Assembly (NCBI RefSeq): GCF_036013645.1
Contig: NZ_CP107869.1
Location: forward strand, 1,116,001-1,180,000
Reading direction: 5' to 3'
Origin: Streptomyces sp. NBC_00490
GTDB taxonomy: Bacteria > Actinomycetota > Actinomycetes > Streptomycetales > Streptomycetaceae
DNA length: 64,000 nt
Position 1 is the stretch's first letter; every line of letters begins with the position of its first letter. The position numbers were made by a program, and so were the translations under genes. Below the pieces are notes generated by a model. That model was given only the letters and a program-made list of their open reading frames with translations, was not told the origin of the DNA and did not search any database. Positions 1 to 64,000 of this stretch are shown here, one piece after another.

Positions 1-278
1 ACCGTCCGCAGTCCGTCCAGCCCCGCCACCCGCCCACCCCGCGGCGCCGACGAAAAGCCCCGCCCCGCATGTCTGCGCGGTTGCGCCGATGAGGGGGCGA
101 GCGAAGGCTCCGCTCGCACACCCGGGCTCTGCTCCGTGGCCTCGTCCACCGTGCTCGCATGTGGGGTGCTCATAACGGCCGCGTCTGCCCAGGTGCGGCG
201 GGGTCACACAATTTCTCATCCTCCCCTCATGGCCGGGGCGGCGTCCGGCCGCACGGGGGCGTGGGCGAGACTTGCCCG
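1..278. other. Upstream non-coding stretch
   Basis: I see no convincing gene here. It presumably holds the promoter of the AI-2E family gene, and an ATG at 159 in frame with that gene is an alternative start. Confidence 0.4.
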
Positions 279-1604
279 GTGGCACGCACAGACGAGACCG
301 CGCAGGACGCACCGAACGCATCCGCATCCGACACGGCGCCGAGCCCCCAGCCTCCACCCGGGCAAGCCCCTTGGCCCGGTGCGCGGATGCCGCGCTGGCT
401 GCCGCGCGCCATGGTGCTCGCGCTGGCCCTGGTCGCCGTGTTCCAACTGGCCGACTGGGCCTTTCACCAACTCCTCGGCCTGCTGCTCAACATCCTCATC
501 GCGTTCTTCCTCGCGCTCGCCATCGAGCCCGCGGTGAGCCGGATGGCCGCCCGGGGAGTCCGCAGAGGACTGGCGGCCTTCCTGGTCTTCCTCGGCCTCG
601 TGGTCGTGACGGCGGGTTTCGTCACGCTGCTCGGCTCCATGCTCGCCGAGCAGGTCATCAAGATCGTCGAGGATTTCCCGGCCTACCTCGACTCCGTCAT
701 CAGCTGGATCAACACCCACTTCAACACCCAGTTGAGGCGCGTGGACGTCCAGGAGGGCCTGCTCCGCTCCGACTGGCTGCGCAACTACGTCCAGAACGGC
801 GCCACCGGTGTCCTGGACGTCTCCGCCCAGGTCGTCGGCGGCCTCTTCCAACTGCTGACGGTCACTCTGTTCGCGTTCTACTTCGCCGCCGACGGCCCCC
901 GCCTGCGCCGCGCGCTCTGCTCCGTCCTGCCGCCCGCCAAACAGGCCGAAGTGCTGCGCGCCTGGGAAATCGCCGTCGACAAGACCGGCGGCTACATCTA
1001 CTCACGCGCCCTGATGGCGCTCGTCTCGGGCATAGCGCACTACATCCTGCTGGAGTCGTTGGGCGTTCCCTACGCGCCGGTGCTCGCCGTGTGGGTGGGC
1101 CTGGTGTCGCAGTTCATCCCCACCATCGGCACCTATCTCGCGGGCGCCCTGCCCATGCTCATAGCCTTCACGGTCGACCCCTGGTACGCGCTGTGGGTGC
1201 TGGTGTTCGTCGTGATCTACCAGCAGTTCGAGAACTACGTGCTGCAGCCCAAACTGACCGCCAGGAGCGTCGACATCCACCCGGCGATCGCCTTCGGCTC
1301 GGTCATCGCCGGCACCGCCCTCCTCGGAGCCGCCGGCGCCCTGATCTCCATCCCCGCGGTCGCCACGCTCCAGGCGTTCCTCGGGGCGTACGTGAAGCGC
1401 TACGACGTCACGGACGACCCTCGCGTCGAAGGCCGCCGGAGCAGGGGCTCCGGTACGGGTGCCGGTGGGCGCGGCAGGAGGTGGCCGAGGCAGCGGGCCG
1501 CAGAACCGGCACCCGCCGCCTCGGCAGAGCGCTCCTCAGAGGCGGACGGCGAGCAGCCCCCGGTCGGGGAGCCTTCGTCCACCGTCGACAGCGCCCGTCC
1601 GTGA
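279..1604 (+). CDS. AI-2E family transporter (PerM/YdiK-like integral membrane protein)
   Basis: About 441 aa, of the AI-2E/PerM family of polytopic membrane proteins, whose members have been linked to autoinducer-2 or small-molecule export and to ion antiport; the substrate here cannot be told. After a Pro-rich cytoplasmic N-terminus come hydrophobic segments in the family pattern: a pair near residues 45-105, a long soluble stretch with amphipathic helices, then four or five more segments containing VSQFIPTIGTYLAG and the FENYVLQPK loop typical of the family. The C-terminus is a charged Arg/Glu/Pro-rich tail. I chose the GTG at 279 because a GGGCGAGA stretch precedes it and the coding beyond (from an ATG at 159) has no family resemblance. 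It is convergent with the next gene. Confidence 0.85.
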   Translation: MARTDETAQDAPNASASDTAPSPQPPPGQAPWPGARMPRWLPRAMVLALALVAVFQLADWAFHQLLGLLLNILIAFFLALAIEPAVSRMAARGVRRGLAAFLVFLGLVVVTAGFVTLLGSMLAEQVIKIVEDFPAYLDSVISWINTHFNTQLRRVDVQEGLLRSDWLRNYVQNGATGVLDVSAQVVGGLFQLLTVTLFAFYFAADGPRLRRALCSVLPPAKQAEVLRAWEIAVDKTGGYIYSRALMALVSGIAHYILLESLGVPYAPVLAVWVGLVSQFIPTIGTYLAGALPMLIAFTVDPWYALWVLVFVVIYQQFENYVLQPKLTARSVDIHPAIAFGSVIAGTALLGAAGALISIPAVATLQAFLGAYVKRYDVTDDPRVEGRRSRGSGTGAGGRGRRWPRQRAAEPAPAASAERSSEADGEQPPVGEPSSTVDSARP

Positions 1605-1718
1605 CCGCTGTCGTCCAGCCGGCCGGGTGCCGCCATCGAGGAGGGCCGGGGCCTGTCCTCGACGGCGGCGGTCAAGCCGGGACGGACTGCCGTCCGATGC
1701 CTGCCTGGCGGCCCGGCC

Positions 1719-2441
1719 TCACTTCAGGTGCCGGCCGAAGAACCGGTTCGCGTCCTCCCCCTCGAACCAGGGGGTGCCGGTGTGTCCGCCCATGTTGGCG
1801 TGCAGCGTCTTCTCCTTGGTGCCGAAGGCCTCGAACAGGTCCAGGGCGCGCTGCCGCGGGTTGCCTTCGTCGTCCCACTGCAGCAGGAGCAGCAGCGGAA
1901 TGGTGACCTGGCGGGCCTCCTCGCGCTGGGCGCGGGGCACGAACCCCCCGGCGAAGAAGCCGGCGACCGTGATGCGCGGCTCGACCACCGCCAGCCGGAT
2001 ACCGAGGGCCATCCACCCGGAGTACCCGACCGGGCCGCCGATCTCGGGCAGCGCCAGGAGGGCGTCCAGAGTCGTCCGCCATTCCGGGACCGCGTTCTCG
2101 ACCAGCGGGCCGACGAGGGATTCGAAGATCTCGTCGACCGGCTCGCCGGCCTGCATCGCCCGGCGCAGGTCGGCGCGGGTCTGCTCGCCTGCGGCAGAAC
2201 GGGGCCGGTCGCCGCACTCGGCGGCGTCGATGGTGGCCACCGCGTAGCCGTTCGCCGCGGTGTGCCGGCCCCGGGCCACCAGCCGGTCCTGGCTCCTGGG
2301 CAGCCCGTTGTTGTGGGCCATGAGGATCAGCGGGACCGGTTCGGTGGATTCGGGGGTCCACAGGGTGCCGGGGATCTCGCCGAGGGTGAATTCGCGTTCG
2401 AGGACGCCTTCGTCGAGGCGCTGCTCGGAAGTGAATCGCAT
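1719..2441 (-). CDS. Alpha/beta hydrolase (dienelactone hydrolase-like)
   Basis: 240 aa with an alpha/beta hydrolase layout: nucleophile elbow GYSGW (Ser), an acid in the WDDEGNPRQ segment and a C-terminal His in GGHTGTPW. The oxyanion strand reads LILMAHNNG, where most esterases have HG. ATG at 2441 has an AAAGG-type ribosome site 7 nt upstream. It lies 191 nt downstream of the last dehydrogenase of the cyclitol operon, on the same strand, so it could be a distal member or a separate gene. The substrate is unknown; ester hydrolysis is the family expectation. Confidence 0.75.
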   Translation of the reverse strand: MRFTSEQRLDEGVLEREFTLGEIPGTLWTPESTEPVPLILMAHNNGLPRSQDRLVARGRHTAANGYAVATIDAAECGDRPRSAAGEQTRADLRRAMQAGEPVDEIFESLVGPLVENAVPEWRTTLDALLALPEIGGPVGYSGWMALGIRLAVVEPRITVAGFFAGGFVPRAQREEARQVTIPLLLLLQWDDEGNPRQRALDLFEAFGTKEKTLHANMGGHTGTPWFEGEDANRFFGRHLK

Positions 2442-2632
2442 GGTCGTGCCTTTCGGGAATGCGCTGGAACGGCGCTCCCGGACGACCTATCGTCCGACCG
2501 CGGCCCCGGAGGGGAGCACCCATGTCGATACTGCGTTCACGGGTACCACCTCCTCGTCTCTGGCACGGCCTCCGCGAAGGTAGCAGCGGCCGCCGCGGTC
2601 CGCCAACGGGTTTTCGCGAGAGTGCCGCGCTC

Positions 2633-3751
2633 TCATCCGGCTCCCTGGTGCGTGGCGTCGTTCCCCAGGTCGATGACGAGGCGGATGACGAGTTCGTCGT
2701 CGACGAGGCGGGTGCGGTCGCCGATGATCCGGTTGAGGTGGTCGACGCCGGGCTCCAGGGTCAGCACGTGGGTGAGGAGCGGGTCGGCGGTGGTGTCGGT
2801 GCGCAGGGCTTCGGCGGCGGCGAGGAGTTGGGGGTTGGTGACGCCGCGGTTGCCGCTGAGGGTGACGCGCAGGCCGGGGCGGGTGAAGGTGGTGGTGGCC
2901 GGGGGCCAGGGGCCGCCGGTGTTGGCGCGGCGGACGCCGTCGAGGTCGACGCCGGGCAGCAAGGGGGTGGTGGCGCGGGGCGGGACGCCGCCGAGGGGGT
3001 GGATGGCGACCAGGCGCTCGCCGAGGGCGGTGACGGCGGCTTCGACGGCGGGGACGGTTCCGCCGCGGTGGGTGGTGACGAGGAGCGCGGCGGTGCCGGT
3101 GACGTGCCGGTCGAGGGGGTCGGAGTCGAGGACGCTCACCGCGTGAGGGGCGTGGGTCTGGGTCCATTTGAGGCCGGCCTCGGTGCGGTGGACCACGACG
3201 ACACGGACCGTGGGGAAGAGGAAGCGGGGCGCGAGCAGGGCGGCGAGGTTGCCGGTCAGGCCGTCGCCGTGGACGACGAGGGTGTCGGGGGCCGAGGTGG
3301 CCAGGCACGCGAGGGCGTAGCGGACGACGGCGAACGGTTCGACGAGGGTGGCGCGGGCCGCGGGGAGGTCTTCGGGGAGGTGGGAGACGAGGCCGCCGCG
3401 GACGGCTGAGGCGCCGATGAGGACGCGTTGCTGGAAGAGGCCCGGCACGTTGTGGCCGAGGAGGAAGGACGGGTCGCCGGGGTGGGTGGGGTTGACGAGC
3501 ACCCGGTCGCCGGGGGCGAAGCCGACGGTGCCGCGTCCGGCGGCGACGACTCGGGCGGCACCCTCGTGGCCGACGACGGGTGAGGGGTCGTCGCGGTCGC
3601 CGCGCAGGATCTGGATGTCGGTGCCGCACAGGCTCACGTGCTCGGGTGCGAGCAGGAGTTCGCCCTCGCCGGGGTCCGGGGTGGGGACCTCTTCGATACG
3701 GCAGGTGGTGCCGTGGCGGACGATCGCGCGGTGGGTGGCCGTGGCCGGCAT
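2633..3751 (-). CDS. Zinc-type medium-chain dehydrogenase lacking the structural-zinc lobe
   Basis: 372 aa from ATG 3751; the longer open frame upstream is antisense noise over the kinase gene. The N-terminal GroES-like domain has the catalytic zinc ligands LCGTD (Cys) and VVGHEG (His-Glu), but the four-Cys structural zinc loop of classical alcohol dehydrogenases is absent. The Rossmann half has a variant nucleotide loop, VVHGDGLTGNLAALL. Glucose dehydrogenase-like enzymes share this architecture. It is the last tight member of the cyclitol operon, 41 nt after the ROK kinase, so the likely role is NAD(P)-dependent oxidation or reduction of a cyclitol hydroxyl or ketone (inference). Confidence 0.75.
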   Translation of the reverse strand: MPATATHRAIVRHGTTCRIEEVPTPDPGEGELLLAPEHVSLCGTDIQILRGDRDDPSPVVGHEGAARVVAAGRGTVGFAPGDRVLVNPTHPGDPSFLLGHNVPGLFQQRVLIGASAVRGGLVSHLPEDLPAARATLVEPFAVVRYALACLATSAPDTLVVHGDGLTGNLAALLAPRFLFPTVRVVVVHRTEAGLKWTQTHAPHAVSVLDSDPLDRHVTGTAALLVTTHRGGTVPAVEAAVTALGERLVAIHPLGGVPPRATTPLLPGVDLDGVRRANTGGPWPPATTTFTRPGLRVTLSGNRGVTNPQLLAAAEALRTDTTADPLLTHVLTLEPGVDHLNRIIGDRTRLVDDELVIRLVIDLGNDATHQGAG

Positions 3752-3792
3752 GGGGTCCTTCCGGAGGGGCTGGCGGTTCAACAGGGCTGGTC

Positions 3793-4800
3793 TCAGTGTT
3801 TGGTGACGGTCAGTGCGCCGTGGGAGAGCGCGACGGCGCCCGCCAGGGGATCCACCTCGCCGGGGCGGCACAGCCGCAGAACCTCTCCCGGCCGGTCGGT
3901 GTCCCGGTCGGCGTAGCTCCGCACTTCGCTGACCTGGCGGACCAGTTCGGCGCGGTAGGCCTCGCCGAGGCCTTCCGCGTAGCCGCCGCCGATGCCGATG
4001 AGGTCGATACGGGGATCCAGGCAGCGCAGCATGCGCACGATTTCGGCGACGGGTTCCACGACGGTGGTGAGCAGCCGGAGGGCGGCGGGGTCGCCGCTCC
4101 GCAGCCGGGCGGTGAGGGTGTCGCGGATGTCCTCGGGACGTTCGATGCCGAGCGCGGCGGCGACGTGCGGCAGGGCGGGTCCGGCGGCCAGGGCGGCGAC
4201 ATGACCGGTGCCGCCGCAGGGGCAGGTCAGCGCGCGGACGGCCGCGGGTGCGCTGGAGACGGCCGGGAGGTGGCCGACCTCGCCCTGCATGCCGTGGGCG
4301 TCGACCGGGACGCGGTGTTCGGTGAGGTCGGCGGTGCGCAGGGCGATGCCGCTGCTCACCGTGAGGTAGACGGCCCGCCGGTGGTGGGGGCGGGCGAACC
4401 GCTCGACGAAGCTCGCGAGGCCGGCCGTGACGTCGTTGAACAGGTGCCAGCTGACGTCCGGGCGGCGGGCCATGAGCAGCGCGCGGAGCGGGACCGGCCG
4501 GTCCGGGCCACCGCCCCACAGCGGGCCCGAGCCGTGCAGCACGCCCCGCTCCTCGTCCATGGCGGCCCCGCAGGACATCGCCACCCGCGCGTCCGCCGGC
4601 ACCATGTCGGCCAGGGTCTCGATCAGCTGCTCGAGAAGTGCCGCCGGGCCCTCGCCGGGCCGGTTGAGGATGCTGGGCGCGGGGAGCCGTACGGTCTCGC
4701 CGGACCCGGTCCGGATCCGCAGCCAGGTCCCTCCGAGGTCGACGGCGACCTGCGTACGTACCTGGTCCTCGCGGTCCTGGGTGACGGTCCGCGTGCTCAC
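3793..4800 (-). CDS. ROK-family sugar/cyclitol kinase
   Basis: 335 aa from a GTG overlapping the preceding stop (GTGA). It has an N-terminal phosphate loop DLGGTWLRI, a substrate loop with the general-base Asp in LFNDVTAG, and a zinc region GEVGHL followed by CPCGGTGH. In most ROK kinases the last motif is CxCGxxGC, so the third Cys is His here. ROK kinases include glucokinases and the C7-cyclitol kinases ValC (validamycin) and AcbM (acarbose). Given the valiolone-type cyclase in the same operon, phosphorylation of a C7 cyclitol at O-7 or O-1 is the best guess. It is translationally coupled to the HAD phosphatase. Confidence 0.82.
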   Translation of the reverse strand: MSTRTVTQDREDQVRTQVAVDLGGTWLRIRTGSGETVRLPAPSILNRPGEGPAALLEQLIETLADMVPADARVAMSCGAAMDEERGVLHGSGPLWGGGPDRPVPLRALLMARRPDVSWHLFNDVTAGLASFVERFARPHHRRAVYLTVSSGIALRTADLTEHRVPVDAHGMQGEVGHLPAVSSAPAAVRALTCPCGGTGHVAALAAGPALPHVAAALGIERPEDIRDTLTARLRSGDPAALRLLTTVVEPVAEIVRMLRCLDPRIDLIGIGGGYAEGLGEAYRAELVRQVSEVRSYADRDTDRPGEVLRLCRPGEVDPLAGAVALSHGALTVTKH

Positions 4801-5492
4801 AGCCGTATCCCCTCTGCCGGTTCGGCGTGTGCCCGCGCCTGCCGGATCTCCAGGTGGATACGGCCGTCGCTCACGCGGGCGGTGACGGCGGTGAGGTCGT
4901 CGACGCGGTACGGGGCAGGTTCGGCGAGGGGGGCGGCGACGGCGACGGGGGTGCCGCCGGAGCGGCGGGCCGCGAGCAGTCCGGGGGCGGAGTCCTCGAA
5001 GAGGAGGCAGTCGGTGATGTCCACGTCGAGGAGGCGGGCGGCGGCACGGAAGCCCTCGGGGTCGGGTTTGCCGGCTCGGACGTCGTCGGCGCAGACGGCG
5101 ACGGCGGGCAGCGGCAGTCCGGCGGCGGTGAGGCGGCGTTCGGTCATGGTGCGGGAGGCGGAGGTGACGACGGCCCAGGTGCGCGCGGGCAGGGAGGTGA
5201 GCAGCCGTCGCGCGCCCGGGATCTCGGTGACGGTGTCGGCGGTGGCCTCCTCGCGTTCCCGGATCCAGGCGACTTCGGCGCTGACGGTGGACAGGTTGGC
5301 CGCGGGGAGGAGCCCGGCGACGATGTCGGGGGCGGTGCGGCCGGGCAGCGCGGCGAGGACGGTGGCGGCGTCGAGGCGGTGGCGGTTGGCGAACGCCCGC
5401 CAGACACGGTCGATGGAGTCGGCGGAGTCGACCAGGGTGCCGTCCATGTCGAAGAGCAGGGCGCGGGCCGTCACGGCGCGCGGGGCGGTCAT
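4797..5492 (-). CDS. HAD-superfamily phosphatase/phosphoglucomutase-like hydrolase
   Basis: 231 aa from ATG 5492, overlapping the F420 oxidoreductase stop by 4 nt. HAD motif I is LLFDMDGTLVDS (nucleophile and acid Asp), motif II is the Ser/Thr in VVTSASR, motif III is the Lys in RAGKPDPEGF, and motif IV is LFEDSAPGLLAA. The small helical cap after motif I fits the beta-phosphoglucomutase/CbbY-like subfamily, so the enzyme could remove phosphate from a cyclitol phosphate or move it. HAD hydrolases accompany kinases in characterised C7-cyclitol pathways, which fits its place between the ROK kinase and the oxidoreductases. Confidence 0.82.
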   Translation of the reverse strand: MTAPRAVTARALLFDMDGTLVDSADSIDRVWRAFANRHRLDAATVLAALPGRTAPDIVAGLLPAANLSTVSAEVAWIREREEATADTVTEIPGARRLLTSLPARTWAVVTSASRTMTERRLTAAGLPLPAVAVCADDVRAGKPDPEGFRAAARLLDVDITDCLLFEDSAPGLLAARRSGGTPVAVAAPLAEPAPYRVDDLTAVTARVSDGRIHLEIRQARAHAEPAEGIRL

Positions 5493-6346
5493 CCGATCTC
5501 CAGGGTGTGTGCGGCGAGCCTGATCAGTTCCAGGTCTTCCTTCCAGTGCCTGCGCAGACGCTGGTCGCCGGGGTCGGTGTCGAGGATCACGTGGTCGGCG
5601 CCGAGGTCGCGCAGGAAGGCGATGTCGGCGCGGATCTGGTCGGGGGTGCCATAGCCGAGCGGGCGGGAGTCCGGGTCGGCGGGGGTGGTGGTGGGCAGGA
5701 AGAAGATCCTCGGGGCGAACTGCTTGCCGTCCGCGAGGGCCCCGGCGGCGTGGGCGCACAGCTGCCGGCTGGGGTGGAGCGGGTGCCAGGCGGTGCCGAC
5801 GCGGTTGACGCGTTCCAGGGCGCGTGGTCCGTTGCCGCCGATCCACAGCGGCGGGTGCGGGTCCTGTACGGGCCGCGGTGCGGTGTGTACCCGGTGGCCG
5901 CGGTGGGTGACGGTGTCGGAGGTCCATGCCGCGACCAGGACGTCCAGGGTGTGGTCGGTGAGGGCGCCGCGTCTGCGGAAGTCCACACCGAGGACGTCGA
6001 AGGCGCGCGGGGCCCAGCCGACGCCGACACCGACGACGAGGCGGCCGCCGCTGAGTCCGTCGATGGTGGCGGTGGCCCGGGCGAGCGCGATCGGGTGGCG
6101 GTGGGAGGCGATGAGGACACCCGCGCCGAGACGGATGGTCTCGGTCTGCCCGGCCAGCCAGGAGAGGGTGGCGAGGCTCTCGTGGAACGGGGCGGGCGAG
6201 CGCCGGTGGGCGTCGTCGGTGAGGGCGAGGTGGTCGGAGACCAGGACGGTGTCGAAGCCCAGCTGTTCGGCCTCGCGGGTCCAGGCGAGCATGCCCTCGG
6301 GCGTCATCTGGGGGCCGAAGTTGGGCAGGTTGATGCCGAATTTCAT
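5489..6346 (-). CDS. LLM-class (luciferase-like) F420-dependent oxidoreductase
   Basis: 285 aa from ATG 6346, overlapping the VOC gene stop by 4 nt. The start reads MKFGINLPNFGPQMTPEG, the usual first strand of the bacterial luciferase-like TIM barrel. Further family segments are LGFDTVLVSDHLALTD, TIRLGAGVL, the GRLVVGVGVGWAPRAF helix-strand and the PPLWIGGNG strand near the cofactor pocket. Family members use coenzyme F420 or FMN; actinobacterial ones of this length are often F420-dependent. The role in the cyclitol pathway would be a hydride transfer to or from a carbonyl or double bond, but the substrate is not evident. Confidence 0.82.
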   Translation of the reverse strand: MKFGINLPNFGPQMTPEGMLAWTREAEQLGFDTVLVSDHLALTDDAHRRSPAPFHESLATLSWLAGQTETIRLGAGVLIASHRHPIALARATATIDGLSGGRLVVGVGVGWAPRAFDVLGVDFRRRGALTDHTLDVLVAAWTSDTVTHRGHRVHTAPRPVQDPHPPLWIGGNGPRALERVNRVGTAWHPLHPSRQLCAHAAGALADGKQFAPRIFFLPTTTPADPDSRPLGYGTPDQIRADIAFLRDLGADHVILDTDPGDQRLRRHWKEDLELIRLAAHTLEIG

Positions 6347-7209
6347 GGGGTCACCGGCTCGGGGAGGGTGAGTCCGAAGGCGGCGTGGTGCGCCGTGGGG
6401 GCCGGCTGGGGCTGGGCGTGGAGTTCGAGCAGGTTGCCGCCGAGGCGGTCCACGGAGCGCGGCGGTCGCCGGTCGGGGATGCCGTGCTCGAAGAGTTCGA
6501 GGTTGAGGGCGTCGTCGACGACGACCATGGCCATGGCCGAGGTGCCCTCGACGTCGAGGTCGAACTGGCGGCGCATGAAGGCCCGGTCGGCGGCGATCTC
6601 GGTGCGCAGGACGACCCGTGCCCGGTGGTGGGTGACGAGGTGGTCGATGGTGGCGTCGAGGCTCTGGACGCTGTAGCCGGTGTGGTCCAGGCCGAGCAGG
6701 GTGGGCAGGGGCGCGTCGTCGGCCGGCCGCTGGTCGTGGTGGAGGCGTTCGGCGGTGGTGTCGGCGTACCCGGGGACGTCGGGCCACTGCTGCAGTTCGA
6801 AGAGGGTGCCCCAGGGGGAACGGAAGTAGATCCAGCGGTTTCCGCGGATCGGGCCCTCGGGGATGGTGATGATGTCGCCCAGGACGTCGACTCCCGGGAG
6901 CTGTTCCAGGTGGGCGACGGCCGCCTCGATGTCGCCGACGCGCAGGCAGAGGTGGTTGGTGCCGATGTCGACCAGCCGGGGCGGGGTGTCGTGGGTGCTG
7001 TCGGGCGCGGTCGGTACGAGGCGTACCTCGATGCCGGGAGAGAACGAGACGACGCCGGCGCCGCCGTCCCGGTCCACGGCCGAGGGCCCGGCCAGTTCCG
7101 CGAGGAAGGCGGTGGCCTCCTCGACGTCCGGTACCGCCACCGTGATCCGGTGGGCCGGCGGGCGGGTGCCGGGGGGTGAGGTCAGGGGGGTGTCTTGGGC
7201 CGTGGTCAT
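6343..7209 (-). CDS. Two-module VOC (glyoxalase-fold) protein, candidate cyclitol epimerase
   Basis: 288 aa from ATG 7209 with an AAGGAA site. Two vicinal-oxygen-chelate modules are visible: module 1 (about 20-142) with metal ligands His86 (TNHLCLRVG) and Glu138 (LFELQQW), and module 2 (about 170-265) with His176 (LDHTGYSV) and Glu238 (NLELFEH). 2-epi-5-epi-valiolone epimerases such as ValD and CetB belong to the VOC superfamily and work directly after the cyclase. The shared operon makes epimerisation the leading guess, but VOC proteins also include dioxygenases and resistance proteins. A 100-nt gap separates it from the gene upstream, the widest break inside the operon. Confidence 0.72.
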   Translation of the reverse strand: MTTAQDTPLTSPPGTRPPAHRITVAVPDVEEATAFLAELAGPSAVDRDGGAGVVSFSPGIEVRLVPTAPDSTHDTPPRLVDIGTNHLCLRVGDIEAAVAHLEQLPGVDVLGDIITIPEGPIRGNRWIYFRSPWGTLFELQQWPDVPGYADTTAERLHHDQRPADDAPLPTLLGLDHTGYSVQSLDATIDHLVTHHRARVVLRTEIAADRAFMRRQFDLDVEGTSAMAMVVVDDALNLELFEHGIPDRRPPRSVDRLGGNLLELHAQPQPAPTAHHAAFGLTLPEPVTP

Positions 7210-7309
7210 GTGGGGGTTCCTTCGGGGAGCGGGGTCGGGGCCGGGGGTAAGCGTCTGCCGGTGGCCTTGGCCGGGCTCCGGACGGTGAGCGGCCTCGGGT
7301 GCGGGTGGG

Positions 7310-8209
7310 TCACGGCAGGAGCAGGACCTTGCCGCGCAGGCCGCCCGCGCTGAAGTCGTGGTGGGCGCGGGCGGCGTCGGCGAGCGGGTAGCGGCGGCCG
7401 GTCGGCACCGTGAGGCGGCCTGCGGCGACCAGGTCGCTCAGGGTCTGGAGCTGGTCGCCGTTCTCGTCGACGTAGCTCTTGCCGGGAGTGATGCCGCGCT
7501 CGGGGGCGGGCTGGGGGTTGTCGTCGATGGAGACGAACTGGCCTGCGTCGGCGACCGCGCGGATCGCGGCGGCCACGCCCGCGGTGTCGACGACAGCCGT
7601 GTGGGTGGCGTCGGGGAGATCCTCGGTCCGGGTGTGCACGGTGCCGACGCCGAGGTCTCGCAGGGACGCGATGTCGCCGGTCCGGGCCAGGGCGTCGACC
7701 GGGTGTCCGGCGGCGAGCAACAGCTGGACGGCGATCCGGCCGACCGCGCCGGCGGCGCCGGTGACGAGTACGGGTGCGCCGGCCGGCAGCGTGAGCTTGG
7801 CCAGGGTCTGGACGGCGGTCAGTCCGGCGAGCGGGAGGGCGGCGGCCTCCTGCAGCGGAAGGCCGGCCGGGGCGTGGGCGAAGAGGCGTGCGTCGGCGGT
7901 GACCTGTTCGGCATAGGTGCCGTAGCGGTGGGCCGGCTGGGCGACCATGCCGATGACCTGCTCGCCCACGGTGAACCGGGTGACCTCGCTGCCGGTCTCG
8001 GTGACGACGCCGGAGACGTCCCAGCCGGGTACGGACGGGTAGGTGAGGTTCAGGGTGAGGAAGCCGGAGCGGGTCTTGAGGTCGACCGGGTTCACGGCGG
8101 CCGCGGTGACGGTGACGCGGATGTCCTGCGGTCCGACGGGCAGTTCGGGTACCTCGTCGAAGGCCAGGACGTCGGGGTCGCCGGTGCGGTGGAAGGTGAT
8201 GGCTTTCAT
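7310..8209 (-). CDS. Quinone oxidoreductase-like NADP-dependent MDR enzyme (zinc-free)
   Basis: 299 aa from ATG 8209, overlapping the SDR stop by 4 nt (ATGA). It has a typical QOR/zeta-crystallin layout: GroES domain with TAAAVNPVDLKTRSG and PGWDVSGVV, AALPLAGLTAVQTL, then the nucleotide loop VLVTGAAGAVGRIAVQL. There are no zinc-binding Cys residues. Such enzymes reduce quinones, enones or activated double bonds with NADPH. Within the cyclitol operon it may reduce an unsaturated cyclohexenone-type intermediate (inference). Confidence 0.82.
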   Translation of the reverse strand: MKAITFHRTGDPDVLAFDEVPELPVGPQDIRVTVTAAAVNPVDLKTRSGFLTLNLTYPSVPGWDVSGVVTETGSEVTRFTVGEQVIGMVAQPAHRYGTYAEQVTADARLFAHAPAGLPLQEAAALPLAGLTAVQTLAKLTLPAGAPVLVTGAAGAVGRIAVQLLLAAGHPVDALARTGDIASLRDLGVGTVHTRTEDLPDATHTAVVDTAGVAAAIRAVADAGQFVSIDDNPQPAPERGITPGKSYVDENGDQLQTLSDLVAAGRLTVPTGRRYPLADAARAHHDFSAGGLRGKVLLLP

Positions 8210-9021
8210 GCCGGCGAGTTCTCCTTCGGAGCGACGGTGGTGAAGGCGTGGCGGGCGTTGGCCTCCGCCGCGGTCAGCGCGAGTCCGCCGTCGGCGAGGA
8301 CCGAGGTGCCGGTGAGGTAGCCGGAGCGGGGTCCGGCGAGATAGGCGATGAGCGAGGCGATCTCCTCGGCTCCGGCCGGGCGGCCGAGCGGGATGTCGGG
8401 GCGGGAGATCGACCGGTAGGTGGCCTCGTCGTGGACGCCGTTCATGGCGGTGGCGGTCTCACCGGGGGCGACGGAGTTGACCCTGATGCCGTACTGGCCG
8501 AACTCCAGGGCGAGAACCTTGGTGATCATGCCCAGGGCGGCCTTGCTGGCGCAGTAGAGCGCGCCGCCGGTGATGGGGACGGTCTCGTGGACGGAGGTGA
8601 CATTGACGATGCTGCCCCGGACGCCCCCACGGATCATGTGGTGGCCCACCGCGGAGGCGAGTGTCATGGGAGCGAGCGTGTTGATCGCGAACACCTCGTC
8701 GGCCCGCTTCAGTTCCAGGGCGTCGGCGGCGCTGCGGTCGTTGATGCCGGCGTTGTTGACCAGGCAGTCGATACGTCCGGCCCGCTCGACGGCGGCCATG
8801 CAGCTGTCGACGGCGGCTTCCGGGTCGCGCAGATCGGCCCGGACGGGAACGCACTCGGCGCCGGTGGTGCGCCGCAGTTCCTCGGCGACCTGGCGGATCC
8901 GGTCCTCGCCGGTGGCGTAGCCGAGAAGCAGCCGGTGGCCGGGGCCGGCGAGTGCCCGGGCGGTGGCCCGGCCGATGCCGCTGCTGGCGCCGGTGATCAG
9001 TGTGGTGTGCAGGTCAGGCAA
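8206..9021 (-). CDS. Short-chain dehydrogenase/reductase (SDR)
   Basis: 271 aa. Classical SDR: cofactor motif LITGASSGIGRATA near residues 8-21, the LVNNAGIN strand, catalytic Ser in NVTSVHE, and YxxxK in LYCASKAALG. Its C-terminal IAYLAGPRSGYLTGTSVLADGG is standard for the FabG-like group. The start is a TTG at 9021 that overlaps the preceding dehydrogenase by 8 nt; no internal ATG leaves the Rossmann motif intact. It is one of five oxidoreductases in the operon and probably acts on a hydroxyl or keto group of the cyclitol. Confidence 0.85.
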   Translation of the reverse strand: MPDLHTTLITGASSGIGRATARALAGPGHRLLLGYATGEDRIRQVAEELRRTTGAECVPVRADLRDPEAAVDSCMAAVERAGRIDCLVNNAGINDRSAADALELKRADEVFAINTLAPMTLASAVGHHMIRGGVRGSIVNVTSVHETVPITGGALYCASKAALGMITKVLALEFGQYGIRVNSVAPGETATAMNGVHDEATYRSISRPDIPLGRPAGAEEIASLIAYLAGPRSGYLTGTSVLADGGLALTAAEANARHAFTTVAPKENSPA

Positions 9022-10006
9022 CGCTCAGCACCACCTTGGGCCGGGTCCGGCCGTGCTGGAGCACGTCGAAGGCGCGGGCGACCTCGGCGAGCGGTATCAC
9101 CTGGTCGACGAGACCGGCGGCGAGTTCGTCGACGAGTGCGACGGCGCGGGCGTAGTGGTCGACGCCGTGCCGGACTCCGGCGATGCGCAGGCCGTCCAGG
9201 GTGATCCGGGCGGCGTCGACGGTCTCGGCCTGTGCGGGGACGCCGACCAGCAGGCACAGGCCGCCGGGGCGCAGCCGGTCGAGCGCGGCGTTGAGGGTGC
9301 CGGGGGCGCCCGAGCACTCCAGGACGAGGTCGTAGCCGGTGGGGGCGTCGTCGGTGCGGGTGACCCGGTCGCGGTAGCTGCCGGCCGGAAGGTGGCCGAC
9401 GGTGCCGGGTTCGGCGATGTCGACGGTCACCGGGTACCGGGCGAGGACGGCGGCTGCGAGGCTGCCCATGGTGCCCGCGCCGATGACCATGATCTGGTCC
9501 CCGGGCCGCGGGTCGGCCGCGTGGACCGCCTCCAGGACGGTGACCAGGGGTTCGACCAGGACGTGTTCCGGGCGCGGTTGCTCCGTGCCGGGGCCGAAGG
9601 GGACCAGGGCGTGGCGGGGCATGACCAGGTACTCGGCGGCGGCTCCGGTCCAGCCGTACAGGCCGACTTCACGCAGCTCGGTGCACAGGTTGCGGTGGCC
9701 GGCGGCGCAGGAGCGGCAGGACTGGCAGGGGATCATGGTGGAGCCGGTGACCACCTCGCCGTGGCGCAGTCCGGTCACGCCGGGGCCGAACTCCTCGACG
9801 GTGCCGGCCCATTCGTGGCCGAACCGGTGCGGGAAGGTGGCGCGTCCGTCGGCGAGGTAGGGGGAGGTTCCGTGCAGGAGCTCCAGGTCACTGCCGCACA
9901 GGCCGACGTAGGCGATCCTGACCAGGACCTCGCCGGGTCCGGCGGCCGGTCGGTCGGTCTCCACCAGCGTCGCGGTGTGCGGTTTGTCGATGACGGCGGC
10001 CCGCAT
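9014..10006 (-). CDS. Zinc-containing alcohol/polyol dehydrogenase
   Basis: 330 aa from ATG 10006; a TTG one codon upstream gives a 4-nt overlap with the exporter stop and is an alternative. Both zinc sites are present: catalytic Cys and His-Glu (GLCGSDLELL, GHEWAG) and the structural four-Cys lobe PCQSCRSCAAGHRNLC. The nucleotide loop is VIGAGTMGSLAA. It resembles sorbitol/threonine dehydrogenases, which fits oxidation of a polyol ring carbon. It differs from the operon-distal dehydrogenase by keeping the structural zinc site. Confidence 0.85.
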   Translation of the reverse strand: MRAAVIDKPHTATLVETDRPAAGPGEVLVRIAYVGLCGSDLELLHGTSPYLADGRATFPHRFGHEWAGTVEEFGPGVTGLRHGEVVTGSTMIPCQSCRSCAAGHRNLCTELREVGLYGWTGAAAEYLVMPRHALVPFGPGTEQPRPEHVLVEPLVTVLEAVHAADPRPGDQIMVIGAGTMGSLAAAVLARYPVTVDIAEPGTVGHLPAGSYRDRVTRTDDAPTGYDLVLECSGAPGTLNAALDRLRPGGLCLLVGVPAQAETVDAARITLDGLRIAGVRHGVDHYARAVALVDELAAGLVDQVIPLAEVARAFDVLQHGRTRPKVVLSVA

Positions 10007-11214
10007 CAACGGCCCTCACCTGCTGCCAAGGTGCGGCGGGTGCCCAGAACGAGGGCGAGGACGGCTGCCAGGGCGAGACCGGCGCCGACCGCGGGCAGCG
10101 TGGCCAGCGAGGCGCCCAGGGAGAGGGTGGCCGAGCCGATCCAGGCGCCGGCGGCGTTGGCGAGCTGGAAGCCCGCGATGTTGACGGTGGCCGCGAGGTT
10201 GGGGGCCTCACTCGCCGCGCTGATCAGTTTGGAGGCCAGCGGCGGGATGATCGAGAAGCCGGCGGCGCCGAGGACGAAGAGCCAGGGTGCGGTGAACCAG
10301 GTGCTCGAGCCGAAGAGTGCCAGCAGGCCGAGGGCGACGGTGAGCGCGCCGAGCGCTACGAGCAGGGTGCGGTCGATGGAGCGGTCGGCGAAGTGTCCGC
10401 CGAGCTGGTTGCCGACCACCGAGCCGATGCCGAAGACGAAGAGGAGCAGGGTGACGTGGCCGGACGAGAAGCCGGTGTAGTCGCGGAGGTAGGGCGCGAT
10501 GTAGGTGAAGACGACGAACAGGGCGGCCTGGCTGAGCGCGGTCAGGGTGAGCGCGGCCCACACCGCGGGGCGGGTGAAGACGGTGAGTTCGGCGGAGATC
10601 GATCCGGCCGGGCGGGCGGGGGCGCGCCGGGTGACGGCCACCAGGCCCACGGTGACCAGGGTCTGGAAGACGGCGACCACCACGAAGGAGGTCCGCCAGC
10701 CGAACTCGCCGCCGATCAGGGTGCCGAGCGGTACGCCGAGCACGGTGGCCAGGTTCAGGCCGAGGGAGACCCGGGCGATCACCCGGCCCTGGAACTCCGG
10801 CGGCACCAGCGAGGTGGCGAGGACCAGGCACAGGGCGAAGAAGGTGGCGTGCGGCAGGGCGGTGATGATCCGGAAGACGACCAGGAGCGCGAAGCTGTTC
10901 GCCAGTGCCGTACCGAGGGTGCCGATGACGAAGACCGCCATGGAGCCGATGATCAGGGCGGTGCGCGGCACGCGGGTGGTGACGATGGTGAGCAGCGGAC
11001 CGCCGATCATCACGGTGACCGCGTAGACGGTCACCAGGAGTCCGGCGGTGGCGTCGGACACGTTGACGTCGCCCGCGATGTCCGGGAGGACGCCGGCCAC
11101 GAGGTACTCGACGGTGCCGACGCCGAAGACGGCGAGCAGCATCCACAGGACGGCGGCGTTGGTGCCCGTCGCTGGTGCGGGCGTTGGCGTCTCGGTGCTG
11201 GTGGTGGCGGTCAA
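10006..11214 (-). CDS. MFS transporter (DHA1 family exporter)
   Basis: 402 aa from a TTG at 11214, which overlaps the KAS III-like stop (TTGA) and has GGGGAG 6 nt upstream; this decides the start against a much longer open frame. About 12 hydrophobic helices. The first cytoplasmic loop region reads VNVSDATAGLLVTVYAVTV and is followed by a TTRVPRTALIIGS-type loop, as in the AraJ/chloramphenicol-resistance DHA1 exporters. Its place between biosynthetic genes, with overlaps on both sides, suggests it exports the cyclitol product and gives self-protection (inference). Confidence 0.85.
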   Translation of the reverse strand: MTATTSTETPTPAPATGTNAAVLWMLLAVFGVGTVEYLVAGVLPDIAGDVNVSDATAGLLVTVYAVTVMIGGPLLTIVTTRVPRTALIIGSMAVFVIGTLGTALANSFALLVVFRIITALPHATFFALCLVLATSLVPPEFQGRVIARVSLGLNLATVLGVPLGTLIGGEFGWRTSFVVVAVFQTLVTVGLVAVTRRAPARPAGSISAELTVFTRPAVWAALTLTALSQAALFVVFTYIAPYLRDYTGFSSGHVTLLLFVFGIGSVVGNQLGGHFADRSIDRTLLVALGALTVALGLLALFGSSTWFTAPWLFVLGAAGFSIIPPLASKLISAASEAPNLAATVNIAGFQLANAAGAWIGSATLSLGASLATLPAVGAGLALAAVLALVLGTRRTLAAGEGR

Positions 11215-12275
11215 CGGACGCTCCCCTTCTTCTCGTTCGTGTCGTTGGTGGGTGCGGGCGCGCCGGTGTACTCCAGGACGGCGCAGCCCCAGGTGAATCC
11301 GACGCCTATGCCGGTGAGCAGCAGCCGGTCGCCCGGGTTGAGGGCACCGGAGCGGCGCAGCAGGTCGAGGCCTACGACCGGGTCGGCGGCGCCGGTGTGC
11401 CCGATCTCCCAGCCGCGTGCGGCCAGCGTCTGGTCGGCGTCGATCTTCAGCGGGCCGAAGCACTGCTTGCGCAGCAGGATCCGGCCGAAGTTCGGCACCA
11501 ACCAGTGGGCGATGTCGGAGTGGGCGGTGTCGGCGTCGGCGAGCGCGGTCTCGGCGCAGCGTGACAGGGCGGCGGTGTTGCGGGTCCAAAACTCCTCGGT
11601 GCTGCGGGTCTCGGCGAATGCGGCGACCCGCTGGCGCAGGTCGATGGGGGCGCCGGAGCCGTAGTAGGGCATCGCCATCGAATCGTTTCCGCGGTGCATC
11701 CGCTCGAGCAGCGGGTCGCTGACCACGGAGGTGGACAGGATCCGGAAGGGGCCGCCGTCGTGGCCGAGGACCAGGGCGCCCGCGCCGTCGCCGTAGACCA
11801 GTCCGCTGTCGGAGGCCCAGCGGTCGAAGAGCGGCAGCTGCCAGGCGTCGGAGGCGGTGACCATGCCCTTGCCGGAGCCCGCGCACCAGCGTCCGACGAG
11901 TTCCATGCCGACGACGGCGCCCGCGCAGGCGGTGCGTATCTCGATCGGTATGCATTCCTCTATGCCGAGCTCGCTCTGCAGATAGGCGCCGCAGTTCCAG
12001 CCCTCCAGGCCGTTGTGCAGCACCACCGCATGGACCAGGACATCGATGTCGGCGGGGTCGGTCCCGGCGTCCGCGAGGGCGGCGTGTCCGGCGGCCGCCG
12101 CCATCTCGGGGGCGCTCTCGCCGCGTTCGGGGCGGGCCACGGCTGCCGACACCTGTCCGGTCTTGCGGTGTTCGACCTGGCTGTACCGTCCCGCGGCCAC
12201 CATCTCGGCGGCGAACTCACGTTCCTCGGGCAGATAGGAGCCGAAGCCCTCGACGTAGAGGCTCTCCCACTTCAC
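11211..12275 (-). CDS. KAS III-like (FabH-fold) acyltransferase with altered catalytic residues
   Basis: 354 aa from a GTG overlapping the cyclase stop by 4 nt. Thiolase-fold landmarks of ketoacyl synthase III are clear: nucleophile Cys117 in RTACAGAVVGME, YGDGAGALVL and the C-terminal GIGVGFTWGCAVLE. At the usual catalytic His motif (PHQAN) the sequence reads LVPNFGRILL with Asn262, and at the usual Asn motif (NTSAAS) it reads GHTGAADP with His293. Such loss of the Cys-His-Asn triad is seen in KAS III homologues that transfer acyl groups to oxygen or nitrogen instead of condensing, such as CerJ. I infer that it esterifies the cyclitol or loads an acyl unit, rather than initiating fatty acids. 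Confidence 0.75.
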   Translation of the reverse strand: MKWESLYVEGFGSYLPEEREFAAEMVAAGRYSQVEHRKTGQVSAAVARPERGESAPEMAAAAGHAALADAGTDPADIDVLVHAVVLHNGLEGWNCGAYLQSELGIEECIPIEIRTACAGAVVGMELVGRWCAGSGKGMVTASDAWQLPLFDRWASDSGLVYGDGAGALVLGHDGGPFRILSTSVVSDPLLERMHRGNDSMAMPYYGSGAPIDLRQRVAAFAETRSTEEFWTRNTAALSRCAETALADADTAHSDIAHWLVPNFGRILLRKQCFGPLKIDADQTLAARGWEIGHTGAADPVVGLDLLRRSGALNPGDRLLLTGIGVGFTWGCAVLEYTGAPAPTNDTNEKKGSVR

Positions 12276-13522
12276 GCTGCCTCACCGGCCCCGACGAGTC
12301 CGGCCTCGGAGGCGAAGTTCTGCCCCGTTCGCCGTCGTGCGGTGTCGAGTTCCTTGAGCGCGGTGTCCAGTTCCTCGGGGGTGACGTCGTTGACGAACCG
12401 GTGGTGGCCGATGCCGACCGGAAGCGGCAGCCGCTGCTGCCCGTCGCGGTGGCGCACCGTGTCGGCGAGTGCGCCGTCCAGGATTCCCGGCCGGGCCAGC
12501 ACCTCGGTCCACAGCGGCAGTCGCAGCCGGTCCATCAGCGCCAGTACGCGCTCGGACTGGTGCTCGGTGACATCGCCGCGCATCCGCCCCATCACGGTGG
12601 TGAGCGCCATGTCGACGGCGACCGCCTCACCGTGCAGCAGCTCCGGCAGCGCCTCCATCTCGATGGTGGGGCTGAAGGTGTGCCCGTAGTCGACGCACCG
12701 TTCCAGGCACTGTTCCCACAGATTGGGCTGGAGTTCTTCCAGCATCAGGTGGATGGCCTCGGAGACGACCCGGCGGGCCGCCGTCTCCAGGGCGGGGGTG
12801 CTGCCCTGGAAGCGGTCCTCGATCAGCAGCGGCCCGAAGTCCTCGAGGAGATCGAAGAGTTCCGCCGACTTGATGAGTGCCACCTTGAGGATCTCCGCCA
12901 GCCCGTTGGAGAGGTGACGTGCGTCGAGGGTGCTCAGGAAGGAGCGGTCCACGAAGGTCGCCACGGCCGGTGCGTAGGTGCCGAGCCGGTTCTTGCCCTG
13001 CCCGTAGTTGACCCCGGTCTTCACGCCGACCCCGGCGTCGACCAGGCCCACCAGGGTGGTGGGTATCCGTATGTAGGGGGTGCCGCGCCGGTACAGGCTG
13101 GCGGCGAGTCCGACGACGTCGAGGAGGACGCCGCCGCCGATGGCGATCACCGGTTCGCGTCTGCGGTCGATGCCGAAGTCGTTCATCGCGTCGACCACGT
13201 CCGTCACCAGGTTCCACCGCTTGACACTCTCGTCCGCGCGTACCGGAAGGAGGGTGACCGCGATGCCGTGATGGTCGAAGTAGCGGGTGATGCGCTCCCC
13301 GTGGAGTTCCTGGACGGTGGAGTCGATCACGACGAGACGCCGGTCGCCGGGTCGCAGCGCCGCGTCCGCGCAACCCGTTAACAGCAGGGTGCTGTCGGTG
13401 TCGAACAGGCCGGACGCCTCGACGACGTGGTACCGGACCTGTTTGACGGCCTCCACGGTCCAGGTGGGGGAGGCGGAGTGACGGCGGGTCAGGCCGTCGG
13501 TGTAAGACGCACTGTTGTGCAT
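12272..13522 (-). CDS. Sugar phosphate cyclase, 2-epi-5-epi-valiolone synthase type
   Basis: 416 aa. It belongs to the dehydroquinate-synthase-like superfamily that cyclises sedoheptulose 7-phosphate. Motifs: NAD loop IGGGVLLDVVGLAAS (GGG 129-131, Asp135), TTLVGLVDAGVGVKTGVN (Lys168), the NRLGTY segment, NGLAEILKVALIK (Glu210, Lys213), DYGHTFSPTIEM (His281) and LLHGEAVAVDMA (His297). The HTFSP and GVKTGVN wording matches the EEVS branch seen in validamycin and acarbose clusters better than DHQ synthase; the closely related 2-epi-valiolone synthases cannot be excluded by eye. ATG 13522 has a GAGGA site. It is the first gene of the operon. Confidence 0.87.
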   Translation of the reverse strand: MHNSASYTDGLTRRHSASPTWTVEAVKQVRYHVVEASGLFDTDSTLLLTGCADAALRPGDRRLVVIDSTVQELHGERITRYFDHHGIAVTLLPVRADESVKRWNLVTDVVDAMNDFGIDRRREPVIAIGGGVLLDVVGLAASLYRRGTPYIRIPTTLVGLVDAGVGVKTGVNYGQGKNRLGTYAPAVATFVDRSFLSTLDARHLSNGLAEILKVALIKSAELFDLLEDFGPLLIEDRFQGSTPALETAARRVVSEAIHLMLEELQPNLWEQCLERCVDYGHTFSPTIEMEALPELLHGEAVAVDMALTTVMGRMRGDVTEHQSERVLALMDRLRLPLWTEVLARPGILDGALADTVRHRDGQQRLPLPVGIGHHRFVNDVTPEELDTALKELDTARRRTGQNFASEAGLVGAGEAA

Positions 13523-13769
13523 GTGGAGTCCTCACGCTGTGCAGGCATGGTGCGTCGTGGGCGGCGACCACTTTGTCGCCGCGCCTCGCTGCGCATGAAG
13601 GGTGCGGCGAGGAACCACGCCTGTTCGGCGTGCCGGTTCCCCCACCGGCTCGGCGAGACTATCATTCGTTTATCGATCGCTACATGAATAATGGATCACA
13701 CCGGCGTGAAGCCGCGCTTCGGCCCGCGCCCGCGAGAGAGCACGCTCACCGACGACGTGGGAGCACCTG
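13523..13769. promoter_or_regulatory. Divergent promoter region of the cyclitol operon and its TetR gene
   Basis: 247 nt between the cyclase and the TetR gene. The cyclase leader contains a perfect 8-bp stem (13561-13568 with 13575-13582, 6-nt loop) that could act as an attenuator or mRNA stabiliser. Nearer the middle, an AT-rich patch around 13660-13695 with TTTATCGATCG and ATGAATAATGG stands out from the GC-rich surroundings and is the likely core promoter and TetR operator zone. No single operator is obvious. Confidence 0.45.
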
Positions 13770-14381
13770 ATGGCAGGCGTACGCGGCCAGGGCCGTAAGT
13801 TCGATCTCGACGACGCCCTGGAGAAGGCCATGCTCGCCTTCTGGCGGCATGGTTACGACGGCGCCTCCGTCGCCACCCTCACCCGGGAGATGGGGATCAA
13901 CCCCCCCAGCCTGTATGCGGCGTTCGGCAGCAAGGAGGGCCTCTTCTTCGCCGCCGTCGAGTACTACAACAACGGCAGAGGCAGCTTCATGCAGCGCGCC
14001 TTCGACGAGGAGGGCCACTCCCCCGCCCTGATCCGGCGCCTGCTGTACGAGGCGGCCGACACATACACCCTCACCGACGGACCCGGCGGCTGTCTGATCA
14101 TCGGCTCCGCCACCCGCGTCTCCGACGCCGCGCAGGAAGTCGCCGACCGCCTCCGCGATCTCCGCAACGCCAACATCGACCGGCTGGAGGACCACATCAG
14201 GGCCGACATCGACGCGGGCACCCTCCCGGCCCACACCGACGCCCGCGCGGTCGCCGAGTTCACCGGGGTGGTCGTTCAGGGCATGTCGCACCGGGCCCGG
14301 GACGGCGCGACGACCGAGGCGCTACGGGCGGTAGCGGGGACGGCGTGGAAGTCGGTCCGGATGCTGCTGGGTGAGACGTAA
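13770..14381 (+). CDS. TetR/AcrR-family transcriptional regulator
   Basis: 203 aa. N-terminal TetR helix-turn-helix: ALEKAMLAFWRHGYDGASV, then REMGINPPSLYAAFGSKEGLF, the usual recognition helix with the Tyr-x-x-Phe-x-x-Lys signature. The C-terminal ligand domain resembles the AefR-like group (TDGPGGCLIIGSA). ATG 13770 follows a GGGAG site. Divergent from the cyclitol operon, so it most likely represses that operon and itself and responds to a pathway product or exporter substrate (inference from position). Confidence 0.88.
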   Translation: MAGVRGQGRKFDLDDALEKAMLAFWRHGYDGASVATLTREMGINPPSLYAAFGSKEGLFFAAVEYYNNGRGSFMQRAFDEEGHSPALIRRLLYEAADTYTLTDGPGGCLIIGSATRVSDAAQEVADRLRDLRNANIDRLEDHIRADIDAGTLPAHTDARAVAEFTGVVVQGMSHRARDGATTEALRAVAGTAWKSVRMLLGET

Positions 14382-14646
14382 GGATCGAAGGGATCGCGCG
14401 CCGCCACGCTGCCGCGCATACCCGGATCTCCACGTTCCGTTTCCTTCTGCGAAAAGGCCCCGGGATATCAGGTGCCCACCCTCGCACTCCATGCACGTTG
14501 AACAATGTCCGGAGGGCGGGCCACAAGCACCGTGAACCGGCCAACACCCCTTCCCCTTGGGCGTATTGGGGCAGCTCAGGGGCACTCACGTCGCAAGCCG
14601 ACAGCACATCGGAGGAAGTCGGCCAACGTGAGGAGAGAGGGCATTC
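14382..14646. other. Intergenic region upstream of the lipoprotein gene
   Basis: 265 nt with no gene I can support. It should contain the terminator of the TetR gene and the promoter of the lipoprotein gene. Confidence 0.4.
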
Positions 14647-15504
14647 ATGCGGAGCAGAGGAGTGAAGGCGTCCGCGCTGGGAACGGCCGTCATCATGGGG
14701 AGCGTCGTCCTGACGGCCTGTGGTGACAGCGACGCGAAGGACGACAGGTCCGCGGCGACGGCGAGCGCGAGCGCCGGCGCGCAGGAGCAGGGCACGGCTG
14801 CCGTGCGCAGCGCCTACGACAAGACCGCCGAGGCCGAGACGGCGAAGATGACGGTCAAGGTGAAGGCCTCTGCGGAGGGCCGGTCGATCACGTCCGCCGG
14901 CCGCGGGGCCATCGACCTCGAGGACGGCGACAGCACCATGACCGTCACCGCCCAGGGCCAGACCATCGAACAGCGCGTGGTCGACCAGGTGCTCTATCAG
15001 GAATCCCCTGACCGGGAGAAGTCCGGCGGCAAGCCCTGGCTGAAGATCGACCTGAAGAAGGTAGCCGAACAGCAGGGTACGGACCCCGCGCAGATCGGCG
15101 ATCCGGCCCAGTCCGCCGCCTACGCCAAGGCGATCACCGACGACGACGTCTCCAAGGTCGGCACGGAGAAGATCGACGGCGCCGACACCGACCGGTACAA
15201 GGTCTCGGTCGACGTGTCGCAGCTGCCCGGCGGCTCGCAGCTGCGCGAGCAGATCGGCCCGACGCTGCCCATGCAGATCTGGCTCGACGACCAGGGCCGC
15301 ATCCGCCGCCAGCAGATCGACATGACCGTCAAGGCGCCGGCCTCCGCCAAGCCGGACGCGAGCTCCACGCCCCAACAGGTGAAGCTCAGCACGCTGATGG
15401 AGTACTCCGACTTCGGCACCGAGGTCGACGCCGAGGCTCCCCCGGCCAAGCAGGTGACCGACATGACCGACCAGGCACTGCGGGAAGGTCAGAAGAAGAG
15501 CTGA
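14647..15504 (+). CDS. LppX/LprAFG-like secreted lipoprotein
   Basis: 285 aa. Signal peptide with lipobox LTAC, so lipidation at Cys25. The mature part starts with an Asp/Ser/Ala linker and then an alternating strand-rich domain (VKVKASAEGRSI, MTVTAQGQTIEQRVVDQVLY, LPMQIWLDDQGRIRRQQIDM) like the LppX/LprG beta-half-barrel lipoproteins, which carry lipids in mycobacteria. Streptomyces homologues are mostly uncharacterised. ATG 14647 lies 8 nt after a GAGAGGG-type site. Monocistronic, with a strong hairpin right after the stop. Confidence 0.8.
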   Translation: MRSRGVKASALGTAVIMGSVVLTACGDSDAKDDRSAATASASAGAQEQGTAAVRSAYDKTAEAETAKMTVKVKASAEGRSITSAGRGAIDLEDGDSTMTVTAQGQTIEQRVVDQVLYQESPDREKSGGKPWLKIDLKKVAEQQGTDPAQIGDPAQSAAYAKAITDDDVSKVGTEKIDGADTDRYKVSVDVSQLPGGSQLREQIGPTLPMQIWLDDQGRIRRQQIDMTVKAPASAKPDASSTPQQVKLSTLMEYSDFGTEVDAEAPPAKQVTDMTDQALREGQKKS

Positions 15505-15804
15505 CCCCGCGTGGGCCCGGCCGAACGACGCCGGGCCCGCGACACCCGGACCGCCCTCGGCGAAAGGTTCCGTCGGCGGTTGCCGTCGCTGGGAGCCGGT
15601 GGCCGCGGGCATCCGAACCGTCGGCGGAGTGCCGCCGGCCCCGGCGTGGGACGCGGCGATCCATAACGGCCCGGTGAGCCAGGCGCCGTACGGAGACTGC
15701 CGCTCCCCTGTGGCCCCTGCCTGGACGACGGCACGGCACACCGGCGATGACCGCAGCGCTCGCACTACCCGCAACGGCAGCGAGCGGCACTCCCCCGCCG
15801 CCGC
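15505..15804. other. Convergent intergenic region
   Basis: 300 nt between the convergent lipoprotein and LacI genes. Apart from the hairpin at its left end I see no gene or clear signal. Confidence 0.4.
15511..15540 (+). terminator. Hairpin terminator after the lipoprotein gene
   Basis: Perfect 9-bp arms (15513-15521 with 15530-15538), extended to 11 bp by one G-U and one G-C pair, around an 8-nt loop. It starts 7 nt after the stop codon. No U-tract follows, as is usual in Streptomyces. Confidence 0.75.
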
Positions 15805-16887
15805 TCAGCGCACCGCGGGTGGCGCCGTGCTCTCCCGCACTATCAGACGCGTCGGCACAAGCGTCGTGCCGTGCGTCGCGTCGTCGTGGCGCATCTTCCG
15901 CAGGACCGCCTGGACGCAGAGGCGGCCGACCTCCGCGAAGTCCTGATGGACCGTCGTGAGGGGCGGCAGGAAGGACGACGCCTCGGCGATGTCGTCGAAG
16001 CCGATGACGCTGACGTCCTCGGGGACGCGCCGGCCGCGTTCATGCAGGGCACGCAGCAGACCCAGGGCCATCTGGTCGTTGGCCGTGAAGACCGCCGTGC
16101 AGTCCTCCTGCGCGGCCAGCTCCAGGCCCGCCCGGTAGCCCGACTCCGCCGACCAGTCACCCCGCACCAGGGGCGGAATCCGCCGGCCCGCGTCGCTGAG
16201 CGTGGCCTGCCAGGCGTCGGTACGGCGCTGGGCGGCGTAGGAGCCCTCGGGGCCCGCGAGGTGCCAGACCGTGTCGTGGCCGAGCCCGAGCAGATGCTCG
16301 ACGGCCATGCGCGTGCCGCCGACCTGGTCGGTGTCGACGACCGTGTACCGCTCCCCCGCGTCGGAGTCGGCGACGACCACCTGGACACGGGGCGGCATGT
16401 TGATGGTGGCCGCGTCCAGGAGGTGCACCTCCATGATGACGATCACCGCGTCGACGGCGAGTTCCCCGAGCCGGGAGAAGGCGCCGCGCACCTCGTCCTG
16501 GGTGGGGACGGCGACCGGCAGCAGGGTCACCGCGTACCCCTCGGCCGCCGCGGCGGTGGCGATCGCCTCCAGGGTGCGGACGTTGCCGGTCGTGGAGAGA
16601 GTGAAGGTGATGACGCCCAGGGTGCGGAACTCGCCGCGCTTCAGGGCGCGGGCGGCGCTGTTGGGACGGTAGCCCAGCTCTCGCATAGCGGCGAGGACTT
16701 GGCGGCGCGTCTCCTCGTTGACACCCGCGTAACCGTTGGACACGCGCGAGACGGTCTGCGAGGACACCCCGGCCAGTTGGGCCACGTCGGCCATCGAGAC
16801 CGAGGGGCGGACCGCTCCGGGTGCCCGCCGGCGGCCGGTCACCGCAGGTGAGGCCGCCTGCGTCGGCGTGTCGTGCGTCGCGTCCAT
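15805..16887 (-). CDS. LacI-family repressor of the galactan locus
   Basis: 360 aa. The N-terminal LacI helix-turn-helix, about residues 30-85, reads VSMADVAQLAGVSSQTVSRV followed by the YRPNSAARALK hinge helix. The periplasmic-binding-protein fold includes DTDQVGGTRMAVEHLLGLGH, AVFTANDQMALGLLRAL and DVSVIGFDDIAEASSFLPPLTTVHQD, as in the GalR/LacI group. ATG 16887 has a GGGGG site. It diverges from the importer genes, and two near-identical palindromes lie between, so it likely represses both itself and the transport/hydrolase operon until a galacto-oligosaccharide binds (inference). Confidence 0.92.
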   Translation of the reverse strand: MDATHDTPTQAASPAVTGRRRAPGAVRPSVSMADVAQLAGVSSQTVSRVSNGYAGVNEETRRQVLAAMRELGYRPNSAARALKRGEFRTLGVITFTLSTTGNVRTLEAIATAAAAEGYAVTLLPVAVPTQDEVRGAFSRLGELAVDAVIVIMEVHLLDAATINMPPRVQVVVADSDAGERYTVVDTDQVGGTRMAVEHLLGLGHDTVWHLAGPEGSYAAQRRTDAWQATLSDAGRRIPPLVRGDWSAESGYRAGLELAAQEDCTAVFTANDQMALGLLRALHERGRRVPEDVSVIGFDDIAEASSFLPPLTTVHQDFAEVGRLCVQAVLRKMRHDDATHGTTLVPTRLIVRESTAPPAVR

Positions 16888-16985
16888 TTTCTACCCCCTG
16901 CCTCTCCTTGCATCGCTTTGATCACGATCCTCCAGGGAGACCCTTGACCTGTGTCAGCGGAGGCGTGTAGACATGCCGCCATCGG

Positions 16986-17047
16986 ATGTTTACGTAAACA
17001 TAACAGCTCGGGTCTCTTTTTTTGCTGCTTGATGTTTGCGTAAACAT
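16986..17047. promoter_or_regulatory. Twin LacI-type operators
   Basis: ATGTTTACGTAAACAT (16986-17001) is a perfect 16-bp palindrome. ATGTTTGCGTAAACAT (17032-17047) is the same site with one mismatch, and G-C flanks extend it to 18 bp. The centres are 46 bp apart. Their place in the 227-nt gap between the LacI gene and the importer, and the central CG typical of LacI-family half-site junctions, mark them as binding sites for the adjacent repressor. The spacing would allow cooperative binding or looping. Confidence 0.88.
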
Positions 17048-17114
17048 CTCGTCCGCGCCACACGGGGAAATCTGCGGGGCGCGGGTTCCATGAGTGGACG
17101 AGCGAGGAACGATC

Positions 17115-18041
17115 ATGACAACGCTGCAACCGCCGGCCGCCGCCGCGCCGCGCCCGGCACCGCCTCCGGCAAAACGGGACCGACGCTCCTGGACGGGGTG
17201 GGGGTTCATCGGCCCGTTCGTGGCGGTCTTCGCACTGGTCTTCCTCGCGCCCATCGCGTACTCGGTCTACCTGAGTCTCTTCCGCAACCAGCTGATCGGC
17301 GGCAACCAGTTCGTCGGCCTGGACAACTACACCCAGGCCCTCAAGGACGACCAGTTCTGGTCGGCCGTCGGCCGGGTGGGGCTCTTCCTGGCGATCCAGG
17401 TGCCGATCATGCTGGGCATCGCCCTGCTGGTGGCGCTGGCGCTGGACAGCGGCCGGCTCTACGGCAAGAGCTTCTTCCGGATCACGATCTTCCTGCCGTA
17501 CGCCGTGCCCGCCGTGGTCGCCACCCTGATGTGGGGCTTCATGTACGGCACCAAGTACGGCCTGGTGGGCGACATCAACGAGACGTTCGGCCTCACGCTG
17601 CCCGACCTGCTCTCCCCCGACTGGGTGCTGGCCTCCATCGGCAACATCGTGACGTGGGAGTTCGTCGGCTACAACATGCTGATCTTCTACTCGGCGCTGC
17701 GGGTCATCCCGAGCTCCCTGTACGAGGCGGCGGAGATCGACGGCGCCGGTCAGTGGCGGGTGATCGCCTCGATCAAGCTGCCCGCGATCCGAGGCGCGAT
17801 CGTCATCGCGACGATCTTCTCGATCATCGGCAGTTTCCAGCTCTTCAACGAGCCGAGCATCCTGCGCCCGCTGGCGCTCAACGCCATCACCACCGACTAC
17901 ACGCCGAACTTCTACACGTACTCGCTGTCCTTCGCGGGCCAGCAGCACAACTACTCCGCGACGGTCGCCATCATCATGGGTCTGCTCACGATGGTCGTCG
18001 CCTACGTCGTGCAGCTGCGCGGCATGCGCAAGGGAGCGTGA
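17115..18041 (+). CDS. Sugar ABC transporter permease (MalF/UgpA type)
   Basis: 308 aa from ATG 17115, preceded by GAGGAA; a GTG 21 nt upstream is a weaker option. Six membrane helices in the binding-protein-dependent permease pattern, with the EAA loop YEAAEIDGAGQWRVIASIKLP. It pairs with the next permease and the lipoprotein receptor. There is no ATPase gene nearby; carbohydrate importers of this family in Streptomyces commonly share the ATPase MsiK. First gene of the operon under the twin operators. Confidence 0.92.
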   Translation: MTTLQPPAAAAPRPAPPPAKRDRRSWTGWGFIGPFVAVFALVFLAPIAYSVYLSLFRNQLIGGNQFVGLDNYTQALKDDQFWSAVGRVGLFLAIQVPIMLGIALLVALALDSGRLYGKSFFRITIFLPYAVPAVVATLMWGFMYGTKYGLVGDINETFGLTLPDLLSPDWVLASIGNIVTWEFVGYNMLIFYSALRVIPSSLYEAAEIDGAGQWRVIASIKLPAIRGAIVIATIFSIIGSFQLFNEPSILRPLALNAITTDYTPNFYTYSLSFAGQQHNYSATVAIIMGLLTMVVAYVVQLRGMRKGA

Positions 18042-18045
18042 CCCG

Positions 18046-18972
18046 ATGAGCACCCCTGTCACCACCGCCTCCCCCGCGAAGACCAGCAGCCCTCCCCGGC
18101 TGCGGACCCCGCGCAAGCCCGCCCCGGACAAGCGGCGCCGCAGCGTGCTCATGACGGTGCTGATGGCCCTGATGGTCCTCTACACCGTGGTGCCGCTGAT
18201 CTGGCTGGTCATCAACTCCACCAAGACCCAGGCCGGTCTGGGCGACTCCAACGGTCTGTGGTTCGCCCACGACTTCGCCCTGTGGGACAACATCCGGGAC
18301 ACCTTCACCTACCACGACGGCATCTTCGGCCGCTGGCTGCTCAACACCCTGCTGTACGTGGTGCTCGGCGCGGGCGGCGCGACGCTGCTGGCGGTGCTGG
18401 GCGGCTACGCGCTGGCGAAGTTCGACTTCCCCGGCAAGCGCGCCATCTTCGCCGTCGTCATCGGCGCGGTGGCGGTGCCGGGTACGGCGCTCGCGGTGCC
18501 GACCTTCCTGATGTTCAGCAAGATGGGGCTCACCGACACCCCCTGGGCGGTGATCATCCCGTCGCTGGTGTCGCCGTTCGGCCTCTATCTGATGTGGGTG
18601 TTCGCCGCCGAGGCGATCCCGACCGAGCTGCTGGAAGCGGCCCGGATGGACGGCGCGAGCGAGGTGCGGACCTTCTTCCAGGTCGCGTTGCCGCTGCTGG
18701 CCCCGGGGATCGTGACCGTGCTGCTGTTCACCACTGTCGCCACCTGGAACAACTACTTCCTCCCGCTGATCATGCTCAAGGACCCGGACTGGTACCCGCT
18801 GACCCTGGGTCTGAGCGCCTGGAGCAACCAGGCGCAGACCATCGGCGGTGACGTCATCTTCAACCTGGTGATCACGGGCTCCCTGCTCACGATCATCCCC
18901 CTGATCGCCGCCTTCCTGTTCCTCCAGAAGTACTGGCAGTCCGGCCTCGCCGCCGGAAGCGTCAAGGAGTGA
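18046..18972 (+). CDS. Sugar ABC transporter permease (MalG/UgpE type)
   Basis: 308 aa, starting 4 nt after the first permease. Six predicted helices, with the EAA loop reading LLEAARMDGASEVRTFFQVALP. The N-terminal tail is Pro/Lys/Arg-rich and cytoplasmic. It forms the second half of the membrane channel that imports oligosaccharides released by the secreted galactanase (inference from locus). Confidence 0.92.
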   Translation: MSTPVTTASPAKTSSPPRLRTPRKPAPDKRRRSVLMTVLMALMVLYTVVPLIWLVINSTKTQAGLGDSNGLWFAHDFALWDNIRDTFTYHDGIFGRWLLNTLLYVVLGAGGATLLAVLGGYALAKFDFPGKRAIFAVVIGAVAVPGTALAVPTFLMFSKMGLTDTPWAVIIPSLVSPFGLYLMWVFAAEAIPTELLEAARMDGASEVRTFFQVALPLLAPGIVTVLLFTTVATWNNYFLPLIMLKDPDWYPLTLGLSAWSNQAQTIGGDVIFNLVITGSLLTIIPLIAAFLFLQKYWQSGLAAGSVKE

Positions 18973-19067
18973 CGAGGCCGGCGCCCGCCCCAAGCCCCCC
19001 AATTGAGCACCACCGGCACCACCCCCACCCTCACCTGTCCCACCCACGCAGAAGTGGAAGCACCTCC

Positions 19068-20405
19068 ATGCGCAGAACAACCGGCCGCATCCTGCGCGGC
19101 ATAGCCCTCGTCTCCACCCTCGCCCTGGGCGCCACCGCATGCGGCGGCTCGGACGACGACTCCGACACGAAGGCCGTCTCCGCCGCGGACATCAAGGCGG
19201 CCCTGGACAAGGGCGGCAACATCACGGTCTGGGCCTGGGAGCCCACCTTGAAGACCGTGGCCGCCGACTTCCAGAAGAAGTACCCGAAGGTCAAGGTCAA
19301 CCTGGTCAGCGAGCGCTCCGGCGACAAGCACTACACCGCGCTGTCCAACGCGATCTCGGCCGGCAAGGGCGCCCCGGACGTCGCCCAGGTCGAGTACTTC
19401 GCGCTCGGCCAGTACTCCCTGACCAAGGGCCTGACCGACCTGGCCCCCTACGGCGCCGACAAGCTCGCCTCGAAGTACACGCCCGGTCCGTGGAACGCGG
19501 TCAGCGACGGCGACAAGGTCTACGGCCTGCCGATGGACTCGGGCCCCATGGCGCTGTTCTACAACAAGAAGGTCTTCGACAAGTACAAGATCGCCGTCCC
19601 CACCACCTGGGACGAGTACCTGGACGCGGCCCGCAAGCTCCACAAGGCCGACCCGAAGGCGTACATCGCCAACGACGCCGGTGACGCGGGCTTCACCACC
19701 TCCATGCTGTGGCAGGCCGGTTCGCGCCCCTACAAGGTCGACGGCACCAAGGTCGGCATCAACTTCGACGACGCCGGAGCCAAGAAGTTCGAGACGGTCT
19801 GGCAGAAGCTGATCGACGAGAAGCTGCTCGCCCCGGTCAACGGCTGGACCGACGACTGGTACAAGGGCCTCGGCGACGGCACCATCGCCACCCTGGCCAC
19901 CGGCGCCTGGATGCCCGCCAACTTCTCCACCGGCGTCCCGAACGCCAAGGGCCAGTGGCGTGCCGCGGCGATGCCCGCCTGGACCAAGGGCGACAAGGCG
20001 AGCGCGGAGAACGGCGGCTCCTCGCTGACGGTCCCGGCGCTGGCCAAGAACAAGGAACTCGCCTACGCCTTCACCGAGTACGCCAACTCCGGTGACGGTG
20101 TCGCCACCCGTGTCTCCGAGGGCGCCTTCCCCGCCACCAAGGCGGAACTGGAGTCGGCCGACTTCCAGAGCAAGAAGTTCGACTACTTCGGCGGCCAGGA
20201 AGCCAACAAGATCTTCGCCGAGTCCGCCGCGAACGTGGCGAGCGACTGGTCCTACCTCCCGTTCCAGGCATACGCGAACTCGATCTTCAACGACACGGTC
20301 GGCAAGGCCTACGTCTCCAACGCCACGCTGGCGGACGGCCTGAAGGCCTGGCAGGACGCGTCGGTCAAGTACGGCGAGGAGCAGGGCTTCACCATCGAGA
20401 AGTAG
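19068..20405 (+). CDS. Extracellular sugar-binding lipoprotein of the ABC importer
   Basis: 445 aa from ATG 19068, with GGAAG upstream; the longer frame from 18969 has no signal peptide. Lipobox GATAC gives lipidated Cys25. The mature protein follows the family 1 solute-binding pattern: NITVWAWEPT, KFPKVKV-like YPKVKVNLV, APDVAQVEYFALGQY, then Trp/Tyr-rich sugar-contact segments near the C-terminus. The likely ligand is a beta-1,6-galacto-oligosaccharide or arabinogalactan fragment, judged from the neighbouring enzymes. Confidence 0.9.
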   Translation: MRRTTGRILRGIALVSTLALGATACGGSDDDSDTKAVSAADIKAALDKGGNITVWAWEPTLKTVAADFQKKYPKVKVNLVSERSGDKHYTALSNAISAGKGAPDVAQVEYFALGQYSLTKGLTDLAPYGADKLASKYTPGPWNAVSDGDKVYGLPMDSGPMALFYNKKVFDKYKIAVPTTWDEYLDAARKLHKADPKAYIANDAGDAGFTTSMLWQAGSRPYKVDGTKVGINFDDAGAKKFETVWQKLIDEKLLAPVNGWTDDWYKGLGDGTIATLATGAWMPANFSTGVPNAKGQWRAAAMPAWTKGDKASAENGGSSLTVPALAKNKELAYAFTEYANSGDGVATRVSEGAFPATKAELESADFQSKKFDYFGGQEANKIFAESAANVASDWSYLPFQAYANSIFNDTVGKAYVSNATLADGLKAWQDASVKYGEEQGFTIEK

Positions 20406-20482
20406 CCCGCACCACAGCTCGGACGCCGGGCGGCGCGGCACCTCGCCGCGCCGCCCCGCGCATCACCTTCGGAAGGACAGCC

Positions 20483-22522
20483 ATGATCTCCACCCTCCAC
20501 TCCCGCGGACGCGGGGCGGACGGTGACCCCACCCCGCGTCTCGCCTTCGGCGCCGACTACAACCCCGAGCAGTGGCCCCGGGAGGTGTGGGAGGAGGACG
20601 TCCGGCTGATGCAGGAGGCCGGTGTCACCGTCGTCTCGGTGGCGATCTTCTCGTGGGCACGTCTGCAGCCGGGCCCCGACGACTGGGACTTCGGCTGGCT
20701 CGACGAGGTCATGGACCTGCTGCACGCCGGCGGCATCGGCGTCGACCTGGCGACCGCCACCGCCTCCCCGCCGCCGTGGCTGACCACGGCCCACCCGGAG
20801 ATCCTGCCGGTCACCGCGACCGGCGAGACCCTGTGGCCGGGCGCCCGCCAGCACTGGCGGCCCACCTCCCCCGTCTTCCGCGAGCACGCCCTGCGCCTGG
20901 TCCGCGAGATGGCGACCCGCTACGCCGACCATCCCGCGCTGGTCGCCTGGCACGTCTCCAACGAGCTGGGCTGCCACAACATCTACGACTACTCCGACGA
21001 CGCGGCCCGCTCCTTCCGCGACTGGCTGCGGGCCCGCTACGGCACGCTGGAGGCCCTCAACCACGCCTGGGGCACGGCGTTCTGGTCACAGCGCTACAGC
21101 GACTGGCAGCAGATCCTGCCCCCGCGCCTGGCGGCCTCGCACCCGAACCCGACCCAGCAGCTGGACTTCAAGCGCTTCTCCTCCGACGCCCTCAAGGACT
21201 ACCTGCGCGCGGAGCGGGACCTCCTCAAGGGCATCACCCCGGACGTCCCGGTCACCACCAACTTCATGGTGATGGGCGAGACCAAGGGCATGGACTACGC
21301 GGACTGGGCCGAGGAGATCGACTTCGTCTCCAACGACCACTACGTCCTCCCCGGCCCGCAGTCGCGCGACGAACTGTCCTTCTCCGCGAACCTCACCAGC
21401 GGCATCGCGGGCGGCCGGCCCTGGTTCCTGATGGAACACTCCACCAGCGCCGTCAACTGGCAGCCGGTGAACGTGGCCAAGCGGCCGGGCGAGCTGACCC
21501 GGGACTCGCTGCTGCACGTGGCGCACGGCGCCGACGCCGTGTGCTACTTCCAGTGGCGCCAGTCGGCGGCCGGCGCCGAGAAGTACCACTCGGCGATGGT
21601 CCCGCACGCCGGGGCCGACAGTGAGCTGTTCCGCGCGGTGGCCGAGCTCGGCGCCACCCTCAAGACCCTGGCCCCGGTGGCCGGTTCGGCCCGGGAGAGC
21701 GCGAAGGTCGGGATCGTCTTCGACTGGGACTCCTGGTGGGCGAGCGAGCAGGACTCCCACCCCACCTCGCTGCTCGACTACCGCCAGGAAGGCCTGGACT
21801 GGTACTCGGCGCTCCTCGCACTCGGTGTGCGCGCCGACCTGATCACCACCAGGAGCGACTTCGCGCACTACGACGTGCTGATCGCACCCGTCCTGCACGT
21901 GGTCCCGGCGGAGCTCGCCAAGGAGCTGACCCGCTACACCGAGCAGGGCGGCCACCTGGTCACGACCTACTTCTCCGGCGTCGTCGACCAGAACGACCAC
22001 GTCTGGCTCGGCGGCTACCCCGGCGCCCTGCGCGAGCTGCTCGGCATCCGTGTCGAGGAGTTCGGCCCGCTGCTCGCCGAGGAGTCGGTGTCCCTGGACG
22101 ACGGCTCGACCGGCACCCTGTGGACCGACCGCATCACCCTGGCCGACGAGCGCACCGAGGTCCTCGCCCGCTACGACTCCGGCAACCAGGCCGGACGGCC
22201 GGCCGTGACCCGGCGGACGACGGCCGCCGGTTCGGCGTCCTACGTCTCCACGCGTCTCGGCGTCGCGGGACTCACCGCACTGCTGCCGCGTCTCCTCGAC
22301 CCGGCCGGCGTGACGAGCGAACTCCCGGCCGAGGCGCGCGGACGCGTCGAACTGGCCGTCCGCGGCAACACCGAGGAGAAGTTCCTGTTCCTGGTGAACC
22401 GGACCGACGACACGGTGCCGCTGCCCGGGTTCACCGGCGACGTCCTGTACGGCACGGCCGACGACGACGGGCTGGTCCTGGGGCCGCGCGAGGTCGCCGT
22501 GGTACGCCGACCGACGGTCTGA
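20483..22522 (+). CDS. GH42 beta-galactosidase
   Basis: 679 aa, usual length for family GH42. The barrel begins FGADYNPEQWPREVWEEDV; the acid/base is Glu161 in AWHVSNELGCHN and the nucleophile Glu318 in WFLMEHSTSAVNWQ, followed by the trimerisation and C-terminal beta domains. There is no signal peptide, so it is intracellular and would cleave imported galacto-oligosaccharides to galactose. GGAAGGA lies 6 nt before ATG 20483, 77 nt after the receptor gene, so it is part of the LacI-controlled operon. Confidence 0.93.
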   Translation: MISTLHSRGRGADGDPTPRLAFGADYNPEQWPREVWEEDVRLMQEAGVTVVSVAIFSWARLQPGPDDWDFGWLDEVMDLLHAGGIGVDLATATASPPPWLTTAHPEILPVTATGETLWPGARQHWRPTSPVFREHALRLVREMATRYADHPALVAWHVSNELGCHNIYDYSDDAARSFRDWLRARYGTLEALNHAWGTAFWSQRYSDWQQILPPRLAASHPNPTQQLDFKRFSSDALKDYLRAERDLLKGITPDVPVTTNFMVMGETKGMDYADWAEEIDFVSNDHYVLPGPQSRDELSFSANLTSGIAGGRPWFLMEHSTSAVNWQPVNVAKRPGELTRDSLLHVAHGADAVCYFQWRQSAAGAEKYHSAMVPHAGADSELFRAVAELGATLKTLAPVAGSARESAKVGIVFDWDSWWASEQDSHPTSLLDYRQEGLDWYSALLALGVRADLITTRSDFAHYDVLIAPVLHVVPAELAKELTRYTEQGGHLVTTYFSGVVDQNDHVWLGGYPGALRELLGIRVEEFGPLLAEESVSLDDGSTGTLWTDRITLADERTEVLARYDSGNQAGRPAVTRRTTAAGSASYVSTRLGVAGLTALLPRLLDPAGVTSELPAEARGRVELAVRGNTEEKFLFLVNRTDDTVPLPGFTGDVLYGTADDDGLVLGPREVAVVRRPTV

Positions 22523-22543
22523 CCCGCTCGCCCACCTCTGTCT

Positions 22544-22571
22544 CCCCGGGCGGCACACGGCCCGCCCGGGG
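22544..22571 (+). terminator. Hairpin between the GH42 and GH30 genes
   Basis: 10-bp perfect arms (22544-22553 with 22562-22571) and an 8-nt loop. It may lower transcription into the GH30 gene or stabilise the upstream mRNA, letting the secreted enzyme be expressed at a different level. Confidence 0.55.
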
Positions 22572-22642
22572 GCACCCCTTCCCGTACCACCGGCGGGAGG
22601 GACCACCGCAGCGTTTCCACCTATGAAAGCTGGGAGCACACG

Positions 22643-24673
22643 ATGGCAGGACTCACCCGCAGCAGACGGCTTCTCGGGGCCGCGACGATGACCGCGCTGG
22701 CGACCGGAGCGGCACTGCTCTCCGTGCCCGCGCAGGCCGACACGGTCACCGCGTCGGTCACCGTCCAGCCCGATCCGTCGTACAAGCAGGACAAGTTCGA
22801 GGGCTGGGGCACCAGCCTCGTCTGGTTCGCCAACGCCACCGGCGACTACCCAAAGGAGATCCGCGAGAAGCTCGCCGATCTGCTCTTCGGTGACGACGGT
22901 CTGGCGCTGAACATCGCGCGCTACAACATCGGCGGCGGCAACGCCCCCGACGTGAAGGACTACCTGCGTGCCGGTGGCGCGGTCGAGGGCTGGTGGAAGG
23001 CCCCCGCGGGCACGACCCGCACCGATACCGACTGGTGGAGCGCCGACGACCCCGCCGACTGGAACGGCAAGGCCGACGCCACACAGCGCTGGTGGGTCGA
23101 TCGCATCAAGAAGGACATCACCCACTGGGAGACGTTCTCGAACTCCCCACCGTGGTTCATGACCGAGAGCAGCTATGTCTCGGGCGGGTTCAACGCCAAC
23201 GCCGAGCAGCTCAAGGCGAGTTCGGTCGACGACTTCGCCGCCTACGTCGCCGGGGTGACGAAGCGGCTGGAGAAGTCCGAGGGCATCAAGGTCGACACGG
23301 TCGACCCGTTCAACGAGCCGAACACCGGTTACTGGGGCACCCGTCTGGACGCGAACGGCGAGCCGGTGGGCGGCCGTCAGGAGGGTGCGCACATCGGGCC
23401 CGCGATGCAGGAGAAGGTCCTGGCCGCGCTGGCGCCCGCGCTGAAGAAGGCCAAGGTCAAGGCCGAGATATCGGCGATGGACGAGACCAACCCCGGCCTG
23501 TTCGCGACCAACTGGAACTCCTACTCCCAGGCGTCCAAGGACCTCGTCGACCAGATGAACGTCCACACCTACGGCACCGGTCAGCGCACCACGGTCCGTG
23601 ACCTGGCCAAGGCGGCCGACAAGCCGCTGTGGATGAGCGAGGTCGAGGGCGACTGGGGCGACGGGCAGAGCTTCACCGACATGCGCCCCGGGCTGGGCCT
23701 GGCGCAGCAGATGGTGAACGACCTGCGCGAACTGGAGCCCAAGGCCTGGGTGTTCTGGCAGCCGGTCGAGGACTACGACAACATGAAGCCGGGCGGCGAG
23801 TCCGCCAAGGGCGGCAACTGGGGTTCCATCCAGCTGCCGTTCAGCTGCACGTCGGCCGACACCCTGAAGTCCTGCCCGATCTACACGAACACGAAGTTCG
23901 ACACGGCCCGCAACTTCACGCACTTCATCAAGCCCGGCGACAGCCTGGTCAAGGTGGACGACACCTCCAGCGCCGCCGCGGTGACGAGGGACGGCAAGGG
24001 TGCCTCGCTGGTCCACGTCAACTCCACGACCGCGCCGCGCGCGGTGACGATCGACCTGTCGAAGTTCGGGAAGATCAAGCGTGACGCGACCGTCACCCCG
24101 ACCGTCACCGACGCCGCCGGCAAGCTCGTGAAGCAGGCCCCGGTCCGGGTCGTCGACTCCAAGGCGACGTTCACCGTCCCCGCGCAGTCCGTGACCTCGT
24201 TCGCCGTCAAGGGCGTCTCCGGAGTCGCGAAGGACGCGAGCCTGTTCAGCAAGGGCACGTCCTACACCCTGACCGGTGTGCAGAGCGGCAAGGCGGTGAC
24301 CGTCGGTGCGAACGGCACGAGCCTGACGATCAACTCGGCCAACGGCACGGTCGCGCAGGAGTGGCGGCTGGAGGCGAAGTACGGCAAGAAGGGCAGCAAC
24401 CGTGCCCGCTACGTCTTCGCCAACCCGGCCGAGGACAAGCGGCTCGCCGTGCGGAACAACGTGCCGGTGATCGAGGCCGACACCGGTGAGCGGGACCCGG
24501 CGACCGAGTGGATCCTGTCGACCACGGGCGACGGCACATGGACGCTGGTGAACCAGGCGACCGGACGGCTGCTGGAGGTCGGCGGCCAGGCGACGAACGA
24601 GGGCGCGGCCGTCACCACGTGGCAGGCCAACTCCGGTTCCAACCAGCGGTGGCGGATCACCGAGACCGGCTGA
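22643..24673 (+). CDS. Secreted GH30 endo-beta-1,6-galactanase with C-terminal ricin-type (CBM13) domain
   Basis: 676 aa from ATG 22643 with GGGAG. A signal peptide ends near AQA-D (about residue 32). The barrel opens FEGWGTSLVWFANATG; the acid/base is Glu225 in DPFNEPNTGYWG and the nucleophile Glu333 in WMSEVEGDWGDG. An Ig-like beta domain (about 430-530) is followed by a ricin B/CBM13-like domain (about 535-676) with the QxW motif NQRWRI. This matches the architecture of the Streptomyces avermitilis beta-1,6-galactanase. It would degrade beta-1,6-galactan side chains of arabinogalactan proteins outside the cell. Confidence 0.87.
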   Translation: MAGLTRSRRLLGAATMTALATGAALLSVPAQADTVTASVTVQPDPSYKQDKFEGWGTSLVWFANATGDYPKEIREKLADLLFGDDGLALNIARYNIGGGNAPDVKDYLRAGGAVEGWWKAPAGTTRTDTDWWSADDPADWNGKADATQRWWVDRIKKDITHWETFSNSPPWFMTESSYVSGGFNANAEQLKASSVDDFAAYVAGVTKRLEKSEGIKVDTVDPFNEPNTGYWGTRLDANGEPVGGRQEGAHIGPAMQEKVLAALAPALKKAKVKAEISAMDETNPGLFATNWNSYSQASKDLVDQMNVHTYGTGQRTTVRDLAKAADKPLWMSEVEGDWGDGQSFTDMRPGLGLAQQMVNDLRELEPKAWVFWQPVEDYDNMKPGGESAKGGNWGSIQLPFSCTSADTLKSCPIYTNTKFDTARNFTHFIKPGDSLVKVDDTSSAAAVTRDGKGASLVHVNSTTAPRAVTIDLSKFGKIKRDATVTPTVTDAAGKLVKQAPVRVVDSKATFTVPAQSVTSFAVKGVSGVAKDASLFSKGTSYTLTGVQSGKAVTVGANGTSLTINSANGTVAQEWRLEAKYGKKGSNRARYVFANPAEDKRLAVRNNVPVIEADTGERDPATEWILSTTGDGTWTLVNQATGRLLEVGGQATNEGAAVTTWQANSGSNQRWRITETG

Positions 24674-24698
24674 CCGGCACGTTCGGACCCCGAACAGT

Positions 24699-25058
24699 TC
24701 ACACAGACGCTCGGCCGGGATGTCCCGGCCGAGCGTCCTGCGTGATCGTGTGGAGCAGGAAGCAGGCGCCGGCGATCTCGATGATGCGGGCCAACGTCAT
24801 TGGCGGATAGTGCAGTTGGAGGGTCGTTCCGGCGTCGGTGGCGAGCTGGGAGAGCGCGAGGAACGCGTTGAGCCCGCTGACGTCGCAGAAGGTGACCGCG
24901 GTGAGATCGACGTCGACGGTGCGGATGCCGTCGTTAACGCATGTGGTCAGTGCGGCGCACAAGAGCGGGGCGGTGGCCAAGTCGATCTCTCCGGCCAGGG
25001 TGATCAGGGCACGCGTGTCGCGGTCATGGCGGAAGACGTTCAACTGGGCAGAGCGCAT
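24699..25058 (-). CDS. STAS-domain anti-anti-sigma factor
   Basis: 119 aa. STAS fold: LITLAGEIDLATAPLLCAAL, VDVDLTAVTFCDVSGLNAFLAL with the phosphorylatable Ser in DVSG, and a C-terminal helix. Such proteins bind RsbW-like kinases and free stress or developmental sigma factors; its partner may be any of the many HATPase proteins of the genome, including the one at 29.1 kb. Its 3' end overlaps a strong hairpin shared with the convergent GH30 gene. Confidence 0.87.
   Translation of the reverse strand: MRSAQLNVFRHDRDTRALITLAGEIDLATAPLLCAALTTCVNDGIRTVDVDLTAVTFCDVSGLNAFLALSQLATDAGTTLQLHYPPMTLARIIEIAGACFLLHTITQDARPGHPGRASV
24707..24736. terminator. Bidirectional hairpin inside the 3' end of the STAS gene
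   Basis: Perfect 14-bp arms (24707-24720 with 24723-24736) joined by only 2 nt. It lies 33 nt beyond the GH30 stop but within the last codons of the STAS coding sequence, so the coding ends of convergent genes share it. Confidence 0.8.
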
Positions 25059-25197
25059 GGCCCCTCCGTCGGGAGTCCCTGTTCGGGCAGGGTCACGCGG
25101 CCGGGGTCACGGGCTGCGGACTGTGCTGTCGGTTCGCTCCGTCAGATCAGGTCGATGACGGGCCGGAACAGCCTGACGCTCCAACGCGACGACGGGC

Positions 25198-25410
25198 TCA
25201 CTCCGTCGCCTTGCGGGTACGCCGCCTGGGGCGGATCCGCGCGCGGGCCTTCCGGGGCACCCTAGAGGACGGCCCCGGGACGGGCATCCCGGAGCGGCCG
25301 TAGTGGAATGCGGAAACGCCGCTGCTGTGCTGCGAGTTGAGCAGGTGGATGAGGAACACACCGACGACGGTCATCGCCACGATCACGGCCACGGTCACGA
25401 ACACGTCCAT
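25198..25410 (-). CDS. Small single-pass membrane protein
   Basis: 70 aa from ATG 25410, 5 nt after the stop of the DUF5994 gene, so probably translated with it. One hydrophobic helix (about residues 3-24, FVTVAVIVAMTVVGVFLIHLL), then a short linker and a strongly basic tail (RKARARIRPRRRTRK) that should lie in the cytoplasm. I do not recognise a family. The much larger open frame running upstream is a shadow of the DUF5994 gene. Confidence 0.55.
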   Translation of the reverse strand: MDVFVTVAVIVAMTVVGVFLIHLLNSQHSSGVSAFHYGRSGMPVPGPSSRVPRKARARIRPRRRTRKATE

Positions 25411-25415
25411 CACCC

Positions 25416-26021
25416 TCACCGCCCCGTCGGCTGATGCGGCAGCCCGGCGGTCACGGCCGGAATCCGTGGACGTGCGGCCGGGTCGCGGGCCTCGTGCCCG
25501 CCTTCGGAGTCCCAGACCGCTTGCACGGTCCGGTCGTCCTCGTACACCGTCCGCAGGCTCGCGGCCTCCTCCATCAACCGGCTCGCGCTCGATGTGCGCA
25601 GCGGGTCGCTCGCGGCGGCCATCAGCCAGGCGGCCGTGACGGCCGGCGTCCGCGGCGGGATCACCAGCAGATTCCAGCGGCCCATGCGGTACGAGAGCAG
25701 CAGCAGTTCGTTCGGGTCCTGCTCGTCCGCGAACCAGCCCACCTTCACCACATGCCCGGCGACGGGCACCTTGCGCGGGATGACCGGCCAGTGGGTGGGG
25801 TTCACCGTGACCCGGGTGATCCGGCCCCACAACGGGTCCAGTACCGCGGTCAGGGAGGGGAGCTCCGCCCCGAGGTCGTGGCAGCGGGGCCACCAGGCGC
25901 CGTCCAGCAGAGCCGGTGCGGAACCGGCCGGCGCCAGCGACAGACGCAGAGGGGGCGAGGAGGACACCGAGGACCGGTGATCGGCTTCGAGTGTCGGCGA
26001 GGAGGAGACGGTCGCAGTCAT
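25416..26021 (-). CDS. DUF5994 family protein (copy 1)
   Basis: 201 aa from ATG 26021. Core motif set shared by all three copies in this window: LRLSLAP, DGAWWPRCHDLGAELPSL, WGRITRVTVN, a W-x-(V/A)P step, and RWNLLVIPPRTPAVTAAWLMAAASDP. This copy has an extra C-terminal extension ending in a Pro/His-rich tail. Actinobacterial family of unknown function; no catalytic motif or membrane segment seen. Lies directly upstream of the small membrane protein. Confidence 0.78.
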   Translation of the reverse strand: MTATVSSSPTLEADHRSSVSSSPPLRLSLAPAGSAPALLDGAWWPRCHDLGAELPSLTAVLDPLWGRITRVTVNPTHWPVIPRKVPVAGHVVKVGWFADEQDPNELLLLSYRMGRWNLLVIPPRTPAVTAAWLMAAASDPLRTSSASRLMEEAASLRTVYEDDRTVQAVWDSEGGHEARDPAARPRIPAVTAGLPHQPTGR

Positions 26022-26206
26022 GACGCGGACCCTGCCCCGGGCCGGCGACAAACCGGCCCGGCATATTCGATCGCCGAAAACGACACGGCGTGGGAGCCGG
26101 TGCGCGAAATGTCCTCGGTACCTTCAGCCTACTCCCCGGACCGGCCGAACGGACCGGCCCGGGAAGGGGAACAGCCGGCCGTCCTCACGTCTGCGCCGCC
26201 GAACAG

Positions 26207-26605
26207 TCACACCTGATCGACGACCGCGGCCGCCATGAGCGGTTCCGCGGCCGCCTCGGGTGTGTCCGGGGGCACGACCAGCAGGTCCCAGCGGCCCCGG
26301 CCGGGGGCGAGCAGGACGATGGTGTGCGGGGCGGACGCCGTGAGAGACCTGCGCAGTCGTACGACCTGGTTGAAGACCAGCATCCGGCCGGGCACGGCGG
26401 ACCATGTCGTTCCGTTGACCGTGGCGCTGGTGATGTGACCCCACGCGCGGGGCAACCCCGCGAGCAGCTGGGGAAGTTCGGCGAGCAGGTCGTACGAACG
26501 GGGCCACCACGCTCCGTCGATGGGCCGGGGCATACCTCCGCGCGGCGCCAGGCGCAGGCGCAGGACGGGAAGGGAGGGCAGCGGGGGCTGCAGTGCTGTG
26601 GTCAT
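26207..26605 (-). CDS. DUF5994 family protein (copy 2)
   Basis: 132 aa from ATG 26605, chosen because GGAG sits 5 nt upstream; an ATG 15 nt earlier lacks a site. Compact form of the family: LRLRLAPRGG, DGAWWPRSYDLLAELPQL, WGHITSATVN, WDLLVVPPDTPEAAAEPLMAAAV. Separated from copy 1 by 185 nt on the same strand and preceded by the fatty-acid desaturase gene 42 nt upstream, with which it may be co-transcribed. Confidence 0.8.
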   Translation of the reverse strand: MTTALQPPLPSLPVLRLRLAPRGGMPRPIDGAWWPRSYDLLAELPQLLAGLPRAWGHITSATVNGTTWSAVPGRMLVFNQVVRLRRSLTASAPHTIVLLAPGRGRWDLLVVPPDTPEAAAEPLMAAAVVDQV

Positions 26606-26647
26606 GAGATCTCCTGCCAACTGCCTTGCGCGGGCGAGTGGTCGGTG

Positions 26648-27649
26648 TCAGACGCGGCGGGCCGCTACGCGATCCGGACTCGGCCAGCGCACGTCGTGCA
26701 CCCATCCGAGCCGCTCGAAGAGGCGGATGACGGCGGCCGACGGGTCGATCTGACCGCGGTCGACGCCGTGCCGGGCGCTGGTGGGGTCGGCGTGATGGAG
26801 GTTGTGCCAGCTCTCGCCGAAGGAGAGCAGGGCGAGCGGCCACAGGTTGGTGGCGCGGTCGTGGCGCCGGGTGCGGAACGGGCGCTCACCGATCAGGTGG
26901 CACAGGGAGTTGACGCTCCAGGTGACGTGGTGGAGGAGCGCGATGCGGATGAATCCCGCCCACAGCAGGGCCGTCAGCGCGTGCATCCAGGTACCGCCGA
27001 TGAGCCAGCCGGCGCCGAACGGCAGAGCGAGGGTGAGCGCGCACAGCACCGGGAAGGCGCGGTCGACGGCGCGGATGTCGCGGTCGGCCAGGAGATCGGG
27101 GGCGTAACGCTCCGGCGGCGTACGGTCGTTGCGGAACAGCCAGCCGACGTGCGCGTGCAGCAGCCCGCGCAACTGGCCGCGCAGATGCGTGCCGTAGCGG
27201 TACGGGGAGTGCGGGTCACCGGGCCGGTCGGTGAAGGCGTGGTGGCGGCGGTGCGTGGCGACCCAGCCGATGACGTCGCCCTGGAAGCTCATCGAACCGG
27301 CGACCGCGAGTGCGATCCGCACGGGACGGTTCGCCCGGTAGCCGCCGTGGGTGAGGCCGCGGTGGAAGCCGACCGTGACTCCGAGGCCCGTGATCGTGTA
27401 GAGGACCAGCGCGAGGACGATGTCCGCGGGATGGATGAGACTCCCCCACATCAGCCAGCCGGCCAGGCCGAGCGCCACGAACGGCAGGACGACGATCAGC
27501 GCCGTCACCGTGACGTACAGTCGCTCCCCGCCGTCGCGCGCGGGCGCCGGACCGTCCGACGGGAAGGCGGACGTCCCGTCGTAGGCCTGCGGCGGCGGGG
27601 CGGTGTCCGGCGGGGCCGGGGGAACAGGCGTGATGGGGCTGGGTGACAT
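26648..27649 (-). CDS. Membrane acyl-CoA/fatty acid desaturase (delta-9 type)
   Basis: 333 aa with the three His boxes of membrane di-iron desaturases: HRGLTH (96-101), HRRHH (133-137) and HNLHH (282-286), and four or more hydrophobic helices arranged around them. ATG 27649 has AAGGAG 8 nt upstream. It would insert a cis double bond into a saturated acyl chain using reduced ferredoxin or a similar donor. Desaturases of this type adjust membrane fluidity. Likely co-transcribed with DUF5994 copy 2. Confidence 0.9.
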   Translation of the reverse strand: MSPSPITPVPPAPPDTAPPPQAYDGTSAFPSDGPAPARDGGERLYVTVTALIVVLPFVALGLAGWLMWGSLIHPADIVLALVLYTITGLGVTVGFHRGLTHGGYRANRPVRIALAVAGSMSFQGDVIGWVATHRRHHAFTDRPGDPHSPYRYGTHLRGQLRGLLHAHVGWLFRNDRTPPERYAPDLLADRDIRAVDRAFPVLCALTLALPFGAGWLIGGTWMHALTALLWAGFIRIALLHHVTWSVNSLCHLIGERPFRTRRHDRATNLWPLALLSFGESWHNLHHADPTSARHGVDRGQIDPSAAVIRLFERLGWVHDVRWPSPDRVAARRV

Positions 27650-27944
27650 GGAAGGGGCTCCTTGACCTCTACGAAGGCCGCTGGGACGGAGGTGCGGCCG
27701 GGGTCACGGGCTGCCCCTGATGAGTGGGTGGTGTGCTCAAGACGGCCTGTCCGGTAGGCACGAAACACCCTCGTTCTTCCCAAGGTACTCCCCTTGCGCA
27801 CGGAAGAACCCGGCTCGCACCTGCCGGCGGCCTCCGCCAAGGCGCGCCCGCACCCGCACCGCGTTGACACGAACCCTCGCCGGACGTTGACTGGCAGCAC
27901 GGCGCAGGTGGTGCCCCGACACGACGGAAGCGGTACACACGACG
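27650..27944. other. Divergent intergenic region between desaturase and helical protein genes
   Basis: 295 nt without a supported gene; presumed divergent promoters. I see no strong palindrome. Confidence 0.4.
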
Positions 27945-28289
27945 ATGTACGACCAGACACGCGCCCAACAGCCCGCGGACCAGACCCCGGGCCGCGCCGG
28001 ACGCCGTACCCCGGGCCCTGAGCCCCTGCTCCCGGCGGACGGGCGTGAGGAGATCGTCCGGCGTCTCGGACACGCCGTCAACACCTTCGCGGATGCCCCG
28101 CGCGAGGCGCTCGAGGAGGCCGAGGCCGCCTTCGACGAGGCCGCCGCCCAGCTCGCCAAGGTCCTTTCGGAACACCGCGAGGCCCTCCGTGCCGACTGGC
28201 AGAACCGGGACCCCGAGACGGACTCCACCGAGCTCCGGCTCGCGCTGAGGCAGTACCGGGAGATCACCCAGCGGTTGCTGCGCGCGTAG
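27945..28289 (+). CDS. Hypothetical helical protein
   Basis: 114 aa. Pro/Gly-rich first 30 residues, then almost continuous charged helix (EEIVRRLGHAVNTFADAPRE, EAEAAFDEAAAQLAKVLSEH), so a small coiled coil or helical bundle is likely. No family recognised. ATG 27945 is preceded at some distance by GGAAG. Divergent from the desaturase across a 295-nt gap that should carry both promoters. Confidence 0.6.
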   Translation: MYDQTRAQQPADQTPGRAGRRTPGPEPLLPADGREEIVRRLGHAVNTFADAPREALEEAEAAFDEAAAQLAKVLSEHREALRADWQNRDPETDSTELRLALRQYREITQRLLRA

Positions 28290-28471
28290 GCGTCCACCGG
28301 GTCGTCCACACCCAGGGCCTGGGTCCTGGACGGCCCGCCCCGCAGCCCCGGCGGGGCGGAGTAGCGTGAGCGGACCGGGAGTTCTCCGTACGCCGGCTCG
28401 TCGTCGGCGTCGTTCTCGGCGCACCACGACACCGGGTGGTCGAGTCGCTGCCCGGGGACAGGGACCGCGAC

Positions 28472-28942
28472 ATGAACGCGCCCACCGGTCAACGCGCCGC
28501 GCCCGACCGGGCCTTGCCCGCCCCCCTTCGCCTCACCCTGCGCCCGCCGACCTTTCCGCACGGCCCGGTGAGCGGCGCCTGGTGGCCCCGTTCCGACGAC
28601 CTGTCGGCCGAACTCCCCGCCCTCATCCAGGCGTTCGACACCTCGCGGGGACGTGTCACGCGGCTGACCGCGCACCGCGACACGTGGACTCAGGCGCCGT
28701 GCGATCTGCCCGTCGCCGGCCGCACGGTGAAGGCCGCCTGGCTCACGTCCGGGTTCGACCCGCACACCATCCGGCTCTTCTCCTACGGCGTCGGCCACTG
28801 GGACCTGCTGGTCGTCCCGCCCGGGACCGAGGCGGCCGCGGCCGCACGGCTGATGGCGGCCGCGGCCGATCCCGCGCTGCGCCGTACCGCGACCGCGCTC
28901 CTGGCGGACGAGGACGGGATCCCCTCGGCATCTGTCACCTGA
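28472..28942 (+). CDS. DUF5994 family protein (copy 3)
   Basis: 156 aa from ATG 28472. Same core as the two minus-strand copies: LRLTLRPP, SGAWWPRSDDLSAELPAL, RGRVTRLTAH, the FDPHTIRLFSYGVGHWDLLVVPPGTEAAAAARLMAAA run, plus a short acidic tail. On the opposite strand from copies 1 and 2 and about 1.9 kb from copy 2. Function unknown. Confidence 0.78.
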   Translation: MNAPTGQRAAPDRALPAPLRLTLRPPTFPHGPVSGAWWPRSDDLSAELPALIQAFDTSRGRVTRLTAHRDTWTQAPCDLPVAGRTVKAAWLTSGFDPHTIRLFSYGVGHWDLLVVPPGTEAAAAARLMAAAADPALRRTATALLADEDGIPSASVT

Positions 28943-29096
28943 TCATCTCCGGGCCGGGAATCCCCGACGCACCGGTTCCCGGTTGGCGATCACCCGCACT
29001 GGGCATCACGCAAGGACAGGCCCGGCCGGGCCGGAGATGCGCGGCCCGGGACGCGGCCACGGGGGACGGTCGTCCAAGGAGGGGAAGTGATCCGCC

Positions 29097-29513
29097 ATGC
29101 GTACGCGTCGGCGTACCCATCGGCGTTCCGTACGAGTCGAGTACCTGCTGCCCGACCAGGCAGAATCGGCGGGCCGGGCACGGAGGCTGACCGCGCGCTT
29201 CCTCGCCCGGCCGGGCCTCGGGGTGACGGGGCTCGACGCCTCACACATCGACGACGCGACGCTCGTCGTCTCCGAGCTGGTCACCAATGCCACCCGGCAC
29301 GGCGGCGCCTGCCGCCTGTGTCTGCAGATCTCGGACACCCGGGTGACGGTCGAGGTCTATGACGGCAGCCCCGGGCGGCCACGCGTGCGACCACTGACGG
29401 CCTGGGGCGAGAGCGGACGAGGTCTCGCCATGGTGCGGTGCCTGGCGGAACGGCTCGATGTGGATCCGCTCGGTGGGGGTGGGAACAGGGTGCGCGCGGT
29501 GCTGTCCCTCTGA
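29097..29513 (+). CDS. RsbW-like ATP-binding protein (HATPase, anti-sigma type)
   Basis: 138 aa. GHKL fold: N-box VVSELVTNATRHGG, G1 motif reading VYDGSPGRP where DxG is expected, G2 GESGRGLAMV. It lacks a DHp domain, which fits the single-domain RsbW-like ATPases of Streptomyces that bind sigma factors or STAS proteins. The N-terminus is very basic. AGGGGAAG lies 10 nt before ATG 29097. Confidence 0.87.
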   Translation: MRTRRRTHRRSVRVEYLLPDQAESAGRARRLTARFLARPGLGVTGLDASHIDDATLVVSELVTNATRHGGACRLCLQISDTRVTVEVYDGSPGRPRVRPLTAWGESGRGLAMVRCLAERLDVDPLGGGGNRVRAVLSL

Positions 29514-29529
29514 GCGGTGTGCGTCCGGG

Positions 29530-29594
29530 GCCTGGCCATGACAGCGCCGCCGCGCGGTCGGGAGGACCGTACGGCGGCGATGTCCTGGCCAGGC
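29530..29594. terminator. Long bidirectional hairpin between convergent genes
   Basis: Arms 29530-29552 and 29572-29594 match at 21 of 23 positions; a further inner stem (CGGTC with GACCG) fills the loop. It separates the RsbW-like gene from the convergent cutinase gene. Confidence 0.8.
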
Positions 29595-29616
29595 GGTGAT
29601 CCCGGCGTTCCAGGTG

Positions 29617-30552
29617 TCAGGAGGTGTGCGGGCAGTTGCCGCGGGACTCGGCGATCGTGAGGCTGACGGCCGGCAGCGGGCACAGGAACTGCTCGTAGCG
29701 GGTGTCGTTGTCGATGAACCGCTTCAGCCAGGAAATGCTGTACTTCGCGATCGTCGTGTTGGACGTGTTCGGGGTGAAGTGGGTCGCGCCCCGCAGCTCG
29801 AGGTAGGCGCGGTCGGTGGCGGAGGGCAGGCTCGCGTAGAACGGCTCGGAGTGGGTCGCCACCGGCGCGATGGTGTCCCCGTCGGCGCCGACGACCAGGG
29901 TGGGAGTCCTGACCTCCGGCCAGGTCTTGTCCAGGTTCCAGCCGGTCAACGGGATGGCGGCCTGGAGCGAGGGGCGGGACTTGGCCGCTTCGAGGGTGCC
30001 GCCGCCGCCCATGGAGTGGCCCATCACTCCCAGGCGCCCGGCGTCGATGCGGCCCCGGACCGTGCTGCGGTCCACCAGGTAGTCCAGTGCGGCCAGCAAC
30101 TGGGTGCCGCGGCTGCCCGGTTGGTCGGAGGTGGTCAGGGTGTCGATCGTGAAGACGACGAAGCCCTGGGAGGCGAGTCGCGGGCCGAGCCAGGCGATGG
30201 AGGACTGGTAGGCGGTGAACCCGGGTGACACCGCGATCGCTCCGAAAGTGCCGTCGGCGGTGCTGGTCGGGTAGTAGATGGTGCCGCCGCCGAAGCCACT
30301 GACAGCGAGTCGCGACACGCTGGTCTCCGAGACGGCGTAGGGGCCGCGGGCGGCCTCGATGCTCGAGGTGGTGGGCGCGGGGCCCCGCTCGTACGGGTTG
30401 TCGGCCGCCTGGGCTCCACCGGTCTGCGAGGTCAGCAGGCCGATGAGCGCGGCGGCCGTGGCGACGCCGGAGGCGAGGCGCCCGGAACGGCGGCGTCGGT
30501 GGTGGCGGTGCGGGGTGTGCGCGGAACGGGAGGTCTCTGGGTCGTCACTCAT
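29617..30552 (-). CDS. Secreted cutinase-like polyester hydrolase (PET hydrolase family)
   Basis: 311 aa with a signal peptide ending near AQAADNPY (residue 50). The mature part closely follows Thermobifida cutinases and related PET hydrolases: [41 protein letters not shown] (Ser180), GADGDTIAP (Asp226), GATHFTP (His258), substrate Trp205 in [15 protein letters not shown], and a C-terminal Cys pair (291 and 307) where the family has a disulfide. The oxyanion-hole aromatic is Phe112, where TfCut2 has Tyr. Expected to cleave cutin, suberin-type or synthetic polyesters outside the cell. AAGGAG lies 6 nt before ATG 30552. Confidence 0.92.
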
Positions 30553-30669
30553 GGCGGCTCCTTCGAGAGTGGGGGTTCCGGCGTCCTCGGGCCAGGCATC
30601 GTCCGCCGTGTGAGGGGCGTCGTACCCGAGGACGTGACACGAGTCATCCGGCGGGCAACAACGTAGGAG

Positions 30670-30684
30670 CTGACTAAAAGTCAG
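30670..30684. promoter_or_regulatory. Candidate operator CTGACTaaaAGTCAG upstream of the cutinase gene
   Basis: Perfect 6-bp inverted repeat with a 3-nt A-spacer, 118 nt before the cutinase start, in the 221-nt gap behind the LuxR gene. AT-richer than its surroundings, as expected for a promoter/operator. Confidence 0.5.
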
Positions 30685-30773
30685 TCATCAGTGGAATCAC
30701 CAGTCATGCCACAGGGCACGCACCGGCACCGCGTCGCACCGTGGAGATCACCGGTCACACCGGTGCAGGGACA

Positions 30774-32384
30774 TCAGACCGGTCCCGGCTCCGCCCGGCC
30801 CTGGTCCTCGCCGACGTTCGCCATCAGATGGGCGAGGCCGGTGCGCGAGCGGACACCCAGCTGCGCGAACACGTTGCGCAGGTGGTACTCGACGGTCCGG
30901 ATGCTGATGGACAGCTCCGCGGCGATCTCCTTGTTCGTCGCCCCGCGCGCCACATCCCGTGCGATGCGTACCTGCTGCGGTGTGAGCGAGGACAGCACCC
31001 CCGCCTCGCCGGTCCCGGCCACCTCGCCCGCCGCCCTCAGCTCCGCGCCGGCCCGCCCGGCCCACAGCACCGCACCGCAGCGTTCGAAACCCATCAGCGC
31101 GTCACGCAACTGCGTACGGGCCTCGGTGGGCCGGCGCCGCCGACGCAGCCACATGCCGAAGGCCAGCTGGGTGCGCGCGTGTTCGTACGGGCCGGATGCC
31201 TGCTCATGGTGAGCGAGCGCGCTGCGGTACAGCTCCTCGCTCCGGTCCGCGGGCGCGACGAGAGCGCGGCACCGCGCCAACTGCGCCGGAGCCTGCGGGT
31301 CGGCGCCGAGATCCGCCCAGCCGGCGAACAGGTCGACCATCTCCGTCGCGTCAAGGACCCGGTCGGACAGGACACAGGCTTCGACGAAGCACGGCACGGC
31401 AAGGAACCACAGCCCGAAGTGGCCCTGCCGGGCCCCGGGCCGGACCAGCGGGGCCAGCCGGGCGGCCGCCCGCTCGACCTTGCCCGCCCCCAGTTCCGCC
31501 CGCGCCTGGGCCCACTCCGCGAGAAACGCGGCCTGGGCCAGCCCATGCGGTTGCGCGACGGCCAGGACGTCCGCGATCCGCGCACGGACCGTGGGCAGGT
31601 CACCCGCGATCGACAGCACGAGAGCGCGCACGGCCGACAGGTCGGCGGCGACATTGCGCTGACCGAGTCTGCGCGCGAGTGCCACCCCTTCCTCCGCGTG
31701 GGCACTGGCCTGGGGGTGGCGCCCCTCCCGCAACTCGGCGTAGGCGAGGTGCGCCAGGATGCCCGGAACCCTGGCCTCCGCTCCGGCGGAGCGCGCGGAC
31801 GCCAGGGCAAGTCCCAGGAGCCGGCGCGCGGTGGGGAGCCGGCCCAGCAGGAGGGCCACCTCGCCGGCCTCGCGGAGCTCGTTCGTCTCCGCCCGGGTCG
31901 TGACCTGCCGCAACCGCGGCTCCAGGACCGCGCGGGCACGTCGGAAGTCCCCTTCCACCATCGCGCTCATCCCGATGCGATGGGACCTCCAAGCGGCCTC
32001 GGGGCATCCCTCGGCACAGAGCGTGGCCTCGCTGCCGGCCCCGCAGGCGTGGCAGGGGCCCACCGTGAAAACGCGTCGGTAGCTGTCGCGGTCACCGGCC
32101 GCCCAGGCCGCCGATGCCGCTGCCAGCAGGGCGCGGCGGGCCAGCGGCGGGTCCGTTTCGCGCAGCCCCGCGGCGGCACGCAGCAGCGCCGAGCAGGCAT
32201 CCGCCACGGGTCCGTCCCGCAGCAGTTCACGACCGTGCGCGAGGGCACGGTGGGCTGCCGTGTCGGTGCGGGCCGAGGAGACGCCGCGGGTCTCGTCGTT
32301 CACACGCATCACCGCCTCCAAAGCGTCGACCGCAGCCCAAAGAATGGCCAATAACGGCTCGTCCGTCGACCGTCGGCGCGACAT
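30774..32384 (-). CDS. LuxR-type regulator without AAA domain, with a Cys4 motif
   Basis: 536 aa. The C-terminal 60 residues are a LuxR helix-turn-helix (LTPQQVRIARDVARGATNKE, ISIRTVEYHLRNVFAQLGV). The rest is TPR-like paired helices, as in the C-terminal half of LAL regulators, but there is no Walker A/B ATPase. A motif Cys111-x2-Cys114-x8-Cys123-x3-Cys127 interrupts the helical repeats and could bind zinc or sense redox. It is divergent from the PadR gene and upstream of the cutinase on the same strand. Target genes are unknown; the neighbours are candidates. Confidence 0.82.
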   Translation of the reverse strand: MSRRRSTDEPLLAILWAAVDALEAVMRVNDETRGVSSARTDTAAHRALAHGRELLRDGPVADACSALLRAAAGLRETDPPLARRALLAAASAAWAAGDRDSYRRVFTVGPCHACGAGSEATLCAEGCPEAAWRSHRIGMSAMVEGDFRRARAVLEPRLRQVTTRAETNELREAGEVALLLGRLPTARRLLGLALASARSAGAEARVPGILAHLAYAELREGRHPQASAHAEEGVALARRLGQRNVAADLSAVRALVLSIAGDLPTVRARIADVLAVAQPHGLAQAAFLAEWAQARAELGAGKVERAAARLAPLVRPGARQGHFGLWFLAVPCFVEACVLSDRVLDATEMVDLFAGWADLGADPQAPAQLARCRALVAPADRSEELYRSALAHHEQASGPYEHARTQLAFGMWLRRRRRPTEARTQLRDALMGFERCGAVLWAGRAGAELRAAGEVAGTGEAGVLSSLTPQQVRIARDVARGATNKEIAAELSISIRTVEYHLRNVFAQLGVRSRTGLAHLMANVGEDQGRAEPGPV

Positions 32385-32435
32385 TCCGTGGTCCCTGCAC
32401 AGAGTGAGCCGCGTCGCATCGGCGGGAGCGAGGCT

Positions 32436-32459
32436 TGCTATGCAACGAGTTGCATAGCA
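32436..32459. promoter_or_regulatory. Perfect palindromic operator before the PadR gene
   Basis: Arms TGCTATGCAAC (32436-32446) and GTTGCATAGCA (32449-32459) are perfect inverted repeats around GA. The ATGC...GCAT core is the usual PadR-family operator style. The site ends 11 nt before the PadR start codon and lies in the divergent gap with the LuxR gene. Confidence 0.85.
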
Positions 32460-32470
32460 CGATCGGCGTC

Positions 32471-33043
32471 ATGGCGCTCGAACACGCGATCTTGGTGTCG
32501 CTCTTGGAGAAACCGGGGTCCGGCTATGAGCTGGCCCGGCGCTTCGAGCGGTCCATCGGCTACTTCTGGACCGCGACCCACCAGCAGATCTACCGCGTCC
32601 TCAAGCGCATGGAGAACGACGGCTGGGTCGACGTCCGGGACGTCCCGCAGCAGGGCCGGCCGGACAAGAAGGAGTACTCCGTCGCCGACCTCGGCCGGGC
32701 CGCGCTGTCCTCATGGCTGCACGATCCGATCGAGCCGGACAGCGTCCGCCACGACCTGGCGGTGAAGATCCGGGGAGCCGCCTTCGACGACCCGGCCGCC
32801 CTGATCCACGAGGTGGAGCGGCACCGGCAGGCGCACCGAGCCCGGCTGGAGCACTATCTCGCGGGCGAGGAGCGGGACTTCACGGGACCCGAGGCGAGCG
32901 CGGCCGCTGCGCAGGAGCCGCTGGACGCGGAGCGAGAGCTCCAGCACGTCGTACTGCGCGGCGGCATCGCGTACGAGCGCATGATGATCGACTGGCTGGA
33001 GGACGTGCTGACCACGCTGACCCGGTTCGCTCCGGACCACTGA
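32471..33043 (+). CDS. PadR-family transcriptional repressor
   Basis: 190 aa from ATG 32471. The open frame goes further upstream, but that part is the operator palindrome. The winged helix reads LEHAILVSLLEKPGSGYELARRF with the recognition segment FWTATHQQIYRVLKRMENDGWV and the wing VPQQGRPDKKEYSV. The C-terminal part is the Vir_C-type helical dimerisation domain. It probably autoregulates through the adjacent palindrome and controls the downstream dehydrogenase gene, 88 nt away. Confidence 0.9.
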   Translation: MALEHAILVSLLEKPGSGYELARRFERSIGYFWTATHQQIYRVLKRMENDGWVDVRDVPQQGRPDKKEYSVADLGRAALSSWLHDPIEPDSVRHDLAVKIRGAAFDDPAALIHEVERHRQAHRARLEHYLAGEERDFTGPEASAAAAQEPLDAERELQHVVLRGGIAYERMMIDWLEDVLTTLTRFAPDH

Positions 33044-33131
33044 CGTCGCCGCGCCCGCCGTCCTACCGCTCCCCTCCAGCCGCCCCACTTCATGATTCCC
33101 ATCCGTCCGCCCGCCGAAAGAGGCCCTCATC

Positions 33132-34856
33132 ATGGCTGACCAACTGCTCTTCAACCCGCGCACCTACGACCCCGCGCACTTCGACCCCGAGACACGCCGC
33201 CTGCTGCGTGCCACCGTCGACTGGTTCGAGGAGCGCGGGAAGCGACAGCTGATCGAGGACTACCGGACCCGCGCCTGGCTCGGGGACTTCCTCGCCTTCG
33301 CCGCGAAGGAGAACCTGTTCGCCACGTTCCTGACACCGGCGTCCGCCGCACCGCAAGGCGCCCCGGACAAGCGGTGGGACACCGCCCGCATAGCCGCGCT
33401 CAACGAGATCCTCGGCTTCTACGGCCTGGACTACTGGTACGCCTGGCAGGTCACCATCCTCGGCCTCGGCCCGGTCTGGCAGAGCGAGAACACCGCGGCC
33501 CGCGACCGCGCCGCGGAACTCCTCGACCAGGGAGAGGTGTTCGCGTTCGGCCTGTCCGAGAAGGCCCACGGCGCCGACATCTACTCCACCGACATGCTCC
33601 TGACGCCCGACAGCGATGGCGGCTTCCGCGCCACCGGCTCCAAGTACTACATCGGCAACGGCAACGCCGCCGGACTCGTCTCCGTCTTCGGCCGCCGCAC
33701 CGACGTCGAGGGCCCCGACGGCTACGTGTTCTTCGCCGCCGACAGCCGTCACCCGAACTACCACCTGGTCAAGAACGTCGTCGACTCGTCGAAGTTCGTC
33801 AGCGAGTTCCGCCTGGAGGACTACCCCGTCACGGCCGAGGACGTCCTGCACACCGGCCGCGCCGCCTTCGACGCCGCACTCAACACGGTCAACGTCGGCA
33901 AGTTCAACCTGTGCACCGCCTCCATCGGCATCTGCGAACACGCGATGTACGAGGCCGTCACCCACGCCCACCACCGCGTCCTGTACGGCCGCCCCGTCAC
34001 CGCCTTCCCGCACGTGCGCCGCGAGCTGACCGACGCGTACGTCCGGCTCGTCGGCATGAAGCTGTTCAGCGACCGCGCCGTCGACTACTTCCGCTCGGCC
34101 GGCCCCGACGACCGCCGCTACCTGCTCTTCAACCCGATGACGAAGATGAAGGTGACCACGGAGGGCGAGAAGGTCATCGACCTGATGTGGGACGTGATCG
34201 CCGCCAAGGGCTTCGAGAAGGACAACTACTTCGGCCAGGCGGCCGTGGAGATCCGCGGTCTGCCCAAGCTGGAGGGCACGGTCCACGTCAACCTGGCGCT
34301 GATCCTGAAGTTCCTGCGCAGCCACCTCCTCGACCCGGCCGAGTACCCGAGCGTGCCGACCCGCCTCGACGCGGCCGACGACGACTTCCTGTTCCGGCAG
34401 GGTCCGGCCCGCGGTCTGGGCTCGGTGCGCTTCCACGACTGGCGCCCCGCCTTCGACGCGTACGCGCATCTGCCCAACGTCGCCCGACTGCGCGAACAGG
34501 CCGACGCGCTCTGCGAGTTCGTCGCCACGGCGGGACCGGACGCGGAGCAGAGCCGCGACCTCGACCTCGTCCTGTCCATCGGCCAGCTCTTCGCGCTCGT
34601 CGTGCACGGCCAGCTCGTCCTGGAGCAGGCCGCCCTGACCGGACTCGACGCGGACGTGCTCGACGAACTCTTCGCCGTCCTCGTGCGGGACTTCTCCGGG
34701 CACGCCGTCGAACTGCACGGCAAGGACTCGGCGACCGAGGAGCAGCAGGAGTGGGCCCTGGGCTCGGTCCGCCGACCGGTCGTCGACCCGGCCCGCACGG
34801 AGCGCGTCTGGCAGCGGGTCGAGGCGCTGGCCGGCGCGTACGAGATGGCCCCGTAG
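33132..34856 (+). CDS. Acyl-CoA dehydrogenase-family flavoprotein
   Basis: 574 aa, long for a simple acyl-CoA dehydrogenase (about 390 aa) and closer to acyl-CoA oxidase/VLCAD-like forms. The middle domain has FGLSEKAHGADIYSTD and GSKYYIGNGNAAGLVSVF; the C-terminal flavin domain begins NTVNVGKFNLCTASIGICEHAMYEAVTHA and includes TEGEKVIDLMWDVIAAKGFEK. It should oxidise an acyl thioester at alpha-beta with FAD. GAAAGAGG precedes ATG 33132. The upstream PadR protein is its likely regulator, so the inducer may be a lipid or aromatic acid (inference). Confidence 0.82.
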   Translation: MADQLLFNPRTYDPAHFDPETRRLLRATVDWFEERGKRQLIEDYRTRAWLGDFLAFAAKENLFATFLTPASAAPQGAPDKRWDTARIAALNEILGFYGLDYWYAWQVTILGLGPVWQSENTAARDRAAELLDQGEVFAFGLSEKAHGADIYSTDMLLTPDSDGGFRATGSKYYIGNGNAAGLVSVFGRRTDVEGPDGYVFFAADSRHPNYHLVKNVVDSSKFVSEFRLEDYPVTAEDVLHTGRAAFDAALNTVNVGKFNLCTASIGICEHAMYEAVTHAHHRVLYGRPVTAFPHVRRELTDAYVRLVGMKLFSDRAVDYFRSAGPDDRRYLLFNPMTKMKVTTEGEKVIDLMWDVIAAKGFEKDNYFGQAAVEIRGLPKLEGTVHVNLALILKFLRSHLLDPAEYPSVPTRLDAADDDFLFRQGPARGLGSVRFHDWRPAFDAYAHLPNVARLREQADALCEFVATAGPDAEQSRDLDLVLSIGQLFALVVHGQLVLEQAALTGLDADVLDELFAVLVRDFSGHAVELHGKDSATEEQQEWALGSVRRPVVDPARTERVWQRVEALAGAYEMAP

Positions 34857-34873
34857 CCGCGCCGCACACATCA

Positions 34874-34908
34874 GCGGTGGCCGGGCTCCCCGTGAACCCG
34901 GCCACCGC
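34874..34908. terminator. Hairpin between convergent dehydrogenase and peptidase genes
   Basis: 12-bp perfect arms (34874-34885 with 34897-34908), 11-nt loop, 17 nt after the dehydrogenase stop. Confidence 0.75.
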
Positions 34909-34924
34909 GTCGGCGGGCCGGCGC

Positions 34925-36520
34925 TCACCGGGCGGGCGCGTCGCAGGTGACGTCCGTGGCCGGGAGGCGGCCGGTGGCGAGGTAGGCGTTGACCGTGGCG
35001 TCGACGCACGGGGTGCCGTAGACGCCGTACACCGCGTGCTGGTCGGCCCCGCGCAGGGTGACCAGGCGCGAGGAGTGCCACATCCGCCGCACCGCTGTGG
35101 CGCCCTCGTAGGTGGTGCGCGGGTCGCCGGTGGCGTTGACGAGGAGGGCCGGGAGGTCGTCCCGGATGGTGGTCGGGCGTTCGCGGGGCCGGTCCCAGAA
35201 GGTGCAGGGGCTGAGGTTGTACGTCACGGGCCCGAGCAGCGGGTCCTTCGCGCGGGCCCGCTGGACGTCACGCCAGTAGACCTCCGGGTCCCGCGGGGCC
35301 GCGACGTCCCCGCACAGGATCGCGGACTGGACGCTGCCGTAGTGGGAGTCGGTGCCGGTCAGCTCGAACCCGAGGACCTCGGCGAGCCACGGGGAAGGGG
35401 TCACCGGGTGCCCGTCCGCCGCGCGCAGCAGGTCCCGCATCCCCTGGGCGAAGTCCCCGTAGGCGGCGTCGTTGTCCTGCGAGAGGCCGTTGAAGACGAC
35501 AAGAGGCATGACGTGCTCGTCCACCGCGTGGTCCCCGAGCCGCAGCGGGGTGCGGGCCGCGGTGGCCTGGACACGGTCCACGGCGGCCAGCACCGCGCCA
35601 CGGGTACGACCCAGACCGTACGTGGTGTCCCGGGCGGCGGCCCACGAGGCCCAGCCCTCCAGCGCGTGGCGGTTGGCCTTCTCGGTGCCCTTCAGCAGCC
35701 GGGGACCGTACCGGGCCGGGTCCAGGACACCGTCCAGGACGACCCGGTCGGTGCGGCGGGGGAACATCGTGGCGTACACCTCGCCGAGGTAACTGCCGTA
35801 CGAGTACCCGAGATAGGAGATCCGCCGCTCGCCGAGCGCGGCGCGGATGACGTCCATGTCGCGTGCGGTGTTGCGGGTGGTGACGAACGGCAGCACATCG
35901 CCCTCGTGCCGCCGGCAGAGCTGGGCGAGGTCCTGGGAGAAGGCCGCCACGCGGTCGAACCCGGCGCGGTCGACGCCCGCGCTGCGGAACGCGGAGCCGG
36001 TCGGCCACTCACAGTCCAGCGGGGTGCTGCGGCCCACGAAGCGGGGGTCCACGCCCACCACGTCGTACCGTGCCGCGACGTCCTTCATCGCCTTGCTCAC
36101 CCACGGCGGGTCGCCGAGCGTCTGCCCGCTGGGGCCACCGCCGTTGAGCAGCAGCGGGCCGACACGGCGGGCGGTGTCGGTGGCGCGGATCCGGGAGATC
36201 GCGACGGTGATCGTACGGCCGTCGGGGGCACCGTAGTCCAACGGCACGGTCACGTCGGCGCACCTGGCGCCCGCCTGCTCCAGCTCCTTGCCGGTCGCGT
36301 CGTCCGGGCCGCGCACACAGCTCTTCCAGTCGAGGCGCTGGTGGTGGTAGCGGGCGAGAGGGTCGGAGGCCGCCTGCGCCGGGAGGCCCGTCACGGGTAA
36401 CGCGGCCACGGCGAGAGTGGTGGCGGCCAGTCCCAGGACGACCCTTCTCGCCGTTCCCGAGGCACCTCGCGGTACGTGAGGCGCTTGCGGTGGCCGTAGT
36501 GCGCGGGCTGTCGGGATCAC
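34925..36520 (-). CDS. Secreted tripeptidyl aminopeptidase-like alpha/beta hydrolase (Tap/SlpD type)
   Basis: 531 aa from a GTG with AGGGGAACC upstream. A Sec signal peptide ends near AQA (residue 50). S33-type peptidase: oxyanion LLLNGGGPSG, nucleophile Ser240 in YLGYSYGSYLGE, acid Asp in LLVNATGDPRT and His in GADQHAVYG, with the TAP C-terminal segment including GTPCVDATVNAYLATGRLP. Streptomyces Tap and SlpD/E release tripeptides from secreted protein propeptides and peptides. Eight or so Cys residues suggest disulfides. Monocistronic. Confidence 0.9.
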   Translation of the reverse strand: MIPTARALRPPQAPHVPRGASGTARRVVLGLAATTLAVAALPVTGLPAQAASDPLARYHHQRLDWKSCVRGPDDATGKELEQAGARCADVTVPLDYGAPDGRTITVAISRIRATDTARRVGPLLLNGGGPSGQTLGDPPWVSKAMKDVAARYDVVGVDPRFVGRSTPLDCEWPTGSAFRSAGVDRAGFDRVAAFSQDLAQLCRRHEGDVLPFVTTRNTARDMDVIRAALGERRISYLGYSYGSYLGEVYATMFPRRTDRVVLDGVLDPARYGPRLLKGTEKANRHALEGWASWAAARDTTYGLGRTRGAVLAAVDRVQATAARTPLRLGDHAVDEHVMPLVVFNGLSQDNDAAYGDFAQGMRDLLRAADGHPVTPSPWLAEVLGFELTGTDSHYGSVQSAILCGDVAAPRDPEVYWRDVQRARAKDPLLGPVTYNLSPCTFWDRPRERPTTIRDDLPALLVNATGDPRTTYEGATAVRRMWHSSRLVTLRGADQHAVYGVYGTPCVDATVNAYLATGRLPATDVTCDAPAR

Positions 36521-36877
36521 TGCTGGTTCCCCTCTGTCGCTGTTGTCGGTCCTTTCGTGTCAGAAGCTATGCACGCGCCTCTGCGGGGTCACTCGGGCTG
36601 GCGGCCGATTCGCGGTGGGGGCAGCATCAGCTCGGAACAGGGGGTATGCCCCCGGGGTGAGAGAGGCGCCGCCCGTCCACGATGGTTCGACTTGCGAGCG
36701 CGGCCCACGCCGCCGGAATCCCGGATCCCCTCGGCATAGGATCGTGGAGACGTCGATCTTGGCCCGTCCCGGCAGGGAAGGCCGGAGGGCCGAGCCGGTG
36801 GGCCATGGCGGACACGACGCAGCATCCGGACCGTGCGAGGAGAGAATGGCTCCGACCACCCGACTCGCTGGAGCGCC
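36521..36877. other. Divergent intergenic region
   Basis: 357 nt between the Tap-like gene and the lipid kinase gene. Short open frames here are not convincing. It should contain both promoters; a TAGGAT -10-like hexamer at 36737-36742 is a weak candidate for the lipid kinase side. Confidence 0.4.
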
Positions 36878-38248
36878 ATGAACACGGCCCGCTCGACGCA
36901 CGTCACGGAGCCTGACGGCTCCGACAAACGGGCGCGCGCTCTGGCCAGACTCGCCCTGCTGTGTGTGGCGGGTGCCGTCGCGTCCGTGGCGGCGGGCGCG
37001 GACCGACTGCTGATTCTGCTGCTGGGCCTGGGCGGGCTGGGAGTGGCCGGCGCTGGCCTGTGGTGGGCGCTCGCGCACCGGGGGCTGGCGCGTGTGTGCG
37101 GCGCTCTGCTGGCCGTGGGTGCTCCGGTGGGCGTGCTCGTCCTGTACGCCGTCTCTGGTCTGTGGGTCGTCGCGGTGGCGGCACTGGGGGCGTGGATGGC
37201 GGCGCTGGCCTGCGCCAGAAGTGCGTTGCGCCGTCGGCGCAGGCCGCACGGCATGCGCTCGCGTTCAGCCCGGCCGCCCGGCCGACCGGTGCTGATCATG
37301 AATCCGCGTTCCGGGGGCGGCAAGGTCGGCGAGCACAAACTGGTGGAGCGGGCGGAAGCGCTCGGCGCCCGCGTCATTCTGCTCGACCTCGACACCCGCC
37401 CCGATCCGGCGGCGCTCGCCCGCCAAGCCGTCGCGGACGGCGCTGATCTGCTCGGGGTGGCCGGCGGCGACGGCACGCAGGCCCTGGTGGCGGAGGTGGC
37501 CGCCGCACACGACGTACCGTTCATGGTCCTGGCCGCCGGGACCCGCAACCACTTCGCGATGGACCTGGGCCTGGACCGCGCCGACCCCGCCGCCGGCCTC
37601 GACGCGCTGTCCGACGGTGTGGAACTCCGCGTGGATCTGGGCGACGTGGCCGGGCTGCCGTTCGTCAACACGGTCTCCTTCGGGGCGTACGCCGAGATCG
37701 TGCAGAGCCCCGACTACCGCGACGCCAAGGCGATCACCGTCCTCGACCAGCTGCCGGACCTGCTGCTCGGCGAGGCAGCGGCGCAGCTGGAGGCCCAGGC
37801 CGATGGGGAGCGACTACCGGTTCCGCAGGCCTTGCTGGTGAGCAACAACCCCTACGCGCGGGCCGACCCGCTCGGCGCCGGGCGCAGAGAACGCCTCGAC
37901 GCCGGCCGGCTCGGAGTGCTCGCCGTCCGGATCGAGGGTGCCGCCCAGGCCGCCGAACTGGCGTTGCGGGGCGAACGGGCCAGCGGCATCACCTCGCTGA
38001 CGGCACGTCAGGTGACCGTCACGGCCGACACCGACCTCATCGCCGTGGCCGTCGACGGTGAGGCGCTGACCCTGCCCCCGCCGGTCGTGTGCGCGGTCCG
38101 CCCCGGTGTCCTGCGGGTCCGGGTGCCCCGGCACCGGCCCGGCGCGTCCTACACGGCTCCGTCCGTGGACTGGCGGCGCATCGTCCACCTCGCCCTCGAC
38201 CGAACTCCCCCATCCACCCGCACGACGCAGGAGCAGAGTGATGTCTGA
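36878..38248 (+). CDS. Diacylglycerol kinase-family lipid kinase with N-terminal membrane domain
   Basis: 456 aa from ATG 36878, with GGAG 4 nt upstream. About four hydrophobic helices fill residues 20-115, followed by a DAGK catalytic domain: VLIMNPRSGGGKVGEHKLVE (substrate/phosphate loop), GVAGGDGTQALVAEV (GGDGT nucleotide motif), VLAAGTRNHFAMDLGL, and the C-terminal lobe with FGAYAEIV. It would phosphorylate diacylglycerol, sphingoid or related lipids. Its stop overlaps the PAP2 phosphatase start by 8 nt, so kinase and phosphatase are made together. Confidence 0.87.
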   Translation: MNTARSTHVTEPDGSDKRARALARLALLCVAGAVASVAAGADRLLILLLGLGGLGVAGAGLWWALAHRGLARVCGALLAVGAPVGVLVLYAVSGLWVVAVAALGAWMAALACARSALRRRRRPHGMRSRSARPPGRPVLIMNPRSGGGKVGEHKLVERAEALGARVILLDLDTRPDPAALARQAVADGADLLGVAGGDGTQALVAEVAAAHDVPFMVLAAGTRNHFAMDLGLDRADPAAGLDALSDGVELRVDLGDVAGLPFVNTVSFGAYAEIVQSPDYRDAKAITVLDQLPDLLLGEAAAQLEAQADGERLPVPQALLVSNNPYARADPLGAGRRERLDAGRLGVLAVRIEGAAQAAELALRGERASGITSLTARQVTVTADTDLIAVAVDGEALTLPPPVVCAVRPGVLRVRVPRHRPGASYTAPSVDWRRIVHLALDRTPPSTRTTQEQSDV

Positions 38249-38837
38249 CCGCCCGCAGCGCCATGACGGCGCCCCCCGAGCGCTGTTGCGTGATCTCGCC
38301 GCCCTCGACCAGGCGCTGTACGAGGCAGTGAAGATCACCGACACTCCGACCCTGGACCACGCCCTGCGACGGCTGTCCGCGGCGGCGGACCACTCCAAGA
38401 TCTCGTTCGCGGTCGCCGGGCTGCTGGCGCTGTGCCCCGGCCGTCCCCGCCGTGCCGCGGCCCTGGGCGTCGCGGCCATCGGGGTGGCCTCGGCCGGGGC
38501 GAACCTGCTCGGCAAGAAGCTGGTACGCCGGCCCCGGCCCCATCGGGCCGAGGACTCGCCCTTCCCCGGGCGGCACGTGCCCATGCCCGCCTCCGCCTCC
38601 TTCCCCTCCGGCCACACCGCCTCGGCCGTCGCCTTCGCGGCCGCCGTGGGCCCCGCTCTCCCCGCCGCCACGCTTCCGCTGGGTCTGCTCGCCTGTGCCG
38701 TCGGCTACTCCCGTGTCCACACCGGTGTGCACTATCCGGGCGACGTGATCGCGGGCGCCGTGCTCGGCACCGGCGCGGCGGCCGTCATCCTCGCCGCGTC
38801 CGGCTGGGACCGTCCTCGCCGGCTCCGGCTGCCCTGA
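38241..38837 (+). CDS. PAP2-family lipid phosphatase
   Basis: 198 aa from ATG 38241, with GGAG inside the kinase gene. PAP2 motifs: KKLVRRPRPH (motif 1), ASFPSGHTASAVAF (motif 2) and YSRVHTGVHYPGDVIAG (motif 3, catalytic His and Asp). Four or five short helices. It should dephosphorylate lipid phosphates at the outer membrane face, possibly reversing the coupled kinase or recycling undecaprenyl-pyrophosphate-type lipids. Confidence 0.92.
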   Translation: MSDRPQRHDGAPRALLRDLAALDQALYEAVKITDTPTLDHALRRLSAAADHSKISFAVAGLLALCPGRPRRAAALGVAAIGVASAGANLLGKKLVRRPRPHRAEDSPFPGRHVPMPASASFPSGHTASAVAFAAAVGPALPAATLPLGLLACAVGYSRVHTGVHYPGDVIAGAVLGTGAAAVILAASGWDRPRRLRLP

Positions 38838-38868
38838 TTCCGGCGCAGGCGGGCCATTGCACTCTGCC

Positions 38869-41652
38869 TCACACCCCGTCGACGTCGCGCAGTTGGGCGC
38901 GGGCGGTGATGCCGAGCTTGGGGAAGATCTTGTGCAGGTGGAAGCCGATGGTGCGCGGTGAGAGGTAGAGCCGCGCACCGATCTCGCGGTTGGTGAGGCC
39001 CTCGGCCGCCAGCCGGGCGATCTGCAGCTCTTGGGGCGTCAGGTCGGCGACGACGTCGGGTGCGGCGGCCGGCGTCGCGGTCACGCCCGCGGCGCGGAGT
39101 TCCACCGTCGCCCGCTCGGTCCAGGGGCGTGCGCCCAGTCGTTCGAAGGTCTCAAGGGCGGTGACCAGCAGGGGACGTGCCTCGGCGGTGCGTCGGCGGC
39201 GGCGCAGCCACTCGGCGAAGTCGAGGTGGGCCAGGGCGTGTTCGAAGGGCCAGCTCGCGGCGGCGGCGCCGGTCGCCGCGCGGAAGTGCGGCTCGGCGGC
39301 CTCGGGCGCGCTCAGCAGGGCCCGGGCGCGGTGCACGATCGCGGCGAGCCGGGCGGAGCGCGGCCGTTCAAGGGCGCGCTCCGCCGCGTCGAGCACAGTG
39401 CGGGCATCGTCCGTCCGGCCGGCGCGGACGGCCGCGGCGGCGAGATCGGCGAGGTAATACAGGGAGGCGTGGTGGTGGACGGGGGCCGGGCGGTCTTCGT
39501 CGGTGAAGGTACGGCGCAGCTGGCCGTACGCCGTCTCGTGGTCGCCCTCCGCCAGGGCTGCCAGCGCGAGCGCGTGCCGGTGACGTACGTACAGGCTGCG
39601 GGCCTTGCGCAGGTCCCGGCCGCGGACGGCGTCCCGCACCTGGGCGCGCGCACCGTCGTGGTCGCCACGGGCGGCTCGTACGGTGGCCTGGAGCAGCGGT
39701 GATCCGACGCTGACGTTGTCGGCGCCCGCCTCCGTCGCCGTCCAGAAGGCGTTCTCGGCGGCTCCCAGGGCCGCGTCCCATGCTCCGCTCTCGAAGTAGG
39801 CGAGCGCCAGAGCCTGTGCGACGGTGCAGTTGACGCCTGCGGTGGCGGCCTGTCGCAGGTGGTCCATGGCCTGGCCGAGGAGACGGACGGCTTCGTCGGT
39901 CTCGTCCAGGATCCAGGCCGCGCCGCCGAGCGTGACGAGTCCGGACAGCGTGCGGTCCGAGTCGTCCGGCAGGATGTCGACCGCGTGGGCGAGGTTCTTC
40001 AGCGCCTGGGGCCGGTCCGTGAACGGATGGGCCGCCGCCCGCGGCCAGACCCGGTCGCTCTCGTTCGGCTGCGGTGCGATCAGGCCGTCGATCCGCTGGA
40101 TCTCGTGCCGGTAGCGCGGATCGCCCGAGTTGTACGCCGGGGCAGCGGCCGTTCCCAGGGCGCTCAGGGCGAGGGCCGGTGCCGGGACGGCCATCGATTC
40201 GGCCACCGGGAGCAGATGGGCCACGGCGTCGTCGTGCCGCAGCGTCACCGCGAGGGACCAGCCGGCGCGCAGGGAGGCCTCGGCGAGGAGTTGGGGGTCG
40301 TCGGTCAGCGTGGTCACGCGGCCCGCGATCTCCCCCACCCACTGCGGATGCCCCGCGTACATGGCCGACTCGGCCGCGGCGAGCAGACGGCGGGCGCGTT
40401 CCGGCGGGTCGGGGGTGAGTTCCGCGGCGCGTTCCAGGGCGGTCGCCGCGGCGGCGTGTCCGCCGCGGTGCCGGAAGCGTCGCGCGCTCTCGGCCAGCAC
40501 GCGGGCGATGTCCTCGTCCGGGCCGAGGGCGGCCGCGGCGAGGTGCCAGGCGCGGCGGTCGGGTTCGTCGGCGAGGGCGGCGGCGAGGGTGAGGTGGGCT
40601 TCGCGGCGTTCGGCGAAGGAGACGGCCTGGAGGACGGCGGAGCGCACGAGGGGGTGGCGCAGCCGTACCTGGCCCCCCTCGACACGCACCAGCCCCGCCT
40701 GCTCGGCGGGTTCCCACACTTCCGGTCCGCCCACGTCCGGGAGGTCCGTCATTTGTGCGGTGCCCGCGGCCGCCGCCAGCAGCAGGGCTCGTCGGGTCGC
40801 CGGTGGCAGTGCGGGGAGGTCGGCGGCGAACAGGCGCTCGAGACGGGCGGTCAGAGGCAGCGAGTCGGCGGCGGCGAGGTCGCGGCCGCCCGGGTCCCTG
40901 GCGAAGGCTCGGGTGAGCTCGATCAGGGCGAGGGGATTTCCCGCCGCCTGCTCGATGATCCGCGCGCGTATCCGGCCGCGCGGTGGCGTCGGCTGCGCGT
41001 CCAGCAACAGCCCGGCGGCGGCCCGGTCCAGCGGACCGGCGGTCAGATGCGGGAAGTCCCGGTCGAAGCGGGCCGGCACGGCTTCGTCGCGTGCCGCCAG
41101 CAGCAGGGCGGCGTGTTCCCCGTCAAGTCGCCGGGCTACGAAGGCCAGTACGTCCAGTGAGCTCACGTCCAGCCACTGGGCGTCGTCGACGGCGATCAGG
41201 AGGGGGCGCTGCCGTGAGGTCTCCAGGAGCAGCGTCAGCACCGCGGCCCTGATCGACAGCGGGTCGGACGCGGTCGTCGCGTCGGCCGTCTCCATGGCCA
41301 GCGCGTGGCACAGGGCATCGCGCTGACGGGCGGGAAGCCGCTCGATTCCGCCCAGCACGGGATTCAGCAGCTGATGCATCCCGGCGAAGCCGAGATCCTG
41401 CTCCCCCTCGCAGCCCCGGACCCGCAGCACACGCAGGCCGCGCTCGGTGGCCCGCGCGGCGGCCCGGTCCATCAGGGTGCTCTTTCCGGCTCCGGGCTCT
41501 CCGGTGAGCACGAGCACGCGGGGACCGTCGCCGTCGAGCGCGTCGATCAGGTGCGTGATCCGTGACAGTTCACGGTCCCGGCCCAGGAGCAAGGGGGTGT
41601 GCTCCTGCCCGGCCTCGACGTCACCGAGGCCGCCCGAGCCACCGAATTCCAT
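38869..41652 (-). CDS. Large LAL-type (LuxR-family, ATP-binding) regulator
   Basis: 927 aa from ATG 41652, which has GGGAG 9 nt upstream; a GTG at 41682 without a site is the alternative. N-terminal AAA-like ATPase with Walker A GEPGAGKST and Walker B LLIAVDDAQWLD, a long TPR-like helical middle, and a C-terminal LuxR helix-turn-helix (LTPQELQIARLAAEGLTNRE, LYLSPRTIGFHLHKIFPKLG). LALs often activate secondary-metabolite or sugar-utilisation genes. Divergent from the esterase gene at 42029, which is the nearest candidate target. Confidence 0.9.
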   Translation of the reverse strand: MEFGGSGGLGDVEAGQEHTPLLLGRDRELSRITHLIDALDGDGPRVLVLTGEPGAGKSTLMDRAAARATERGLRVLRVRGCEGEQDLGFAGMHQLLNPVLGGIERLPARQRDALCHALAMETADATTASDPLSIRAAVLTLLLETSRQRPLLIAVDDAQWLDVSSLDVLAFVARRLDGEHAALLLAARDEAVPARFDRDFPHLTAGPLDRAAAGLLLDAQPTPPRGRIRARIIEQAAGNPLALIELTRAFARDPGGRDLAAADSLPLTARLERLFAADLPALPPATRRALLLAAAAGTAQMTDLPDVGGPEVWEPAEQAGLVRVEGGQVRLRHPLVRSAVLQAVSFAERREAHLTLAAALADEPDRRAWHLAAAALGPDEDIARVLAESARRFRHRGGHAAAATALERAAELTPDPPERARRLLAAAESAMYAGHPQWVGEIAGRVTTLTDDPQLLAEASLRAGWSLAVTLRHDDAVAHLLPVAESMAVPAPALALSALGTAAAPAYNSGDPRYRHEIQRIDGLIAPQPNESDRVWPRAAAHPFTDRPQALKNLAHAVDILPDDSDRTLSGLVTLGGAAWILDETDEAVRLLGQAMDHLRQAATAGVNCTVAQALALAYFESGAWDAALGAAENAFWTATEAGADNVSVGSPLLQATVRAARGDHDGARAQVRDAVRGRDLRKARSLYVRHRHALALAALAEGDHETAYGQLRRTFTDEDRPAPVHHHASLYYLADLAAAAVRAGRTDDARTVLDAAERALERPRSARLAAIVHRARALLSAPEAAEPHFRAATGAAAASWPFEHALAHLDFAEWLRRRRRTAEARPLLVTALETFERLGARPWTERATVELRAAGVTATPAAAPDVVADLTPQELQIARLAAEGLTNREIGARLYLSPRTIGFHLHKIFPKLGITARAQLRDVDGV

Positions 41653-42028
41653 GAAGTACCGCTCCCACCCGCCGCCGTTCACGTCTCATTTTGCCAGCTC
41701 GGTGTCGCACGACCGGTCACATGACAGAAGCGCCGGCCGTCTCCTGGCTGACAGCATCCGATCATCGGGCGCGTCGCGGAGGACTGCCCGGATCGCCGAC
41801 GGTGCCGGTCCGGGAACGTGGGCGGACGTCCGGCAGCCGGCCCGACGGAGGGCCGCATCGCGGGGACGGCGACGCGGATCGACCGCCCGGCCTCTCCTGG
41901 TGTGCGGTGCTGGACCGCTACCGGTGCACTGGTACCGGGGCACCGGCACGCGACCGCCGCCGAACGCCTGATTCCGGCGCCGTGATCGAGGCGCCCGCAG
42001 CACTCGTCAAGAACCTGAGGAGAACGAC
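41653..42028. promoter_or_regulatory. Divergent control region of LAL regulator and esterase operon
   Basis: 376 nt without a supported gene. An inverted repeat CCGGTGC (41921-41927) and GCACCGG (41940-41946), with GGTACC in its 12-nt spacer, lies about 85 nt before the esterase start and is a candidate regulator site. Confidence 0.45.
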
Positions 42029-42997
42029 ATGTCTGACGCCGTGGAACCGGTCCAGCCGGTGCTGGAGCCGGCGGCAGCCGCCTTCGCGGAGGCGACCGCG
42101 AACCCGCCGTACCTCTTCGACCTGGGCCCGGTCGAGGGCCGCAAGGCGGTCGACGAGGTGCAGTCCGGGGAGATCACCAAGCCCGCGATCGACGAGGAAT
42201 GGATCACCGTGCCCGGCGGGCCCACCGGCAGCGTCCGCACCCGCATCGTCCGCCCCGCAGGCGCCCAGGGCACCCTCCCCGTGATCCTCTACATCCACGG
42301 CGCCGGCTGGGTCTTCGGCAACGCCCACACCCACGACCGCCTCGTCCGCGAACTCGCCACCGGCGCGAATGCCGCGGTCGTCTTCCCCGAGTACGACCTC
42401 TCGCCCGAGGCCCGCTACCCGGTCGCCATCGAGCAGAACTACACCGTGGCCCAGTGGATCGTGCAGGAAGGCGCCGCCAACAACCTGGACGCCACCCGCA
42501 TCGCCGTCGCCGGGGACTCCGTGGGCGGCAACATGAGCGCCGCGCTCACCCTGATGGCCAAGCAGCGCGGCGACGTCCCGCTGGTCCAGCAGGTGCTGTT
42601 CTACCCGGTCACCGACGCCGCCTTCGACACCGGCTCCTACCACCAGTTCGCCGAGGGCTACTTCCTGCGCCGCGACGCCATGCAGTGGTTCTGGGACCAG
42701 TACACCACCGACGAAGCCGACCGCGCCCAGATCACCGCCTCCCCGCTGCGCGCCACCACCGAGCAGCTCACCGGCCTGCCCCCGGCCCTCATCATCACCG
42801 GCGAGGCCGACGTCCTGCGCGACGAGGGCGAGGCCTACGCCAACCACCTCCGCACCGCAGGCGTCCCCGTCACCGCCGTCCGCTACCAGGGCATCATCCA
42901 CGACTTCGTCATGCTCAACGCCCTGCGCGACACCCACGCCGCCCACGCCGCGATCAACCAGGCCATCACCACCCTGCGCACCGCGCTGCACGGCTGA
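42029..42997 (+). CDS. HSL-family alpha/beta hydrolase (acetyl esterase-like)
   Basis: 322 aa. Hormone-sensitive-lipase type esterase: oxyanion motif HGAGW (90-94), nucleophile Ser164 in GDSVGGNMSAAL, acid Asp in ITGEADVLRDEGE, His in GIIHDFVML. GAGGAG precedes ATG 42029. No signal peptide, so it is intracellular. First of a two-hydrolase operon; the LAL regulator diverges upstream. Confidence 0.88.
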   Translation: MSDAVEPVQPVLEPAAAAFAEATANPPYLFDLGPVEGRKAVDEVQSGEITKPAIDEEWITVPGGPTGSVRTRIVRPAGAQGTLPVILYIHGAGWVFGNAHTHDRLVRELATGANAAVVFPEYDLSPEARYPVAIEQNYTVAQWIVQEGAANNLDATRIAVAGDSVGGNMSAALTLMAKQRGDVPLVQQVLFYPVTDAAFDTGSYHQFAEGYFLRRDAMQWFWDQYTTDEADRAQITASPLRATTEQLTGLPPALIITGEADVLRDEGEAYANHLRTAGVPVTAVRYQGIIHDFVMLNALRDTHAAHAAINQAITTLRTALHG

Positions 42998-43017
42998 TCC
43001 GACAAGGAGATCCCCAT

Positions 43018-43734
43018 ATGTCCACCACTCCCACCGTTCTGCTCGTGCACGGCGCCTTCGCGGACGCCGGCAGCTGGGCCGGGGTCGTCGAAGAGCTCCA
43101 GAGCGACGGCATCCCCGTGATCGCGCCGCCCAACCCGCTGCGCGGCCTCGCGTCGGACGCCGCCTACGTCGCCTCCCTGGCCTCCCAGATCGACGGCCCG
43201 GTCGTCCTCGTCGGGCACTCTTACGGCGGCGCGGTCATCACCGTGGCCGGTGCCGCGGAGAACGTGGTCGGCCTGGTCTACGTGGCGGCCTACGTCCTCC
43301 AAGAGGGCGAGAGCCTCGGCGAGTTGCAGGGGCGCTTCCCGCTCTCCCCGCTCGTGAGCAACCTCAAGCAGTGGACGTACCCGGTGCCGGACGGCGACCC
43401 GGCCGTCGAGGTCACCATCGCCGAGGACGCCTTCCCGGCGGTGTTCGCCGCCGATGTGCCCGCGGAGGTCACCAAGGTTCTCGCGGCGACCCAACGCCCT
43501 CTGGCCGCAGGGGCGTTCGAGGAGACGGCGCCCGTGGCCGCGTGGCAGACCAAGCCGTCCTGGGCGCTGGTCGCCGGCGCGGACGAGGCGATCAATCCCG
43601 AGGTCGAGCGTTTCGGCGCCAAGCGGGCCGGGGCCACGATCGTCGAGGCGGAGGGCGCTTCGCACGCCGTGGCGGTCTCGCGGCCCAAGGAGGTCGCCGA
43701 CCTGATCCGTGAGGCGGTCCGCGCGACGCGCTGA
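43018..43734 (+). CDS. Alpha/beta hydrolase (salicylate-esterase/EstC-like)
   Basis: 238 aa from ATG 43018 with AAGGAGAT 7 nt upstream, 20 nt after the first esterase. Short-lid alpha/beta fold of the plant methyl-salicylate esterase and EstC type: LLVHGAFADAGSW, nucleophile Ser68 in LVGHSYGGAV, acid Asp near AGADEAINPE and His in GASHAVAVS. No signal peptide. Substrate unknown; paired intracellular esterases suggest breakdown of an imported ester. Confidence 0.87.
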   Translation: MSTTPTVLLVHGAFADAGSWAGVVEELQSDGIPVIAPPNPLRGLASDAAYVASLASQIDGPVVLVGHSYGGAVITVAGAAENVVGLVYVAAYVLQEGESLGELQGRFPLSPLVSNLKQWTYPVPDGDPAVEVTIAEDAFPAVFAADVPAEVTKVLAATQRPLAAGAFEETAPVAAWQTKPSWALVAGADEAINPEVERFGAKRAGATIVEAEGASHAVAVSRPKEVADLIREAVRATR

Positions 43735-43747
43735 CGGCACGCGGACC

Positions 43748-43792
43748 GAGCGGCGCGGCCGGACATCCTCACGGTGTCCGGCCGCGCCGCTC
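43748..43792. terminator. Strong bidirectional hairpin
   Basis: Perfect 18-bp arms (43748-43765 with 43775-43792), 9-nt loop, between the convergent esterase and serine-hydrolase genes. Confidence 0.88.
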
Positions 43793-43839
43793 TCACTGCC
43801 CCCGGGGGCGGTCGTCATCGAGAGCCGAGACGTCGGCTT

Positions 43840-45123
<1,284 letters not shown>

Positions 45124-45534
45124 TCAGGGGCACTGTCGGATCTGCTGCTTCCAGACCTCCGGGCTGCCGGTTTCCAGGTACCAGTCGTTGACGAAGCCGC
45201 CGTAGCTGTTGCCGACCTCGACCCACATCCAGTACCGGTAGTTCGGGTTGTCCGCCGCCCCGTCGCCCAGCGTCCAGCAGGTGAGGCCGACCTGGTTGCC
45301 GTTGTAGAGGCGGCTGTACGCCTGGGCGATCGGGCCGTACTGGTAGCCCGGGCCGGTGCGCACCTGGAGCCAGGAGCCCGGGTCGATCCCGGTGACCTTG
45401 GTGCAGGGGATCGTGGAACCGGACATCTGGCACGGGTAGGTCGCGGCGTTCGCCGGAGTGGCCGTGCCCATCAGTGTCGCGGCGGTCGCGAAGGCGGCCG
45501 CGAAACCGAGGATCTTTCGGCGTACGGAGTTCAT
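45124..45534 (-). CDS. Small secreted SH3b-domain protein
   Basis: 136 aa from ATG 45534 with AGGGGGAACCC immediately upstream. A signal peptide ends near ANAAT (about residue 31). The mature part is one bacterial SH3 domain (WLQVRTGPGYQYGPIAQAY, YNGNQVGLTCWTLGD, YWMWVEVGNSYGGFVNDWYL) with two Cys pairs. SH3b domains bind cell-wall peptides. Upstream of the serine hydrolase gene, suggesting a shared cell-wall role; it could also be an inhibitor or matrix protein. Confidence 0.82.
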   Translation of the reverse strand: MNSVRRKILGFAAAFATAATLMGTATPANAATYPCQMSGSTIPCTKVTGIDPGSWLQVRTGPGYQYGPIAQAYSRLYNGNQVGLTCWTLGDGAADNPNYRYWMWVEVGNSYGGFVNDWYLETGSPEVWKQQIRQCP

Positions 45535-45833
45535 GGGTTCCCCCTCGTCGAGGTCAGGGTCTTCAGCACCGGGATCCGCTGCTGCCACACGGCGGGGTCG
45601 CCGGAGTCCCGTTCCTCATGCGTGTCTGCGCGGGGGCACAGCGATGTGCGCGGTTGGTCAGCCGCCCACCGTCCCCCGTGGTCGGACACAGTCTGTTCAA
45701 AGCGGGCGGCACGGCCCAGCATTTCGAGCAGCTTCAAAACGTGTCCCGATCCCCGTCTTTGCTCGGGTTGTTCGAAACCTTTGCTCAGGCCCGTGCGTCC
45801 CAAGGGGTGCTGGTACGTCAATGGGGGGTGTTC

Positions 45834-46817
45834 ATGGCCCGGTTCTCCGAGTTGTGTCTGGGGCCGCTGGAATCAGTGCCGGTCTCGGTCGTGGCGCAGC
45901 CCGGCGTCACCTTGATGTCGCTCGTCGCGGACGCGCTGGGCGGACGTACCCAGGGGGTGCACCCCACGTGGCGGCGCGCGCTGCGCTCGGCGGTGCCCGA
46001 GGGGGCGGAGGCGGTGCTGCGGCCGCTGTTCACCCGTGAGTACTCGATGGTTCCCGACTGCCTCACCCCCACGGCACCCCTGTGGGAGACCGATCTCTCG
46101 GTCCAGCTGGACCGTCTGGCGGAGGTCTCGCCCCATCTGCTGCTGCGGGAGCTGGAGTCGGACTTCGGGGGGACGGTCCCTCGGCAGTGGCAGTCGGTCG
46201 TCGACCGGCCGAAGGCCTTCATCCACGCGTACGCGGCCATTCTCAGCGCCGTGTGGGAGGCTTTCGGGCCGGTCTGGGCGCGGGCCGGCGCCCTGCTGGC
46301 CCGGGAGACCGAGCGGGTGGGTGTGGCGGTCGTCAGCAACGCCCTGCCGCTCGTCATGAGCGGGCTCGGGCCCAAGATCCGCTTTTCCGGGCAGACCCTG
46401 TACGTGCCCGATCCGCACCCCGAGACATTCGAGCGGGGTGCCCGCCGTGTGGTGCTGGTGCCCATCGTGTCGGGCAACGGTGCCTCGGTCTTCAGCTTCG
46501 ACCGTTCCGACGCCGTGTGGTTCGGCTATCCCGTGCCCGGCCTGAACACGCTGTGGACCGCTCGGGAGGCCACCACCCAAAGGGACCCGCTCAAGCTCGT
46601 GGTGGGTTCCCTGCGGGCGGGGATCCTGCGCGAGCTCGTCCGCCCCTGCACCATGGGCTCCCTGGCCTCCGCGCTCAACTGCACGCCGGCGACCGTGACC
46701 TACCACTGCGGTCAGCTGGAGGCGGCCGGTCTCCTCAGCCGGGAGCGGCGAGGGCAGCATGTGGTGGCCCGGCGTACGACGTCAGGTGCGACACTCGTCC
46801 ACTTGCTGTCGAGCTGA
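45834..46817 (+). CDS. Winged-helix (ArsR-like) transcriptional regulator
   Basis: 327 aa from ATG 45834 with GGGGGG upstream; the open frame continues back across the SH3b gene but that part is noise. The last 70 residues are an ArsR/DprA-type winged helix (TMGSLASALNCTPATVTYHC, QLEAAGLLSRERRGQHVVARR). The first 250 residues form a conserved actinobacterial regulator domain with no clear metal or ligand motif. Divergent from the SH3b/serine-hydrolase genes and upstream of the serine hydrolase-SH3b gene, so either may be its target. Confidence 0.78.
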   Translation: MARFSELCLGPLESVPVSVVAQPGVTLMSLVADALGGRTQGVHPTWRRALRSAVPEGAEAVLRPLFTREYSMVPDCLTPTAPLWETDLSVQLDRLAEVSPHLLLRELESDFGGTVPRQWQSVVDRPKAFIHAYAAILSAVWEAFGPVWARAGALLARETERVGVAVVSNALPLVMSGLGPKIRFSGQTLYVPDPHPETFERGARRVVLVPIVSGNGASVFSFDRSDAVWFGYPVPGLNTLWTAREATTQRDPLKLVVGSLRAGILRELVRPCTMGSLASALNCTPATVTYHCGQLEAAGLLSRERRGQHVVARRTTSGATLVHLLSS

Positions 46818-46951
46818 GCCCGCACGCGGCGAGCGCCACCCTGACATCCGTCAGGACCGCCGCCCCCACTCCCCTTCCTAAGGTTCGAGTCGTCTTCCAG
46901 GCCCCGGCCGTGCTGCGGGGCACCCTCCACAGACAGGAAGAGACGGCTTTC

Positions 46952-47092
46952 ATGCGCCTTGACAGTGTCCGCATCACGCTGAAAAAGGGTGTCCACGTCG
47001 AAAGGCATCACATGCCCCGAATTCTGCACGGCACCGACGCGCTCGCCCTCGCACCGGCCAACTCGATCAATCCCAGGGAGCACAACCTGTGA
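46952..47092 (+). CDS. Possible 46-aa leader/small ORF coupled to the next gene
   Basis: Starts at ATG 46952 with AGGAAGAG about 8 nt upstream and ends in TGA overlapping the GTG start of the serine hydrolase-SH3b gene (GTGA, 4-nt overlap). Composition is basic and His-rich in the middle (KKGVHVERHHMPR) with no Cys, signal peptide or helix pattern I recognise. Could be a translational-coupling leader or a small peptide; could also be chance. Confidence 0.4.
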   Translation: MRLDSVRITLKKGVHVERHHMPRILHGTDALALAPANSINPREHNL

Positions 47093-48249
47093 AGCGCCCT
47101 CTTCTCGCTGTCGCCGCCGCGCTCCTGCTGATCGGCGGCGTGGCAGGCTCCGCCGCCGCGGATGCCCCGGCCGGGCAGCCGGTGCGCCCCGCCGCCGCGT
47201 CCGTCGAGGTGCCCTCCGGTGTCAGCGCCGGGGTCGCCGTCTTCGACCGGCAGACCGGCACCTTCACCGAGCAGCTCAACTCGAGCACCCGCTTCCGGTC
47301 CGCCTCGATCGTCAAGCTGCTGATGGCGCTGGACTACCTGTGGGACCGAGGCCCCGACTACACCGTGCCCGCCGCCGACCGGGCATGGCTGGAGCCGATG
47401 CTGCGCAGCAGCAACGACAGCGCCGCCAACAACTACTGGTCGGACCACGGCGGTACGGCGATCATCACCCGCATGGTGAAGAACCTCGAGCTCAAGGACA
47501 CGGCGGTGCCGCCCGCCGGGAAGGAGGGCTTCTGGGGCTACACCGCCCTCTCCGCGCGCGACACGGTGACGATCTACCGCTACCTCCTGGACTCGGCGCC
47601 CGCCCCGGTGCGCACCTTCGTGATGGACAACCTGCGTCAGTCCACCCGCTGCGCCTCCGACAAGTTCGACCAGCACTTCGGTATCGCCGGGGCGTTCTCG
47701 AAGCCGTGGGCGGTGAAGCAGGGTTGGTCGGGAGCCTCCTTCGAGAAGGGCACCTGCGGCACGGCGAGCACCGCGTCCGCGTCCGCGGCCGGTACGTCGA
47801 GCCCGGCTCCGGCCGCCGCGGACGTGGACGTGGACCTGGACCGGCCCGCACTGCACAGCACCGGCACCGTGGGCGCCGGTGACCGGTCCATCGTGGCCGT
47901 GTTCACCCTGCATCAAGTCGGCACGTCGTACGGGAAGGCGTACACGGACATCGGCCGGCTGACCCGCTCCCTGAACGTTCCCGGCGCCACCCGGCCCGCG
48001 GGATGGTGGTACGGCACATGGAGCGACCATGTGAACGTCCGGCCCAACCCGAACACGGGCAACACTGCCATCACCCAACTCCCCGCAGGCGTCGAGGTGT
48101 TGGTGGGCTGCCAGGCGAGGGGCGAGAAGGTCGACGTACCGCCGTACAGCAATGACTGGTGGGCGTACCTCCCCCAGTACAACGGCTGGATCTCGAACAT
48201 CTACATCAACTCGCCCGACAACAAGATGCCCGACGTCAAGGACTGCTGA
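47089..48249 (+). CDS. Secreted class A beta-lactamase-fold serine hydrolase fused to an SH3b domain
   Basis: 386 aa from a GTG with GGGAG. A signal peptide ends near AAA-D (about residue 25). The N-terminal domain has the penicilloyl-serine-transferase motifs SIVK (Ser73-Lys76), SND (108-110) and KQG (210-212), but no obvious Glu166-type ExxLN loop, so peptidase-like activity or binding is more likely than beta-lactam hydrolysis. After an Ala/Ser/Thr linker comes an SH3b domain (about 313-373, VNVRPNPNTGNTAITQLPAG, WWAYLPQYNGWISNIYI). Probably a wall-bound enzyme. Convergent with the kinase gene, 27 nt away. Confidence 0.83.
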   Translation: MKRPLLAVAAALLLIGGVAGSAAADAPAGQPVRPAAASVEVPSGVSAGVAVFDRQTGTFTEQLNSSTRFRSASIVKLLMALDYLWDRGPDYTVPAADRAWLEPMLRSSNDSAANNYWSDHGGTAIITRMVKNLELKDTAVPPAGKEGFWGYTALSARDTVTIYRYLLDSAPAPVRTFVMDNLRQSTRCASDKFDQHFGIAGAFSKPWAVKQGWSGASFEKGTCGTASTASASAAGTSSPAPAAADVDVDLDRPALHSTGTVGAGDRSIVAVFTLHQVGTSYGKAYTDIGRLTRSLNVPGATRPAGWWYGTWSDHVNVRPNPNTGNTAITQLPAGVEVLVGCQARGEKVDVPPYSNDWWAYLPQYNGWISNIYINSPDNKMPDVKDC

Positions 48250-48276
48250 ACGGCCTTGAGCGACAGCTCCGCTTCC

Positions 48277-49824
48277 TCACCCTCCGTACGCGGCGAGGTA
48301 GCGGAGCACCTTGTCGACATGGGGCCGCACGCGTTCGGGGACGCCGCCCTCGGTGATGACCGTGCGGTCGCTGGTTCGGTAGCCGGCCGCCATCAGCGCG
48401 GGAAGGTCCTTGGCCGGCATCTCCTCCTTCTTGAACTGCTGGTCGAGCCAGCACACGTACAGCGACATCGTGGAGATCGCGTCCGGGGGCGACATGTAGT
48501 CCTTGTCGCCGTCGCCGTCACCGTCGACCGCCCAGGCCCGGAACACCGACGGCGTCCACATGGCGATACCGAACTCCTCGCTCTTCGGGCGGGACGCGTC
48601 CGCGTCGAAACCGCTCTCCGCCTTGATCATGGCGGCGAGGAACGCGGGCGTGACCTCCGCGTCGGTGCAGCGGTGGGCGGCCTTCACGATGATCGGTCGC
48701 AGTGCCTTGGGTACGTCGGAGTCCTCCGGGATCTCCCCGGCGGCCGGACTGTGGGCGCCGGTGACGACGGTCGCCGTACTGCGCCCCTGATCGTCATCGT
48801 CGTTTCCCGCGCCTCCGCCGCCCCCGAGCAGCGCGGCCCCGCCGATGGCGGCGGCCGACAGGGCGGCCAGCGCCACGGCGGCGACCGGCAGCAGGCGGCG
48901 CCGTCGACGCGGGGTCGCCAGCTGCTCGATGCGGGCGGACAGGCTCGCGGCGGTGTGGCGCGCTCGGCCGGCGTGGTCGGGTGCCAGGCAGTCCTCGATG
49001 AGTCGGCGCCAGTTCTCCTCGAGTCCGGCGTCCAGACGCAGCGGCGCGGTGCCCCGGGCGTAGGCCTGCGCGGCGAGCGAGCGGGCGCGGGCGGTGGCGC
49101 CGGGGAACGGGTGGAGGCCACCGGTGAGCACCTGGTGGGCCAGGATGCCGAAGGCCCAGATGTCGGCGGTCGGCCGCACCATCGTCCCGTCCGCCCCCGT
49201 GCGCTGGGACCACCACTCGGGCGGCACATGATCGAGGGTGCCGAGCGGCGGCACATAGGCGTGGGTGCCCTCGAGTTCGGTGGCCAGACCGAAGTCGGCG
49301 AGCCAGACCGCGCCGTCCGCGCCCAGCAGCACGTTGGCGGGCTTGAGGTCGCCGTGCACCCAACCGGCCCCGTGCATATGGGAAAGGCCCGCGGCGACGC
49401 CGCGCAGCACCCGCACGGCATCCGGGATCGGACGCCCTGTCGCGGCAGCGTCCAGCGCCTGACGCACACTGGCCTCGGCGCGGTCCATGACGAGCGCGAT
49501 GGCACCGTCCAGCGCGGGCAGGTCCGGCGCGTCCACGGTGCACACGGCATGCGTCCGTACGAGGTGGGGGTGGTCCGCCTCCTCGCTGAACCGCACCTCG
49601 CGCGCGACCAGTTCGCCGAGCGCGGCGCGCTGACCGGGTGCCAGGGCGCCGGTCGGCAGCACCTTCACCGCCACGATCGTGCCGTCGGCGACCGCGCGGG
49701 CCTCGTACACGGTCCCCCAGCCGCCCGACCCGATGACGGCGTCCAACTCCCAGCCCTCGATACGGAAACCCGCCGGCAGTCGCGGCGTTTCGAGAGCGCC
49801 CTCTTCGGCACCTGACGAGCTCAT
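48277..49824 (-). CDS. Transmembrane Ser/Thr protein kinase fused to a lytic transglycosylase-like ectodomain
   Basis: 515 aa. Kinase domain about 20-300: Gly loop GSGGWG (32-37), Lys54, catalytic loop HGDLKPAN (Asp159; HGD replaces HRD), DFG 177-179, then ADIWAFGILAHQVLTG. One membrane helix (about 311-334). The extracellular part (about 370-465) matches SLT-type transglycosylase domains of Streptomyces: candidate catalytic Glu403 in AAMIKAESGFDADA, GIAMWTPSVFRAW, an EF-hand-like Asp-rich loop (DGDGDGDKDYMSPPDAI) and two Cys (386, 458). Its gene overlaps the FHA gene by 4 nt. The ectodomain may sense or cut peptidoglycan and signal to the kinase. Confidence 0.85.
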   Translation of the reverse strand: MSSSGAEEGALETPRLPAGFRIEGWELDAVIGSGGWGTVYEARAVADGTIVAVKVLPTGALAPGQRAALGELVAREVRFSEEADHPHLVRTHAVCTVDAPDLPALDGAIALVMDRAEASVRQALDAAATGRPIPDAVRVLRGVAAGLSHMHGAGWVHGDLKPANVLLGADGAVWLADFGLATELEGTHAYVPPLGTLDHVPPEWWSQRTGADGTMVRPTADIWAFGILAHQVLTGGLHPFPGATARARSLAAQAYARGTAPLRLDAGLEENWRRLIEDCLAPDHAGRARHTAASLSARIEQLATPRRRRRLLPVAAVALAALSAAAIGGAALLGGGGGAGNDDDDQGRSTATVVTGAHSPAAGEIPEDSDVPKALRPIIVKAAHRCTDAEVTPAFLAAMIKAESGFDADASRPKSEEFGIAMWTPSVFRAWAVDGDGDGDKDYMSPPDAISTMSLYVCWLDQQFKKEEMPAKDLPALMAAGYRTSDRTVITEGGVPERVRPHVDKVLRYLAAYGG

Positions 49825-50615
49825 GCGCCGCTCTCCTGCGGGACGGGCCGTCTGCGGGACGGCAACAGGGCGAGGTGTTCCTCGCGCACCAGGCCGAAGC
49901 GCAGGGCGAGGGAGGCCAGCCGGGCGCGCTTGGCGCCGGTGCGGCCGTTGCCGTCCGCCCCGGGCTCCTCACCGACGTCCAGGCGCAGTTTGGCGAAGGC
50001 CAGATAGTCGATGTGGTAGTTCACCGCTGAACGGGTCAGACCACGACAGCTCTCCAGCGGGCGAAGCCGCTCCGCGATGTCCCCCGCGCCCGGCAGCGCG
50101 CCGTCCGAGGGATCGCGCAGGCGCGGCTCGCACAGGGCCACGAGGACGAGGAAGTACTTCGCCGTGACATCGAGCGCGTAGGGATGCACGGTCAACTCCC
50201 CCGCGCCGGGCGAGGATCGCTTGTCCAGATAGGCGTGCTGCGGGGCGAACACCTTGAAGTCGACGGTCCCGCTCATCGCGGGCAGGACGACTCGGGAGAA
50301 CTCGAAGGGCACCGGCGCCCCCAGCCGACCAGGGGCGACGGTGATGTACTCGCCGGCACCCTCCAGGTTCTCGACCGCGTACGCGGTGTCACGGCTGAAG
50401 TTCGACAGCCGCCAGTAGTCCTCGGCCGCCTCCAGGCGCCCCGCCCGCCGGGAGATTCCGGGGTCGGGCAGGACGATGGCGACTTCCCGGCCGCCGGGCA
50501 GTCCGCGCCCGAAGTCGGCCACGTCGCCCGGCCCCATGCGCAGCAACTCGGGCCCGCCGACGTCGACTTCACCCGGGCGCGACGGCCCGGGCGGCTGCAC
50601 GATGATTGTTTCCAT
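49821..50615 (-). CDS. FHA-domain protein with C-terminal winged helix
   Basis: 264 aa from ATG 50615 with GGGGGAAAG. The N-terminal part (about 20-115) follows the FHA pattern: GPGDVADFGRG, DPGISRRAGRLE (Ser55/Arg56), SNFSRDTAYAVEN (Asn72). A second region (about 150-212, TAKYFLVLVALCEPRLRDPS and CRGLTRSAVNYHIDYLAFAK) looks like a winged helix. FHA domains bind phosphothreonine, so it is the likely substrate or adaptor of the kinase that follows with ATGA overlap; phosphorylation could switch a DNA-binding activity (inference). Confidence 0.78.
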   Translation of the reverse strand: METIIVQPPGPSRPGEVDVGGPELLRMGPGDVADFGRGLPGGREVAIVLPDPGISRRAGRLEAAEDYWRLSNFSRDTAYAVENLEGAGEYITVAPGRLGAPVPFEFSRVVLPAMSGTVDFKVFAPQHAYLDKRSSPGAGELTVHPYALDVTAKYFLVLVALCEPRLRDPSDGALPGAGDIAERLRPLESCRGLTRSAVNYHIDYLAFAKLRLDVGEEPGADGNGRTGAKRARLASLALRFGLVREEHLALLPSRRRPVPQESGA

Positions 50616-51094
50616 ACCGACTTTCCCCCGATGTGGTCGCCAGGATTGTAGAGGCGGTTCCGCTTTCCGCCGACCCGGCGTCTCCACGCGGGGCAGCAGG
50701 GAGCGTCTTTCGGTCACAGTCGCCACTTCGCCGCCTCGTCCGTCGCGGCCGACTCACCCCACAGAGCGGGCTTCTGGTCAAAAGCCGCAGAGGTGACATC
50801 GTTGTCCATGCCAGGCACCGCAAGCGGGCCGATTCCAGGGGTGAGAGCGCGAGGCACGCCCACTAGGACGATCGGCCGATCCTCTCGGTTCCCCGTGTGC
50901 GACGCGTTGTCGACGGGCACGGTGACCGGACGGCCGTGGACGGCCACGTTCTTTGTGCGGCAGCTACCACGAGATGGACTGCGGGACAGACACGGGGCCA
51001 ACGATGAGGCCACGATGGGGACTTGGAGCAGCGGCGGGCGTCGGGGCGGCGGTCCGAGTTCGCCCAGGATCTGGGGAGGCGGCGTTCGTGAGGT
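50616..51094. other. Divergent non-coding region
   Basis: 479 nt between the FHA/kinase operon and the FAD oxidoreductase. Short frames here look spurious. A perfect 12-bp palindrome GATCGGCCGATC (50870-50881) is the only symmetric site I noticed and might be an operator. Confidence 0.45.
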
Positions 51095-52219
51095 GTGAGG
51101 ATCGGGTTCGTGAAGCGGCCTGAACGTGTCGCTGTCATCGGCGTGGGCGTCCTGGGAGCCAGCGTGGGCTGGAACCTGTCCCGGCGCGGGGCCGAAGTGG
51201 TGTTCATCGACGCGGGCCGACCGGGCGAGGGTGTCACCAACTGGTCCTTCTCGTGGGTCAACGCCGGCAACAAGACGGTGACCAGGTCCTACTTCGACCT
51301 GAACGTCGCGGGCATGTCGGCCCACCGTGATCTGGCGAAGGTCATCGGACCGGACTCGTGGTGGTATCCCAGCGGCCACCTGCGCTGGGCGGACGAACCC
51401 ACGGCGCAGGCGCGGTTCCTCAAAACGGCCGAGTTGTTGGCCGGTTGGGGCTACCGGGTCGAGGAATACACGGGGGCCGACGTGCGCCGCCGCCTCGAAC
51501 CCGCCGTCATGGTGCCCGGTGGGGCTCGGGTGCTGTTCTATCCCGACGAGGGCTGGGTGCACGGCCGTCATCTCGTCCGCCGTCTGGTCCACGAGGCCGT
51601 GGCATCCGGCGCCGAGCTGCGCTCCGGCGTCGCGGTCCGTGACCTCGGCACCGGCGGCGACGGAAGCGTCCGGACCGTTGCCCTGTCCGACGGGAGCTCT
51701 CTCGACGTCGACGTCGTCGTGAACGCGGCAGGCCCCAGCGCCTCACACATCGCCGGGCTCGTCGCACGGCACCTGCCGATGCGCGCGGAGCCCGGCGTCG
51801 TCGCCCGGGTCAGCTGTGCTCCCGTCCCGATCCACCGGGCCATGCACGCACCACACATCGAGATGCGCCCGGACGGAGACGCCTCGGTGGTCCTCCACAG
51901 CCGGGAGATCGACGCCCTCATCGACACCGGCGAAGAGCCCGGCCAACTCGCCCGCCTGCTCCACGAATCGGCCCGGCACGTCGTCCCCGAACTCGGCGAC
52001 TCCCCCGTCGCCCAGGTACGGACAGCCCACCGGCCCATCCCCGCCGACGGGTTCCCCTCCGTAGGACCGGTACCGTCCGTGCCGGGCTACTACGAAGCCG
52101 TCACCCACAGCGGCATCACCCTCGGACCCGTCATCGGCAGACTCCTCGCCTCGGAAATCCTCACCGGCGAAAGAGACGCACTGCTCACGGACTTCCACCC
52201 GCAGCGGTTCCCGCCGTGA
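51095..52219 (+). CDS. FAD-dependent oxidoreductase (DAO family)
   Basis: 374 aa from GTG 51095; GTG 51110 is equally possible. Dinucleotide motif VAVIGVGVLGASVGWNLSRRG and second strand Asp/Glu at VVFIDAG, then GVTNWSFSWVNAG, a motif of the D-amino-acid oxidase/glycine oxidase group. C-terminal part includes RTAHRPIPADGFPSVGPV and GYYEAVTHSGITLGPVIGRLLA, the usual FAD-closing segment. Acts on an amine or amino acid; substrate unknown. Monocistronic. Confidence 0.88.
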   Translation: MRIGFVKRPERVAVIGVGVLGASVGWNLSRRGAEVVFIDAGRPGEGVTNWSFSWVNAGNKTVTRSYFDLNVAGMSAHRDLAKVIGPDSWWYPSGHLRWADEPTAQARFLKTAELLAGWGYRVEEYTGADVRRRLEPAVMVPGGARVLFYPDEGWVHGRHLVRRLVHEAVASGAELRSGVAVRDLGTGGDGSVRTVALSDGSSLDVDVVVNAAGPSASHIAGLVARHLPMRAEPGVVARVSCAPVPIHRAMHAPHIEMRPDGDASVVLHSREIDALIDTGEEPGQLARLLHESARHVVPELGDSPVAQVRTAHRPIPADGFPSVGPVPSVPGYYEAVTHSGITLGPVIGRLLASEILTGERDALLTDFHPQRFPP

Positions 52220-52320
52220 CAGCCGGGCGAGCGCAGGCGCACGAGCACGGGTACCGCTCCGCACGCCCACATCACCGTGCTCAATCAATGCCGATGACAC
52301 CTGCACGACGGCGCTGCATC

Positions 52321-52677
52321 ATGGCCACCATGGACTCGCCGAGCACCGACTGGGTCGCCATCGCGGCCTACGAGAATCTGGGCCGCCTCCACCCCGCGCA
52401 GGCCGCACGCGCTTGACTGCGGAACCGCGGCATCGACTGGATGCCGTTCACCGCGGACGAAGTCCAGTGGGACCTCACCTGCGGCATCGGTCCTGACGGC
52501 CACTGGCACGGCTGGTTCACCGTCCGCGTCGACGCACATGCGCTCCGGCGGCTCGGACTGCATCCCGACCAGCCCACGGCCAGGGTCACTGGCCCCTCCC
52601 CGCCCGGCTGGTGGCATGCCGCCGCAGAACGCAACGCTCACCACTACCTCGGGGGATCAACCCCACGGCAGGCCTGA
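52321..52677 (+). pseudogene. Small hypothetical ORF interrupted by an in-frame stop
   Basis: Reading from ATG 52321, 31 codons (MATMDSPSTDWVAIAAYENL onward) end at TGA 52414-52416; the same frame then continues without another stop to 52677 (LRNRGIDWMPFTADEVQWDL onward), including a second ATG at 52441 giving a 78-aa piece. The two pieces together would make about 118 aa. No family recognised. A nonsense mutation or sequencing error is the simplest reading; the 78-aa part alone may still be expressed. Confidence 0.45.
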
Positions 52678-52679
52678 CC

Positions 52680-53507
52680 TCACTCGGCGCGCTGCCCGAC
52701 CCGCAGGAAGCTCAGGTAGCGGCGTGAGGCTCGGTCGCCCAGTCGCGTGCGGATGCGCTCGGCGATGGCGTCGAGGAGGGGCTCGCGGACGTCGGAATCG
52801 AGTTTGCGGTACAGCGATTGCGAGCGGAGGTGGTCGGCAAAGCCGTCGCCGTCGAACCACTGAACGGTGGGGTACCAGCGCACGATCGTCGGGCCGAACA
52901 ATTCCCCGGGATCATCGACCGGGCCCCAGCCCTCGTCGCTGGCACGCACCTCGTCCTCCAGCGGCGGGTGACCCCAGTCGGGGTTCCCGGGGCAGAACCG
53001 CTCATGGAGGTCGGCGGTCTCGGCGTAGACCTCGGGCTCGTCCGGCCTGCTGACGACGACGTGGCCGAGCAGCGCAGCCCAGCCTCCGGGGTGGAGCACG
53101 TCGTGCGCTCTCCGCCAGCCGACCGACGGGTCGACCCAGTGCCACGACGACGCGGCCACGAGGGCGTCGAAGCGCCGGCCGCGGTCGTCCCACGCCTCGA
53201 ACGTCGACGTCTCGACCTCGACATCACGGAATGCCGCGAGCCGCCGGCGAGCGAGCGCGGCCATGTCGGCGCCGGGCTCGACGGCGGTCACCGCGTATCC
53301 GAGGGCCGCCAGTGAACGCGTCGCCTGACCGGTACCGCAGCCCACCTCGAGCACCCTCGACTTCGAGCCCATGCCGGTGACGGCGGCCAGGTCCGCGAAC
53401 AACTCGTCGGGGTAGCCCGGCCGGACCCGGTCGTAGAGCTCCGGCACCTCGTTGAACACTCGGCCGAGGTGACGTTGGTTCGGGTGCGTCTGCGGATCAT
53501 CAGTCAC
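52680..53507 (-). CDS. Class I SAM-dependent methyltransferase
   Basis: 275 aa from GTG 53507; no ribosome site is seen, so the mRNA may be leaderless. SAM-binding motif I is RVLEVGCGTGQATRSLAALG, followed by TAVEPGADMAALARRR (acidic loop) and ALVAASSWHWVDPSVGW, in the UbiE/methyltransf_11 pattern. The substrate is not evident. Stop is immediately next to the end of the interrupted ORF on the other strand. Confidence 0.85.
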   Translation of the reverse strand: MTDDPQTHPNQRHLGRVFNEVPELYDRVRPGYPDELFADLAAVTGMGSKSRVLEVGCGTGQATRSLAALGYAVTAVEPGADMAALARRRLAAFRDVEVETSTFEAWDDRGRRFDALVAASSWHWVDPSVGWRRAHDVLHPGGWAALLGHVVVSRPDEPEVYAETADLHERFCPGNPDWGHPPLEDEVRASDEGWGPVDDPGELFGPTIVRWYPTVQWFDGDGFADHLRSQSLYRKLDSDVREPLLDAIAERIRTRLGDRASRRYLSFLRVGQRAE

Positions 53508-53666
53508 GAACGCACAAGCTACGAGACCAGCGCACGAAGACGCCACCCCGCGCCGGCGCCACGGCCGGGTGAGATTAATCAGGGCACAATCGGTCGTGTT
53601 TTCCCGCGACTTGGGGGCATCCGGACGGCAAGTGCACATCAGCCCTCGACCGAAGGGACGGTCACC

Positions 53667-53846
53667 TTGCTGGCCATCATTTCCGCAGTCCTGTTCTTCA
53701 TCGCCTTCCTGATCAACGCGGCCGAGATCTCCACCAACGACGCCTTCAGCTCGACCAACGTGATGTTGCTCGGGCTGACCGTTCTGGCCCTGCATCTCGC
53801 GGGTATCGGCACCGGCTGGTCCGCACGCGGCGGCCGCAGGCGCTGA
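53667..53846 (+). CDS. Small two-helix membrane protein
   Basis: 59 aa from a TTG at 53667 that has AAGGGA 8 nt upstream; the open frame continues upstream but without hydrophobic character. Helix 1 ISAVLFFIAFLINAAEI, a short polar loop with DAFSSTN, helix 2 VMLLGLTVLALHLAGIG, then a basic tail. Unknown function; small proteins of this form are common in Streptomyces. Confidence 0.6.
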   Translation: MLAIISAVLFFIAFLINAAEISTNDAFSSTNVMLLGLTVLALHLAGIGTGWSARGGRRR

Positions 53847-53984
53847 TTCCGTTCACCCGGCCGCCGTAAGGGCGAGGCGGTCGGGCGCACGTTCCCGGGA
53901 TCCGCAGGTCCTGCGCCGCCATGACACGCCGCCGGATGGGCTATCGGGACCATTCGCGGACTATTGGGTCATAGCGTACAGAAT

Positions 53985-55049
53985 ATGATGAAACTTCATA
54001 TCGCCTACCTGGCGTGCGCGACAGCGATCACCGGGGTGGGGCTCGGTGCCGCCTCGCCGGCCGCCGCGGACCACCAGATGACCCACGTGGTCTTTCCCGG
54101 GGAGTCGATCCAGGCGGCGGTGGACGCCGCCGACCCGGGAGACACCGTTCTCCTGACGCCCGGCACCTACCGCCAGAGCGTCAAGGTGACCACGCCCGGT
54201 CTCACCCTGCGCGGCATGGGCCGCAGCACCGTCCTCAAGCCGGCCACGACCAAGGCCGCCGAGAGCTGCGGCGAAAACGGCAACGGCATCTGCGTGGTCG
54301 GGAAGAAGGACAAGGACATCAAGGGCGTCACCGTCGCCTCCCTGACCGTGACGGGCTTCGCCAAGTCCGGAGTGTTCTCGGTGGGAACCGACGGCCTCAC
54401 CGTGCAGAACGTGACCGCGGAGAAGAACGGGGTCTGGGGCATCGCCCAAGAGCGTTCGGTCCACAGTGTGTTCCGCAAGAACACCGCCCGCGACAACGGC
54501 GACGCCGGCCTGTTGCTCGCGAACACGATCAAGGCCGACGAGGGCGCCGCGGACACCGAGGGAACGGTGATCGAAGGCAACCTTCTGGAAGGCAATCGAG
54601 TCGGTCTCACCGTCCGACGGCTGCGGAACCTCACCGTCGCGCACAACCAGGTCATCGGCAACTGCGCGGGCATCTTCGTCGTGGGCGACGAGAACAAGCC
54701 GAAGGCCGGCGCCCTGACCGTGCGGGACAACCGCGTCGCGCGGAACAACAAGTCCTGCCCGAAGACCGCGCGGCTCGAGGCACTGCAAGGCTCCGGCATC
54801 GTGCTGACCGGCGCCGAGGACACCCTGGTGACGCGGAACCGGGTCACGGACAACGCCGGCCCCTCCTCGCTGTCGGGCGGCATCGTCCTGTTCAAGAGCT
54901 TCGTGGGCGCCACCAGCGAGCGGAACCGGATCACCGACAACGTACTGAAGGACAACGCCCCGGCGGACCTCGTCAACACCGACACCGGCGAGGGCAACAC
55001 CTTCCAGGGCAACACCTGCCGGGCGTCCAAGCCCGCGGGTCTGTGCTGA
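53985..55049 (+). CDS. Secreted right-handed parallel beta-helix protein
   Basis: 354 aa from ATG 53985 (or 53988); no clear ribosome site, so possibly leaderless. Signal peptide ends near AAADH. The mature protein begins with PGESIQAAVDAADPGDTVLL and PGTYRQSVKV, the start of NosD/pectate-lyase-like beta-helices, then PbH1 repeats (KNGVWGIAQE, NLLEGNRVGLTV, NRVTDNAGPS) and two Cys near the end. Such proteins bind or cut carbohydrates; no catalytic residues can be assigned. It ends 43 nt before the O-methyltransferase gene on the same strand. Confidence 0.8.
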   Translation: MMKLHIAYLACATAITGVGLGAASPAAADHQMTHVVFPGESIQAAVDAADPGDTVLLTPGTYRQSVKVTTPGLTLRGMGRSTVLKPATTKAAESCGENGNGICVVGKKDKDIKGVTVASLTVTGFAKSGVFSVGTDGLTVQNVTAEKNGVWGIAQERSVHSVFRKNTARDNGDAGLLLANTIKADEGAADTEGTVIEGNLLEGNRVGLTVRRLRNLTVAHNQVIGNCAGIFVVGDENKPKAGALTVRDNRVARNNKSCPKTARLEALQGSGIVLTGAEDTLVTRNRVTDNAGPSSLSGGIVLFKSFVGATSERNRITDNVLKDNAPADLVNTDTGEGNTFQGNTCRASKPAGLC

Positions 55050-55092
55050 CGGACATGGCGTCGCTCATGAACTCGAAGAAGGAAGGCGGCAC

Positions 55093-56151
55093 ATGACGAC
55101 CACACAGACCACGCCACCGGCCACACAGAACGGACAGACCGCGCCGCCGCCATCCATGCGGCTCAGGGAACTCGTGTTCGGGGCGGCGTGCGCGGCCGCC
55201 CTCCGCGCGGCCGCGCGGCTGAAGGTCGCCGACGCCCTCGGTGACGGCCCGCTGGCCGTGGAGGACCTCGCGGCCGCGGTGAAGACCGAACCCAAGCCAC
55301 TACGACGGCTGCTGCGCGCCCTGTCCTGCTACGGCATCTTCGCCGAGCGGCCGGACGGGACGTTCACCCACACGGACATGTCCCGGCTGCTGCGCGAGGA
55401 CGATCCGCACAGCCTGCGCGACATCGCGCTGTGGTGCACCGAGCCGTGGACCTGGGACGCGTGGCCCCGGCTGGACGAGGCGGTGCGCTCCGGGCGCAAC
55501 GTCGTAGAGGATCTGTACGGCAAGGAGTTCTTCCCCTACCTCAACGAGGACGCCCCCGAATCGGCCGACGTCTTCAACCGTGCCATGACGACCTCCAGCG
55601 TGCAGTCGGCGCGGGATGTCGCGCAGTTCCTCGATCTGTCGGGGGCCACCTCGGTCGCCGACATCGGCGGTGGCCAGGGGCATGTGGTGGCGAGTCTGCT
55701 GGAGAAGTACCCCTCGCTCCACGGCACTCTGCTCGACCTGCCGCGCGTGGTGGCCAACGCCGACCCACGGCTGCGGCCGGGAGGAGCACTCGCGGACCGG
55801 ATGCGTCTCGTGCCCGGTGACTGCCGTGCGGCCGTCCCGGTCCAGGCCGATGTCTACGTCATCAAGAACATCCTGGAGTGGGACGACGACAGCACGACCC
55901 GCACGCTGCGCAACGTCATCGAGGCGGGCGGTCCCGGATCGCGGGTCGTGGTCATCGAGAACCTCGTCGACGACACGCCCTCGATGCGGTTCAGCACCGC
56001 CATGGACCTGCTGCTGCTCCTCAACGTGGGCGGCGCCAAGCACACCACCGCCAGCATGGCGGGCAGGCTGACGGAGGCGGGCCTGGTCATCGACGACGTC
56101 AGCCCGGTCAATCCCTATCTGCACGCGTTCGACTGCACCGTCCCCGGGTGA
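55093..56151 (+). CDS. Polyketide O-methyltransferase (TcmO/DnrK-like)
   Basis: 352 aa. N-terminal dimerisation winged helix (VADALGDGPLAVEDLAAAVK, RRLLRALSCYGIF) and a SAM domain with motif I TSVADIGGGQGHVVASLLEKYP. Where most family members have a catalytic His (LHDWDD) it reads NILEWDDD, so the usual base is missing, as in DnrK/RdmB-type enzymes. Convergent with the polyketide cyclase gene, it probably methylates (or otherwise tailors) the pigment polyketide. No methyltransferase belongs to the basic whiE set I know. Confidence 0.83.
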   Translation: MTTTQTTPPATQNGQTAPPPSMRLRELVFGAACAAALRAAARLKVADALGDGPLAVEDLAAAVKTEPKPLRRLLRALSCYGIFAERPDGTFTHTDMSRLLREDDPHSLRDIALWCTEPWTWDAWPRLDEAVRSGRNVVEDLYGKEFFPYLNEDAPESADVFNRAMTTSSVQSARDVAQFLDLSGATSVADIGGGQGHVVASLLEKYPSLHGTLLDLPRVVANADPRLRPGGALADRMRLVPGDCRAAVPVQADVYVIKNILEWDDDSTTRTLRNVIEAGGPGSRVVVIENLVDDTPSMRFSTAMDLLLLLNVGGAKHTTASMAGRLTEAGLVIDDVSPVNPYLHAFDCTVPG

Positions 56152-56168
56152 CCACGTCCCCTGGGCAG

Positions 56169-56239
56169 CACCCGCACGAACCGCCGGTCGCCGGGCACGC
56201 AATCCTCGCGTGCCCGGCGACCGGCGGTTCGTGCGGGTG
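56169..56239. terminator. Perfect 32-bp inverted repeat between convergent pigment genes
   Basis: Arms 56169-56200 and 56208-56239 are exact reverse complements over 32 bp with a 7-nt loop AATCCTC. It begins 18 nt after the methyltransferase stop and ends 3 nt before the cyclase stop codon. Bidirectional terminator. Confidence 0.92.
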
Positions 56240-56241
56240 GT

Positions 56242-56574
56242 TCAGGAGGCGGCGTCCCGCTCCCAGGTGTAGAAGCAGCGCGCCATCGCGTCCTTCGGTG
56301 AACGCCAGGTCGCCGGGTCGTACGCGGTGACGTACGCCGACAGCCGCTCACTGATGTCCCGGAACTCGGGGCGGCCGGCCGCCTTCGCGATGGCGGGCCC
56401 GGGGTCCCGCTCCGACTCGATGAGGTGCAGGTACACGTCGTCGAACTGGAAGAGACTGCGCCGGGCGACTCCCACGAGGTGCGGCAGTTCCCCCCGGTCC
56501 GACTCATCGAACACCTTGGCGATGTCGAGGGCCGACTCCGGTGCCATGCGGGCGACGATCAGGGTTTGGTGCAT
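56242..56574 (-). CDS. whiE ORFVII: TcmI-type polyketide cyclase
   Basis: 110 aa from ATG 56574 with GGAGGACAGG upstream. Ferredoxin-like alpha+beta barrel of the TcmI family: HQTLIVARMAPESALDIAKV, LVGVARRSLFQFDDVYLHLI, ISERLSAYVTAYDPATW. Expected to close later rings of the polycyclic chain. Last gene of the minus-strand pigment operon, matching the position of whiE ORFVII. Confidence 0.88.
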   Translation of the reverse strand: MHQTLIVARMAPESALDIAKVFDESDRGELPHLVGVARRSLFQFDDVYLHLIESERDPGPAIAKAAGRPEFRDISERLSAYVTAYDPATWRSPKDAMARCFYTWERDAAS

Positions 56575-56594
56575 CGTCCTGTCCTCCGTCCCGG

Positions 56595-57333
<739 letters not shown>

Positions 57334-57391
57334 ACGGTTTGTCTCCCTGTTTCGTGTCGGGTGCTGTGTGATGGGTGCTCGCGATGCCTCG

Positions 57392-58642
57392 TCAGGAGGC
57401 GTCGCCGGCGCCGAGCCGTAGCACGAGCGCCGAGTTCGACCCCATGAGGCCTCGGCTGAGGACCAGCGCCGTGCCCAGTTCGGCGGCGCGGGCGCGGGAG
57501 GTCACGAGGTCGAGGTCGTGGCAGGCGTCGAAGACGTTCGGGGTGGGCGGAATCAGACCGTGTTCCAGCGCCAGCACCGCCGCGGCGACGTCCAGCACTG
57601 GCGCCGCCGAGTAACCCCGGCCGAAGGCGGTCTTCGGTGCCGTGACGGGGACCCGTCTGCCGTGCGCGCCCAGGGCGTCCGCGATCGCCAGTGCTTCGGC
57701 TCGGTCCGCCTCCGGTACGCCGAGGGCATCGGCGAAGACCACGTCGATCTCCTCGGGGGCGCAGCCGGCCTCGTCCAGGGCGCCCCGGATGGCCTGGGCC
57801 AGCCCTTCCCGGGACTGCTCCCAGCGGGAGGCGCCGGTGAACGTCGCCCCGTGGCCCGCCAGGGTGGCCCGCACGGGCGCACCCCGTCGACGGGCCGAGG
57901 TCTCGGCTTCCACGACGAGCATGGCGCCGCCTTCGGCGGGCACGAATCCGCAGGCCGAGGCGGTGAACGGACGGTAGGCGCGCTCCGGGTCGTCGACGAG
58001 GCTCAGCTCCTCGTAGCCGAGCTGGCAGACCATCGAATAGGGGGCCAGCGGCGCCTCGGTGGCACCGGCCACGATCACGTCGGTGCCGCGCCGCACGGCC
58101 CGCGCCGCATGCGCCAGGGCGTCGAGGCCGCCGGCCTCGTCGGCGGCGACCACACCGCAAGGGCCCTTGAAGCCGCGGCGGATGGAGATCTGACCGGTGC
58201 TCGCGGCGTAGAACCAGGCGATGGACTGATACGGCCCGACGAAGCGACTGCCCTTGTCCCACAGCTGCTGCAGCTCCCGCTGCCCGAACTCGCCGCCACC
58301 GGAACCTGCCGCGGTGACCACGCCCACGGAGAACGGCGCGGCGTCCGTTTCGGCCCGGTCGAGGCCGGCGTCGTCGAGCGCCTGGTCGGCCGCGGCCATC
58401 GCGAAATGCGTGAACCGGTCGGTCTGGACGAGGTAGCGCTCCTCGACCACGGTCGGCGGGTCGAAGTCCCGGACCTCACCGGCCACCCGCAGCGGCAGGT
58501 GCCCGCATCCTTCCCGGGTGATCCGGTCCAGGACGCTGATGCCCTCCCTGGTCGACTTCCAGAAGGTCTCGGTGCTGGTTCCGTTGGGCGCGACCAGTCC
58601 GATGCCGGTGATGGCCGCGCGCCGAGGATGCGGTTCGCTCAT
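57392..58642 (-). CDS. whiE ORFIV: Type II PKS chain length factor (KS-beta)
   Basis: 416 aa from ATG 58642, overlapping the KS-alpha stop by 4 nt. Ketosynthase fold, but the active-site Cys is absent: where KS-alpha has Cys169 (TGCTSGLD) this protein has Glu169 (ADEAGGLD); Gln is the usual residue in antibiotic CLFs. It keeps the other landmarks, such as [14 protein letters not shown]. It pairs with KS-alpha and sets chain length. Confidence 0.93.
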
Positions 58643-59907
58643 CGTGTCTTCTCCCTCGGCAGGTTCATGATCACCGCGGACTGGAAGCCGCCGAACCCGC
58701 TGCCCACGGAGAGCACGCTGTTCAGCCTCCGCTCGCGCGCGACGCGCGGGACGTAGTCCAGGTCGCACTCGGGGTCCGGGGTCTCGTAGTTCGCGGTGGG
58801 CGGGACGACCTGGTGGGTCAGGGCCAGCGCACAGGCGACGACCTCGATCGCGCCGATCGCACCCAGGGAATGGCCCACCATGGACTTGATGGAGCTCATG
58901 GGCGTGTCATAGGCGTGCGCGCCCAGGACGCGTTTGACCGCGGCCGTCTCGTGCCGGTCGTTCTGCTGGGTGCCCGATCCGTGCGCGTTGACGTAGTCGA
59001 TCGCCGTGGGGTCGAGCCGAGCCTGGTCGAGGGCGTCCTCGATGGCCCGGGCCATCTCCAGGCCCTCGGTGGTCAGACCGGTCATGTGGTAGGCGTTGCC
59101 GAAGGTGGCGTAGCCGCTGAGCTCGCAGTACACGTGCGCGCCGCGGGCCAGTGCGTGTTCCAGCTCCTCCAGGACGAGTACCGCGCCGCCCTCGCCCATG
59201 ACGAACCCGTTGCGGTCGGCGTCGAAGGGGCGTGAGGCGTGGGCGGGGTCGTCGTTGTTCGGGGAGGTGGCCTTGATCGCGTCGAAGCAGGCCATGGTGA
59301 TCGGTGAGATCGGCGAGTCCGAGGCGCCGGTGATGCACACGTCGGCCCTGCCCTCCTCGATCGCGTGGAAGGCGTAGCCCACCGCGTCAAGCCCCGAGGT
59401 GCAGCCGGTGGAGACGGTCTGCACCGGCCCGCGTGCCTCGAACCGCTCCGCCACCGCCGAGGCGAGGGTGCTGGGCGAGAACGCCCGGTGCAGATGGGGG
59501 CCGGACTGGCGGTGGTCCACGTCCCAGCGCTTGCCGCTCTCGCTGACCAGTACGTAGTCCTGCTCCAGCCGGGTGGTGCCGCCGACCGCGGTGCCCAGGG
59601 AGACCCCGACGCGCCACGGGTTCTCCGCCGCGAGGTCGAGGCCGGAGTCCCGTACGGCCTCCTCCCCGGCGACCAGGGCGAACTGGATGTACCGGTCGCA
59701 CCGGGCGATCTGCTCCGCGTCCAGCCCGTGGGCCGCCGGGTCGAAGTCGCACTCGGCGGCGATGCGCGAACGCAGCCCGGACGGGTCGAAGAACGTGATG
59801 CCCCGGGTCGCGGTACGCCCGTTGGACAGGAGATCCCAGAACGCCGGTATGCCGATGCCGTCCGGAGCGACGATGCCCAGTCCGGTGACCGCCACGCGCC
59901 TCGTCAT
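58639..59907 (-). CDS. whiE ORFIII: Type II PKS ketosynthase alpha
   Basis: 422 aa from ATG 59907, overlapping the cupin stop by 4 nt. Catalytic Cys169 in [14 protein letters not shown], His in [12 protein letters not shown] and in [15 protein letters not shown], Lys in SIKSMVGHS. Full-length KS-alpha of an aromatic PKS, translationally coupled on both sides. Confidence 0.95.
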
Positions 59908-60365
59908 GAACGGACCTGAGATCGCTCGGCCGGCCGTCCCGCACCCCCGGGGGCCGCCTCCACCACGATCGGTACGCCGTCGGCGTCCTCGGTGTCGACA
60001 TGGCCGAGCGGCGGGCTCGGGGCGAGCGGGCCGAGGTGGAAGACCATGCGGGCCTCCACCTTGCCGACGTTGCGGAAGCGGTGGCGCATGTGGGTGGGGA
60101 TCAGCAGCCCCTGCTCGGGCTGGAGCGGATGGGGCTCACCGTCCAGGTCCACCTCCAGCTGCCCGCACAGGACGTAGATGAACTCCTCGGAGTACGGGTG
60201 GTAGTGCTCGGCGATGCGGTCGCCGGGCTGGATGATGGCCACGCCCATGAAGCCGCTGGTCGAGCCGACGGTGGTGGGGGTGAGCAGGGCACGCAGGTCG
60301 CCACCGCGCCGAGTGTTGGGCTCGACCTCGCTGACATCCACGATTCCGGGATGGCGGTTGTTCAC
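59904..60365 (-). CDS. whiE ORFII: Cupin protein of the pigment locus
   Basis: 153 aa from a GTG with GGAGGAACGTC directly upstream. Cupin barrel: [21 protein letters not shown] (motif 1, His/His/Glu) and [14 protein letters not shown] (motif 2 His). WhiE ORFII and its sch/cur homologues are the same kind of small cupin directly before the KS; role unknown, perhaps cyclisation or retention of pigment. Confidence 0.88.
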
Positions 60366-60432
60366 GACGTTCCTCCGAACATGTGCAGCATCGACAGGGG
60401 GGCGCGGCCGTCACGGCCCGGGTACCGGCGAG

Positions 60433-61590
60433 TCAGGCGTCGGACGCCCGACGGTCGGTGACGAGTTCCATGCGGGAGACGGTGAGGAGGCGAGCGGGGG
60501 CGCCGTCCTTCAGCGCCGGACCGTCCGCTCCGAAGGCTTCGCCGTCGAGCAGTTCCGTCAGCTCGGCCGCCTGGCTGCGATCCGTGAGACCGAGCACGGG
60601 GCTCGGGTCGGTGTCGAGGCCGCCGCGCACGTCGACCAGCCGTACGACGACGTCGTCGCGCTGGAAGATCGTGCTGCGCAGCACCGGTCCGTGCGGATCG
60701 TCCGCCGCCGCCTCGTCCTGACGGGCCAGCAACTCGGCCAGCCGCAGACCGCACCCCTCACGGGCCGGGTAGTACAGCGCGTGCCGCACCGCGTCCGGAC
60801 TCTCCTGACCCGCCGTCACATGGTGTACGGCGGGCAGCGCCGCCCGGGTGAAGAAGACGCGGGCGGACTCGGGGTCGTCGAGGTCCCTGTCCTGCTCCAG
60901 AAAGGGGTTGATGGCCTCCTCGACGGCCCGCACCTCGGGCTGCCGGGCGACGTGCCGCAGCGCGGCGAGCAGGTCGCCCCGCACCTCGATGGCCCGGACC
61001 ACCCGGTTGCCGTGCATGAACAGGGAGGTGCGGCACAGCTGGGTGGTGTCGTCGACCCGCGGCTCCGGTGACGTGTACCCGGACAGGATCTCGGCCACCT
61101 TCTTCTCGCTGCCCGGCTTGACCGTGAAGGTGAGCGCGTGCCGGATCAGGCCGTCGCCGATCCTCGGTGCCACCTGGAGGCGCCGGGTGCCGGACCCGGT
61201 CTGCGCCGCCGGGCCGCCGGTCTCGCGGACGATGTGGAAGCGAAGGGACCTGGTGTCGCGGACACAGCTGTGCAGTGGCTCCACCATCCGCACGTGTTCC
61301 TCGCTGTTCACCCAGGTGAGGAAGGGCGGGGCGCTCTCCCACTCACTCGTGATGAGCCATTGGGAGGGGTTCTCGATGGACTGGCACAGCTGGTCACTGA
61401 CATGCCCGGGGACGGAGGCGACCTGGTTGCACAGCTGCTCGTACGCCTCCAGGAACTGCTGCTGGGCCCCGTCGTAGACGTCCACCAGCAGGACGACGCG
61501 GAGCGGGGAGCCGTCGAACACGGACTGGGAGACGCGTTGCGCCGCCTGCCGCATGAGAGTTTCCGGAGCACGTTCGGACGTGGTGGTCAT
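60433..61590 (-). CDS. whiE ORFI: WhiE ORFI/SchA/CurD-like pigment protein
   Basis: 385 aa from ATG 61590 with GAAGGAGAT 10 nt upstream; the longer frame adds an unrelated N-terminus. Two or three ferredoxin-like (ABM-type) repeats can be read, for instance LRVVLLVDVYDGAQQQFLEAYEQ in the first and a VRLVDVRGGLD-type strand in the last. Homologues are found only at the head of spore pigment operons and their function is not settled. First gene of the minus-strand operon. Confidence 0.83.
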   Translation of the reverse strand: MTTTSERAPETLMRQAAQRVSQSVFDGSPLRVVLLVDVYDGAQQQFLEAYEQLCNQVASVPGHVSDQLCQSIENPSQWLITSEWESAPPFLTWVNSEEHVRMVEPLHSCVRDTRSLRFHIVRETGGPAAQTGSGTRRLQVAPRIGDGLIRHALTFTVKPGSEKKVAEILSGYTSPEPRVDDTTQLCRTSLFMHGNRVVRAIEVRGDLLAALRHVARQPEVRAVEEAINPFLEQDRDLDDPESARVFFTRAALPAVHHVTAGQESPDAVRHALYYPAREGCGLRLAELLARQDEAAADDPHGPVLRSTIFQRDDVVVRLVDVRGGLDTDPSPVLGLTDRSQAAELTELLDGEAFGADGPALKDGAPARLLTVSRMELVTDRRASDA

Positions 61591-61752
61591 GCTGCGCACA
61601 TCTCCTTCGCGGGGGCCAAAGCGGACGGATCGCGGCGCTGTCGATGAGACGTTGACGAGCCTCGATCTCCTCGATCCTGATCCCGCTCCCACAGCCGCGC
61701 GACTCATGTGCCACTGCCCGGGTGACCGGCCGCCGGGGAAGGCGGGGTCCGC

Positions 61753-62412
61753 TCAGGCGAGGTGGGCGAAGACCACCAGGTTGTCCGTGTAGTCCCTGAC
61801 GGTGCGGTCGTAGTCACCGGCGCAGGTGATGAGCCGGACCTGTGCCTGGGCCGTGTCGGCGTACACGCGCCGGCTGGGGAAGTTCTCCTTGTCGAACGTC
61901 TCCACGCTGTCGACCACGAAGGACGCTGTGCGCCCGTCGGCTCGTCTGACGTGGAAGACGTCGCCCTTCTCCAGTTCGCCTAGGTCGGCGAAGACGGCTG
62001 CCGACGTCGCCGTGTCGACGTGCCCGGCGATGATCGACGTGCCCGCCTCTCCGGGGGTCGCTCCCTTGGCGTGCCAGCCGACGAGGTTGGTGTCGTCGGC
62101 CGGGGGCGGTTCGAGCTGCCCCGTGCGGCCGATGGAGAGTTCGGTGAAGGGGGCGTCGACGGAGATCTTCGGAATGAGCAGGCGTACGGGCCTCGATCGC
62201 GGCAGATGCTTCCCCGCGGGCTGTGCGGCCGGCGGAGCCGCCGCGGCGGTGTGAGCGGGGCGCGACGGGCGGGGGGCGTCGGACGACGCGGTGTCGGACG
62301 CGGTGTCATTGCCGCCGAACAGGCTGATGGCCAGCACCAGGGCGGCCACGGCGCCGATCACCATCACCTTGGTACGGGAAGGGTTGTCTGCGGGGGACGG
62401 GGGGACTGCCAT
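61753..62412 (-). CDS. Class F sortase
   Basis: 219 aa from ATG 62412, with GAGGTGG upstream. N-terminal membrane anchor (about 15-33), Ala/Pro linker, then the sortase barrel: VRLLIPKISVDAPFTEL, SIIAGHVDTATS (His131), VRLITCAGDYD (Cys197) and the Arg of RTVRDYTDN (203 or 206). Actinobacterial class F enzymes have poorly known substrates. The neighbouring surface protein gene, 122 nt upstream on the same strand, is the obvious partner candidate. Confidence 0.9.
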   Translation of the reverse strand: MAVPPSPADNPSRTKVMVIGAVAALVLAISLFGGNDTASDTASSDAPRPSRPAHTAAAAPPAAQPAGKHLPRSRPVRLLIPKISVDAPFTELSIGRTGQLEPPPADDTNLVGWHAKGATPGEAGTSIIAGHVDTATSAAVFADLGELEKGDVFHVRRADGRTASFVVDSVETFDKENFPSRRVYADTAQAQVRLITCAGDYDRTVRDYTDNLVVFAHLA

Positions 62413-62534
62413 CGGACACCACCTCACCAGGGCACGGCAGCACATCGGACGAGGGACGGGGCACGGGGAAAACCGGCGGGGCCGCCACGCTGCACAGGCG
62501 TGGCGGCCACAGCGGCTATCGCATCCGGCATGGG

Positions 62535-63071
62535 TCAGGCCACGCTTCCTGCGGTCTTCCTGCGGCGCACCGAGTACAGACCGGTTCCGACGACGGCCAG
62601 GACGGCCAGCCCACCCGCGGTCACGGCAGGCGAGGCCAACGCGCCGCCACCGGTGTGCATGCCGCCGCTGGGCTTCTCCTCCTTGCCGCTCCAGGAGTCG
62701 CTGTCCTCCTTGCTCCAGGAGTCGCCGCCGTCCTCCTTGCTCCAGGAGTCCTCCTGCTTACCGCTGCCGGAGTCCTTGCCGTGCTCCTTGTCCTTGTAGG
62801 TCTCCGGGTCGAACTTGGGGTCCTTGGCGGTGTCCGAGCCGTCCACGTTCGCCGCGGTCAGGGCCCCACCACCGGTGTGCATGCCACCGCGCGGCGAGTC
62901 GTGCTCGGCGTCCTTGCCGTGCTCCTTGCCGTGCTCCTTGTCGTGGTCCTTGCTGTAGGAGGAGTCCGTGTGGTCCTCCCAGTCGTTCCCGGCCGCGTAG
63001 GCGCCAGGAGCGCCGAGGACGAGGACGGTCGAAGCCGCCGCGGTGGCCAGGAGCATGCGAGCAGAGTGCAT
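62535..63071 (-). CDS. Surface-anchored low-complexity protein with duplicated GGMHTGGGAL motif
   Basis: 178 aa from ATG 63071 with GGAGGGAACG. A signal peptide ends near AYAAG (about residue 26). The mature part is rich in Lys, Asp, Glu, Ser and His (KDHDKEHGKEHGKDAEHD, and SWSKEDGGDSWSKED-type repeats). GGMHTGGGAL occurs twice, once in the middle and once before the C-terminal hydrophobic helix and RRRK tail. That end has the shape of a sortase signal but no LPXTG; the motif itself may be the recognition site. Confidence 0.8.
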   Translation of the reverse strand: MHSARMLLATAAASTVLVLGAPGAYAAGNDWEDHTDSSYSKDHDKEHGKEHGKDAEHDSPRGGMHTGGGALTAANVDGSDTAKDPKFDPETYKDKEHGKDSGSGKQEDSWSKEDGGDSWSKEDSDSWSGKEEKPSGGMHTGGGALASPAVTAGGLAVLAVVGTGLYSVRRRKTAGSVA

Positions 63072-63096
63072 CTGACGTTCCCTCCGTCAAGGGACG

Positions 63097-63161
63097 GACA
63101 GCTGGCACTTCGTCAGCTGATGTGACCCGCCCTCGACGTGATCCACCGTCAGTCAGCTGAC
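63097..63161. promoter_or_regulatory. Repeated GTCAGCTGA sites upstream of the surface protein gene
   Basis: GTCAGCTGA at 63112-63120 recurs at 63152-63160, where it extends to the perfect palindrome GTCAGCTGAC; a weaker relative, GACAGCTGG, starts at 63097. The two main copies are 40 bp apart, about four helical turns, on one face of the promoter. Confidence 0.5.
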
Positions 63162-63235
63162 CTGCCGTCACAACTCGGGACGATCACACGGGTGAACCCG
63201 CACGGTTCCCGGCGGCACGACGTCACGACCGCGCG

Positions 63236-63276
63236 ACACGGCCGGCCGACCCCGTCCAGGGGTCGGCCGGCCGTGT
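63236..63276 (-). terminator. Hairpin terminator after the FAD hydroxylase gene
   Basis: Perfect 18-bp arms (63236-63253 with 63259-63276), 5-nt loop GTCCA, starting 9 nt beyond the hydroxylase stop in its direction of transcription. Confidence 0.88.
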
Positions 63277-63285
63277 CCTACGAGG

Positions 63286-64000
<715 letters not shown>

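What the first reader, a model, noticed from the sequence alone, without database searches (positions are those of the whole stretch)
2633..14381. Uncharacterised-looking C7-cyclitol (valiolone-type) biosynthetic cluster
A sugar-phosphate cyclase with EEVS-type motifs heads an 11-gene minus-strand run coupled by 1-8-nt overlaps, with a ROK kinase, HAD phosphatase, VOC protein and five redox enzymes, MFS exporter and divergent TetR. This gene set parallels early validamycin/acarbose/cetoniacytone steps, but no aminotransferase, glycosyltransferase or nucleotidyltransferase is present. That points to a non-nitrogenous, possibly acylated cyclitol.
Basis: partly seen in the sequence, partly recalled or inferred. 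Interest (0 to 1): 0.85.

Follow-up and report, generated by a model that had tools for sequence, protein, structure and literature searches.

The report
Acylated carbasugar operon in actinobacteria
A block of eleven co-directional genes in a soil Streptomyces, also found in Nocardia, probably makes a small nitrogen-free, sugar-like ring with an acid group attached, a type of natural product (like COTC and the gabosines) for which I found no published gene cluster.

Summary
Window 2633-13522 is an eleven-gene minus-strand operon with a divergent TetR gene (13770-14381). The cyclase is EEVS-like: it matches ValA far better than EVS or DHQ synthases. No aminotransferase, nucleotidyltransferase or glycosyltransferase is in the operon. 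The 'KAS III' belongs by sequence, fold and Cys-His-Asp triad with CerJ and ChlB3, not FabH, which supports 'acylated'. The same twelve genes in the same order occur in other Streptomyces and three Nocardia genomes, with a shared 26-bp near-palindrome in the tetR-cyclase gap. The regulator's nearest solved relative is CifR, an epoxide-responsive repressor. The operon looks like a mosaic: kinase, phosphatase and AcbL-like gene resemble an acarbose-like module; its ADH and SDR resemble other cyclase loci that carry a KSIII-like gene, three of which add a FabH/FabG/enoyl-CoA-hydratase set (candidate COTC clusters). Best reading: SH7P is cyclised, phosphorylated, epimerised, dehydrated to a valienone-type enone, dephosphorylated, O-acylated and exported. 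Product, acyl donor and every activity are inferred. No characterised cluster matched in open-access papers; MIBiG and antiSMASH were not available.

The parts
12272..13522 (-). Sedoheptulose 7-phosphate cyclase, EEVS type (416 aa)
   Evidence: PDB best match ValA 4p53 E 7.9e-122; tree; Asp278/His358 at what I recall as ValA positions 281/360
11211..12275 (-). KSIII-like acyltransferase, proposed O-acyltransferase (354 aa), Cys117-His293-Asp298
   Evidence: PDB ChlB3/DpsC/CerJ best; triad in 24 of 24 window-type rows, two of them identical to each other; fold hits DpsC, CerJ, ChlB3, NatS before FabH
10006..11214 (-). MFS exporter (402 aa)
   Evidence: PF07690; Cmx/CmrA-like, below cut-off
9014..10009 (-). 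Zinc medium-chain dehydrogenase ADHa (331 aa)
   Evidence: PF08240/PF16912; five zinc-site residues conserved in 6 of 6 orthologues
8206..9021 (-). SDR oxidoreductase (271 aa)
   Evidence: PF13561; Ser143-Tyr156-Lys160 conserved in 6 of 6
7310..8209 (-). Quinone/enone-reductase-like protein QOR (299 aa)
   Evidence: PIG3-like, below cut-off; PF08240/PF13602
6343..7209 (-). Tandem VOC protein, proposed C2-epimerase (288 aa)
   Evidence: Glyoxalase Pfam; 42 relatives at E<=1e-3; His86, Glu138, His176, Glu238 invariant in the 22 rows aligned (window and 21 of the 42); fold
5489..6346 (-). LLM-class oxidoreductase, F420-dependent by family name (285 aa)
   Evidence: TIGR03619 190.2 bits, over cut-off 166.9; PF00296
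4797..5492 (-). HAD phosphatase (231 aa)
   Evidence: PF00702/PF13419; TIGR01509 over cut-off, PRK11587 sugar phosphatase best but below cut-off; catalytic residues conserved in 6 of 6
3793..4800 (-). ROK-family kinase, proposed cyclitol 7-kinase (335 aa)
   Evidence: PF00480; residues conserved in 5 of 5 orthologues that reach it
2633..3751 (-). ADHb, zinc-dehydrogenase-like, proposed AcbL-type dehydratase (372 aa)
   Evidence: PF08240 only; AcbL-like by gene-set parity and PMC10717218, inferred; no AcbL sequence compared
13770..14381 (+). TetR repressor of CifR type, Cys108
   Evidence: CifR 6nsn E 2.7e-33; Cys conserved in 14 of 14 aligned rows, two of them second copies of the same genomes
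13664..13689 (-). Proposed operator, near-palindrome ATTCATGTAGCGATCGATAAACGAAT
   Evidence: Core shared by Streptomyces and Nocardia; single site in the genome, matched on both strands; 0 in 100 shuffles

Best explanation
A biosynthetic operon for a nitrogen-free, O-acylated C7-carbasugar of the gabosine/COTC kind. Proposed order: (1) the cyclase turns sedoheptulose 7-phosphate into 2-epi-5-epi-valiolone; (2) the ROK kinase phosphorylates C7; (3) the VOC protein epimerises C2, where the acarbose-like loci have a TIM-barrel protein; (4) ADHb, AcbL-like, dehydrates the 7-phosphate to a valienone-type enone; (5) ADHa, SDR, the LLM enzyme and QOR set the ring redox state; (6) the HAD phosphatase frees the C7 hydroxyl; (7) the KSIII-like enzyme loads an acyl group from a CoA or ACP thioester onto Cys117 and passes it to an oxygen of the cyclitol, probably O7; (8) the MFS protein exports the ester. 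The CifR-like repressor binds the 26-bp site between tetR and the cyclase and lets go when its Cys108 meets the electrophilic product. Shown here: gene content, order, homology class, conserved catalytic residues, conservation across genera, the shared operator-like site. Inferred: every activity, the order of steps, the acyl donor, the site of acylation, the inducer.
For: EEVS match, tree and residue pair. KSIII triad and fold of acyltransferases. In acarbose, a ROK kinase acts on C7, AcbL gives valienone 7-phosphate and AcbJ removes the C7 phosphate (PMC9200736 and PMC7081202 passages). An AcbL/SalM-like gene in a predicted C7-cyclitol cluster of S. lincolnensis, a species reported to make carbasugars (PMC10717218 passages). 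Same twelve genes in same order in S. canus, S. caeruleatus, S. muensis (up to its contig end in HAD) and three Nocardia. KSIII-like genes beside such cyclases in further lineages, three of them with a FabH/FabG/enoyl-CoA-hydratase set. CifR-like regulator and shared site.
Against: No gene in the operon supplies a dedicated acyl donor. The window KSIII clade is separate from the KSIII-like genes of the crotonyl-type loci, and those carry Ser, not Cys, at the nucleophile position in 5 of 5, so the acyl group cannot be carried over from COTC. KSIII-like relatives are common: 110 of 392 Streptomyces have one at E<=1e-40, so presence near a cyclase is not in itself rare; the case rests on the conserved operon. 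DpsC, the top fold hit, is a starter-unit enzyme, and PMC9573744 says the relatives other than CerJ do condensation. ADHb has only weak matches to characterised ADHs. Five redox enzymes are more than a simple valienone ester needs. The EVS reference falls inside the EEVS-like part of the tree on a long branch, so the tree alone does not separate EEVS from EVS.
Confidence: 0.6

Rival explanations
1. The product is a reduced, non-electrophilic acylated cyclitol (valiol/validatol-like ester): QOR and the LLM enzyme reduce the ring double bond, and the ester serves as a secreted or signalling molecule rather than a warhead.
For: Five redox enzymes including QOR and an LLM protein of an F420-dependent family are more than an enone needs.
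Against: The CifR-like regulator with its conserved Cys suggests an electrophile; QOR-like genes lie in 20 of 53 cyclase loci of several types, which fits protection or tailoring equally.
Confidence: 0.17
2. The KSIII-like protein does not esterify the cyclitol but builds or primes an acyl chain (DpsC-like), or makes a C-C bond, and the cyclitol product is free.
For: DpsC is the top fold hit, and several relatives are reported to condense.
Against: No ACP, KS/CLF or PKS gene is among the eleven operon genes. The window-type triad is Cys-His-Asp as in CerJ and ChlB3, while DpsC has Ser at the Cys position.
Confidence: 0.15
3. The product is an aminocyclitol or pseudosaccharide whose aminotransferase or glycosyltransferase lies elsewhere in the genome.
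For: Most characterised EEVS pathways lead to such products (recalled). The rest of the genome was not searched for such genes.
Against: Neither is among the operon genes, and the block conserved in three Nocardia holds the same twelve genes only. By eye I saw no flanking gene in common between L006 and L152; the simple gene caller missed most of L153.
Confidence: 0.06

Closest known systems
Early acarbose pathway (AcbC, AcbM, AcbO, AcbL, AcbN, AcbJ)
   Same: EEVS-type cyclase, ROK kinase, zinc-dehydrogenase-like AcbL candidate, SDR and C7 phosphatase candidate
   Different: No nucleotidyltransferase, aminotransferase, glycosyl- or pseudoglycosyltransferase in the operon; a VOC protein where the acarbose-like loci seen here have a TIM-barrel (PF01261, tested on L007) protein; a KSIII-like acyltransferase is added
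COTC / gabosine / rancinamycin-type keto-carbasugars of Streptomyces
   Same: Nitrogen-free C7 ring, in COTC with a crotonyl ester on the exocyclic oxygen (PMC2635666 passages and reference titles); a KSIII-like acyltransferase could make such an ester
   Different: No gene cluster for these products was found in my searches; the window has no crotonyl set, which loci L021, L063, L057 do have
CerJ, ChlB3, DpsC, NatS (KSIII-like enzymes)
   Same: Fold and, for CerJ and ChlB3, the Cys-His-Asp triad
   Different: 30-34% identity in the fold alignments; acceptor here is proposed to be a cyclitol; the window type forms its own clade among the 98 rows compared, which did not include these four by name
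CifR regulatory circuit
   Same: Divergent TetR gene, conserved Cys, candidate palindromic site in the shared gap
   Different: Lies beside a biosynthetic operon, not an epoxide hydrolase; no family scan named an epoxide hydrolase in the operon; binding and response to epoxide or enone untested

Membership tests
[quoted passage not shown]
   E 7.9e-122 against 2e-77 and 3.2e-41
[quoted passage not shown]
   Asp278/His358; the EVS reference has Ala/Thr there
[quoted passage not shown]
   DHQS outside on a very long branch; EVS_5tpr falls inside on a branch of 4.55
[quoted passage not shown]
   needs an enzyme assay
KSIII-like acyltransferase (CerJ/ChlB3 type) | Cys-His-Asp triad | tested here: met
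   24 of 24 window-type rows
KSIII-like acyltransferase (CerJ/ChlB3 type) | Fold nearer to CerJ/ChlB3/DpsC than to FabH | tested here: met
   E 1.7e-38 to 5.5e-34 for DpsC, CerJ, ChlB3, NatS; first FabH 1.1e-25
KSIII-like acyltransferase (CerJ/ChlB3 type) | Transfers an acyl group | not testable with these tools
   needs an assay
C7N-aminocyclitol / pseudosaccharide cluster (validamycin, acarbose) | Aminotransferase, nucleotidyltransferase and glycosyl- or pseudoglycosyltransferase in the cluster | tested here: not met
   none named among the eleven operon genes
COTC-type cluster | Genes for a crotonyl thioester beside EEVS and acyltransferase (my own criterion) | tested here: not met
   absent from the operon; present in L021, L063, L057 (Pfam on L021 only)
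CifR-type epoxide/electrophile-sensing repressor | Sequence kinship and conserved Cys | tested here: met
   6nsn E 2.7e-33; Cys108 in 14 of 14 rows
CifR-type epoxide/electrophile-sensing repressor | Released from DNA by an electrophile | not testable with these tools
   needs DNA-binding assays

The most novel reading that the evidence does not exclude
A family of covalent 'warhead' carbasugars shared by Streptomyces, Kitasatospora, Nocardia and Rhodococcus: an acyl-protected valienone-type enone, made through a small VOC epimerase family so far seen only in genera that carry such cyclases, and switched on by its own reaction with a CifR-like repressor's cysteine, so that product and inducer are the same electrophile.
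Probability: 0.25. Interest if true: 0.75.

Novelty: new variant of a known kind. Interest (0 to 1): 0.55.

Why it matters
Gabosines have been described since 1974 and COTC is cited as a glyoxalase I inhibitor and antitumour lead, but my searches (open-access papers only) found no gene cluster for them. The window operon, and even more the related loci with a FabH/FabG/enoyl-CoA-hydratase set, give concrete candidates that one heterologous expression would test. It also offers a KSIII-like acyltransferase with a proposed cyclitol acceptor, a small VOC family of unknown function, and a regulator that may sense the product covalently.

Tried and rejected
Rejected: DHQ synthase (NCBIfam aroB and PRK06203 models score below cut-off; PDB order). 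Rejected: FabH-type chain starter (triad and fold). Rejected: the ORF 1719-2441 as part of the operon; it was not found in the Nocardia loci at E 1e-8. Led nowhere: sigma-70 promoter and terminator scans (0 promoters; 1 terminator-like site against 2.2 expected). Led nowhere: the VOC fold search named the fold but no close function. A single origin for the KSIII-like genes beside cyclases is not supported: they fall in separate places on the KSIII tree, starred branches forcing at least 3 changes. Identity of the S. lincolnensis cluster with the class B loci could not be tested, as no sequence was reachable by name.

Limits and dropped rows: one scan of genome contigs, with the cyclase as query (18 loci). 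Genome searches were on samples: 392 Streptomyces, 394 of the class, 150 Nocardia. In the class sample 24 of 394 genomes have a KSIII-like match at E<=1e-40, none but the window's own over 40% identity. Co-location in Kitasatospora and Rhodococcus is inferred from equal longest-contig lengths (22 of the 120 listed KSIII hits, 26 of the 120 listed cyclase hits and 22 of the 42 VOC hits were typed in), not seen. In one search I dropped four loci as duplicates and so lost S. muensis altogether; one search repeats the count with it (53 of the 56 loci, the window included; three second copies dropped). The cyclase tree lacks S. caeruleatus, whose cyclase ORF is split, and two second copies. The KSIII tree uses a chosen part of the 120 listed hits, leaves out matches with stops or under 290 aa and six loci already present. 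The counts hold two loci each from genomes G049 and G335. Papers: search listings with abstract openings, found passages only for PMC9573744, PMC9200736, PMC7081202, PMC10717218, PMC8244358, PMC2635666, PMC9946207, PMC9108482 and PMC4426668, and the introduction of PMC7961443. Rancinamycins, the roles of ValD/CetB as VOC epimerases, the naming of 5tpr as an EVS and the ValA 281/360 pair are recalled.
Full report
What is there. The window lies at 1.116-1.180 Mb of contig C1 of a 10.8-Mb genome in two contigs; the nearest named relative of the cyclase in the genome scan is in Streptomyces canus V4I20, 99% identical. On the minus strand eleven genes run from 13522 down to 2633, with a TetR gene facing away at 13770-14381. 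Eight of ten junctions overlap by 4-8 nt; the QOR/VOC junction has a gap of 100 nt and ROK/ADHb of 41 nt. Beyond the TetR gene come a lipoprotein-like gene (by eye), a LacI regulator and what looks by eye like an ABC sugar transporter with glycosidase genes; on the other side an alpha/beta-hydrolase-like ORF and an AI-2E family transporter. These look unrelated.

Cyclase. The best solved match is ValA (4p53, E 7.9e-122), then 5tpr, which I know as a cyanobacterial EVS (2e-77), and a DHQS (3.2e-41). At the two positions that I recall as telling EEVS from EVS the window has Asp and His, as ValA does, while the EVS reference has Ala and Thr. In a 55-row tree the window protein forms a starred clade (99/98) with S. 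canus, S. muensis and Nocardia shimofusensis; its sister, with lower support (83/92), is a Tsukamurella pair. The EVS reference falls inside on a long branch, so the tree alone does not settle EEVS against EVS.

Acyltransferase. The protein next to the cyclase matches ChlB3, DpsC and CerJ first. ChlB3 uses Cys113-His296-Asp301, shared with CerJ (PMC9573744 passages). The window protein has Cys117-His293-Asp298, in 24 of 24 window-type rows (one search had the last two one position off). A model of mean pLDDT 91.6 matches DpsC, CerJ, ChlB3 and NatS at E 1.7e-38 to 5.5e-34; the first FabH comes at 1.1e-25. That is evidence for acyl transfer, though DpsC and, by that paper, the relatives other than CerJ condense. 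Such proteins are common: 110 of 392 Streptomyces have a match at E<=1e-40.

Conservation. The twelve genes stand in the same order in S. canus, in S. caeruleatus (cyclase ORF split) and, up to the end of its contig in HAD, in S. muensis. In Nocardia, 4 of 150 genomes have the KSIII-like protein at E<=1e-60; three have all twelve genes in order (L006, L152, L153) and one has a decayed remnant (L154). In a sample of 392 Streptomyces, 49 genomes have a cyclase match at E<=1e-60 and 3, the window's own included, have the KSIII-like protein at over 90% identity. In 394 genomes of the class none but the window's own exceeds 40% identity to it. dN/dS is 0.07-0.56 in the 46 of 48 comparisons that could be made. 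Protein searches add Kitasatospora and Rhodococcus members of the KSIII-like and VOC families; 11 of the first 22 KSIII-like hits share a longest-contig length with one of 26 cyclase hits compared, an indirect sign of co-location.

Regulation. The tetR-cyclase gap holds ATTCATGTAGCGATCGATAAACGAAT at 13664-13689, an imperfect palindrome: read on the other strand the core matches its own pattern with 3 mismatches. Streptomyces and Nocardia share the core while much of the gap differs. In the genome this is the only site within 3 mismatches, and 100 shuffles of the window never reach it. Of 58 fetched loci over 6 kb, eight match the degenerate pattern with no mismatch: five helped to make the pattern, one is the near-identical S. 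canus, two are second copies; they are six genomes in all. The other 50, the decayed Nocardia copy among them, have at least five mismatches. The TetR protein's best PDB match is CifR (2.7e-33). [quoted passage not shown] The Cys aligned with a CifR Cys that another CifR entry has as Ser is kept in 14 of 14 rows, five of them from another type of cyclase locus (L058-L061, L067).

Mosaic build. In five class B loci compared (Tsukamurella, Streptomyces, Kribbella) HAD is 42-51%, ROK 48-51% and ADHb 38-41% identical to the window, but ADHa only 33-37%, and the window SDR finds no match there at E 1e-8. In the other cyclase loci with a KSIII-like gene (L021, L063, L057, L054, L055) no HAD, ROK or ADHb match was found in the stretches held, some of which end early. 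In four of those five the ADHa is 39-48% and the SDR 47-52% alike; in L057 no ADHa was found and the SDR is 30%. Class B loci carry a membrane acyltransferase (PF01757) and mostly a TIM-barrel protein (PF01261) (Pfam tested on L007 only). KSIII-like genes occur at 10 of 53 cyclase loci, membrane acyltransferases at 22, either at 29.

Candidate COTC loci. L021 (Streptomyces sp. ISL-12), L063 and L057 place a cyclase, a KSIII-like acyltransferase (with Ser at the nucleophile position), a FabH-like KSIII, a FabG-like SDR and an enoyl-CoA hydratase close together (Pfam on L021; in L057 the FabH-like His motif was not found by my pattern). FabH, FabG and hydratase could yield a crotonyl thioester, the acyl group of COTC. 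This is outside the window, but it is the most directly testable by-product of the work. The KSIII-like genes of these three loci group together, apart from the window's (97/85), so acyltransferases of this fold were joined to such cyclases more than once.

VOC protein. Only 42 relatives at E<=1e-3 were found among 7447 candidates from 5.8 billion proteins; the named ones are from Streptomyces, Kitasatospora, Nocardia, Rhodococcus and Cryobacterium. His86, Glu138, His176 and Glu238 are invariant in the 22 rows aligned (window and 21 of the 42). The model (pLDDT 89.8) is a tandem VOC fold. I propose C2-epimerisation: 2-epi-5-epi-valiolone was isolated from a valD mutant of a validamycin producer (PMC7081202 passages), and I recall ValD and CetB as VOC epimerases. 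No direct comparison with ValD or CetB was possible.

Pathway and known systems. In acarbose, AcbM (ROK) phosphorylates C7, AcbO epimerises, AcbL dehydrates to valienone 7-phosphate and AcbJ removes the C7 phosphate (PMC9200736, PMC7081202 passages). An AcbL/SalM-like gene in a predicted C7-cyclitol cluster is reported for S. lincolnensis, a species that makes carbasugars (PMC10717218 passages). The window has candidates for these roles, with the VOC protein in place of AcbO, then an acyltransferase instead of nucleotidyl and glycosyl transfer. It is therefore not a member of the aminocyclitol or pseudosaccharide clusters, probably works like their first half, and most likely ends in an ester.

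Verdict. Real, conserved and coherent; a new variant of a known kind. I found no characterised cluster that matches, but those are open-access papers only. The product, donor and inducer are predictions.

Noticed in passing
L021 3331-13495 (Streptomyces sp. ISL-12); also L063, L057: EEVS-type cyclase with KSIII-like acyltransferase, FabH-like KSIII, FabG-like SDR and enoyl-CoA hydratase: a candidate COTC (crotonyl ester) cluster.
   Followed up: partly
L007-L016, L018, L020: A second, common type of EEVS locus (Streptomyces, Tsukamurella, Kribbella, Streptacidiphilus) with ROK, HAD, AcbL-like ADH, mostly a TIM-barrel protein, and a membrane acyltransferase nearby; perhaps the S. lincolnensis carbasugar type.
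   Followed up: partly
L084, L085: EEVS-like cyclase with a DegT-like aminotransferase and a relative of the window VOC protein, a possible cetoniacytone-like cluster (identification by eye).
   Followed up: no
L019 / L071 (S. caeruleatus): The cyclase ORF is split into two pieces in the assembly although the other operon genes are found; real loss or sequencing error.
   Followed up: no
L154 (a Nocardia genome): Decayed remnant of the operon: partial cyclase and KSIII-like gene, several genes not found.
   Followed up: no
window 15805-24673: LacI regulator, ABC sugar transporter with binding protein, a GH42-like and a GH30-like enzyme: looks like a galactan or galactoside use locus (transporter and glycosidase families judged by eye).
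   Followed up: no
window 1719-2441 (-): Alpha/beta-hydrolase-like ORF with no Pfam match and a weak UilS lactonase match, just downstream of ADHb, not found with the operon in Nocardia.
   Followed up: partly
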